A stretch of DNA of 37,272 nt from positions 1 to 37,272 of the IMG/VR virus record IMGVR_UViG_3300017989_000230. One strand, written 5' to 3'. Positions within the stretch are counted from its first letter, which is position 1, and every line of letters begins with the position of its first letter. Below the pieces are notes generated by a model, which was not told the DNA's origin, searched no databases, and was given only the letters and a program-made list of their open reading frames with translations. The translations under genes and the position numbers were made by a program. Source of the DNA: a virus. Shown in pieces: positions 1 to 37,272 of the stretch.

Positions 1-740
1 ACGAAGCTGATGTCGAAGAACCTCGGCTTCGTGTTGATGGCGAACGTCTTCTTCCCGGTGGCCGGGTCGATGTCGTTCATGTGGAACTTGAGGTGGTCGC
101 AGTACTCCGCCCTCGTCTTGGCCACGTTGCCGCAGATCGAGCAGATGTCGAACGGGACCTTGGTGCCCATCGAGACGTCGGGATAGTCCCCGTTCTCGAT
201 GCGCGACAGGAACGGCGCGCCGCCGTGCTGCTGAGCCAGCTCGTGATCGACGAGGACGACGAGCTCGACCCTCCGCATCTGCGGGTTGGGCACCGCCAGG
301 ATCACCTCGCCGAGCATCCTCGGTTTCGGAACCCGATTGACCTTCGAGAAGAAGTCGTAGTTGACGTGGTGCACGAAGGGGTGCGCACCGTAGAACGTGG
401 TATAGCCGTAGCCCTTGGCCGCGCAGTAGTTCCACGCGAACTTCCTCTTCGTCTCGAGGTCGGCGTAGCGCACCTTGTCCCATCCAGGAGGCTCGTAGAC
501 GAGCGAGTCCCAGGGGAACCAGTCGCCGTTGATGTTGCTGGACCAGAACTCTCCGGAGCCGAGTGCGTTGACTAGCACCGCTGTCTTGCCCGCCTGCGGC
601 TTCAGCGAGTGGATGAACTGCTCGACCTCGGGGACGATGACGGACGAGATCTTCTCCAGGCCACCGTCGCTGTAGCGGATGAGCTCGACCAGGGGGTTGC
701 CCTGGGGATCTCTGGCAGCGAACTCGACCCGCTTGTACAT
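1..740 (-). CDS. Putative prohead maturation protease, 3' end outside the window
   Basis: The frame is open from the left edge to an ATG at 740-738, giving 246 residues of an incomplete protein. The ATG overlaps the TGA stop of the upstream gene (TGATG), so the two are probably coupled. Visible features are SSNINGDWFP at about residues 67-76, GAHPFVHH at 118-125, PDVSMG at 187-192, and a Cys/His cluster DICSICG...YCDHLKFH at 198-220 that looks like a zinc knuckle. A His followed downstream by an xVS-G segment is compatible with the HK97/S78-type prohead protease superfamily. I recall similar NGD and CSICG segments in head proteins of large phages, but I could not run an alignment. The position beside other virion genes supports a head role. 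It could instead be a non-enzymatic head protein. Confidence 0.62.
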   Translation of the reverse strand, partial: MYKRVEFAARDPQGNPLVELIRYSDGGLEKISSVIVPEVEQFIHSLKPQAGKTAVLVNALGSGEFWSSNINGDWFPWDSLVYEPPGWDKVRYADLETKRKFAWNYCAAKGYGYTTFYGAHPFVHHVNYDFFSKVNRVPKPRMLGEVILAVPNPQMRRVELVVLVDHELAQQHGGAPFLSRIENGDYPDVSMGTKVPFDICSICGNVAKTRAEYCDHLKFHMNDIDPATGKKTFAINTKPRFFDISF

Positions 741-1660
741 CAGTCCCCTCGAGGCGGGTTGCCCCTGCGCTGTCCGATGGCCCGGGTCTCGTGGACGCCG
801 AGAGCGAACGGGCTCTGCGACTCACCTTCCAGCGCACCCATCGTCCTGGCCATCCCCTCGTCGTAGCCGAGGTCGTAGAGGGACTGGCGCATGTCGTGGC
901 GGGTGCGGATCTTGCCCTTCTCTCCGGCCGTGGCCATCGCATCGGCGTGCCGCAGGGCTGCCAGCTGCTTGGCCTCCTCGAAGACCTCACGCTCCTGCCG
1001 CAAGAGGTCGAGGTTCATCGCCGCCTGCTGGCCCTGGGCCTGACCCACCGCGGTGTTGTAGGCCCGCTGACGGAGGGACTCTCCCGTCTCCGCCCCGCGG
1101 ACGAGAGCCTCGCCGATCTGTGGGACGGCCGGCCCGATGGGGGAAGTCGTCCGACGAAGATCGGAGAGCTGCTTCTGGGTACCGACGAGCTGCCGAGCGA
1201 CGTCTGCTCCCAGCAAGCTGTACTGTCCCTGCTGTCGGATGAACGAGGCTGCGACGTTGGGGTCGGCCGCGAGGGATGGGGCGAAGTTGTGGAGCGTATC
1301 GAAGCCGCCCTTCAGCTTCTTCGGATCGATCTCCTTGAGGTCCGGGTGCTCCTTCATCATCCGGCGGAAGCGGATGGGCTTCATCGCCTTGCTACCGAGA
1401 GCGGCAGCACCTCGGCCGATGAGGTTGATGGCAGCCGGAGCTCCGAACGCCGCGGCCGACACGAGTGCGGCCTGACCTAGACCCTGCTTCCAGTCGAAGC
1501 CACCACCCTCGGCCGCCGACGTCACGACGTTGCCGGCCGCGTCCACGATCTGGCCGTTGCCTCTCGCTGCACGCTTCACGACGGAGGCGGTCTTCTCGCG
1601 GATGTAGTCAGCGACGTGGGGGCGGATGGCTCCGCTCTCGACGAGTGCATCGAGGTTCAT
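740..1660 (-). CDS. Virion-block protein of unknown function, 306 aa
   Basis: I do not recognise a family. The start is the ATG at 1660-1658, which overlaps the upstream stop as ATGA; the stop overlaps the start of the protease-like gene. The N-terminal 40 residues contain IREKTASVV, one of many K-x-A motifs in this phage's virion proteins. A Gly/Ala-rich stretch at about residues 60-90 (LGQAALVSAAAFGAPAAIN) could be a membrane or amphipathic segment. The rest is Gln/Arg-rich and probably helical, for example AQGQQAAMNLDLLRQEREVF. Directly upstream of a protease and with helical composition, a scaffold or internal head protein is possible, but that is inference from context only. Confidence 0.8.
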   Translation of the reverse strand: MNLDALVESGAIRPHVADYIREKTASVVKRAARGNGQIVDAAGNVVTSAAEGGGFDWKQGLGQAALVSAAAFGAPAAINLIGRGAAALGSKAMKPIRFRRMMKEHPDLKEIDPKKLKGGFDTLHNFAPSLAADPNVAASFIRQQGQYSLLGADVARQLVGTQKQLSDLRRTTSPIGPAVPQIGEALVRGAETGESLRQRAYNTAVGQAQGQQAAMNLDLLRQEREVFEEAKQLAALRHADAMATAGEKGKIRTRHDMRQSLYDLGYDEGMARTMGALEGESQSPFALGVHETRAIGQRRGNPPRGD

Positions 1661-2043
1661 GTACGGAACCCTCCTCCTGGCGCCTGCGGCATCCCGCGAG
1701 GTGCGAGGTACTTGCGGCCGCGGAACCTGCTGGCGACCATCGACTTGATGTCGCCGGGCTGGCCGAACGGGTTGAGGAGTCCCTGCGCCATGGAGCTCAC
1801 GCGACGGCCTACCGTCTTCGCCCCGGAGATGATCTCGCCTGGTAGTGACGCCAGTGTGCCGACGGTCCCGAGTCCCTTCCCCAGTCCCCCTCCGACGAGA
1901 GAGCTGACGGCGCGGCTCTTGGTACCGACGGTAGCAGGAAGGCCCCCGGGAGACATGGGGTTGAAGCCCGAGAGCTTGGTGAGCTCGTCGAGCACCTGCA
2001 GCCTACGAGCCTGTCGCTGCGAGCTGGCCGCGAAGGAACTCAT
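1657..2043 (-). CDS. Small Gly-rich virion-block protein, 128 aa
   Basis: Unknown function. The frame is open further upstream to 2097, but the ATG at 2043-2041 is preferred: AAGGAG lies four bases upstream, and the longer form would overlap the upstream gene much further. Even so the gene overlaps the end of that gene by 41 bases. It is rich in Gly, Ser and Arg (SSLVGGGLGKGLGTVGTLAS) and ends in a basic segment (RFRGRKYLAPRGMP). The Gly-rich core resembles the other small proteins of the virion blocks at 14289-14720 and 22074-22412. It could be a membrane-active or internal virion protein. Confidence 0.75.
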   Translation of the reverse strand: MSSFAASSQRQARRLQVLDELTKLSGFNPMSPGGLPATVGTKSRAVSSLVGGGLGKGLGTVGTLASLPGEIISGAKTVGRRVSSMAQGLLNPFGQPGDIKSMVASRFRGRKYLAPRGMPQAPGGGFRT

Positions 2044-3223
2044 CGATCTCCTTGAAGTGGGCGTCGAGCTGACGCCAGGCAGCCGCGATCTTCTCACGCT
2101 CGGTAGCGAACTCGAGGAACGCGGCGTAGCTGCTCACCAGGGGGCTCTCCGGGTTGGGGATGCGAGCGACGGAGGCAGTCTTCGAGAGCTGCTCCGTGAT
2201 GGCCTGTGCCGAGGCGACCTTCTGCTGGACGAGACCACCGATGACGGGAGCCATCGTGTCGTGGTGGACCTGCTCGTTGCCGTCGCAGATGGAGAAGCAC
2301 GCCCCGGAGATGTCGCCGAAGGACACGCCGCCGGCGACGGCCTCCTTGACGTGGCCGAAGAAGTCGGACCACGCCTGCCGGGCCCGGAGGTCCATGAAGT
2401 TGTATTGCGAGGCCAGCGCTTCCTTCTGCCCCTCGATGGTGGTGCGCAGGGAGATGACCTCGTGGTACGGGTTCTCGTAGGGGTAGGCCCGGTTGAGGAC
2501 GGCCGACGCGGTCTTCGTCCCGTCCTCGCTCGCGGCGTGTCCGGGGAGTCCGGTGGGGCTCACCGCCTGCTGGATGTCAGCCCGCACGTCCGGGTGCTCC
2601 TTGTGGGTGTCGATGTCGGTGATCTGGCTCTTGTCCTCGCCGATGAACTCGGTCAGGAAGCTGGGCGACGGAAGGTAGCCCGTCTTGTTCCCCGCCAGGT
2701 CCATCGGCGCCTTGAGGACGACACCCTTCGAGGTCACCGGGTGGGAGAACTCCGCCTTGCCAGTCCCGGCGAGCGCGGCCTTCTCCATCAGGTGCCCCAG
2801 GAACGCCTGCTCGAGCACGGCGTAGCCGTCGTCCTTGAACAGGTCCTGCGGAGCGTGGTCGTACTCCGGGGCGCTGATGATGACGTGGGCCAGCTTCGTA
2901 CCATCCGAGAGCTGCTGGACGACCTTGGCCGGGTCGGCCGGCGTGAAGCTCGGGTAGACGAGGCCGCCCTTGTTCTCGGCCGCACCCTTCTCGAACACCC
3001 GGGCGTTGACCTCGAGGTTCGCGAACTCGCAGATGCGGTTGATGTGCTCGACCTGGATGCCCGACGTCTCGCTGGCGAGCTTCGTCACGGCCTCGGTGAG
3101 TGGCACACCCTCGTTGAGGAACTTGGCCGCGGCCTGCTTGCCCATCAACTTCAGCGTGTCGGCGTCGAGGGAGACCTGGGAGCTTCGGCCAGCGAGCAGG
3201 TACTGAACGAGGTCGTCTGACAT
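2003..3223 (-). CDS. Virion-block protein of unknown function, 406 aa
   Basis: I do not recognise a family. The start is the ATG at 3223-3221 (MSDDLVQYLL). The frame extends to 3292, but that would run into the promoter region, and a GAGAGG-type ribosome site precedes 3223. The protein is mixed alpha/beta without a predicted membrane segment. It contains several K-x-A motifs (LMEKAAL, GTKTASAV, QQKVASAQ, LSKTASVA) and a helical C-terminus. It is the first gene of a four-gene minus-strand block ending with the protease-like gene, and is served by the TTGACA-N18-TACGAT promoter at 3263-3292. A structural role is inferred from the block. Confidence 0.82.
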   Translation of the reverse strand: MSDDLVQYLLAGRSSQVSLDADTLKLMGKQAAAKFLNEGVPLTEAVTKLASETSGIQVEHINRICEFANLEVNARVFEKGAAENKGGLVYPSFTPADPAKVVQQLSDGTKLAHVIISAPEYDHAPQDLFKDDGYAVLEQAFLGHLMEKAALAGTGKAEFSHPVTSKGVVLKAPMDLAGNKTGYLPSPSFLTEFIGEDKSQITDIDTHKEHPDVRADIQQAVSPTGLPGHAASEDGTKTASAVLNRAYPYENPYHEVISLRTTIEGQKEALASQYNFMDLRARQAWSDFFGHVKEAVAGGVSFGDISGACFSICDGNEQVHHDTMAPVIGGLVQQKVASAQAITEQLSKTASVARIPNPESPLVSSYAAFLEFATEREKIAAAWRQLDAHFKEIDEFLRGQLAATGS

Positions 3224-3262
3224 GCTTCCGTCCTCTCGTCCCAATGTCGTTCGGTCAGGCAC

Positions 3263-3292
3263 ATCGTAAGAGCAACCTCCAGGACTTGTCAA
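3263..3292 (-). promoter_or_regulatory. Sigma70-like promoter of the leftmost virion block
   Basis: On the minus strand, TTGACA (3292-3287) and TACGAT (3268-3263) are separated by 18 bases and lie about 40 bases upstream of the ATG at 3223. The -35 box sits inside a 13-base palindrome (GACTTGTCAAGTC, 3283-3295) that also holds the -35 box of the divergent plus-strand promoter. Confidence 0.65.
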
Positions 3293-3295
3293 GTC
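3283..3295. promoter_or_regulatory. Palindrome shared by two divergent -35 boxes, candidate operator
   Basis: GACTTG-T-CAAGTC is a perfect inverted repeat around one central base. It contains TTGTCA for the plus strand and TTGACA for the minus strand. A protein bound here could control both the regulator gene at 3344 and the virion block starting at 3223. The adjacent HTH protein is an obvious candidate, but this is inference. Confidence 0.5.
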
Positions 3296-3313
3296 GTTTG
3301 GGCATGATAGACT
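3286..3313 (+). promoter_or_regulatory. Sigma70-like promoter of the HTH regulator gene
   Basis: TTGTCA (3286-3291), a 16-base spacer and TAGACT (3308-3313) precede the ATG at 3344, which has AGGAGGT upstream. It matches the host-type consensus and differs from the TATAAGGG elements in front of other plus-strand units. Confidence 0.55.
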
Positions 3314-3343
3314 AGTAGCAGGTCAGTCAGGAGGTCGGCACTC

Positions 3344-4030
3344 ATGGAAGATCTATGGTGCGGTTTCAGCGACGCCTTGAGTTTGCTGGGAGTGACAGCA
3401 CAGCACCTCAACCGCTACGCCAAGGAAGGAGTCATCCGCGAGACAAAGACGGACGGCAAAAGACTCTTCCTTCGGCAGGACGTGCAAGATGTGAATGAGG
3501 CGCGAGAGAGGATCGGCGATGTTCGACGCAACCCTCTTCGAGTGGCTGTGCTGCTCGTCCGCCTGGAGCGCACGGAGAGATTCACCGAGCACTTGATGGA
3601 GGTGATCGGCCACAACCCGAAGCCTGTCAACCTGGACATCCCAACCGCTATCGAGCTGTACCGCGCCTGTGTCCTGATGGCGGCCGAGGCTACTCCGAGC
3701 ATCGACAAGATCAGGTACTGGACCTACATCATCGACGGTCTTCGACAGGACCACTTCGAGATGATGACATCGCTGTCCAAGCAGCCATGGAGGATCTTCC
3801 TCCAGCTCGTCGACTCGTTCATCAGCCACCTCGCCGACAGCCCTCTCATCGAGACGGAGCTGCTGGTGCAGATACTCCACGACCGGCTTCTCCGAGCTCG
3901 CCGTAGCCTGCGTCAGGAGATCGTCGTCTTCGAGGCAGTCAACCAACGCGACTTGGGCGAGCTCGCCGCAGCGATGTGCGTAGCCCAGTCCGACATCGAC
4001 AGCTGGATCAATCCTGCGGATAAGGGTTAG
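3344..4030 (+). CDS. MerR/excisionase-like HTH DNA-binding protein, 228 aa
   Basis: Residues 8-50 read as a winged-helix module of the MerR/HTH_17 type: SDALSLLGVTAQHLNRYAKE gives the two helices, followed by GVIRETKTDGKRLFLRQDV as wing and strand. The remaining 175 residues are helical and unfamiliar; they could be a dimerisation or effector domain. A strong ribosome site (AGGAGGT) precedes the ATG. The gene is alone on the plus strand between two minus-strand virion blocks, shares a palindromic promoter region with one of them, and its last 23 bases overlap tail to tail with the terminase gene. These features suggest a transcription regulator of the virion genes, possibly autoregulated. The function is inferred from the HTH and position. 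Confidence 0.78.
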   Translation: MEDLWCGFSDALSLLGVTAQHLNRYAKEGVIRETKTDGKRLFLRQDVQDVNEARERIGDVRRNPLRVAVLLVRLERTERFTEHLMEVIGHNPKPVNLDIPTAIELYRACVLMAAEATPSIDKIRYWTYIIDGLRQDHFEMMTSLSKQPWRIFLQLVDSFISHLADSPLIETELLVQILHDRLLRARRSLRQEIVVFEAVNQRDLGELAAAMCVAQSDIDSWINPADKG

Positions 4031-5834
4031 GCTCGTCCTTCACCGGGTCCGTCGGCCGCAGAATGTCCGGCCGCGGATGCACCAGGATGGACACGAGGAA
4101 GCTCAGCACCAACGAGTGGAATGCGTCGTCAGTCGTGCCCGGGGTCTTGTCGTAGACGATCATTCGCTGCCGCTCGTTGTACTCGCTGTAGATGTTGAGC
4201 ATGTCCTGCCCGAACGGCTCCTGGAAGATGTCCCACGAGGGGAACGTGAAGACGTTGCGCCTCTTGATGGCATTGAAGACGTCGGACATCACCTCGGTGC
4301 GGTGGACCACGAAGCGGCCAAGACGATCCTCCCACCGGACCTTCTGGCTGGGAGCGGTGTACTGGTACTTCACCACCCGCTTCGACCCGTAGGCTCGAAC
4401 GAGCTTGTCGTTCCGGTCGAAGCCGCCGCCGTAGTCCACGCCGATGAGCCGCGGATTCCACGCGAGCACCAGGTCTTTGATGATGGAGATCTGCCGGTCG
4501 GGCTCCGTCTCCGGGCCCTCGAAGCGGTGCCAGAAGAACGGGGTGAACCTGTCCTCTAGGTAGGCAGCGATGTTGATGACGGTGAACGAGTTGTTCTCTC
4601 CTGTGCCCCAGTCGATGCCGAAGAAGACGTCGACGCCGGCGAGCCTCGTCTTCAACTCCAGCAGCCTGTCCGGGGACATCAACAGGTCCTTGTTGCAGTT
4701 GTCGATGACGTCCTGCTGCGCGAGTGGTCTGCTGCCGCTGTCGTAGGAGAGGCCAAGGACCTCGTTGTGGAACTGGGCGACCGAGTACTTCCTCATCTTG
4801 TCGAGGATGTCGCCCCACTCGATCCACGGCACCATCAGCTGCGGGATCCTGAACGCCTCGTAGGGCTGGTCGATCTTCGGATTGGCCATCCGGGCCCAGC
4901 GGGCCTCGGGGTGCATCGGGTTGATGAGCTCGCCGCAGTTGTCGCAGATGAGTCCCTTGAGGCCGACGTTATCCCCGTCGAGGATGTTCCAGTATCTGCC
5001 GGCCGCACCTTCGGCGTTCGATCCGCAGCGGTCGCAGGGAACCACCCACTCGCACTGGGTGGAGTAGTTGAGCCACCAGTACTCCATCGGGTTGTCGAGG
5101 GAGAGCGGCGTGCCCGAGTAGCAGAAGAACTTGAACGGCGAGTGGGACGCGCACTCCTCGATGACCGGCAGGTTCTCCAGCAGGATGGACTGCATCTCGT
5201 CGATGTCGATCATGTCGGCGGGGATGCCGCGGACACGGTCGGCGTTGAGGAATGCGTAGCGGAGGATCCAGGACGACCTGTTGATGAACTGCTTCTGGAA
5301 GACGTTGTCCATCAGCTCGGACGTGGTCCACGCCTTGAGCTTGGGGGACGTGAGGATGGGCTCCTTCAGTCGGTCCTGTGAGAACGTCTTCGTCTGCGTG
5401 TTGGAAGGAGAGACGTAGAGGATCCTGAAGCCTGGAATCATGCAGGCGTAGGCCATGCCCTTGTTGCCGAGGGTCGTGGACTTCTCGACCTGCCGACCAC
5501 ACTTCAGCAATACCCTCTTCGAGGGGGTGTCGTAGACGTCGATGAGGTACCGTCGCTCGCTGAAGCTGAACGGCACCATCCGCTGCTTGGCCGCGTCTCG
5601 GATCTCGACGGAGAACTCCACGAACTGCGACGGAGACGCCGAGATGAGATCGGCTCGGAGCTCGTCCACGTACTCCGCGTCGAACGTATCCAGGTAGTCG
5701 GAGGGGTCCTCGAGGTCCACTTCCTCTGCATAGTCCGGCTCGCCGTTGGGGAGGATGATGACCGGACGGTCCGACTCCGAGTAGTCGCAGATGCGGGAGA
5801 GCTCGAACTCTTCTGTGGGCACCGACCTGACCAT
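4008..5834 (-). CDS. terL: Terminase large subunit (DNA-packaging ATPase/nuclease)
   Basis: This is the motor that packages DNA into the prohead and cuts it. The 608-aa product has a Walker A-like loop GRQVEKST at residues 113-120, a Walker B segment MIDIDE at 208-213, and a motif III-like CYSGTP at 238-243. A CX2C pair (267/270) and a second (297/300) form a zinc ribbon. The RNase H-like nuclease shows GIDWGTG with Asp408, a later GVDYGGG strand, and a final DDAFHS. The Walker A has Glu where the usual Gly precedes Lys-Ser. The frame is open to a TTG at 5870, but the ATG at 5834 has GGAGG nine bases upstream. It is a single-gene minus-strand unit; no small terminase subunit was identified. 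Confidence 0.93.
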   Translation of the reverse strand: MVRSVPTEEFELSRICDYSESDRPVIILPNGEPDYAEEVDLEDPSDYLDTFDAEYVDELRADLISASPSQFVEFSVEIRDAAKQRMVPFSFSERRYLIDVYDTPSKRVLLKCGRQVEKSTTLGNKGMAYACMIPGFRILYVSPSNTQTKTFSQDRLKEPILTSPKLKAWTTSELMDNVFQKQFINRSSWILRYAFLNADRVRGIPADMIDIDEMQSILLENLPVIEECASHSPFKFFCYSGTPLSLDNPMEYWWLNYSTQCEWVVPCDRCGSNAEGAAGRYWNILDGDNVGLKGLICDNCGELINPMHPEARWARMANPKIDQPYEAFRIPQLMVPWIEWGDILDKMRKYSVAQFHNEVLGLSYDSGSRPLAQQDVIDNCNKDLLMSPDRLLELKTRLAGVDVFFGIDWGTGENNSFTVINIAAYLEDRFTPFFWHRFEGPETEPDRQISIIKDLVLAWNPRLIGVDYGGGFDRNDKLVRAYGSKRVVKYQYTAPSQKVRWEDRLGRFVVHRTEVMSDVFNAIKRRNVFTFPSWDIFQEPFGQDMLNIYSEYNERQRMIVYDKTPGTTDDAFHSLVLSFLVSILVHPRPDILRPTDPVKDEPNPYPQD

Positions 5835-5880
5835 GCTCATCATCCTCCCCGGGGATGCGCAGAAAGTCAACCACTACGGG

Positions 5881-5889
5881 TATAAGGGG
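5881..5889 (+). promoter_or_regulatory. TATAAGGG element, candidate phage promoter (copy 1)
   Basis: TATAAGGGG lies 44 bases upstream of the ATG at 5925, in the gap between the divergent terminase gene and the plus-strand island. The same octamer occurs at 20879 and 27805, each time in a divergent gap and reading toward plus-strand genes. No TTGACA-like box is seen 16-18 bases upstream. The following bases GTTTGGAATCC resemble those after copy 2. Confidence 0.5.
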
Positions 5890-5924
5890 TTTGGAATCCA
5901 GTCAACAGTTAGCCGGAGGGCACC

Positions 5925-6242
5925 ATGCCTAAGAAGTGGGTCGTCTTCTGGATCGCCTGCGACATCCCTGTAGAGGATGAGGAGTACGTTGATCCCTGGG
6001 AGGCGTACATGGAGGGTGGCCTGTCTCCCGGACTCGGTATAGAGTTCGTGGTCAGCGAGTCCCAGTGGGAAGCCGAGCAGGAGGTCCTAGCCTATGTCCA
6101 GGAGAAGCACGAAGATCTCTCGCTGGAGGCCGTCTACGTTATGTCGTGGGAGGACTTTCTATTCGACGCTACCTGCCGCCTCGACTCTGCGATGGCTGAG
6201 CATCTTCAGCAGCAAGCTGAAGCTCGTCGGGCTGGACCCTGA
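5925..6242 (+). CDS. Small acidic protein of unknown function, 105 aa
   Basis: Not recognised. The protein starts MPKKWVVFWIACDIPVEDEE and is rich in Glu and Asp, with no clear membrane segment or motif. The ATG has GGAGGG seven bases upstream. It is the first gene of the plus-strand island ending at the terminator at 7723. Third-position GC content is high up to about 6185 and then drops in this frame while it rises in the next frame. The last 18 residues (SAMAEHLQQQ...) may therefore not be the real end; a frameshift into the next reading frame is possible. Confidence 0.65.
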   Translation: MPKKWVVFWIACDIPVEDEEYVDPWEAYMEGGLSPGLGIEFVVSESQWEAEQEVLAYVQEKHEDLSLEAVYVMSWEDFLFDATCRLDSAMAEHLQQQAEARRAGP

Positions 6243-6483
6243 AGACCCTGCCGTCCACCCCACGAAGAACGGACCGCTGGAGTTCGTCGTGGAGATCCGG
6301 TTCGGGGACCGGGCCCACCCCGACAACATCCCACTCATCCGGAAGATGCTCCTCCAGTTCGCCAACGCGAACGAGTCCGAGGTGGCTTCCGGTGCGGACA
6401 TCCGTGCAACAGGTATGCGCTTCGTGGTACAACTGAAGCGCAGACTGATACTGGAGCTGACGGATCCACTGGAGGAAGAATGA
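6196..6483 (+). CDS. Unknown protein, about 95 aa, start uncertain
   Basis: The C-terminal part (GPLEFVVEIRFGDRAHPDNI, then MRFVVQLKRRLILEL) looks like a small alpha/beta domain of unknown family. The frame has no usable ATG, GTG or TTG near its apparent beginning. The only upstream ATG is at 6094, which would overlap the previous gene by about 150 bases, and the next is at 6346. Codon bias in this frame becomes coding-like at about 6187, so I give the CTG at 6196 (LSIFSSKLKLVGL) as the least bad start. The alternative is a +1 frameshift joining it to the previous frame. The stop overlaps the next gene as ATGA, which confirms the end. Confidence 0.55.
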   Translation: MSIFSSKLKLVGLDPEDPAVHPTKNGPLEFVVEIRFGDRAHPDNIPLIRKMLLQFANANESEVASGADIRATGMRFVVQLKRRLILELTDPLEEE

Positions 6484-6854
6484 AGATCGCACTCTACATC
6501 GCCGTCCCCATCGTGGTGCTAGGCCTGATGGGACTGAACCTCTACCAGATGGGTCAGGTGAGCTCGCTGCAGGAGATGAACGACAGCCTCCAGCGCGAGA
6601 ACCTCGACCTGGCCAAGGACTGCAGCGCGGTTGCCTCGTGGACGGATCGGGTGATGGCCCGGTCGAAGATCATCCGCGACGACTACCGCGAGCTGCAGCG
6701 ACAGATCATTCACAGCGTCCCAGAAGAAAAGATGGGCGCAGCGCTGACGAGGTGGGCGAGCCATGAACCGCAACCAGAAGACCATCCTGCAACGCAGACC
6801 TGGTGGCAGCGCCTCCTCTTCCCCCAACCCACGGGGATGGGGGGACCCGACTAG
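6480..6854 (+). CDS. Membrane-anchored coiled-coil protein, 124 aa (spanin-like?)
   Basis: The N-terminus has a single hydrophobic helix, IALYIAVPIVVLGLMGLNLY, at residues 3-22. A heptad-like segment follows (QVSSLQEMNDSLQRENLDLA), then a charged helical region to about residue 85 and a Pro-rich tail. One N-terminal anchor with a periplasmic coiled coil is the layout of phage inner-membrane spanins, but many unrelated phage proteins share it and no endolysin or holin is nearby. Its start overlaps the previous stop (ATGA). Its last 92 bases overlap the RNase HII gene, an unusually long overlap. Confidence 0.65.
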   Translation: MKIALYIAVPIVVLGLMGLNLYQMGQVSSLQEMNDSLQRENLDLAKDCSAVASWTDRVMARSKIIRDDYRELQRQIIHSVPEEKMGAALTRWASHEPQPEDHPATQTWWQRLLFPQPTGMGGPD

Positions 6855-7449
6855 TTATCTCGTCGCCGGACTGGACGAGGTCGGGATGGGGTGCCTCGCC
6901 GGCCCGGTGCTCGTCGCCATCGCCGTCTTCGAGGAAGGTCCTCCACCGTTCCCCGGTCTGGACGACTCGAAGAAACTTTCTCCCAGTAGGCGCAGACAGC
7001 TCTACTGGAAGATCTTCGACGAGGCGGTGACCATCGGCCTCGGCTTCAGCACCAACGAGGTAGTGGACCAGCACGGCATCCGAGAGGCGTGGAACCGAGC
7101 TGCGTCGATGGCTGCAGAGGGGCTGGAGCACACGCCAGACAAGACCTACATCGACGGGCACATCGAGCCCCGGGTGGCGAAGGTCCTCGGCAACTCCATC
7201 ACGATGCCGAAGGCCGACTCCAAGATCTGGCAGGTCTCGGCGGCGAGCATCGTGGCCAAGGTGATCCGGGACGACTGGATGTCGAGCCTGGCGAAGGAGT
7301 ACCCGGGATACGGATTCGAGAAGCACAAGGGCTACGGCACGGAGCTACATCGATCGGCGATCATGGAGAGGGGATTTTCTCCCTTGCATCGTCGCAGCTT
7401 CTGCCGCAAGATACGTCCCCACGGTTTCGGCGGAGGGGCCGCCGAATGA
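6763..7449 (+). CDS. rnhB: Ribonuclease HII
   Basis: RNase HII cleaves the RNA strand of RNA-DNA hybrids and removes single ribonucleotides. The 228-aa product shows GLDEVGMGCLAGPV at residues 36-49 (catalytic Asp38-Glu39), DDSKKLS at 67-73, YIDGH with Asp131, SAASIVAKVIRD ending in Asp170, and the family signature YGFEKHKGYGT at 183-193. The first 30 residues are an extra Pro/Ser-rich tail. The ATG at 6763 is accepted because codon bias is already coding-like there and GAGGTGGG lies upstream. It could remove primers during phage replication or R-loops formed by the phage polymerase. The GMGC in the first motif replaces the usual GRGP. Confidence 0.93.
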   Translation: MNRNQKTILQRRPGGSASSSPNPRGWGDPTSYLVAGLDEVGMGCLAGPVLVAIAVFEEGPPPFPGLDDSKKLSPSRRRQLYWKIFDEAVTIGLGFSTNEVVDQHGIREAWNRAASMAAEGLEHTPDKTYIDGHIEPRVAKVLGNSITMPKADSKIWQVSAASIVAKVIRDDWMSSLAKEYPGYGFEKHKGYGTELHRSAIMERGFSPLHRRSFCRKIRPHGFGGGAAE

Positions 7450-7462
7450 ACAGGAGGTCGGC

Positions 7463-7699
7463 ATGAGCAGACAGAGAGGCAAGTGGTTCAGGGAGAAGGG
7501 CGACCGCAAGGCGGCGCGGGACTTCGCCAAGGAGCACGGCATGTGCATCTGGGAGGTGAAGCACTACGGCGCCGCCAACGGCAAGAAGAAGCGGCCGCTC
7601 GAGGGCGTCAACTTCTACTGCGGGCACTACCTGACCGAGCAGATCGAGGCCAAGATGCAGGCCGGTCGGATGGTTCTGAAGAAGCTCGGCTCCTACTAG
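7463..7699 (+). CDS. Small basic protein of unknown function, 78 aa
   Basis: Not recognised. The sequence is strongly basic at the N-terminus (SRQRGKWFREKGDRKAARDF) and contains two cysteines that do not form a CX2C pair. AGGAGGT is placed seven bases before the ATG. It is the last gene of the island, 14 bases after RNase HII and followed by a strong terminator. The basic charge would allow nucleic-acid binding, but nothing more specific can be said. Confidence 0.75.
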   Translation: MSRQRGKWFREKGDRKAARDFAKEHGMCIWEVKHYGAANGKKKRPLEGVNFYCGHYLTEQIEAKMQAGRMVLKKLGSY

Positions 7700-7722
7700 G
7701 CGCCGGCATTCCAGGTGCGCTA

Positions 7723-7755
7723 GGCCCGGGCCGCTACGGCGGCTCGGGCCTTTTT
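7723..7755 (+). terminator. Intrinsic terminator of the RNase HII island
   Basis: GGCCCG at 7723-7728 pairs with CGGGCC at 7745-7750, with further GC pairing inside around a CTA loop, followed by TTTTT at 7751-7755. It ends the plus-strand island just before the convergent minus-strand gene stops at 7760. On the minus strand no U tract follows, so it is directional. Confidence 0.85.
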
Positions 7756-7759
7756 CTTA

Positions 7760-7960
7760 CTACGAAGCTCGCAGCCGACGTAGCTCGTCACCGAACGCGG
7801 CCATCTTGACACGGACGAGGTGCATGGGGGATGCGACCTTCTCGGGCAGCTTCCCCGGAGGCGTGTGTGCCTCCCACTCCTTGGTCCTCTTGCGCCAGGT
7901 TGGATTGGTCTTCGACTTCCAGTGGAAGTAGCGCCGCTGCTTGTCGCTGACGAACGGCAT
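7760..7960 (-). CDS. Small basic phage protein (MPFVSDKQRR type), 66 aa
   Basis: The N-terminus MPFVSDKQRRYFHWKSKTNP resembles short phage proteins beginning with MPFVSxxQRR that are common near tail and head genes; their role is not known to me. It is rich in Lys, Arg and Trp. The ATG at 7960-7958 overlaps the ligase stop (TGATG); a GTG three bases earlier is a possible alternative. It is the last gene of the long minus-strand block and lies immediately behind the convergent terminator. Confidence 0.7.
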   Translation of the reverse strand: MPFVSDKQRRYFHWKSKTNPTWRKRTKEWEAHTPPGKLPEKVASPMHLVRVKMAAFGDELRRLRAS

Positions 7961-9519
7961 CACGCCTCCATCGGCTGGCGACCCTTATCGAGGTGCCACT
8001 CGCCTGTGAAGCGAGGCTTCGAGAGCCTCCCGCTCTTGAAGACCTTCTCGGCCGTGACCTTGGCTGCCCGTCCGATGAACCGTTCCGGGTGCTCGAGCAT
8101 CTCGGCCTTGAGCTGGTGGCTGAAGCCGGTGCCCACACGACCCACAGCAGGACCATCGGGAGTGGTGCTGTACTCGAAGCCCCCTGCCATCGGAGCGCGA
8201 GAGGGAGTGTCAGGCTTGTTCCTCTCCCGATAGATCTTCTTCACGTACACGTCGTGGTCATCGTCGAATTTGACCTTGGTAGGACGGCCACCCTCCAGAC
8301 CCCACGCTACGACACCCTCGGTGGTCAGTGGATGACGCCGGGCCTTGATGTCCTCGAACAGCTTCCTCTTCTCCTCCGGAGTTCGAGCGATCTCCGGAAT
8401 GCGTAGGTGCGGCATCGCCCGCTGGACCTTCTGCAGGACCTCCAGCTTCTTCTCGAATGGAGCATTGGTCATGTCCTGACCGCGGTAGCGGGCGACATCG
8501 AAGATGGTCTGCTGCAGCTTGGCACCGGCCTGCCTCTGCTTCTGTCGGCTCTTCCACACCGAGGAGTTTAGCATCCCGCCGATGTCCTGGGACTCGATGG
8601 CCTGCCCTTTCCCGTCGACAGCGATGGTCTCTCCACGCAGCACGATGTTGCCCAGGCCTGGCGGCACCTTCGTCTTCAGCATCTCGGGGATCTTGTGGGT
8701 GTGTTCGATGACCCCGCCCGGCCTCTCCGACTTCGGCTCTCGATAGGAGAACACGCGGGGGATCTTGTTGGCCTCGGTGGCCACCAGGTTGTGAGCGCCA
8801 TCGAGCTTCGGCATGAAGACGACGTTCTCGTCCTCGATGAGCTTCTCCACCCTGTCTGGCGCCTTCCGGGGCTTCACCTCTCGGTACGGAGGACGTCCGG
8901 TGGGCAAGCCCATCTTGCTCTGGTGCTTGGTCTTGTTATGAAGAGCCCAGACCACTCGGGGGTTGACGTTCTTCCCGATAGCGTTGTCCTTGCGGGCAGC
9001 CTCGATCTCCCTCTTGGTCAACCTGCGGAGCGCGAACTCCTCCGGGCCCCTCGAGGTGTACACGTTGAACCGGATCTTCCCCTCGAACGGCTTCCTCTTG
9101 TCGTCGACGTGGAAGACGTCAGCCTTCTCTCGAAGCGTGAGCTTCACCGGGCCGGCGCCGTACTGGCCCTTCGGAATCACTCCCTCCTGATCCATGTAGG
9201 CGAGGGTGTGGTCCGGCTGCTGAATGGCCAGACGGTAGCGACTCTCACCCGGCTTGGGCAGCTCGGCCTTGGGGATGGCGAACGAGTGGGCGATTCCGGT
9301 CCGTGGGTTGCCGAGCCGGAGGTCGAAGTGGGTCCTGGCCTTCTCCGCATCGTGCTTCTGGATAGAGATCTCCCACTGCTGTGGTCGATTCACCTTCTGC
9401 ACCTTGCGGGTCTTCTTCGGGTCGGGGATCCCGGGAGCGAACTCGCCTGTCGCGGACTCGAGGGTCTGCTGCTTGGCCTCCTTGAGGAGACCGAATACCC
9501 GTCGAGTCCGCTCGTTCAC
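7960..9519 (-). CDS. LigD-like 3'-phosphoesterase fused to ATP-dependent DNA ligase
   Basis: The product (519 aa, GTG start overlapping the upstream TGA) joins two DNA-repair domains. Residues 50-165 match the 3'-phosphoesterase domain of bacterial LigD: His56, HFDLRL at 64-69 (His64, Asp66, Arg68), DHTLAY with His104, and EGVIPKGQYGAG at 112-123. From about 230 follows an ATP-dependent ligase: motif I MPKLDGAH (Lys238), a GETIAVD strand, TTEGVVAW as motif IV, VKKIY as motif V, and a C-terminal OB-like region. The N-terminus has LLKEAKQQ, the K-x-A type seen in virion proteins here. No Ku or polymerase domain is visible. The gene sits between tail/virion genes, so packaging into the virion or late nick repair is possible. 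Function is well supported; location of action is not. Confidence 0.88.
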   Translation of the reverse strand: MNERTRRVFGLLKEAKQQTLESATGEFAPGIPDPKKTRKVQKVNRPQQWEISIQKHDAEKARTHFDLRLGNPRTGIAHSFAIPKAELPKPGESRYRLAIQQPDHTLAYMDQEGVIPKGQYGAGPVKLTLREKADVFHVDDKRKPFEGKIRFNVYTSRGPEEFALRRLTKREIEAARKDNAIGKNVNPRVVWALHNKTKHQSKMGLPTGRPPYREVKPRKAPDRVEKLIEDENVVFMPKLDGAHNLVATEANKIPRVFSYREPKSERPGGVIEHTHKIPEMLKTKVPPGLGNIVLRGETIAVDGKGQAIESQDIGGMLNSSVWKSRQKQRQAGAKLQQTIFDVARYRGQDMTNAPFEKKLEVLQKVQRAMPHLRIPEIARTPEEKRKLFEDIKARRHPLTTEGVVAWGLEGGRPTKVKFDDDHDVYVKKIYRERNKPDTPSRAPMAGGFEYSTTPDGPAVGRVGTGFSHQLKAEMLEHPERFIGRAAKVTAEKVFKSGRLSKPRFTGEWHLDKGRQPMEA

Positions 9520-10088
9520 CTACTCATCCGCTCGTCCAGCAGCTCGAGTGCCCGGTTGACGACGAGCTCGTGGGTGTGCGGCAGGTCGCCATAGCCGTAG
9601 AGCTCGATGTTCCACGAGGGGTAGGCCGGGATGTCCTTCCCTCTCCTGGTGAAGTCCTCTACGTCGATCCAGGATGGCGTGGCCATCGGGGTGAAGCCCA
9701 CCTCGAGCCGGTCGGTGCGGCCCTCGAGGAGCTCCCAGTAGACCTGCCTGATGATCTCGCCCATCTTCTCCGGGAAGCCCACGGCCAGGTCCTTGGGGAA
9801 GAGGTGGATGATGAGGATACCGTCCTTGACCGCGGCCTCGAAGTAGTAGTTCCCCTTCTCGCCCACCACGAACTCGACGGCCTTCATCCGCGACATCTGC
9901 TCAGCGGGCTTCACTCCCGAGACCTGCAGCGTGACCGTGCCGTCCTCCCCGACTTGGGCGCGGTCGTCCACCTCGTTCTCCAGGGCCGGGAGCATCCCCG
10001 AGCCGAGGATCTCCCGAGCCAGGGCCTCCTTGCCCTGCTGCACCCACTCGAACGGGGGTGCCTCCGTCTTTCCCACCTTCTTCGTCAT
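9516..10088 (-). CDS. Virion-block protein of unknown function, 190 aa
   Basis: Not recognised. The protein looks like a compact alpha/beta domain: strands such as AVEFVVGEKGNYYFEAAVKD and GILIIHLF, a central helix KMGEIIRQVYWELLEG, and a C-terminal helix containing HTHELVVNRALELLDE. The ATG overlaps the previous stop (ATGA) and its own stop overlaps the ligase GTG. Size and position downstream of the spike gene would fit a baseplate or tail-completion protein, but no family evidence is visible. Confidence 0.78.
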   Translation of the reverse strand: MTKKVGKTEAPPFEWVQQGKEALAREILGSGMLPALENEVDDRAQVGEDGTVTLQVSGVKPAEQMSRMKAVEFVVGEKGNYYFEAAVKDGILIIHLFPKDLAVGFPEKMGEIIRQVYWELLEGRTDRLEVGFTPMATPSWIDVEDFTRRGKDIPAYPSWNIELYGYGDLPHTHELVVNRALELLDERMSR

Positions 10089-10963
10089 GCCGACCCCTTA
10101 CCTTTCCCGTCTCCGAGCTTCTTGCCGGAGCCGCTGAACTGACCGTCGGGAGCCAGGTCCTGGATGGACACCGGACCCTCCGACCGTCTCTCCATCGAGA
10201 ACTTCCTGAACTCGTCGAGGACCTCCTTGAGCGCGACGTCGCTCTGGCTGAGTCGCTCGTCCGTCGCCAGCAGCGTTCGCGTCAGGGAGTTGTGCATCCT
10301 GACAGCGCTCTCGCTGCAAGGCATCTGATTGACCTCCAGCAGACGCATATAGATCATCTGCTGGGCGTGCTTGATGGCCTGCTTGGACTCGATTACTTGC
10401 CGGATACCCGTCCGGTGTAGGGCCAGGGCTGGACCCACCCGAAGGATCGACATCCGGTTCTTTCCCTCGGCTGCATTCGTAGAGCCACCGAATACGACCG
10501 CCCACTCCTCCGGCGTCAGGATGTCTGTGTTGTAGAAGAAGTGCTTGTAGATCGAGACCATCCTCTCGGTGAGGACAGTGCGGAATCTCTGATTCAACCG
10601 GCTGGAGATGTACTGCGGGTTGAAGCGGCCCAGCAGCAGCTTCTCGATCTTGTCCCGCATCCACGGGTCAAAGAGGATTCGCTCCTGCATCAACTTCACT
10701 GACGAGTCCGGGTGGTGCATCGCGTAGATCTTGTGCGACTTCTGGAATTCGACGCTCGGGCCGTGACTGCGATCCCGAGGGCGGTAGTCACTCGGCATGT
10801 CCGAGTTGACCTCCACCTTCAGCTCCCGGAAGTAGGTCTTGTCCGGCTCATCGAGCATGTGCTGGGCCAGGGCTGCGAAGACCCAGCTCTCCTCCTGGCA
10901 CTCGGGTGTCCCCAGCGACAGGAGGTACTTGATGAAGAAGTGTGCCGGATGCTTGTACTGCAT
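10085..10963 (-). CDS. Virion-block protein of unknown function, 292 aa
   Basis: Not recognised. The protein is mainly helical; it begins MQYKHPAHFFIKYLLSLGTP and contains SILRVGPALALHRTGIRQVI near the middle. The C-terminus is Gly/Lys-rich and low complexity (SGSGKKLGDGKGKGSA). No membrane segment is certain. It starts 10 bases after the 701-aa gene and ends overlapping the next gene as ATGA, so it belongs to the same transcription unit as the spike. A tail or baseplate role is a guess from position. Confidence 0.8.
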   Translation of the reverse strand: MQYKHPAHFFIKYLLSLGTPECQEESWVFAALAQHMLDEPDKTYFRELKVEVNSDMPSDYRPRDRSHGPSVEFQKSHKIYAMHHPDSSVKLMQERILFDPWMRDKIEKLLLGRFNPQYISSRLNQRFRTVLTERMVSIYKHFFYNTDILTPEEWAVVFGGSTNAAEGKNRMSILRVGPALALHRTGIRQVIESKQAIKHAQQMIYMRLLEVNQMPCSESAVRMHNSLTRTLLATDERLSQSDVALKEVLDEFRKFSMERRSEGPVSIQDLAPDGQFSGSGKKLGDGKGKGSA

Positions 10964-10973
10964 TCGGACCGTC

Positions 10974-13079
10974 CTACGCGGACGCTGCGCTCGCCATGTA
11001 GCCGCCGGCCATCGCCTTCATCGCGAGGAGGACCTCCTCCATGAAGTGCATGGCCTTCTCCAGAGCCCCCACCGGCATCGGCATCCCGAGACGAGCCCCG
11101 AGCAGCAGCTCGGCGATCCGCTTCTGGGTCGCCTCGAACTGCGGAAGCGACTCGGCGAAGAGGTACATGTTCTCCGGGGTGATGAAGTTGAGGGACAGCA
11201 GGCTGTCCACCGTCGCCCCGTCGGGGATGGTGGCTGCCTCTTTGAGCAGGAGCTGCTTCATGTTGGGCATCTCACCGAGCGCAATCGCGGCGTCGTGCCT
11301 CGACTGGGCCAGCTTCTGCTCGTAGGTGCTGATGGGCCTCGTGGCGTAGGCCACCCCACCCCCGTAGCGCCTGGCGTAGGCCAGCTTTTCCCTGGCCACC
11401 TCCGGGCTGACGCCGGCGAGGGCCAGGATGAACTCGGCCTGGGCCGGGCTGACGAATGCCCTCTTCTCCTCGGGGACGTGCTGGACCATGATGCCATCCA
11501 GGCTCACGGCGCCGGCACGGTCGTAGGCGATCTTGGTGTGACCGACGAGCCACTGATCCGACTTCACCATCGGCATCATCTGCGGCTCGTCCTGCAGCGC
11601 TACCTTCTCCTCCGGCAGACGCATGAACCGGAACGTGGTCGGCACGGCGTAGTGGATCGTGTCCCCGACGTGGCCCACCTTCTCCACGCTGAGCAGGCCC
11701 GGGCCCGGGGTGATGTCGACCTTGCGCCCGTAGTCGTCCTCACCGTGGTAGGTCGGCACCGTGATGCCTCCCTGGGACACCGTCGTGACGCAGGCGATCT
11801 TCACGGGAATGGTCGCCCGGATACCTCCTCGGTCGTCCGCGAAGAGGAACGTGCCGAGGTCTCCTCCCTCCGGCTGGTCAGTGCCGAGGATGTGGGCCAG
11901 CTTGCTCTGCTCGAGCTTCCTTCCGGCGATCTTCTCCTGCAGTGCCATCTGCTGGCCGTTGGTGAAGAGGGTGAGCGGCAGCTCGTTCATGTCGAGGTCC
12001 ACCACCTTGGGGAAGACGACGCCAGCGTAGGAGGCGTTGCCCACCTTGCTCATCGTGGCGAACTCGCAGTAGTGCTCGGCGACCTCCGCCGGCTCGACAT
12101 CGGTACCCTTCCAGGCAGGGACGTCGGTGACGAGGGTGACCACCCCGTCGGCCGCCAGCTTCTCCACCACCCCCTCACCCAGCATCTGCCGAGCCTCCTC
12201 GACGCTGAGCACGCTCTCCTCCTGGTCGAAGAACTCGTGGTGAGCGATCTTCATCAAGACGTTACCGTCCACACGCTGCTCGAGCTGGACGACGTTGGGG
12301 GTGACCGCCGCCTTCAGCGTGGCTTCACGCGCAGACGCATCCTTCTCGGACCAAACGGCCGCTTCGCCGAGGACGTCGAGGGCCGAGGTGAAGTAGGGAT
12401 TCTGGAGGGCCGCGACCTTGACCGAGGGCTCGAGGAGGCCGGCGCGGATGCGCTCGAGGTCCTGATGACGTACCGTACTCGCGACCTTCCGCAGCGTGAG
12501 CATCCCATCGAACTGCGCTCCCTTCTCGATGAGGTGGTCCCACAGCTGCTCGAGCTGGACCGACCCCAGCTTGCCGATGTCCTGGACACCCACTCCGGTT
12601 CCGATGCCCTGCATCCCGTGACGGAAGTTCACCGGCGGGAAGAGGTTGTTGATGAGCGAGGGCGACGCCGGCGCACTCCGGACCGCGTCGAACATCTCCG
12701 GCCGGAACATGGCCGTGTTGAAGCGGTCCTCGGTCAGCGGCTGCACTTCACCACCGTACAGGAAGACGTCGAAGGGCTCGAGCATCGACCCCTTGATGAT
12801 GACCGGGATGCGGGCGTAATTGATCTGGCCGCCCTGCAGCGCCTCGACCTCCGTCCGGGCCGTCCGGTTGGCCACGATGGCCGCACCCAGACCGAACCCT
12901 CGCTCGGGATCCACGCGGTCGATGCGGATCTCCACCGAGTACTTGTCGAGGAACGGGATGTGCCGGTAGAGCTCGGTCGTGACCTCGCGCCCCCACTTCT
13001 CGGGGTCGTCGCTGAGCCGAGCGACGGCCGCGGCCTTCTCGAACTGCAGCGGCTGGTCAACGAAGAGAGGGGTATCCAT
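10974..13079 (-). CDS. Large virion-block protein of unknown function, 701 aa
   Basis: I do not recognise a family. It starts at an ATG with AGGAGGT five bases upstream, the strongest ribosome site in the block, suggesting high expression. The N-terminal half has ordered strands (YSVEIRIDRVDPERGFGLGA, then IPVIIKGSMLEPFDVFLYGG) and a TEDRFNTAMFRPEMFD segment. Several K-x-A motifs appear (FEKAAAV, LRKVAST, LLKEAAT, TKIAYD). The C-terminus is Ala/Met-rich and helical (EEVLLAMKAMAGGYMASAAS). Position after the spike and its size fit a tail or baseplate wedge component, but this is inference. Confidence 0.82.
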   Translation of the reverse strand: MDTPLFVDQPLQFEKAAAVARLSDDPEKWGREVTTELYRHIPFLDKYSVEIRIDRVDPERGFGLGAAIVANRTARTEVEALQGGQINYARIPVIIKGSMLEPFDVFLYGGEVQPLTEDRFNTAMFRPEMFDAVRSAPASPSLINNLFPPVNFRHGMQGIGTGVGVQDIGKLGSVQLEQLWDHLIEKGAQFDGMLTLRKVASTVRHQDLERIRAGLLEPSVKVAALQNPYFTSALDVLGEAAVWSEKDASAREATLKAAVTPNVVQLEQRVDGNVLMKIAHHEFFDQEESVLSVEEARQMLGEGVVEKLAADGVVTLVTDVPAWKGTDVEPAEVAEHYCEFATMSKVGNASYAGVVFPKVVDLDMNELPLTLFTNGQQMALQEKIAGRKLEQSKLAHILGTDQPEGGDLGTFLFADDRGGIRATIPVKIACVTTVSQGGITVPTYHGEDDYGRKVDITPGPGLLSVEKVGHVGDTIHYAVPTTFRFMRLPEEKVALQDEPQMMPMVKSDQWLVGHTKIAYDRAGAVSLDGIMVQHVPEEKRAFVSPAQAEFILALAGVSPEVAREKLAYARRYGGGVAYATRPISTYEQKLAQSRHDAAIALGEMPNMKQLLLKEAATIPDGATVDSLLSLNFITPENMYLFAESLPQFEATQKRIAELLLGARLGMPMPVGALEKAMHFMEEVLLAMKAMAGGYMASAASA

Positions 13080-13088
13080 CAGGACCTC

Positions 13089-14285
13089 CTATGGGGCGGG
13101 CTTGGCCTTGAGGACGGCCGAGTACGTGTTCGGGAGGAGAGGAACGACTGGCGGGACCTTGCCTGCCAGCGTGAGCGGGGTGATGGGAGGACCGGCCTCA
13201 GTGTGCGTGTGGGCCCAGGTCATCACCCAGTCCGAGAACGCCTTGAGCAGAACCGAATCCACCTGCTGACTCCCCGCGGTTACTTTCACGTCCGTCTTGA
13301 ACTCCACGGATCCACCAGAGACTTTAGCGCCGTCCTTGGTGGAAATCAATAGAGAGCCCACGTCGATGGTGAGCTTGCCGTCCTTCGCCTCGAGCAGCAT
13401 GTCCGCCGAGGAACGGTGCGTGATGCTGCCATCCTCGGTGGTTACGACGATGTCGCCTCCCCTCGAGGTGAGTGCGATCTGCTCAGCGACGGTGAGTGAG
13501 AACGCGCCCTCGAACGTGACGTCGACGTTGCCGTCCTTTCCGAAGACGTAGGTGACGACCTCGGCGAAGCCGTCAGCCGGGTTGTAGATTCGGAACTTGA
13601 TCGCTGGTCGGTCGGAGGTGTTGTCCTCGCTCGGGACCACGCCTCCGGCGTTGAGCAGGTTGGCGGGATCCCCGTCCACCGAGTTGGACATCTCGAGGGA
13701 GACCATCACCTTGTCGTCGTCGGAGAACTCCTTCACCCCAAGGGCGAAGTTGATGGGTGCGCGACCGTCCTTGTCGTCGGCGCTCCGAGCCACGCTCCAC
13801 TCCCAGGCTCCTCCGAACGTCTGCATCCGATAGCTCTCGCAGAGATCTCGGATGAGGTTGTTGACCGGGATGTAGAAGCGTCGGGCGATGGGAGTGGCGG
13901 CCACCTCGACGATGCCTCCCCTCCTCACCCACACGTAGTTGCCGTCCCGGCCGTCCATGATCATGTCGCCCGGCTCGAGAGCTCGGCGGAAGCCTCTGGA
14001 TCCTCCGCTCTGGTCGAGGCTGGGAGGAGAGAACCACCCGAGGACGAACATCGGACCATAGTCCGCGGGCTGGGCGACCCAGCACACGGCTCCGGGTTCG
14101 GGCAGGAAGTGGATTCCCGATCCGGTGGGGGCGTGGAGGTAGGGTACATTGAACGGGATGTCGAACCAGCGCTTGTAGCTGTCCTCCGTCATCACCGTGA
14201 CGGTGAAGTCGCCGGCGTTCACGTCGGCAATCCGAGCCTGTTGCACGGAGACCGGCTTGAACTTGTCTCGCGCTGGCTGCGACAT
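13089..14285 (-). CDS. Baseplate/tail spike protein, gp5/GpV-like OB fold
   Basis: The 398-aa product resembles central spike proteins that puncture the host envelope. Residues 15-95 fit the N-terminal OB fold of the gp5/GpV/VgrG superfamily (QARIADVNAGDFTVTVM, then PEPGAVCWVAQPADYGPMFV). The middle has short turn-rich strands (DIVVTTEDGSITHRSSADML, KLTIDVGSLLISTKDG) typical of a trimeric beta-helix spike. Near the C-terminus lies WAHTHTEAGPP, comparable to His-containing tips that bind iron in spike proteins. It starts three bases after the upstream stop and is followed by the 701-aa gene. Together with the portal and terminase it indicates a tailed phage, probably with a contractile or baseplate-bearing tail. 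Confidence 0.75.
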   Translation of the reverse strand: MSQPARDKFKPVSVQQARIADVNAGDFTVTVMTEDSYKRWFDIPFNVPYLHAPTGSGIHFLPEPGAVCWVAQPADYGPMFVLGWFSPPSLDQSGGSRGFRRALEPGDMIMDGRDGNYVWVRRGGIVEVAATPIARRFYIPVNNLIRDLCESYRMQTFGGAWEWSVARSADDKDGRAPINFALGVKEFSDDDKVMVSLEMSNSVDGDPANLLNAGGVVPSEDNTSDRPAIKFRIYNPADGFAEVVTYVFGKDGNVDVTFEGAFSLTVAEQIALTSRGGDIVVTTEDGSITHRSSADMLLEAKDGKLTIDVGSLLISTKDGAKVSGGSVEFKTDVKVTAGSQQVDSVLLKAFSDWVMTWAHTHTEAGPPITPLTLAGKVPPVVPLLPNTYSAVLKAKPAP

Positions 14286-14288
14286 CCG

Positions 14289-14720
14289 CTACCCGTAGGA
14301 GGGCATCTGCGGCTGGGCCGGCTGCTGCGGAGCCTGGGGACTGCCGCCCAGCACGCGCCGCCCGACTCGCCACGCGCCGTAGCCGACGGCGACCGGAGCC
14401 ACCGCCCTGGTCACGCCTGCCTGGTGCAGTGCCCTGACACCACCCAGAACTCCTCGACCGCCAGCGGCTCCTCGCTGGAAGACCTCCCGGCCAGCCTGCA
14501 GAGCCTGCCCAGGGCTGCGAGCCATGTACGCGAGCTCGCCTGCACCCTGCCGAAGGTACTTGCCGGCCCCCGAGGCGAGCTGACCCAGAGACTTCCCGGC
14601 AACGACGCCCTTCAGGGCCTTGGCAGCTCCCAGCAGACCGGAGACGACACCCGCCTCCTTCTGGATGGTCTGCAGCTCGTCGTAGAACGCCTGCATCCTG
14701 ACCTGGTCGAGGTTCTCCAT
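14289..14720 (-). CDS. Small Gly/Ala-rich virion-block protein, 143 aa
   Basis: Unknown function. The N-terminus is helical and carries TIQKEAGVVSGLLG, followed by Gly/Ala-rich segments (ALKGVVAGKSLGQLASGAGK, AVAPVAVGYGAWRVGRRVLG) that could insert in a membrane, and a Pro/Gln tail. The ATG overlaps the stop of the RNA polymerase gene (TGATG), so the two are probably translated in a coupled way. Similar small proteins follow or precede other large virion genes here (22074-22412, 24346-25131). If the polymerase is a virion protein, this partner might help hold or eject it; that is speculation. Confidence 0.78.
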   Translation of the reverse strand: MENLDQVRMQAFYDELQTIQKEAGVVSGLLGAAKALKGVVAGKSLGQLASGAGKYLRQGAGELAYMARSPGQALQAGREVFQRGAAGGRGVLGGVRALHQAGVTRAVAPVAVGYGAWRVGRRVLGGSPQAPQQPAQPQMPSYG

Positions 14721-17700
14721 CAGTACGCTCCTGGCACCGCGGTGGGGTGCGGCTTGCCGAACTCAGCCCCGTAGACGATTCCTGGGATGGGGTGGATGCC
14801 GTGGATGTCGGACTGCCACCCCATTGCGGCCGCGTCGAGGACCGTGCTCTTGAGGTTCTGGTACTGCATCCGGGCCATCCAGTCCTCCTGCATGGAGAGC
14901 GGCACCTGTCGGATGCCCTGGAGGATGGGCCGGTGCATCACCGGCTTCTGGCCCTTGCCGACCTTCCTGTTGAACGCGGCCACCTGTGACGTCCTGGAGA
15001 TGTCTCCATGCACGAGGCCATCGTTGTCGCCCGGATCCTCCACCTTGCTCAGGTTGGTGAGACCTCGGACAACCACCTCGACGTTGCGGCGCTTGACACC
15101 CTGCTTGGCGTAGGCGTTCTCGAGCTCGCTGGAGAGGTAGTTCTGCGTCGTGGCGATGTTGGTCTTGTCCAACAGGTCATGTGGGTTGATCGGTCCCGAG
15201 CACAGCGGGTCGCCCTTCTTCACCTTCTGGCCGACCTTGAACCTGAACTCCCGGCCTGGAGGGACGTAGTGGCGCTCGCCGTTGATGAAGACGGACCAGC
15301 CACCGGCCGGGTCCTTGGCCACCCGCTGGACCACTCCGTTGGTCGAGGAGAGAGTGGCTGCACCCGGAAGCGTCTTCGGCATGTAGAGCAGCTGACCCAC
15401 TCGCTGGAACTGGCTCATCTGCTTGCCGACCCTGGCAGCGACTCCTCCGTGGTGGAACGTGTCGAGAGCCATCTGCGTTCCTGGCTCACCGATGGCCTGA
15501 GAGGAGATGACCCCGACGTTGGTCCCGGTCTCGTGCAGCTTGCCCTTCTCGTTCAGCCCGTAGCACTTCGCGCACATACCCTCTCCGTGCTCACACTTCA
15601 GGGGGGATCGAACGACGACGCGCTTCACGTTGTTGCTGCGGAGCTGACCGAGGACCTCTGGGGTGATCAGCGTGCCCTTCGGCAGGGTTCGGTTGCGCAG
15701 TTTCACCGACTTGGAGAGGAACCGGTCAGCGATGTCCCTCGAGCCGACGTCCATCAGGATGCCCTGCCCGGTGCCGCAGTCCTCTCCGGTGATGACCTGG
15801 TCCATCGTCGTGTTGACGATGTCCTTCGTGAGCGTGCCCGGCTCCTGCGTTCCCTTGGTCTTGCGGACCATGCCCATGCGGACGCCGTGCATCTTGGTCC
15901 AGAACTGAGCGGTGTCGAGCCCTTCCGAGTAGGACTTCTTGATCGGAACGGGCACCGTCCTCCCCTGGCTGTCCTTCACCAGCATCGGAGCGACGGCGAT
16001 CTGGCGGAACTGGTCCCAGTCACCTCGAGCTCCGGACTCCACCCACTTGTACATCCGGTTCCCGGAGGCCGAGAACTTCGGCTGCTCTACACGGTCGAGC
16101 TGCTCGGTGGCCTTGGTATAGACATCCACCAGCTTCGCGTCTCTCTCCTCCGGGCTCTTGACGGTGCGGCGGATGGCAGTTGCCTGCTTGTCCGCGGCGG
16201 AGAGGATCGCATCTCTCGTCGACTTGTCCGCCCTGAAGTCCTGGAGACTCATCGAAGCTGCGTCTTCGTAGGACCAGCGGTTTCCCATACGAAGCAGCTT
16301 GGTAGCCGTGGTTCCGTAGTCGTTCTTCGCCTTCTGTCCAGTCACCTGGAGCACGGTCTTGAGCTGACCCTTGTCCATCCGGAACTTGGGGTCGTGGAGG
16401 ATCTTCTCCTTCATCCCCGTGGCTTCCGGCACGGCCTGGGCGAGCAGGATTCTACCCGCCGTTGTGGCGTTGCCTCCCACGTTGATGACCTCGTTGATTC
16501 CGACCTTGTCTTTGGCCGCAGCCCTCGCGGCTTCCTCGACGGTCTTGAACTTCTGACCGGTGCCCTTCCCCCACTCGCTCAGGTTGTAGAGACCGATCTG
16601 GGCCTCGTGCCCCGGTACCCCCATCACCTTCCCGGTCGCGGGAGAGAAGAGATTGTTCGAGGGGAACATCTTCCTGGCCTCGTCGACAGCCTCGTGAGTC
16701 ACTGGCACGAACGCGGCCATCGTGTCGCCGTCGAAGTCAGCGTTGTAGCCGCCGGTGACGAGAGGGTGGATCTGGATGGCCTGCCCGCCGACGATCTTCG
16801 GCTTGAATGCCTGCACCCCGAACTTGTGGAGGACTGGGTCACGCTTCATCAACAGCGGCCGCTCGTCCACCACCTTGTCGAGCACCTTCCTCACGACAGG
16901 GTGGTTCTCCTTGATCCGTCGCTGAGCCTCACCGGGCGTGTAGCCGTGGGTCTGCACGAGCTCGCGGACGATGAACGGCTTGTACATCTCCCGGGCCATC
17001 TTGAACGGCAGCCCCACCTCATCGAAGCCGAGGTTGGGCTCGGGGATGATGGTGGAACGACCGGAGAGGTCCTGGCGCTTGGCCGTCAGCCGTTTCTGGA
17101 AGTAGCCCTCCTTCGGCGCCGCACCGGCGATGATGTGCATCAGGCCCTTGGGCTTCTTCGGCTCGGGACGAGGGTTGAACCCCTGCAGCGCCTTCAGTCC
17201 ATCGTAGAGCTCCCACTGCAGAGGCAGACGGTCCTCTGGAGGCAGCGCTGGGTCGAACTCCTTGAGCTTCTCGTTGGTGAGCGCCAGGTCCTTGTAGAAC
17301 TCGTTGGAGTCCTCGTACCGCAGGCTGCCAGTCGGAAGCTGGCGCACAGGGCGCATCTTCGGGGGGAGCACCGGCAGGTGCCTCATCGTGTAGGCTTCGG
17401 CCGGCTTCATTCCCGTCTTGTTGAGCGCCTGCAGCATCTTCATCTTCCGGTTGGCCCGGTTGAGGAGTGCGCCGCTCAGGTTAGGCAGCCTCTTCTGGAG
17501 GTCGGACATCTCCTTCTTCACATCGACCTGCGAGAGCATCCCGACGATGGCTTCTGGTCCGGTCTTCCCTCCGATCTGCTGGGTCCCGCGCATCACCGAG
17601 TTGAAGTCCTGCTTCCTCATGCCCGTGAGCGAGAGGATGGCCGGCTCAAACGTCGGGTTGGGCATCCGATCAGCGAGCGTGATGTGTGACCACTTCTCTC

Positions 17701-20700
17701 CCTCGAGCCCACCAGTGACCTTCGGATCGAACAGACCTCCGGACTCGGGGCGCAGGTCCTTGCCGCGGACACGCCGGCCTGGGTTCTTGAGCTCGCCGTT
17801 GGACATCTCGAGGACGTCCTTGTCGGTGAGTGGAACGAGTCCGAGGCTGCTGACGCCTTGCTTCTTCACGTCGACGCCGAGGACGTTGAGCATCCCCTTG
17901 AATTTCTCGTAGGCGAACGGCACCTTCGGCGGAGGGATGGGCAACCCCTCCTGGATGTCGAGCCAGAAGTCATCGTTCTTGTCCGCCTTGAGCGTCTGCA
18001 TCTCCCGGATGTTGGACCTGGCGCCGTGGGCGAGCATCGCGTACATCCCGAGGGAGCCGATGGACTGGGCCCCGTGCGGACCTCCTCCCTTGGGGATGTT
18101 GGTCATGTCGTAGGCCTCGGCCGAGCGGGCCGACATCTTCTTCTCGACCTGGTGCTTCTCCTTCAGGATGTACTGGTTCCCGGTGAGCACCTGACCGATG
18201 GGCTTCTTCGTGACCGGGTCGTAGAGTGTCTCGGTGTCAGAGAGTCCCCTCTTCTTCAGCTCCTCCTGGATGGCCTCGGTCTGGTCCTGGTTCTTGTCCG
18301 AGAAGTTCCTGGAGAGGAATGTCCTGCCATCCTTCTCTGCGATCTTCCCGGCCGCGGTCTCGAGCACCTGCCCGAGGTTGATACGGCCCGGCACGCCGGC
18401 GGGATTGAGTGCGATCTGGATCGGCTTTCCCTCTCCATCATGGGGCATCTCGTGGTCGGGGACGATCTGGGTGATGATACCCTTGTTGCCGTGGCGGCCA
18501 ACCACCTTGTCCCCCACCTCGGCAGGCTCGTCGGTGCGGACGTGGACGGTAACCTTTCCCTTGTTCTTGACGACGCGGACGACGGTGCCCTTCGTCGGCT
18601 TGTCCCACGACAGACTGGCGTCGTTGTAGGGCTTGATGATGCCCTTGCCGGCACGCTTCAGCACCTGCTGCTCGGCGTTGAGGTCCTCGACTTTGCGGAG
18701 CCCGGCGACGATGACGTCTCCCTCCTCCACCTTCTGGCCCACCCGGATGATCCCATCGTCTCCGAGCTTCTTCGCGTTCGCCTCTAGCAGCTTCGTTCCG
18801 TAGTAGGCGTCGAAGAGGCCCTTGTCGTGGACCACACCCTCGGACGCCTCGAACGACGGCTGGTGCAGATGCTCGGAGGTCAACTTCTGCGCTGCGCTCT
18901 CCGAGATGACCACCCCGTCCTCGAAGTTGTAGCCCTTCAGTGGCAGGTAGCCGACCTTGAGGTTAGTACCGAGGGCGAGCTGCCCACCTCTGGTGAAGTT
19001 GCTGTCGGCCAGGGTCTGGCCCTTCTCGACCTTGTCGCCCTTCTTGAACAGCGGCTCGTTGCTCAGGTAGCTCTTCCCATCGTTGAGTGGGAAGTTGTCG
19101 TAGAGCTGAACCTTGTGCGTCTGTCCGCTGCCGTCACGTATCGTCATGTGACGACTCGTGACGCCGACGACCTCCCCAGAAACCGGAGCACTCGGGGTCG
19201 ATAGCTTTCCGGCCACCTCCTCGAACGTGTTCTTTCCGAGCGAAGCGTTCTGGACAAGAGGTGCCTCTCGGTACTTGAGCGGCACGGCCTGCTGCTGCTG
19301 GCGCGACGCCGTCATCGCCCGAGTGCCCTCGTTGCTGTGAAGGAACGGGATGAGGTTGGTGGCCAGACCGAACATCGCCGGCGCGCTGGGCATCACGTAG
19401 TCGGCCTGACGCAGGCTGGTGATCTCGTCGACGTCGCCGCCGGCACCGGACACCGCGATCTTCCCCTTCGCCTTCGGCTTGCCCTTGTCCCAGGTCACCT
19501 GGTCGGGGAACACAACCGTGCTGCGTCCGAGGGTGGCGACGTCCACCTCCTCCATCTTCCCGGTCTTGGTATTGTACGCCTTGGTGTAGAGGTTCTTGCC
19601 TCTCTTGTAGGCACCAGAGGCCATCTGCAACGTGACTCCGGTCTTCGGACCCTCCGGTGTGTTGACCGGGTCGAGGAACCCCAGCGACGAGGGGCTCACC
19701 GACTTGGCATCGTCGGTGATGGCGTGGGCCTCCTGGATACCGTGCTCTCCAGTGATGGTGGTCTGCATGTGACCCGAGATCATCTCGAGGGGGTTGGTCT
19801 GGTCGGGCCTCTGCGAGAGCTGCGTGTTGGTGAAGAAGAGCTTGACCGGCTTGCTGAAGAGGTCCGGTGGCAGGATCTCACGAGCCGAGGCCTTCCGGTC
19901 GATGTTGTTGCGCAGCCGCGCCTTGATCTTCCGTCCGTTCTCCCGAATGCGCTCGGAGATGAAGTCCTCGACACCAAGGATCTCCTTGAACTCGAGGGAG
20001 TCCCGATCGTCCGGGTTCTGGTCTCCGCGGCTGATGCCTAGCAGCTTCGACGAGGATCTCGCGAGGGCCTCTCCGTTCACAGACGAGAACGCCTTGCCTA
20101 GCGTGGCCTGCGTCGTCTCTGGGTAGATCTTGGTGTTGCCGAAGGTGTCCCGGACGACTGCCCGGGCGGCGTCCATGTCGGTGGGCTCCTTACCAGTGGC
20201 CGCCTTGACGAACTTGCGGAGCTCCTTCTCCCCATCGACGGCCATGTTGGCCCGGTAGATCTCGTCGCCCCACATCTGACGCATCCCGTCCTCGGAGACG
20301 CCGAGGGTCTTGAGGATGGGAGCGAGGGCGATGTTGGAGTCCCCGTACTTGATCGAGAACTTCCTCTGGTCGGGCTTGAAGTCGACGTTGAATCCACGGC
20401 CGCGGGCGAGGTTGAACTGGCTGGTGAGCTCCCCGTTCCTGCGCATCATGTGGTAAGCGCCGGACTTCAGCCGGAGCTGGTTGTCCACCTGCCACTCGGT
20501 TCCGTCCACGATGTAGGAATAGCGAGAGGTCAGCTTGGGCAGGCGCGCGACCTGCATCTCTCGCTCGTCGAGGACCTTCCCGGTTCCCTTCTCCACCAGA
20601 CGCATCTTCGCCCTGACCGGCACGCCCCAGGTACGCTCTCCGAACTTGGCCTTGGCCTGGGACTGGATGTCGTCTGGGTCGAGCTTGTCGTCGAACTCGA

Positions 20701-20815
20701 TCTTCTGTAGCTCCAGCCGGTGGTTACGGCCCTCGAACGGGAAGAAGTCACCGATGGCCTCGGCTGTCTGCCTCTTCAGGACCTCGAATGACTCCCGCGG
20801 GTCGATGCTCGGCAT
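14720..20815 (-). CDS. Single-chain RNA polymerase, fused beta and beta-prime
   Basis: One 2031-aa chain contains both large subunits of a bacterial-type RNA polymerase. Beta part, about 1-950: GTEWQVDNQL at 105-114, fork region QRPDQTNPLEMI at 335-346, NTPEGP at 385-390, GYNFEDGVVISE at 628-639, GDKVVGRHGNKGI at 768-780, NPAGVPGRINLGQ at 804-816, KKMSARS at 892-898. Beta-prime part, from about 1026: GGLFDPKV, HLPVLPPKMRP at 1146-1156, catalytic NADFDGDTM at 1358-1366 (Asp1360/1362/1364), bridge helix about 1631-1676, Cys1680 with Cys1741/1748/1751 as zinc site 2, trigger loop AIGEPGTQMALDTFHHGG at 1774-1791. The beta-prime N-terminal zinc finger is absent and the clamp coiled coil is short. 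E. coli beta plus beta-prime total about 2750 residues. AAGGAGA precedes the ATG. Its place between virion genes suggests a packaged polymerase, but that is inference. Confidence 0.96.
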   Translation of the reverse strand: MPSIDPRESFEVLKRQTAEAIGDFFPFEGRNHRLELQKIEFDDKLDPDDIQSQAKAKFGERTWGVPVRAKMRLVEKGTGKVLDEREMQVARLPKLTSRYSYIVDGTEWQVDNQLRLKSGAYHMMRRNGELTSQFNLARGRGFNVDFKPDQRKFSIKYGDSNIALAPILKTLGVSEDGMRQMWGDEIYRANMAVDGEKELRKFVKAATGKEPTDMDAARAVVRDTFGNTKIYPETTQATLGKAFSSVNGEALARSSSKLLGISRGDQNPDDRDSLEFKEILGVEDFISERIRENGRKIKARLRNNIDRKASAREILPPDLFSKPVKLFFTNTQLSQRPDQTNPLEMISGHMQTTITGEHGIQEAHAITDDAKSVSPSSLGFLDPVNTPEGPKTGVTLQMASGAYKRGKNLYTKAYNTKTGKMEEVDVATLGRSTVVFPDQVTWDKGKPKAKGKIAVSGAGGDVDEITSLRQADYVMPSAPAMFGLATNLIPFLHSNEGTRAMTASRQQQQAVPLKYREAPLVQNASLGKNTFEEVAGKLSTPSAPVSGEVVGVTSRHMTIRDGSGQTHKVQLYDNFPLNDGKSYLSNEPLFKKGDKVEKGQTLADSNFTRGGQLALGTNLKVGYLPLKGYNFEDGVVISESAAQKLTSEHLHQPSFEASEGVVHDKGLFDAYYGTKLLEANAKKLGDDGIIRVGQKVEEGDVIVAGLRKVEDLNAEQQVLKRAGKGIIKPYNDASLSWDKPTKGTVVRVVKNKGKVTVHVRTDEPAEVGDKVVGRHGNKGIITQIVPDHEMPHDGEGKPIQIALNPAGVPGRINLGQVLETAAGKIAEKDGRTFLSRNFSDKNQDQTEAIQEELKKRGLSDTETLYDPVTKKPIGQVLTGNQYILKEKHQVEKKMSARSAEAYDMTNIPKGGGPHGAQSIGSLGMYAMLAHGARSNIREMQTLKADKNDDFWLDIQEGLPIPPPKVPFAYEKFKGMLNVLGVDVKKQGVSSLGLVPLTDKDVLEMSNGELKNPGRRVRGKDLRPESGGLFDPKVTGGLEGEKWSHITLADRMPNPTFEPAILSLTGMRKQDFNSVMRGTQQIGGKTGPEAIVGMLSQVDVKKEMSDLQKRLPNLSGALLNRANRKMKMLQALNKTGMKPAEAYTMRHLPVLPPKMRPVRQLPTGSLRYEDSNEFYKDLALTNEKLKEFDPALPPEDRLPLQWELYDGLKALQGFNPRPEPKKPKGLMHIIAGAAPKEGYFQKRLTAKRQDLSGRSTIIPEPNLGFDEVGLPFKMAREMYKPFIVRELVQTHGYTPGEAQRRIKENHPVVRKVLDKVVDERPLLMKRDPVLHKFGVQAFKPKIVGGQAIQIHPLVTGGYNADFDGDTMAAFVPVTHEAVDEARKMFPSNNLFSPATGKVMGVPGHEAQIGLYNLSEWGKGTGQKFKTVEEAARAAAKDKVGINEVINVGGNATTAGRILLAQAVPEATGMKEKILHDPKFRMDKGQLKTVLQVTGQKAKNDYGTTATKLLRMGNRWSYEDAASMSLQDFRADKSTRDAILSAADKQATAIRRTVKSPEERDAKLVDVYTKATEQLDRVEQPKFSASGNRMYKWVESGARGDWDQFRQIAVAPMLVKDSQGRTVPVPIKKSYSEGLDTAQFWTKMHGVRMGMVRKTKGTQEPGTLTKDIVNTTMDQVITGEDCGTGQGILMDVGSRDIADRFLSKSVKLRNRTLPKGTLITPEVLGQLRSNNVKRVVVRSPLKCEHGEGMCAKCYGLNEKGKLHETGTNVGVISSQAIGEPGTQMALDTFHHGGVAARVGKQMSQFQRVGQLLYMPKTLPGAATLSSTNGVVQRVAKDPAGGWSVFINGERHYVPPGREFRFKVGQKVKKGDPLCSGPINPHDLLDKTNIATTQNYLSSELENAYAKQGVKRRNVEVVVRGLTNLSKVEDPGDNDGLVHGDISRTSQVAAFNRKVGKGQKPVMHRPILQGIRQVPLSMQEDWMARMQYQNLKSTVLDAAAMGWQSDIHGIHPIPGIVYGAEFGKPHPTAVPGAY

Positions 20816-20838
20816 GAAGCGATCTCCTTGCGCGAGCT

Positions 20839-20868
20839 ACTCTACCAGAACCGCCCGCAATCAGTCCA
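20839..20868 (-). promoter_or_regulatory. Weak sigma70-like promoter upstream of the RNA polymerase gene
   Basis: On the minus strand TGGACT (20868-20863) and TAGAGT (20844-20839) are 18 bases apart, each matching 4 of 6 consensus bases. They lie about 25 bases upstream of the ATG at 20815. The spacing equals that of the other minus-strand promoters in this window. Confidence 0.35.
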
Positions 20869-20878
20869 GTGTCAGCGG

Positions 20879-20886
20879 TATAAGGG
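20879..20886 (+). promoter_or_regulatory. TATAAGGG element, candidate phage promoter (copy 2)
   Basis: GGTATAAGGG lies in the divergent gap between the RNA polymerase gene and the plus-strand island, 51 bases before the first island start at 20930. The bases after it (TGTTAGAAGTCC) resemble those after copy 1. No TTGACA-like box is seen at normal spacing. Confidence 0.5.
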
Positions 20887-20929
20887 TGTTAGAAGTCCTT
20901 TCTGTACCTACATCGGAGGAGGGTTGACT

Positions 20930-21013
20930 GTGAAGAGCGAGAATTCCATTACGATTTTCTTCAAGCTGCTGTGGGAGGCCGTCATGGGGAGGTGGGGATG
21001 TTCTGGAGAATAG
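20930..21013 (+). CDS. Tiny peptide, 27 aa, start of plus-strand island
   Basis: A short frame runs from GTG at 20930 (or TTG at 20924) to TAG at 21013, with GGAGGA six bases before the TTG. The peptide has a short hydrophobic stretch (ITIFFKLLWEAVMG). Its end overlaps the next small gene. It may be a leader peptide or a small membrane peptide; the call rests only on the ribosome site, position after the TATAAGGG element and tight packing. Confidence 0.4.
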   Translation: MKSENSITIFFKLLWEAVMGRWGCSGE

Positions 21014-21123
21014 TCTTCTGGTCCGCTCTCGCCGGCTTCTGCGGCTACGTCTCCCAGCGTCTACTCATTGACAGCTGGGAGGCATCCGGGCGAGCCTCTA
21101 GCGGGAGGGATCATGCTCGATGA
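20998..21123 (+). CDS. Small membrane protein, 41 aa
   Basis: From ATG 20998 (preceded by GGGGAGG) the frame encodes a hydrophobic N-terminal helix, FWRIVFWSALAGFCGYVSQ, then a polar tail. The stop overlaps the start region of the next gene. One transmembrane helix and small size would fit a host-takeover or lysis-related peptide, but no family is recognised. Confidence 0.5.
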   Translation: MFWRIVFWSALAGFCGYVSQRLLIDSWEASGRASSGRDHAR

Positions 21124-21454
21124 GTACCACCGCAGGCTCAAGAAGGTGAACCTGGAGACGGACCTGGAGGACACAGGAGTCCCGAATGCTCCCTCGAGGG
21201 ATACGGTCATCGCAGCGTGCCCGTTCCTCTTCGAGGACTCCGACGGTGATCGGCTGATGTGCTCGGCCCTCGCCTGCGCCGACTGCCCCCACTTCGACGA
21301 TCGATTCGGTGACAGGTCCGACCTTCGCTGGATCTGCTCGTTCTGTGACCAAGACCAGATCTCCCTGGGGTACTACACCCTGGGGACGTGCCCAGCCTGC
21401 GGGCTGGAGGACGCCCTCCTGCAGGCGTCCGTTTCCAAACGGAGGAGACCATGA
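21113..21454 (+). CDS. Zinc-ribbon protein of unknown function, 113 aa
   Basis: The start is the ATG at 21113 with GGGAGGG upstream; the frame extends to 21068 but that would overlap the small membrane gene more. The protein has Cys-rich segments: AACPFLF, LMCSALACADCPHFDD, then WICSFCDQDQ and GTCPACGLED. The last two CX2C pairs, spaced about 16 residues apart, look like a classic zinc ribbon. Such ribbons occur in transcription factors and many phage proteins. Being divergent from the phage RNA polymerase gene, a role in transcription is attractive but unproven. The stop overlaps the next start as ATGA. Confidence 0.75.
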   Translation: MLDEYHRRLKKVNLETDLEDTGVPNAPSRDTVIAACPFLFEDSDGDRLMCSALACADCPHFDDRFGDRSDLRWICSFCDQDQISLGYYTLGTCPACGLEDALLQASVSKRRRP

Positions 21455-22017
21455 CCGATCCGAAGCTCACACCCACCGAACGCTGCCTCGCCGCAGCGCG
21501 AGCGGCGATCCCCGACCTCATCAGATCGACGATGACCATCGAGCCCGTCACCCCCGAGGAGGTCTCGGCCCTGAACGCGATGATCGAGCGCGAGTCCGAC
21601 CGGGCGTTCGCCAACATCCTGCAGGTGTTCGAGCGCCGCAACCGGGAGACTGGGTCTCGCATCGACTCCCTCCCAGAGGAGCACCGCAACATCGGCGAGC
21701 TCCCTGACCGCTTCATCGAGCCCCTCGGCCGCTCCCTCGCCGCGCACGTCCTGTTCAAGAGCATCCTCGTCGCTGGCCAACACCTCAAGTCCGAGGACGA
21801 GGGGAACTTCAACCTCGCCGGGATGCAGGGCATGGCCCAGGCGCGCAAGGTCCTCGGCGCCGGCGGACAGTTCGCACTGGTCCTCGTCGACTACCGCAAC
21901 TGGTGCTACGCGGTGGACGTGAAGGGGCTCGAGTCAGCGAACCTGCCGCCCGAGGTGCAGTCCGTCATCCAGTCGGCCGCGGCGGTGGCCGGCAAGAAGA
22001 AAGACGAACTGAACTAG
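21451..22017 (+). CDS. Unknown protein, 188 aa
   Basis: Not recognised. The ATG at 21451 has GGAGGA upstream and overlaps the previous stop; an earlier ATG at 21388 is less likely. The N-terminal two thirds are helical and charged (EVSALNAMIERESDRAFANI), and the C-terminal part seems to hold strands (GGQFALVLVDYRNWCYAVDV). The tail is Ala- and Lys-rich. It is the last gene of the island and is followed by a strong terminator. High GC at third codon positions supports it being a real gene. Confidence 0.8.
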   Translation: MTDPKLTPTERCLAAARAAIPDLIRSTMTIEPVTPEEVSALNAMIERESDRAFANILQVFERRNRETGSRIDSLPEEHRNIGELPDRFIEPLGRSLAAHVLFKSILVAGQHLKSEDEGNFNLAGMQGMAQARKVLGAGGQFALVLVDYRNWCYAVDVKGLESANLPPEVQSVIQSAAAVAGKKKDELN

Positions 22018-22049
22018 ATAGCAGAAGGGGGGTGATCGTCATGATTCAC

Positions 22050-22075
22050 GGCGGGGGAAACCCCGCCTTTCTTTT
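22050..22075 (+). terminator. Intrinsic terminator of the 20930-22017 island
   Basis: GGCGGGG (22050-22056), a GAAA loop and CCCCGCC (22061-22067) form a perfect 7-bp GC stem, followed by TTTCTTTT. It ends exactly where the convergent minus-strand gene stops (22074). Confidence 0.9.
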
Positions 22076-22412
22076 ACTTCGGAGCCAGACGCGGGGCGTA
22101 GGCCTTCCTGGCTGCTTGGTAGCCCTTGATGCTCCCCTGCTGCTCCCCGAGCTGTATGCCCTTCTCGAGCCCTCTCTTCAACCCGCTCCGCTCTCCGAGG
22201 CCGTGCATCCCCTTGGCGGCGAGTCCGGTACCAGCCCCGACCAGCGCTCCTTTGACGGCTCGGCCGAGGGCTCCCTGTCGCTTGCCCGTCTCCGGGTCCT
22301 TCTTCGCAGTCAGACCCCCGATCACCGCCCCGGTACCGGCTCCCAGCGCTCCGGCGGCGCCGTAGCTCAGCGCGGTCTTCTCTAGCATCTGGATGGCACG
22401 TCCCGGCTTCAT
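22074..22412 (-). CDS. Small Gly/Ala-rich protein downstream of the portal, 112 aa
   Basis: Unknown function. After MLEKTALSYGAAG comes a Gly-zipper-like segment (AGALGAGTGAVIGGLTAKK) and a second (GALVGAGTGLAAKGMHG), then a basic C-terminus. Gly-zipper segments of this kind often insert into membranes or form pores. The ATG overlaps the portal stop (ATGA). It is the last gene of its block, meeting a convergent terminator. A role as internal virion or DNA-ejection protein is possible but not shown by sequence. Confidence 0.78.
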   Translation of the reverse strand: MKPGRAIQMLEKTALSYGAAGALGAGTGAVIGGLTAKKDPETGKRQGALGRAVKGALVGAGTGLAAKGMHGLGERSGLKRGLEKGIQLGEQQGSIKGYQAARKAYAPRLAPK

Positions 22413-24349
22413 CCCATCGCCGCCCTTCTCGGAGGACGCTGCTCCGGCATCGGCTGCTGTCGAGCGTCCAGAGGATTCTCGTTACCTCCTCGCTGCTCCT
22501 GCAGGATGCGAGCAACGAGGCTGAACATCTGCGGGTTCCTCTGCCGCATGAACTTCACCATCCGGTTGGCCTCCTCCGGGTCCGACTGCGCCACCTGGTT
22601 CAGGTAGCTGACGGCCCTTCGGGCCTCGGTCATGAGGTCGATGCCTCCGCCGCGGCTGGCCACGGTCAGCTGGGACTCACCCGGCAGCGCACCAGGCGCC
22701 TCGGTGGGAGCCGGCTGGGGTTCGGGAGGCGGCGGCGCAGCCGTTCCGGTCTCCATCTCCCGCTGCGCCTCAGCCTGGGCGAGCATCTGTGCCTTCATTC
22801 CCTCGGCCTGGGCCCGGTTGGTGTAGCGCATGTTCACGAGCTGGGCCTCGCCCTGCACCGCAGCGGAGCCCACCTGGGTCCGGCGCTGCGTCTCGATGGA
22901 CTTGGCCAGCTCGGAGTCGAGGTAGGTCTGCTCGACCTGCGGATCGAGATCGGCCTCGATGAGGAGCGTCCGGTCGGATACCTTACCCGCCTGGTTGAGC
23001 TGCTGGAAGAAGAACAGCCGCTGCAGGTCGTCGGCCATCTTGAACCGACGGAACTCCACGTCCACCTTGGCCCAGCCAAGGAAGTTGGCGACCTTGTGGA
23101 GCACGAAGTCCCGCACGAGGTGCAACAGGCTGTGCCGGTATCCGAGGAAGTGGTTCTCGAGCATCCGCATCGAGACGTTGCTGCCGCTGTACTGTAGACC
23201 CCCGAAGATGAACTCCTGGGGCACGCCCATACCAGCGATGATCGTCTCCGCCTCCATCCGGAGCTCCTGGTGAAGGATCATCGCCCGTCCGTTGCCACCG
23301 ATGATCTGGTGGCCGATGGGCAGCGGCAGCACCGGGATGTAGTTCGGGTCCAGCTTCCACTTCGAGATCTCTCCCTCGATGCGGTGGGTCCACTCGTCGA
23401 GATTGATAGTCGTGTAGGGGTCGCTGGTCCCGGAGCCTGCCTGCGGGAACAGGACGCGCAGAGGGACGATGTGCTCCTGCGCGATGGCCTCCTGCCCCTT
23501 CCGCAGGATCTGCATGTAGTAGGCGTCCTTGAGCACCGGCAGGATCATGGGCATCCCCCAGCCCATGTCCTTCTGTGCGATGGTCGGCCGCTTCATGTGG
23601 AAGAGGTTGTCCGGGTTGAACAGGACAGACTTCCCCTTCCGCATCGCCTCGATGTAGATGTCGGGTACGGTCTCGATGACCTCCCGTTTCCCGATGGTGA
23701 TGTCGTTCTTCAGCTGCAGAGGCAGACGGTAGTAGTAGCGGTGCTCACCCGTGGTCGGGCAGTACTCGATGTCGACATGCTCCGGGTCCCAGCGAACGAG
23801 CCGGATCTCCCGGACGGAGGGTACGTGGTGGTCGAGAACACCAGCCTCTCCTGCGTGTCCACACTTCGGGCAGCCCTTGATGTGGTACTTCAGGTTACGG
23901 AAGTCGTACTTCATCCCGCTGCGAGTGTCCTTGATGTCCCAGTGCGATCCGCACTGCTTGCAGACGAGATACTTCTTGAACGGGTAGTAGACCGAGACGA
24001 AGCAGTTGCCGTAGGCGTAGTAGTCGAGCCCGACCTCGATGCTGAACGGGCGCAGCTTCAGCACGTCTTCGATGAGCGTGGTGTAGTCACCGAGCAGCTT
24101 GTTGTCCTGGGTCTTCACGATGAGGGGGGTGATGGCGTACTCGGCCATCTTGAAGACCACGGCGTTGATGAGTGGGTGGACCAGGAAGTAGTACCTGCAC
24201 CACCGCATCAGCTGCTTGAAGTTGGATGGGAGGAACGTGCTTCCGATGTCGAAGAACGGGCTGGGGTACCTCACCCCGCTGCGAGTAGAGAATGGAGTAC
24301 GGAATCGGTTGAATCCGCCGACTGATCCGCCGATGCCCGTGACGCTCAT
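22409..24349 (-). CDS. Portal protein
   Basis: The portal is the ring at the capsid vertex through which DNA enters and leaves. This 646-aa product has the usual layout: N-terminal helical part, a wing region, a crown-like helix-rich segment (MILHQELRMEAETIIAGMGV, then LLHLVRDFVLHKVANFLGWA), and a Gln/Ala/Pro-rich C-terminus. The segment GVPQEFIFGGLQYSGSNVSM at about 385-405 is like the portal motif in which a prohead-bound loop follows the stem. An inserted zinc ribbon, Cys130/133 and Cys160/163, is unusual. Start ATG overlaps the upstream stop (ATGA). Length fits large-phage portals. The terminase is encoded 16 kb downstream, not beside it. Confidence 0.85.
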   Translation of the reverse strand: MSVTGIGGSVGGFNRFRTPFSTRSGVRYPSPFFDIGSTFLPSNFKQLMRWCRYYFLVHPLINAVVFKMAEYAITPLIVKTQDNKLLGDYTTLIEDVLKLRPFSIEVGLDYYAYGNCFVSVYYPFKKYLVCKQCGSHWDIKDTRSGMKYDFRNLKYHIKGCPKCGHAGEAGVLDHHVPSVREIRLVRWDPEHVDIEYCPTTGEHRYYYRLPLQLKNDITIGKREVIETVPDIYIEAMRKGKSVLFNPDNLFHMKRPTIAQKDMGWGMPMILPVLKDAYYMQILRKGQEAIAQEHIVPLRVLFPQAGSGTSDPYTTINLDEWTHRIEGEISKWKLDPNYIPVLPLPIGHQIIGGNGRAMILHQELRMEAETIIAGMGVPQEFIFGGLQYSGSNVSMRMLENHFLGYRHSLLHLVRDFVLHKVANFLGWAKVDVEFRRFKMADDLQRLFFFQQLNQAGKVSDRTLLIEADLDPQVEQTYLDSELAKSIETQRRTQVGSAAVQGEAQLVNMRYTNRAQAEGMKAQMLAQAEAQREMETGTAAPPPPEPQPAPTEAPGALPGESQLTVASRGGGIDLMTEARRAVSYLNQVAQSDPEEANRMVKFMRQRNPQMFSLVARILQEQRGGNENPLDARQQPMPEQRPPRRAAMG

Positions 24350-25131
24350 CTAGCGACTCCCTGTGCGACCTGCGCCGGACGACCGGCCACCGCTCCGTAG
24401 CCGCGGCTGATACCGCTGCCGAGCGTCTCCCCTCCTCTTCGGAGTGCGCTCTCTGCAGCCATCGTCCCCATCCAGCTCATCGGGTTGGCGGCCGTGACGA
24501 GGAGAGCAGCAGATCGGCCGAGAGCTCGTCCGGCCTTCCGACCTCTGGTGAGGCCCTGGGCCTTCTCCTCCTCCGTGGGCTTGCGGAGAGCCGTTGCCGC
24601 CTGCGGTACTGCCAGGGCAACCGAGGCCTTCCTCCCAGGGAGGTACTTGGTGATGCGGCCCTGCCCCGTCCAGCCCGACCTCGACAGCTCCTCGGCCGCC
24701 CCCCTCACCCCGCCGCTACGGATCGCCTCTCCCAGGCCCTTGCTCTCCTCGAGCAGGTGGGTGGCCTTGCTCGGTCCCATCAGACCGAGGAACCTTCGGC
24801 CGCCGCTCCCGGTCGCCTGCTGATAGGCAGACTGGAGCTCCTTCAGCCGCGCCGGATCCTTCTTGGCCATCTCGATGATGGGCTTCCAGCCGGCCTCTCC
24901 GGTACCGGAAGCGAGCTGGGCACCTTGCCGTGCCAGTCTGCCGGCCTCCATGCTGCGCCAGCCTGCTCGAGCGGTCTGCAGTGGGTTGCGCAGGGCGCTC
25001 CCCATCGTCCGGCCCCAACCAGCGGCGCGACCGCCGAGGGTCTTGGCGATGTCGACGACCCCGGCGTCCTTCTCGAGCTGCGCCTGGACGGCAGCCTGCT
25101 CGAGCAACAGCACTGCTCTGCCCTGTTGCAT
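24346..25131 (-). CDS. Ala/Gly-rich virion-block protein, 261 aa
   Basis: Not recognised. The ATG at 25131-25129 is chosen because it overlaps the upstream TGA as TGATG, the pattern used throughout this block; a GTG at 25149 is possible but has no ribosome site. The N-terminus (LLLEQAAVQAQLEKDAGVVD) is helical with a K-x-A motif. The rest is rich in Ala, Gly and Arg (AALLVTAANPMSWMGTMAAE), with possible amphipathic or membrane helices. Position immediately upstream of the portal suggests a head-associated or ejected protein. Confidence 0.78.
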   Translation of the reverse strand: MQQGRAVLLLEQAAVQAQLEKDAGVVDIAKTLGGRAAGWGRTMGSALRNPLQTARAGWRSMEAGRLARQGAQLASGTGEAGWKPIIEMAKKDPARLKELQSAYQQATGSGGRRFLGLMGPSKATHLLEESKGLGEAIRSGGVRGAAEELSRSGWTGQGRITKYLPGRKASVALAVPQAATALRKPTEEEKAQGLTRGRKAGRALGRSAALLVTAANPMSWMGTMAAESALRRGGETLGSGISRGYGAVAGRPAQVAQGVAR

Positions 25132-26075
25132 CACCGCGTCTCCAACCACGTCTGCAGAACCTTGGCCTGGTCGGATAGCTGTGCAGTACGCAGGGCGATG
25201 TAGTCCCTCGCGACGAGCAGCTTCATCACCTGCACACCCACCCGGGTCTCGGGCAGGGACAGCGATTCCGTAGGCTGGCCCTTCACAGCGTTGTACGCCT
25301 TCTCGACTTCCTCGAACGGGTACTTGTAGAAGCGCTCGAGCCGACGCCCCTCACCCTCCTTGATCCTCGGGACCAGGTCGGGGTTGGGCTTCAAGTCGAG
25401 CGGCTTGTCGTCGGTGAACCTCTCCGAGCACACGTCGCAGACGCCATCCACCAGGTCGTCCTGGTCCTCGTTCCCACAGTCCAGGCATCGGTAGTGCGGC
25501 TGCGAGATGTCCATCTGGATGAAGCTCACCGGCGGGGGGGCGTAGACCACCCCCTCGTCGAGGAAGCACGCAGCCAGGTACCTACGTACCTCGGGATCGT
25601 ACTCCTCATCTCGGATCTGCCTGATGGTGTTGACTGCAGCCATCACCTGCGGGACAGACAGCTTGTGGATCATGGTGAAGATCGGGACCACGTTGTTGAG
25701 CGCGAGAGCGATTGGAACGAACACCTCCCAGGTCTCCCAAGGGAAGTTGTTCATGTGCAGTGTCTTCACCGCCTGGATCTTGTTCCTGTTGAGCTCGCTC
25801 GGGCCACCAGCGGGAAGCCTGCGCTTCAACTCCTCCCAGAGAGTCGCCGGCTCCCACTCGAACCACTCGGTCCCGAAGAGCTTGAGGAGCGCCGTGTCGA
25901 GGATGACCGGGTGCGTGTCGTGGTGACGGAACAAGTTGTGTGGAGTCACCGGCTTGGTAGGCGGCTCCTCGTCGGTTACCTCGGACGGGAGAACGGCGGC
26001 GTTCTTCTCCTCTTCCTCGTCCTGGAGGAGCTGATGGAAGAACCTCTCTGCGGGGTCGAGGTGATCCACGATCAC
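25131..26075 (-). CDS. Virion-block protein with zinc ribbon, 314 aa
   Basis: I do not recognise the family. The middle part is helical (EVFVPIALALNNVVPIFTMI, VMAAVNTIRQIRDEEYD). A zinc-ribbon-like segment reads YRCLDCGNEDQDD followed by GVCDVCSERF at about residues 194-218. The C-terminus is helical (VQVMKLLVARDYIALRTAQL). It begins two bases after the stop of the 547-aa gene and is coupled to the next gene. The position two genes upstream of the portal suggests head assembly; four proteins of the virion blocks in this window carry such Cys pairs. Confidence 0.8.
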   Translation of the reverse strand: MIVDHLDPAERFFHQLLQDEEEEKNAAVLPSEVTDEEPPTKPVTPHNLFRHHDTHPVILDTALLKLFGTEWFEWEPATLWEELKRRLPAGGPSELNRNKIQAVKTLHMNNFPWETWEVFVPIALALNNVVPIFTMIHKLSVPQVMAAVNTIRQIRDEEYDPEVRRYLAACFLDEGVVYAPPPVSFIQMDISQPHYRCLDCGNEDQDDLVDGVCDVCSERFTDDKPLDLKPNPDLVPRIKEGEGRRLERFYKYPFEEVEKAYNAVKGQPTESLSLPETRVGVQVMKLLVARDYIALRTAQLSDQAKVLQTWLETR

Positions 26076-26076
26076 C

Positions 26077-27720
26077 TCATGTGGACGGGGCGGCGATACG
26101 CGCGATGATCGTCTTGATGGGAGTGGGCAGCGACTCGAACACCGAGATGGGATCTGCCGAGAGGGCCTTGACGAACGCGCTGTCGAAGCGGTCCTCCAGC
26201 TTCTGCCGGTAGCTCTCCACCTGCAGCAGGTTGGTCAGGGCATCCTCGGTGAGGGTGTCACCCAGGTCGTTGGTCCAGCTCCACTGGTCGTTGACGTAGT
26301 CGCCGGCCATCTTGGTGATACCGAACAGGGAGAGGTAGGGGTCGGGGATCCCCCGGTCGTAGAAGCGGTCGAGTCCTGCCTCCTTGTCGAGCTCGGACAG
26401 CGCGATGACCAGCACCTCGGGGTCGACGCCGGCGGCCATCTTGCAGAGGTTGTCGAGCTGCGTGTGGAAGGAGTCGGCGCACGCCTGCTTACGCAGGTCG
26501 AAGTAGACCCGACGGCGCGGATCGACCTCGAGGCTGCCGTACTTCTCGATCACATCCGGCAGGGTGATGCCCCACCCGTGGGCCCGGGCCGCGAGCTTCG
26601 TGCAGTACTCTCGCCGCATCTCCGGGGGCAGTCCCTGGTGGTGCTGCAGGAACCACCCCGCGGCCTTCTCCACCTCGCCGTAGTTCCTGACGGGGAACTT
26701 CGGCTCTCCATGGATGACGAGAAGGCAGTCAGCGGCCGAGTTCTTCTCGACCTGGGGCTGCGGGGGAGGAGGCTCGGCATCCGGGACGTATGGCGAGGCT
26801 CCCTCCTGCTGCTCCTGCGGCTGCTGTGCGTGTTGCAGATGCTGGACCTGGGTGAGCTCGAGCCGCTTGGCCGCGACTTCGACCTCCTGCTGACGCAGAC
26901 GGAGCTCGTCCATCTGCATACTGAGCTGGTCGTCCTGCAGCTGCAGCTGCTGGGCCTGGGCGCGTAGCTGGGGGTCCGGGAAGTAGTCCGGGTAGGGCCT
27001 GCTGCTCGGACTGCACGGAGCGGCCTCGTTCGACCCTTCCGGAGCAGTCAAGGACCGTAGAGTACCGCCCACCCACAGAGACGCGACCTTCTCTCCCTGC
27101 GTCAACCTGATCTGGTTGACCTGCTCCATCTCCAGGCGCTTGGCCTGGTTCCGGAGCTCGTCCTGACGGAGGCGCAGCTCGTCCTGCTTGAGGTTGCACT
27201 CGTCGACCGCCTGCTGGATCTGGGAAGCCTGAGCACGCAGCTCGGGGGAGGGGAAGTGGTCGGTGTAGCTGCGCTCGGGCTCCTTGTCCGGAGAGGGCGG
27301 CGTCGTCAGGTCGCGGAGAGTGCCTGACGGGTAGAGATCGGCCGTCTTCTCCTGCTCGAGCTCCAGCAGGAGCTGCGCCGGCGGCTCCAGCCCGTGCGTG
27401 AGGCAGGCGTTGACGAGCCGGGCCGCGGCCGTCTTGGCCGCTTCCTCGGTCAGCGCGTGCCTGTTGGCCAGGAAGTAGACCGTGGACATGGCGGTGTGCG
27501 CCGGGTCCACCATCGCGTACTTCCTCATCTTCAGGCCGTGGTGAGAGTCCACCAGGACGAGCGCGAAGTGGTCGTCCGGGAGGGCATCGAGCTGCTCCGG
27601 GGACATGAAGGAAGCCGTCTTCACGAACCCCGGCATCGAGTCCGCGTCGGGCCATGCCTGGCGCAGGACGGAGTACTCCGGGTCGTCGTAGACGTCGAGC
27701 ACCATAGCAGCCATGCTCAC
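26077..27720 (-). CDS. Large virion-block protein with internal duplication, 547 aa
   Basis: Family not recognised. A GTG start at 27720 has GGAGG six bases upstream; an ATG at 27714 is the alternative. Two copies of an approximately 85-residue unit lie at about 124-205 and 210-296: each begins EKxAxL..GTLRxLT, then a Pro-rich stretch with (D/H)(H/Y)FP(S/D)P(E/Q)LRAQA, then a Gln/Glu/Arg-rich coiled coil containing DELRLRQ and AKRLE. Many K-x-A motifs occur (FVKTAS, QEKTAD, GEKVAS, VEKAAG, LDKEAG, ITKMAG). The C-terminus ends DPISVFESLPTPIKTIIARI. First gene of its block, behind a TTGACG-N18-TAAGAT promoter. Its long coiled coils and repeats fit a scaffold or internal virion protein, not proven. 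Confidence 0.82.
   Translation of the reverse strand: MSMAAMVLDVYDDPEYSVLRQAWPDADSMPGFVKTASFMSPEQLDALPDDHFALVLVDSHHGLKMRKYAMVDPAHTAMSTVYFLANRHALTEEAAKTAAARLVNACLTHGLEPPAQLLLELEQEKTADLYPSGTLRDLTTPPSPDKEPERSYTDHFPSPELRAQASQIQQAVDECNLKQDELRLRQDELRNQAKRLEMEQVNQIRLTQGEKVASLWVGGTLRSLTAPEGSNEAAPCSPSSRPYPDYFPDPQLRAQAQQLQLQDDQLSMQMDELRLRQQEVEVAAKRLELTQVQHLQHAQQPQEQQEGASPYVPDAEPPPPQPQVEKNSAADCLLVIHGEPKFPVRNYGEVEKAAGWFLQHHQGLPPEMRREYCTKLAARAHGWGITLPDVIEKYGSLEVDPRRRVYFDLRKQACADSFHTQLDNLCKMAAGVDPEVLVIALSELDKEAGLDRFYDRGIPDPYLSLFGITKMAGDYVNDQWSWTNDLGDTLTEDALTNLLQVESYRQKLEDRFDSAFVKALSADPISVFESLPTPIKTIIARIAAPST
26833..27351 (-). repeat. Tandem protein-level duplication inside the 547-aa gene
   Basis: Two adjacent units (about 27351-27106 and 27093-26833) encode similar 82-87-residue segments, each a GTLR motif, a Pro-rich linker and a coiled coil with DELRLRQ. 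The DNA has diverged, so this is an old duplication and not a recent repeat. Confidence 0.75.
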
Positions 27721-27750
27721 GATTCACCTCCAAGCACCTGTGCGACAGGG

Positions 27751-27780
27751 ATCTTACGGCGACAGACCCCCGATCGTCAA
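27751..27780 (-). promoter_or_regulatory. Sigma70-like promoter of the portal block
   Basis: On the minus strand TTGACG (27780-27775) and TAAGAT (27756-27751) are 18 bases apart, about 30 bases upstream of the GTG at 27720. Spacing and form equal those of the promoter at 3263-3292. Confidence 0.6.
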
Positions 27781-27804
27781 GCGAAAGCGAGGGGGTTCCT
27801 CCGC

Positions 27805-27812
27805 TATAAGGG
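27805..27812 (+). promoter_or_regulatory. TATAAGGG element, candidate phage promoter (copy 3)
   Basis: GCTATAAGGG lies 57 bases before the ATG at 27862, at the head of the rightward early/replication gene cluster and in the divergent gap with the portal block. The octamer is identical to copies 1 and 2. No canonical -35 box is seen 16-18 bases upstream. Confidence 0.5.
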
Positions 27813-27861
27813 AGACAAGTGTTAAACCGGACTTACGTCCTAGCCAGCGGAGGATTCTAAG

Positions 27862-28236
27862 ATGGCGATTGGTAGCAGATTCTCTGGCGGTGTCGGAGGG
27901 CAGGTCACGACACCCCAAGGTGCGCCCGAATGTTGGGGCTACGGCTACGACTACGACGACCACGACTGCCGGAGCCAGTGCGCGTTCCGGACGTCGTGCC
28001 TGTCGCAGTACGAGCGGTCCTACCGCGGGCGCCAGAGCGGCGGCGGGATCTCGATCCAGCGAGGATCACCACCCGGGCTCCGGCACAACAACCCACAGGC
28101 CACCGAAGATCAGCGGGAGGAGACGCCGCTGATCCAGCAGGTCGGACACAACATGCTCCTCGGGGCAGTGCAGTCGGCCTGGGACGAGATGCACGACGTC
28201 ATCGCCCGGTACCTGGGCGGCATCTTCCGCTACTAG
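27862..28236 (+). CDS. Small Cys/Tyr-rich protein of unknown function, 124 aa
   Basis: Not recognised. Residues 24-47 hold four cysteines in a compact pattern: CWGYGYDYDDHDC, then RSQC and AFRTSC, which could bind a metal or an Fe-S cluster. The rest includes a Gly/Arg-rich linker and a helical C-terminus (LLGAVQSAWDEMHDVIARYL). The ATG has GCGGAGG eight bases upstream. It is the first gene of the rightward cluster after TATAAGGG copy 3, so it should be among the first expressed of that unit. Confidence 0.75.
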   Translation: MAIGSRFSGGVGGQVTTPQGAPECWGYGYDYDDHDCRSQCAFRTSCLSQYERSYRGRQSGGGISIQRGSPPGLRHNNPQATEDQREETPLIQQVGHNMLLGAVQSAWDEMHDVIARYLGGIFRY

Positions 28237-28284
28237 TTGTCCACGTCAGGGCACCCTGGTAGACCACAGCATTCGGAGGGACAC

Positions 28285-28725
28285 ATGAACAGCCTCGGCG
28301 AGACCCTCAAGCAGCTCCGGGTGGCAAGAGGGAAGAAGCGTAGTCCGCTGGCGAAGAAGCTGGGGGTGAGTACCGAGTATCTCAGGTTGGTGGAATCCGG
28401 CAGGCGGATGCCATCAGCTGACCTCGTAAAGAAGATGTGCGAGGCTCTCCCCCTCCCCCCATTCGAGGCATTCGCGCTGAAGTACGAGTTCCTTCGCATC
28501 AAGTTCGCGGGGGAAGCCTCTGAGCTGGTCGACCTCGAAGAGGTATCGGCATTCGCGGACCTGTTCGTCCAGGAATTCAAGCAGTACGTCGACGAGGTGA
28601 TGACCGAGGCTGAGATCCCGGTCGATCGCAAGGTCGAGAACTCCAACTACCTGCTCGGTGTCGTCCACTTCGTGGTCAAGAAGGTCACCGGGCAACTTCT
28701 ACACGTCGAGGAGGACGAGGAATGA
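28285..28725 (+). CDS. XRE-family HTH regulator, 146 aa
   Basis: Residues 1-58 fit the HTH_3/XRE fold: LGETLKQLRVARGKKRSPLA as helix 1-2, KKLGVSTEYLRLVESGRRMP with the recognition helix and the conserved ESGxRxP turn, then SADLVKKMCEALPL. The remainder is helical (FADLFVQEFKQYVDEVMTEA) with an acidic end. The ATG at 28285 has CGGAGGG just upstream; the frame extends to 28237 without a ribosome site. The stop overlaps the next start as ATGA. It probably controls phage gene expression or dampens a host system; target unknown. Confidence 0.85.
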   Translation: MNSLGETLKQLRVARGKKRSPLAKKLGVSTEYLRLVESGRRMPSADLVKKMCEALPLPPFEAFALKYEFLRIKFAGEASELVDLEEVSAFADLFVQEFKQYVDEVMTEAEIPVDRKVENSNYLLGVVHFVVKKVTGQLLHVEEDEE

Positions 28726-29186
28726 CTTTCGAGAAGTTCGGGGAGATTGTGGAGCGCCGATTGGGCATCATCGGCAACGTGTTGGGGAAGAAGGGGCGCC
28801 ACTACAACCGCGGAGAGGAGCGCTTCCACAACTTCAAGCGCGGTGGTGAGATCGCCGGCGTCTCCCCGGAGCGCGCCCTGTGGGGTTACCTGACCAAGCA
28901 CCTCATCAGCGTCCTGGACATCATCGACGGCCAGGTCCCTCTCTCACAGGAGCTCATCGACGAGAAGATCGGGGACTGCATCAACTACTTCTTCCTCCTC
29001 GAGGGGCTGCTGACCGAGCGCCTGGGAATCGAGGAGTGCAAACCGGCCGCCGCTCTCTCCATCCGAGTACCCCGTGGCACCACGGCCGAGCAGCTGGAGC
29101 AGGCCATCAGGACCGGCGTCTTCCAGGACGCCTTGCTGAAAGCCGGTATCCCGGTGGACGAGACCAGCGTGGAGGTGATCTCATGA
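28722..29186 (+). CDS. MazG/DUF1599-like nucleotide-related protein, 154 aa
   Basis: The central part resembles the all-alpha MazG-like/DUF1599 proteins common in actinophages: RGEERFHNFKRGGEIAGVSP, then ALWGYLTKHLISVLDIIDG, and DEKIGDCINYFFLLEGLL, where Glu/Asp residues could bind Mg and a nucleotide. These families are linked to nucleotide pyrophosphatase activity or base modification, but the activity of this type is not established. The C-terminus (RVPRGTTAEQLEQAIRTGVF) looks like an added alpha/beta domain. It overlaps both neighbours (ATGA) and precedes thymidylate synthase, which supports a nucleotide-metabolism role. Confidence 0.65.
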   Translation: MTFEKFGEIVERRLGIIGNVLGKKGRHYNRGEERFHNFKRGGEIAGVSPERALWGYLTKHLISVLDIIDGQVPLSQELIDEKIGDCINYFFLLEGLLTERLGIEECKPAAALSIRVPRGTTAEQLEQAIRTGVFQDALLKAGIPVDETSVEVIS

Positions 29187-30112
29187 GTCTCAACATCGTC
29201 ACAATCAAGACCCACAACCTTGACAAGCTCCACTTCGAGCTCGTGCGCCGGCTCTTCCAGGAGGGTCGTACCTGGATCGTCGGGGAGGGTTCCTACGAGG
29301 GTCACAAGCGCCTCGAGTTCGACATGGCCGTGCTGCATGTCACCCACCCCGGCACCCGGCCGCTGGCTCCGATCATGCCCGAGGGCGTTCCCCCGGTCAC
29401 TGACGACGACACCATCGTCAACTACTGCGCGACCTACCTCATGGACGACCAGGCGCACAAGAACGAGATCTACACCTACGGCCAGTACATCAAGCAGCAG
29501 ATGTTCAAGGTCGTCGAGATGCTGAAGCGCAGCGGCGGCAACTCCAACCAAGCCACGATGAACATCGGCGGCCCCGAGTCCATCGACCAGAAGCACCCTC
29601 CGTGCCTGCGGCTCATCGACTGTAGGGTGATGAACGAGCAGCTTCACTTCTTCGTGTACTTCCGCTCCTGGGACCTCTGGGGCGGCCTCCCCGAGAACCT
29701 CGGCGGCCTGCAGCTCCTCAAGGAGAACATGGCGTCCCTCATCGGAGTCGAGGACGGCGAGCTGATCGCGATGTCCAAGGGGCTGCACCTCTACGACTAC
29801 TCGTGGCCCATCGCCCTGGCCCGCATCGGAGGCGACGTGCCCGAGGGCTCCAACCTCTCCAAGGAGGAGGCCGAACTGGGCGAGGGCTGGATGGTCCTCG
29901 AGAAGGCCGAGCCCGAGAAGGACACCTGTCCGAAGTGCGGGCACGAGATCGTCATCGACGAGGAGCAGAAGGAGCTCGAGGAGCGAGGCTTCTCTCGCTT
30001 CCCGATCTGCCCCTCCTGCGGGCTGGCGACTTGCGACAACTGCAACCCTGGCGGCCGTGGCTGCCAATGCCTCGAATGTGAGGAGACGGACGGGGAGGGA
30101 TACGATGACTGA
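29183..30112 (+). CDS. Thymidylate synthase-like protein with C-terminal zinc ribbons
   Basis: The enzyme family methylates dUMP to dTMP using methylene-tetrahydrofolate. In this 309-aa protein KHPPCLRL at 137-144 gives the catalytic Cys141; FRSWDLWGGLPENL at 160-173 aligns with the RSxDxxLGLPFNI signature; GLHLYDYS at 200-207 aligns with the substrate-binding DxHIYxNH. Asn172 occupies the position that selects dUMP, while dCMP hydroxymethylases have Asp there. NEIYTYGQYI at 94-103 and the general layout resemble archaeal-type ThyA. The last 65 residues carry eight or more Cys (249/252, 276/279, 284/287, 294/296/299), zinc ribbons not usual in ThyA. The ATG at 29183 overlaps the previous stop. 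Confidence 0.8.
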   Translation: MSLNIVTIKTHNLDKLHFELVRRLFQEGRTWIVGEGSYEGHKRLEFDMAVLHVTHPGTRPLAPIMPEGVPPVTDDDTIVNYCATYLMDDQAHKNEIYTYGQYIKQQMFKVVEMLKRSGGNSNQATMNIGGPESIDQKHPPCLRLIDCRVMNEQLHFFVYFRSWDLWGGLPENLGGLQLLKENMASLIGVEDGELIAMSKGLHLYDYSWPIALARIGGDVPEGSNLSKEEAELGEGWMVLEKAEPEKDTCPKCGHEIVIDEEQKELEERGFSRFPICPSCGLATCDNCNPGGRGCQCLECEETDGEGYDD

Positions 30113-30656
30113 CACACGCATCGAGGTCGGTTCGGTCGTGTGCGAGCGCAGCGCGGACTACCGTATAGGTAAGGTCAAGTCCATCACGGGTGGACGCTGC
30201 TGCGTGACGCTCTTCAAGACGGCTGACAAGGGGGAGGACGAGCTGCACTGCGACCTCGCGATGCTCTACCTGATGAGCGGGGGTGAGGCCAAGGAACAGT
30301 ACGAGTTCCGGGATGCCCCGCTCGCGCAGCTCGCCCTCCGCAAGAAGCTCGTCGAGCTGGACGACTGGCGCAAGGCCTCCCTTCTGCTGGATCAGAAGAT
30401 CACTACCCTGCGCGCCGACTTCCAGCACCACATCCACGAGATGCCCGAGTGCGCCTCTCCTCGGGCGTCCGCCACCAGGAAGACCACCGGCCCGCTCAAC
30501 CCCTGGGAGCTGGAGAGACGCCACGAGAACGAGGAGCTGATCGCTACCATCAAGGACGCCAAGAACACCGGCAACGATCGTCTCGCCGCGTGGCTCAACG
30601 AGCTCATGCACCTCCGTAGCAAGGAGGCCGAGAGGAAGAAGGAGCAGCAGCGATGA
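30105..30656 (+). CDS. Unknown protein with SH3/KOW-like N-terminus, 183 aa
   Basis: The N-terminal 45 residues (VGSVVCERSADYRIGKVKSI, then GRCCVTLF) look like a small beta barrel. The rest is helical and charged, with LALRKKLVELDDWRKASLLL and a Lys/Glu-rich end. No family is recognised. The ATG at 30105 is chosen because GGGGAGGG lies upstream and it overlaps the thymidylate synthase stop by eight bases; a frame extending to 30057 exists. Its stop overlaps the next gene as ATGA. Confidence 0.75.
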   Translation: MTDTRIEVGSVVCERSADYRIGKVKSITGGRCCVTLFKTADKGEDELHCDLAMLYLMSGGEAKEQYEFRDAPLAQLALRKKLVELDDWRKASLLLDQKITTLRADFQHHIHEMPECASPRASATRKTTGPLNPWELERRHENEELIATIKDAKNTGNDRLAAWLNELMHLRSKEAERKKEQQR

Positions 30657-31225
30657 AGTTCCTCGACTACTTCACACAAGAGGTAGAATACCCCGACGAC
30701 GTGGCCTCCAACCCCCTCCCACTGAACGTCTGGTGGAGCTACATCAGCAGCACGTTCCTCAACGGGTTCATCAACTACGTCGATCCCATCAAGGTCTTCG
30801 TCCTCGACCGCTACACCCGGTGGACAGACGACGTCGACGAGATCTCCATCCGGGAGCCCCCTGGCGCATTCCAGTGGTCCAAGTTCAAGGGGACGAAGGA
30901 GAAGGTACTGGAACTCGCATCAGAGGAGGGTCGTGTCTTCCACGCTTCCCTCAAGATGTTCGACGACGATGTGGTGGTCCTCTCTAGGCCCAAGAAGAGC
31001 AGGAACGGCCACCAACCGGGCGGGTACGTGTTCTTCTGGTTCGACTGCGACGTGAGCGACTGCTGTATCGGGAGATTCGAGACAGAGGACTCGGAAGAGG
31101 ATGTGGTGGCCGCGTTCGTCGAGTGGGTCGAGTGGGTCTCTGCCAACACCTGCGCCCAATACGGCGGAGAAGGATCTGCCAGGGAGCTACCACCACACGC
31201 GCTGTCGGGGTGGGTCTCATTCTGA
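30653..31225 (+). CDS. Unknown protein, 190 aa
   Basis: Not recognised. It is acidic and aromatic-rich, with strands such as GRVFHASLKMFDDDVVVLSR and GGYVFFWFDCDVSDCCIGRF, which suggest an alpha/beta or beta-sandwich fold. A helix AAFVEWVEWVSANTC follows. The start overlaps the previous stop; the next gene starts ten bases later. Located between nucleotide-metabolism and helicase genes; no function can be assigned. Confidence 0.78.
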   Translation: MKFLDYFTQEVEYPDDVASNPLPLNVWWSYISSTFLNGFINYVDPIKVFVLDRYTRWTDDVDEISIREPPGAFQWSKFKGTKEKVLELASEEGRVFHASLKMFDDDVVVLSRPKKSRNGHQPGGYVFFWFDCDVSDCCIGRFETEDSEEDVVAAFVEWVEWVSANTCAQYGGEGSARELPPHALSGWVSF

Positions 31226-31235
31226 AGGAGTAGCC

Positions 31236-32609
31236 ATGAAGTTCCTCAACCCAGACCCGACCCGTGCCTACATCACCAACCAGCTGTGGCTCCCCAAGGG
31301 CTTCATCCGGGTGAACTTCGTGAAGTCCGGGCTGGAGTTCTGGTCGTCCGGACAGAATGCCGAGTTCGTCCAGATGTGGGAGGAGACCCCCACGCATCTC
31401 ATCGTGCCTCGAGAATTCGCCAAGCAGCACCAGTACGCAGACTTCAAGTTCCCGGTCGTGGACATGACTCCCAAGAACTTCGAGCACGTCCCGTTCCGGA
31501 CCAACATCATCCCCCGCAACCAGACCCAGCGTGACTCGATGCAGGCGATGATCTCCAACCGCGGAGGTGTGCTCAACCTCGCCTGCGGGAAGGGCAAGAC
31601 CGTCATCGCTCTCTGGCTCGCGGCGCAGCTCAAGGTGCCTACCATCGTGATCGTCCACAACACCACGCTCGTCGACCAGTGGAAGGAGCGGATCCGGGAG
31701 CACCTCGACTACGACGGAGAGATCGGCACCGTCCAGGGCGACAAGTTCGACTGGGAGCACCCCATCTGCCTGGCGATGATCCACACCCTCGCTGGTCGGG
31801 CGCACGAGATGCCCCCACAGTTCCGACATCGCTGGGGGCTCACCATCTTCGACGAGGTCCACCACCTGGCCGCCCCCTGGTTCTCCAGGACCGCTCCCCT
31901 CTTCTACGGGCAGCGCTTCGGACTCACTGCTACTCCGGAGAGGGAGGACGGTCGGGAGAACGTGTTCTTCTTCCATCTGGGGCCCATCATCTACAGCGAC
32001 GTCAGCCAGGACCTGGTGCCAGACATCTTCTTCATGCGAGTACCGACGTGGCTCGACATGCAGAACGCGCAGGTGAAGGAGGAGGTGCTGGACGTCACCG
32101 GCTCCATCCACCTCTCCAAGCTACGCGGGTGGCTCGGCCGCAACGAGGAGCGGAACGGTATCATCGCAATGCACGTCCGCAACCTGCTCAAGAGCGGCCG
32201 CAGGATCCTCGCCCTGAGCCACAGCGTCGAGCACCTCAAGACGATGCACGAGATGTTCCCGGAGTCGGGGTTGTGCATCGGCGAGGTGGCCCAGGACCTA
32301 CGCTTCGAGATGCTGCAGCGCCAACTCGTGTTCGCCACCATCCAGATCGCGGCCGAGGGGCTCGATGAGCCCTCGCTGGATACGCTGATGATCCTCACGC
32401 CGTTCGGCTCGAAGAACTGGGTCGAGCAGGCCGTGGGTCGCATTCAGCGTCGCCGTGAAGGGAAGCAGAAGCCCCTCGTCGTCATCGTCGAGGATAACCG
32501 TGTCGAGAAGGTCCTCAAGGTCTGCCGGACGACCAAGAAGTCGTTCCGACGGCTCGGCTACAACTACCGGGTCGTCGATTGGGCAGACAGACTGGAGTGT
32601 ACACCGTGA
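31236..32609 (+). CDS. Superfamily 2 DNA/RNA helicase (XPB/UvsW-like)
   Basis: The 457-aa product has the SF2 motifs in order: a Q-like region NQTQRDSM at 95-102, Walker A ACGKGKTV at 116-123, a Ia-like HNTTLVDQWKERI at 141-153, DEVH at 206-209, GLTATPER at 229-236, then C-terminal motif IV-V (ILALSHSVEHLKTM, VFATIQIAAEGLD) and motif VI QAVGRIQRRREGK. An N-terminal domain of about 90 residues precedes them, as in T4 UvsW and XPB-type helicases. Such enzymes unwind branched DNA or R-loops during phage recombination and replication. The ATG at 31236 has AAGGAG upstream; the next gene starts at an overlapping GTG. Confidence 0.9.
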   Translation: MKFLNPDPTRAYITNQLWLPKGFIRVNFVKSGLEFWSSGQNAEFVQMWEETPTHLIVPREFAKQHQYADFKFPVVDMTPKNFEHVPFRTNIIPRNQTQRDSMQAMISNRGGVLNLACGKGKTVIALWLAAQLKVPTIVIVHNTTLVDQWKERIREHLDYDGEIGTVQGDKFDWEHPICLAMIHTLAGRAHEMPPQFRHRWGLTIFDEVHHLAAPWFSRTAPLFYGQRFGLTATPEREDGRENVFFFHLGPIIYSDVSQDLVPDIFFMRVPTWLDMQNAQVKEEVLDVTGSIHLSKLRGWLGRNEERNGIIAMHVRNLLKSGRRILALSHSVEHLKTMHEMFPESGLCIGEVAQDLRFEMLQRQLVFATIQIAAEGLDEPSLDTLMILTPFGSKNWVEQAVGRIQRRREGKQKPLVVIVEDNRVEKVLKVCRTTKKSFRRLGYNYRVVDWADRLECTP

Positions 32610-33022
32610 GCGAGAAGACCGAGCCCACCCACGTCCTCGTGGTGATCCACGATGCCCCCAACCGCTACATCGGCCTCATCGAGAAGGACAAGGTCGTCAC
32701 CGGGAAGCCGGACGCGATCACGATCGTCCAGAACGTGATGCACCTCGTGGTGCAGCTGGTCCCCCAGGCCGACATGGCCACCGGACAGGTCACGAACATG
32801 AAGGTGCTGGAGACGGTGCTCCCGGTGGACTACGCCGACGCTCCACTGCCCGAGATGCACGTCCGGCTCGACCAGGTCATCTACTACTTCCCGACGGGCG
32901 AGATGCTCAACCGGACGTGGGACGCCTATCGGAAGGCCGCCAAGGGCGAAAACGTGTCAGACGGATCTGTTATACGTCCTCCGGTAGGCCTTGATTACTC
33001 GAAGCTGCGCGGGAGGGAATGA
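32606..33022 (+). CDS. Unknown protein, 138 aa
   Basis: Not recognised. The GTG at 32606 overlaps the helicase stop (GTGA), the coupling pattern of this cluster. The protein looks alpha/beta: HVLVVIHDAPNRYIGLIEKD, AITIVQNVMHLVVQLVP, LDQVIYYFPTGEMLNRTWDA. There is no obvious catalytic or metal-binding motif. It lies between the SF2 helicase and uracil-DNA glycosylase and shares their expression. Confidence 0.75.
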   Translation: MSEKTEPTHVLVVIHDAPNRYIGLIEKDKVVTGKPDAITIVQNVMHLVVQLVPQADMATGQVTNMKVLETVLPVDYADAPLPEMHVRLDQVIYYFPTGEMLNRTWDAYRKAAKGENVSDGSVIRPPVGLDYSKLRGRE

Positions 33023-33768
33023 TGGACAAAGAAGCCCAGATTCTCGCCCTCATGGACGAGTGGAAGGGCTGCGAGAAGTGCCCGCTGCACGCTGACCGCG
33101 GACAGATGGTCTTCGGCAGCGGCGCTCTCTACGCGCAGCCCGGGCCCATCGTCCTGGTCGGTGAGGCGCCTGGGGGAACGGAGGACGAGGACGAGCGTGC
33201 AATCCCGTTCGTGGGCGCCGCCGGCCAGATCCTGATGGAGGCGCTCCTCAACCTACACCTCTACGACGAGCGCTTCGCCAACATCTTCTCCGGCCGCGTC
33301 GGCGCTCCCATCGACTTCCACTCCCTGCGGGAACTGCTGCACGAGACGTTCTGGTTCACCAACATCGTGCTCTGCCGTCCGCAGGACAACCGCGATCCCA
33401 CCACCACAGAGATGAAGGAGTGCTGGCCCCGGCTCATCCGAGAGCTCTACGTCGTGGACCCCATCCTCATCATCGCCCTCGGCCGAACCGCGTTCCAGTT
33501 CCTCACCAAGGCCCGAGAGGGCATCAACGCAGCTCGAGGCAAGCTCTACAGCCTCAAGGTGCCAGGCGAGCTCGTCGAGGTCGAGTACCCCGTCTTCGCC
33601 GCACACCATCCCAGCTACGTCGACCGCATCCAGGACTTCGATGAGAAGGACGGCGTGGCCGCGACCTGGTTCAAGGACCTCAAGAGCGCACTGGCGCTCG
33701 TGGACGAGATCAACTACCTGGCGTTCGGCGTGGAGATGCCCGACCGAGACGCCGAAGTCGGAGGATGA
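33019..33768 (+). CDS. Uracil-DNA glycosylase, family 4 (Fe-S type)
   Basis: Family 4 UDGs remove uracil from DNA and carry a [4Fe-4S] cluster. The 249-aa product has CEKCPL with Cys18 and Cys21, then VLCRP with Cys119 and KECWP with Cys135, the expected four ligands. The active-site segment GEAPGGTEDEDE at 48-59 and AIPFVGAAGQIL at 61-72 are typical; ILIIALGRTAFQFL at 149-162 and HHPSY near residue 205 complete the fold. It fits beside the thymidylate synthase: both limit uracil in phage DNA. The start could be the first or second ATG (33019 or 33022). Confidence 0.92.
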   Translation: MMDKEAQILALMDEWKGCEKCPLHADRGQMVFGSGALYAQPGPIVLVGEAPGGTEDEDERAIPFVGAAGQILMEALLNLHLYDERFANIFSGRVGAPIDFHSLRELLHETFWFTNIVLCRPQDNRDPTTTEMKECWPRLIRELYVVDPILIIALGRTAFQFLTKAREGINAARGKLYSLKVPGELVEVEYPVFAAHHPSYVDRIQDFDEKDGVAATWFKDLKSALALVDEINYLAFGVEMPDRDAEVGG

Positions 33769-33769
33769 G

Positions 33770-34366
33770 ATGGCGAGACGGATGAAAGAGGACCAGCTCC
33801 CGGACGATCTCAGGCAGATGCTGGACGAGTTCCGGGAGGCCGACGACGAGCTCACCGGGATGGTCGAGGAGGCCAAGAAGGAGAACCCTGCGTTCTTCTC
33901 CCACCTCGAGGCCATCCAGGTACGCCGCAACACCAAGATGGCGGAGATCAAGACGGCGCTGAAGCAGTTCTTCCTACCGCACGCCGAGGACGACCCGCAG
34001 CTGGGCGAGAGCCGCTTCGGCGAGTTCCTGGTCCAGCCCCGCAGGTCGCGTGGGTGGGTCGTCGAGAGGTTCCTCGAGGCCGCTGACGAGCTCGGCGTGT
34101 TCGAGGCGCTGTCGCAGACCGACCCGCCGGTCATCATCGCGCTGCCGGACTACCACTTCAACGCCGACATCGCCAGGGACCTGGGCATCTACCAGGACCT
34201 CGTCGACCGGAACGTGGTCCAGGTCACGCTCAACTTCCAGATCGATGGCAAGGCCGCCGAGGACAACTGCGACGGTCAGGTCTTCGAGCAGCTGAGGGAG
34301 AAGGCATGGGAGGAGAAGGTCAGCTCCCTGGCGGTCAGCACGCCGGAGGAGAGCAAGCCGCTGTAG
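33770..34366 (+). CDS. Unknown coiled-coil-containing protein, 198 aa
   Basis: The N-terminal 70 residues are charged and probably form a coiled coil (DDLRQMLDEFREADDELTGM, AIQVRRNTKMAEIKTALKQF); the rest is a small mixed domain (PPVIIALPDYHFNADIARDL, VQVTLNFQIDGKA). The coiled coil followed by a compact domain recalls Gam-like nuclease inhibitors, but the resemblance is loose and I would not name it so. The ATG at 33770 has GGAGGATG upstream; frames reach further upstream but run into the glycosylase gene. Confidence 0.72.
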   Translation: MARRMKEDQLPDDLRQMLDEFREADDELTGMVEEAKKENPAFFSHLEAIQVRRNTKMAEIKTALKQFFLPHAEDDPQLGESRFGEFLVQPRRSRGWVVERFLEAADELGVFEALSQTDPPVIIALPDYHFNADIARDLGIYQDLVDRNVVQVTLNFQIDGKAAEDNCDGQVFEQLREKAWEEKVSSLAVSTPEESKPL

Positions 34367-34770
34367 TGCTCAAGGCCCGGGCTCCTCGTGTCTTCGGCAC
34401 GATCGAGGTGTTCTACGAGGACCCGAAGGACGGCCGTCAGAAGCTCACCAGAGACGGCTACAACTGGACCGGCTGGGACATCGACGAGGAGATCCAGAAC
34501 CTCGGAGGGAGGATGAAGATGTCGGACGACCTGAAGGAGATCGTCGGTGACGGGCAGGGCCGCGTGTCGGCCGGGCTCGACATCGGGGAGAAGGAGTACG
34601 GGAACGGTGTGGGCGTGTCGGTGATGGTCTCTGTCGCCTGCGACCAGAGCCGTCCCGGGATGGTGGAAGGCTTCGAGCTGGCGGCTCAGCTCACCGAGTT
34701 CTTCCTCGGGCGCCTCTGGGAGAGGGGCGTGGAGACCTACCGCGAGCTGACGCGAACGGTGCCGGGCTGA
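34366..34770 (+). CDS. Unknown protein, 134 aa
   Basis: Not recognised. The GTG at 34366 shares a base with the previous TAG (TAGTG). The product has strands at the start (FGTIEVFYEDPKDG), a Gly-rich middle (GRVSAGLDIGEKEYGNGVGV) and a C-terminal helix (AAQLTEFFLGRLWERGVETY). Its own stop overlaps the next ATG (TGATG). High third-position GC supports it as a real gene of the rightward cluster. Confidence 0.72.
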   Translation: MLKARAPRVFGTIEVFYEDPKDGRQKLTRDGYNWTGWDIDEEIQNLGGRMKMSDDLKEIVGDGQGRVSAGLDIGEKEYGNGVGVSVMVSVACDQSRPGMVEGFELAAQLTEFFLGRLWERGVETYRELTRTVPG

Positions 34771-35045
34771 TGCCCCCCGAGAAGATCACCGGCGTGCTCA
34801 TGACCGAGCTGACCTACAACCTGTTCGAGGGCAAGCTCGATCTGAAGTACGCGTTCACTGGCAACAATGGTCAGCAGACCCACGGGTTCAGCCGCACCAC
34901 CGTGTGGTCTCCTGACACCGAGCAGAAGTTCCGGGAGTTCCTCGAGTCGGCCAAGAGGGACGTCCTGATCAAACACGGTTTCCCCACAGAGGAGGAGGGA
35001 CAGGGCCATGGCACAGTTCAGCGACAAAGACCTTCGCAGCTTTGA
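34770..35045 (+). CDS. Unknown small protein, 91 aa
   Basis: Not recognised. It may form a small alpha/beta domain (LTYNLFEGKLDLKYAFTG, then EQKFREFLESAKRDVLIKHG). The last 12 residues (GHGTVQRQRPSQL) overlap the next gene by 38 bases in another frame. The ATG overlaps the previous stop. Confidence 0.68.
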   Translation: MPPEKITGVLMTELTYNLFEGKLDLKYAFTGNNGQQTHGFSRTTVWSPDTEQKFREFLESAKRDVLIKHGFPTEEEGQGHGTVQRQRPSQL

Positions 35046-36102
35046 CACCATCCGGCATCGGGCGGAGAAGCTGCACGACCTCAACCACCCCGACCAGATC
35101 GTGGACCTGCGGACGTGCCGGTTCATGCGGAGCGGCCGCATCTACGTCCCCGGCCGCGGCTGGCTCGAGACGAACCAGCACTCGCTGAAGCAGCTGGCCC
35201 AGCGCCTCGGCATCAAGTGGGAGACCTGGTTCATGACCGAGAAGCACGCGATCACCGATGAGGAGGTGCAGGAGGAGATCCAGCGCCGCCTCTCGCGCGA
35301 CACCAGCACCCACATGCTGATCCGCTCCCGGCGCCACGAGAAGGCCAAGGCCGACAGCGACGGCATCATCCGCGCCTTCCTGTCCCCCTCCTACGAGGCC
35401 ATCGACGACGTGCGCGTCCTGGAGCGGATGCAGGCGGCCCTCGGTGACCGCACCAAGGAGATCCGCTTCTGGAAGAAGCGCACCGGCGAGACCGACTGGG
35501 GCTCGCACTACACCGCGGTGCTGGGCGAGGCCCAGACCTTCGGGACCGGCGGGGACGGCCCGGTGATGGCCACCCCGGGGCGCGATGGCGACGTGATGTA
35601 CGCCGGCTTCAAGATGCGGAACTCCGAGGTGGGCTGTCACGCGCTGACCCTCGACGAGTTCTGGCTGCGGCTGGTGTGCCTCAACGGCCTGATGGCCCAG
35701 GTGGACAACCAGCGGATGCTCTACCGGACGCACCGGGCCATCAGCAACAACGACCTCGACTCCAAGCTCGTGGTCAGCTTCCGCAACCTGCCCGAGCGGC
35801 ACGCCCGGCAGAAGGAGCGGTTCGAACAGCTGCTGAAGATCGTGTACGCGGACCACGGCGAGGCCAAGCGTGTGCTCACCCGCTTCATGACCCAGCGCCG
35901 GATGCCGCAGCGCCTCATCGACACCGCCGTCGGCAACTACGACTTCTCGACGCACGATACCGGCGAGGGCGACGACGGCCAGGCGAACGGGTACTGGGTG
36001 CTCAACGCCCTGACCCGGACGGCCCGCGACATGGAGCCGGAGGAGCGCCACGAGCTCGAGCTGTCGGCCGGCGACTTCCTGATGCACGCCAAGGCGGCCT
36101 GA
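35008..36102 (+). CDS. DUF932-like phage/plasmid protein, 364 aa
   Basis: The segment LDEFWLRLVCLNGLM matches the conserved Arg-x-Val-Cys-x-Asn region of DUF932 proteins found in phages and plasmids, and the helical part after it (NLPERHARQKERFEQLLKIV) also fits. The N-terminal 150 residues contain a helical region (ITDEEVQEEIQRRLSRDTST). DUF932 members have no established biochemical role; some lie next to replication genes. The ATG at 35008 has GAGGAGGG upstream. Third-position GC is very high, suggesting strong expression. It is the last gene before a 120-base gap holding an inverted repeat and a promoter. Confidence 0.65.
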   Translation: MAQFSDKDLRSFDTIRHRAEKLHDLNHPDQIVDLRTCRFMRSGRIYVPGRGWLETNQHSLKQLAQRLGIKWETWFMTEKHAITDEEVQEEIQRRLSRDTSTHMLIRSRRHEKAKADSDGIIRAFLSPSYEAIDDVRVLERMQAALGDRTKEIRFWKKRTGETDWGSHYTAVLGEAQTFGTGGDGPVMATPGRDGDVMYAGFKMRNSEVGCHALTLDEFWLRLVCLNGLMAQVDNQRMLYRTHRAISNNDLDSKLVVSFRNLPERHARQKERFEQLLKIVYADHGEAKRVLTRFMTQRRMPQRLIDTAVGNYDFSTHDTGEGDDGQANGYWVLNALTRTARDMEPEERHELELSAGDFLMHAKAA

Positions 36103-36120
36103 TCCACTACCCCTTGGGGG

Positions 36121-36158
36121 CCAACAACGGTGTTGGCACAATGCAACACCGTTGTTGG
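36121..36158. repeat. Perfect 15-bp inverted repeat between DUF932-like and helicase genes
   Basis: CCAACAACGGTGTTG (36121-36135), an 8-base loop and CAACACCGTTGTTGG (36144-36158) form a perfect stem. No T tract follows, so it is not a standard terminator. It ends two bases before the -35 box at 36161, so it could be an operator; a terminator of the upstream unit or part of a replication origin are alternatives. Confidence 0.85.
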
Positions 36159-36160
36159 TC

Positions 36161-36189
36161 TTGACGGGGAACGGCTCGGCCGCGATAGT
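36161..36189 (+). promoter_or_regulatory. Sigma70-like promoter of the DnaB-type helicase gene
   Basis: TTGACG (36161-36166), a 17-base spacer and GATAGT (36184-36189) stand about 32 bases before the TTG start at 36222. The -10 box matches 4 of 6 bases. The inverted repeat lies directly upstream. Confidence 0.5.
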
Positions 36190-36221
36190 CGGACCTTGCC
36201 CCCAGCGAAAGGAGGTCCAGG

Positions 36222-37272
36222 TTGAGACCACTGGGCCAGCTCCTCCTGAGCAAGGTCCTCGAGACGGGCGACTTCGCCACGCTGCTGCGGAGCAGGATCG
36301 ACCCGATGACCCACTTCATCGACCCGGTGGAGCAGGGCATCTTCGAGACGATCCGCACACACTACTACAGTCACCATCACTTCGGCGAGGTACCCTCGCT
36401 GGATCTGATCAAGGACATGTACCCCGAGTTCGAGTTCACGCCGCCCGACGACAGCGTGGAATCTCTGTGCGACCAGATCAAGTACTGGACGGCGCAGCGG
36501 CAGCTCGTCGATATGGGGAACCGCATCATCGAGTACTCAGAGGAGCCAGACTACGCCCTCAGCTTCGCGAGGGACCAGATAGGGAAGGTGTTCGCACAGT
36601 ACACCTCATCGAGAGACGTCAACTTCGCCGACTCGGCCGAGCAGCTCGTGGAGGACCTGCGCGCTGTCCGAGAAGGGAAAGGGATGCTCGGCCTCCCGTT
36701 CCCGTGGCCGTCCCTGAACACCGAGACGATGGGGATGCAGCCCGGCGACTTCATCATGTTCTACGGCCGACCGAAGAACATGAAGACGTGGACCGTGATC
36801 GAGATCGCCATCCACGCCTACATCCATGCCAACGCCCGGGTGCTGATCCTCACCCGGGAGCTCACCGAGCGCAACATGCGCGTCCGGCTGGCAGCGCGCC
36901 TCTGCCAGCTCGACTACCGAGCGTTCAAGCGACAGTCTCTGCACCCCGCCGACGTCGCTCGCTTCGAGGATCAACTGCTGCACCTAAAGGAGGAGGAGGA
37001 AGCCATCTTCGAGGGTGTAGGCAAGCACAAGGCGCTCATCGTGACGGACGACCTGGACGATCCAGTCCTTGGCGGCTCGGTCATCTCGCTGCAGACGAAG
37101 ATCGAGCAGTACGAGCCTGACCTGGTCATCATCGATCCGCTCTACAAGATGAAGGTCCCGGGCAGCAAGAAGCCGGACTCCAACTGGGAGAACCAGTACC
37201 AGATCAGCCACGACATCAAGCACACGGCCCGGCTGTTCGAGATCCCCATCGTCTGCACCAACCAGGCGAAGG
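36222..37272 (+). CDS. DnaB-like replicative helicase, 3' end outside the window
   Basis: The frame is open to the right edge: 350 residues of an incomplete protein. It starts at TTG 36222, where AAAGGAGG lies five to six bases upstream; there is no earlier in-frame ATG with a ribosome site. The N-terminal helical domain (about 1-145) precedes a RecA-like core: MQPGDFIMFYGRPKNMKTWT at 172-191 is the Walker A region, VLILTREL at 207-214, LVIIDPLYKM at 301-310 the Walker B, and IPIVCTNQ at 341-348 the H3-like strand. Walker A reads GRPKNMKT, with Met where Gly normally precedes the Lys. It should unwind DNA at the phage replication fork. The partner primase and polymerase are not in view. Confidence 0.87.
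   Translation, partial: MRPLGQLLLSKVLETGDFATLLRSRIDPMTHFIDPVEQGIFETIRTHYYSHHHFGEVPSLDLIKDMYPEFEFTPPDDSVESLCDQIKYWTAQRQLVDMGNRIIEYSEEPDYALSFARDQIGKVFAQYTSSRDVNFADSAEQLVEDLRAVREGKGMLGLPFPWPSLNTETMGMQPGDFIMFYGRPKNMKTWTVIEIAIHAYIHANARVLILTRELTERNMRVRLAARLCQLDYRAFKRQSLHPADVARFEDQLLHLKEEEEAIFEGVGKHKALIVTDDLDDPVLGGSVISLQTKIEQYEPDLVIIDPLYKMKVPGSKKPDSNWENQYQISHDIKHTARLFEIPIVCTNQAK

Follow-up and report, generated by a model that had tools for sequence, protein, structure and literature searches.

The window, by which we mean the whole 37,272-base virus record analysed here, carries on its minus strand an uninterrupted frame, from ATG to TGA, for a protein of 2031 amino acids in which the whole beta subunit of bacterial RNA polymerase is followed by beta-prime (Table 1). 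Pfam matches follow the order beta to beta-prime in the chain (Rpb2_6, 1.6e-57; Rpb1_2, 3.4e-30; Rpb1_5, 1.7e-23; Rpb2_3, 1.5e-7), which also matches bacterial RNA polymerase chains by sequence over its whole length. In AlphaFold2 models the beta half had a mean pLDDT of 85.5 and Foldseek TMq values of 0.75-0.80 to bacterial beta, and the beta-prime half a mean pLDDT of 86.2 and a best TMq of 0.87 to bacterial beta-prime. The best structural matches shown for both halves were all bacterial beta or beta-prime, across the whole length. The initial annotation had described one fused chain and proposed comparing its predicted structure with bacterial core polymerase; the frame, the Pfam order and the models bear the description out, and both halves match the bacterial folds.

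Table 1 Features of the window (positions in the 37,272-base record)
Feature	Position	Strand	Basis or remark
Head maturation protease-like protein, truncated at the window edge	3..740	-	36% identity to Arash gp222; phrog_18299, E 0.0019
Large terminase	4008..5843	-	phrog_675, E 4.5e-58
Candidate promoter element GGTATAAG	5879..5886	+	faces the RNase HII block, plus-strand ORFs starting at 5925
Conserved virion-block protein, 701 aa	10974..13079	-	downstream of RNAP; syntenic in 70/76 relatives
Spike/baseplate-hub-like protein, 398 aa	13089..14285	-	weak profiles: DUF2345 0.061, phrog baseplate hub 0.099
Small Gly/Ala-rich protein, 143 aa	14289..14720	-	TGATG, its start codon overlapping the RNAP stop
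Single-chain beta/beta-prime RNA polymerase, 2031 aa	14720..20815	-	frame, Pfam, alignment, structure matches
Beta-prime half without zinc site 1, aa 988-2031	14723..17854	-	AlphaFold2 and structural match, alignment
Trigger loop region, His1788 (catalytic His)	15437..15514	-	His in 57/57 relatives
Zinc site 2 Cys cluster C1741/C1748/C1751	15563..15595	-	fourth Cys, C1680, at 15776-15778; alignment
Bridge helix, aa 1635-1657	15845..15913	-	helix 661-683 of beta-prime model; aligns with the bridge helix of bacteria
NADFDGD active-site triad, aa 1358-1364	16724..16744	-	three Asp in 57/57 relatives
Beta half, aa 1-987	17855..20815	-	AlphaFold2 and Foldseek; boundary from Klebsiella RpoB/RpoC alignment
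Beta catalytic lysines K770, K778 (KVVGRHGNK)	18482..18508	-	alignment; 57/57 relatives
Candidate promoter element GGTATAAG	20877..20884	+	gcAA box 20 bases upstream (20857-20860); faces ORFs 21068-22017
Small Gly-rich protein adjoining portal, 112 aa	22074..22412	-	ORF
Portal protein	22409..24349	-	33% identity to Arash gp204

Residues were compared in an alignment of ten bacterial RpoB/RpoC sets with 57 fused phage chains and those of Arash, Vibrio D69, Carin-5 and YerA41. The catalytic residues are intact (E. coli numbering): E813/D814, K1065, K1073 and R1106 of beta, and R425, D460, D462, D464 and the trigger-loop H936 of beta-prime, nearly all of them in 57/57 fused chains. The claim that all universal elements occur in order held for NADFDGD, the bridge helix, the trigger loop and zinc site 2 (retained in 54-55 of the 57), but not for zinc site 1, whose N-terminal ribbon in beta-prime (E. 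coli-type residues ~64-96) is cleanly gone from every fused chain and from Arash and Vibrio D69; Carin-5 retains it. The junction is nearly seamless, with few residues between the beta C-terminus and the bacterial beta-prime segment ending GLF, the first beta-prime residues being lost. The chain was also said to be a nearly complete bacterial-like fusion. Near-complete it is, but the N-terminus and the C-terminal tail of beta-prime are deleted and the sigma surface is rewritten: the clamp-helix sigma contacts R275 and E295, invariant in the sampled bacteria, are replaced throughout the phage chains. Positions 514, 526, 529, 531 and 572 of the rifampicin pocket are unlike those of sensitive bacteria, so the phage polymerase is predicted to be rifampicin resistant.

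Scanning IMG/VR with the protein and with profiles yielded hundreds of matches, with at least 150 non-redundant contigs among the matches listed. Six of the 150, in which the polymerase ends at the contig edge, were left out of the fusion count; in all 144 non-redundant contigs spanning both halves, among the matches listed, the polymerase is a single chain. Mis-joining of split genes during assembly was ruled out because these 144 contigs agree. Twenty-two chains exceed 2350 aa, and the insertions tested carry LAGLIDADG and intein-splicing domains; in contig L067 (14174-15655) a 494-aa intein-like insertion with both domains interrupts NADFDGD between its G and final D. An insertion of 355 aa that matches LAGLIDADG was also seen inside the terminase large subunit of L009 (22810-23875) and in L011. 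Four of the 144 fused contigs are continuous only with TGA read as sense. In-frame TGA codons occur in the polymerase genes of L073 (9953-16024, 11 codons), L085 (9971-16042, one), L086 (9992-16030, five) and also L193, and the apparently broken frames of L073, L085 and L086 are explained by this reading. Since several of the in-frame TGA codons align to conserved Trp columns, the phages of L073, L085 and L086 probably read TGA as Trp, as probably does that of L193.

Cellular rpoB-rpoC fusions, as in Helicobacter or Wolbachia, have the beta-then-beta-prime order and a near seamless junction, and the phage chain shares both. A recent capture of such a host-type fusion, which the initial annotation had suggested looking for, is nevertheless extremely improbable. 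Identity to the window chain is 35-50% within the family, 31-32% for Arash and Vibrio D69 and 26-29% for every bacterium tested; among the bacteria, identity to the Klebsiella reference is 48-86%. In trees built from bacterial and phage sequences, all phage sequences were split from the bacteria (SH 1.0), the window chain did not group with the cellular sequences, and the beta and beta-prime halves, whose separate phylogenies had also been proposed, agreed on this split. Recent host capture is excluded because the group branches apart from all sampled bacteria at this low identity, and the phage rather than host origin claimed for the gene stands. The loss of zinc site 1, which the fused chains share with the Arash and Vibrio phages, is a further point against capture. 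The concatenated tree placed the fused clade beside Arash and Vibrio (SH 0.98); on this relationship the beta tree was not monophyletic and the beta-prime tree gave SH 0.27. A scan of genome contigs gave one relative, in a contig from a Deltaproteobacteria MAG, which is too little for naming a host.

Fusion had been thought unusual for a phage. It is common within its own lineage, and bacterial-like phage beta and beta-prime are already known from the multimeric RNAP-encoding Caudovirales, or mReC (Weinheimer and Aylward 2020, PMC7481178). Like the window family, these are IMG/VR contigs of tailed phages whose beta and beta-prime are recognisably of the bacterial type, carry NADxDGD and lie near portal and terminase; they form a clade apart from cells, and the window family one apart from the sampled bacteria. 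In the text of that paper beta and beta-prime are subunits, crAssphage is the one case for which fusion is mentioned, and neither virion packaging nor promoters appear (PMC7481178). The window family probably overlaps the mReC phages, since its sequences pass their NADxDGD filter; Arash (AADYDGD) and Carin-5 and YerA41 (NLDYDGD) would fail it. The named mReC representatives (metagenomes 3300017989 and 3300000786) were not among the matches listed in our IMG/VR scans. The capsids detected in mReC were of the gp23 type, PF07068 (PMC7481178), whereas those of the window relatives match phrog_2522; a PF07068 search gave no match in 21 records, with the control equally silent, and the window has no capsid gene. 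The window terminase matches PF05876, not PF03237, a frequent rather than strict feature of mReC, matched by only 17 of 31 terminases (PMC7481178).

The closest cultured comparison is with the Salmonella phage Arash (Gp206/Gp216) and the Vibrio phages D69, D148 and D181, which share with the window chain homology over the whole length at 31-33% identity, the same junction and the loss of zinc site 1. They also share with the window family the order of portal, small ORF and polymerase and a GGTATAAG-like intergenic motif, and the Arash protein is found in virions. They differ in that a second gene encodes the part of beta-prime beyond the active site and in that the triad reads AADYDGD; Arash and Vibrio D69 also encode a sigma-like protein, unlike most fused records. 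Yersinia phage YerA41 and Cobetia phage Carin-5 likewise carry phage beta and beta-prime homologs, but as separate genes in a replication-gene neighbourhood. The virion polymerase of the phiKZ type (Chimalliviridae), a two-barrel enzyme that works without alpha, offers a functional precedent (reviewed in PMC13282480), although it is highly diverged and made of about five chains, with two paralogous enzymes per phage. P23-45 gp96, the other near functional precedent (PMC10770324), and crAss-like gp66 are one-chain two-barrel virion polymerases, as the window chain would be, but have little that is bacterial-like outside the two barrels, and gp96 has no clamp and is part of a tape measure protein (PMC10770324). 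With its whole-length match to the bacterial subunits, the window chain thus falls outside the crAss/YonO/P23-45 type.

The gene lies among virion genes, as had been stated, and its position is conserved: in 60 of the 67 loci with room a same-strand portal precedes it, the spike-like protein follows it in 61 of 76 relatives and the terminase lies downstream in 56 of 76. The matches of the window terminase and portal (Table 1) agree with this. The baseplate spike of the initial annotation is plausible, though the profile matches are weak. At the level of sequence, the translational coupling to the 143-aa ORF is borne out by a TGATG overlap with GGAG upstream, and homologues of this ORF were found in only 4/76 relatives. 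Two plus-strand ORFs without a Pfam match (21068-22017), preceded by a GGTATAAG site, lie between the portal/112-aa ORF pair and the polymerase gene; in Arash the portal, the small ORF and the polymerase gene directly adjoin. Also inside the late strand block, at 7960-9519 (minus strand), a fusion joins a LigD-type 3'-phosphoesterase domain to an ATP-dependent DNA ligase domain. Many virion-block proteins of the window and Arash structural proteins have, near the N-terminus, a K-[TQSE]-A motif (EKTAL, KEAGV, TKQAA), perhaps a processing signal. A predicted tRNA-Leu (CAG) at 34300-34396 overlaps both the end of the ORF at 33782-34366 and the beginning of the one that follows. Exactly one PF00623-bearing ORF was found in each of 11 large fused records, although these may not be complete and a second, diverged enzyme could escape detection. 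No alpha subunit was found in 19 large fused records and two isolates; among the 19, sigma region 2 was found in three and region 4 over the cut-off in four.

In eight fused-polymerase records, the window and seven large ones, a bipartite intergenic motif, gcAA-N16-GGNATAAG, stands before genes opposite the virion-block strand. With a home-made gene caller and a consensus chosen from the same data, GGNATAAG had 91 intergenic sites, of which 79 face the gene that follows and 12 do not, and another 32 in coding sequence; for permuted patterns (n=150) the number of facing sites averaged 17.8 (sd 8.3, maximum 49). Eighty of the intergenic sites lie opposite the polymerase gene and 11 on its own strand, a bias that partly reflects gene layout; sites in related genomes are not independent of one another. 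The gcAA box, which is weaker, lies 17-20 bases upstream of GGNATAAG. TATAAT had no similar bias (12 facing, 10 not facing, 40 coding). Unsupervised intergenic k-mer counts gave GGTATAAG in 12 of 70 intergenic stretches of Arash (0.1 in shuffles), TGTTATAAG in Vibrio D69, and likewise the words GGTATAAG, GGCATAAG and GGAATAAG in several fused-RNAP genomes. Both exact sites in the window face plus-strand ORFs. Judged by co-occurrence, the motif is compatible with being an early promoter for a packaged polymerase. No clear late-strand promoter motif was seen in the fused-RNAP records, only GAAGATC-like enrichment; GAAGATC/AAGATC words, possibly a late signal, are enriched on the virion-block strand (L278-L323, L333-L340; AAGATC 39 against 12.7 expected).

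We consider it fairly probable that the fused chain is a virion-packaged single-chain core polymerase which, without a phage-encoded alpha, starts early transcription at gcAA-N16-GGNATAAG. The gene would be expressed late, together with the portal and baseplate genes, and its product taken up into the virion, probably in the head close to the portal, to enter the cell with the DNA. The one polypeptide would fold beta and beta-prime into a bacterial-type crab-claw core, so that a phage-encoded alpha would not be needed. Early transcription would then start at the lineage-specific motif, before the genes opposite the virion-block strand, with the polymerase initiating unaided or helped by a phage factor packaged alongside it, and not by host sigma-70. 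We infer injection, promoter recognition and one-chain activity. More tentatively, and with slightly more doubt than belief, a packaged, self-sufficient one-polypeptide core that uses neither alpha nor host sigma and has its own early promoter may characterize a deep tailed-phage lineage, of which the Arash-like phages would be a branch split after the active site.

Packaging, which the initial annotation had suggested, is supported by homology rather than for this protein itself. In mass spectrometry of purified Arash particles, Gp206 (beta and the N-terminal part of beta-prime) gave 3516 spectra, the most of any protein, Gp216 (the C-terminal part of beta-prime) 1210 and the sigma Gp10 467 (PMC10585845). 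That the Arash polymerase is among the most-detected virion proteins supports packaging, and for the fused chain we infer it from Arash, whose own chain is split. The particle list also holds replication and nucleotide enzymes, and its authors considered early transcription or carry-over of abundant enzymes (PMC10585845). The window enzyme could accordingly be a non-virion polymerase, made from the late operon to transcribe middle or late genes in the cell, with carry-over explaining the Arash particles; its gene lies within the late strand block, and a single such ORF per large record could serve any stage. We regard this as unlikely, as Gp206 gave more spectra than the major capsid protein (1333), though it is also long (PMC10585845), the motif stands mainly before genes opposite the late block, and the gene order beside the portal has been kept over a deep lineage. 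Recruitment of host alpha and/or host sigma-70 into a chimeric holoenzyme would suit the near-complete bacterial subunits and phage records with no alpha and few sigma genes. The replacement of R275 and E295 throughout, and a motif that ends in G, not T, while TATAAT shows no comparable bias, speak against such a hybrid, to which we give rather little credence.

Cellular RNA polymerase has separate beta and beta-prime subunits on an alpha scaffold. A natural one-chain, near-complete core found over a deep phage lineage would make the roles of alpha, zinc site 1 and the sigma contacts tractable, with Arash and the Vibrio phages as cultured models. The candidate promoter motif of the fused family, gcAA-N16-GGNATAAG, is new here, and as a shared motif it makes the early transcription of uncultured phages testable from sequence. 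If the polymerase is packaged, bacterial-type transcription would be tied to DNA entry in these phages.
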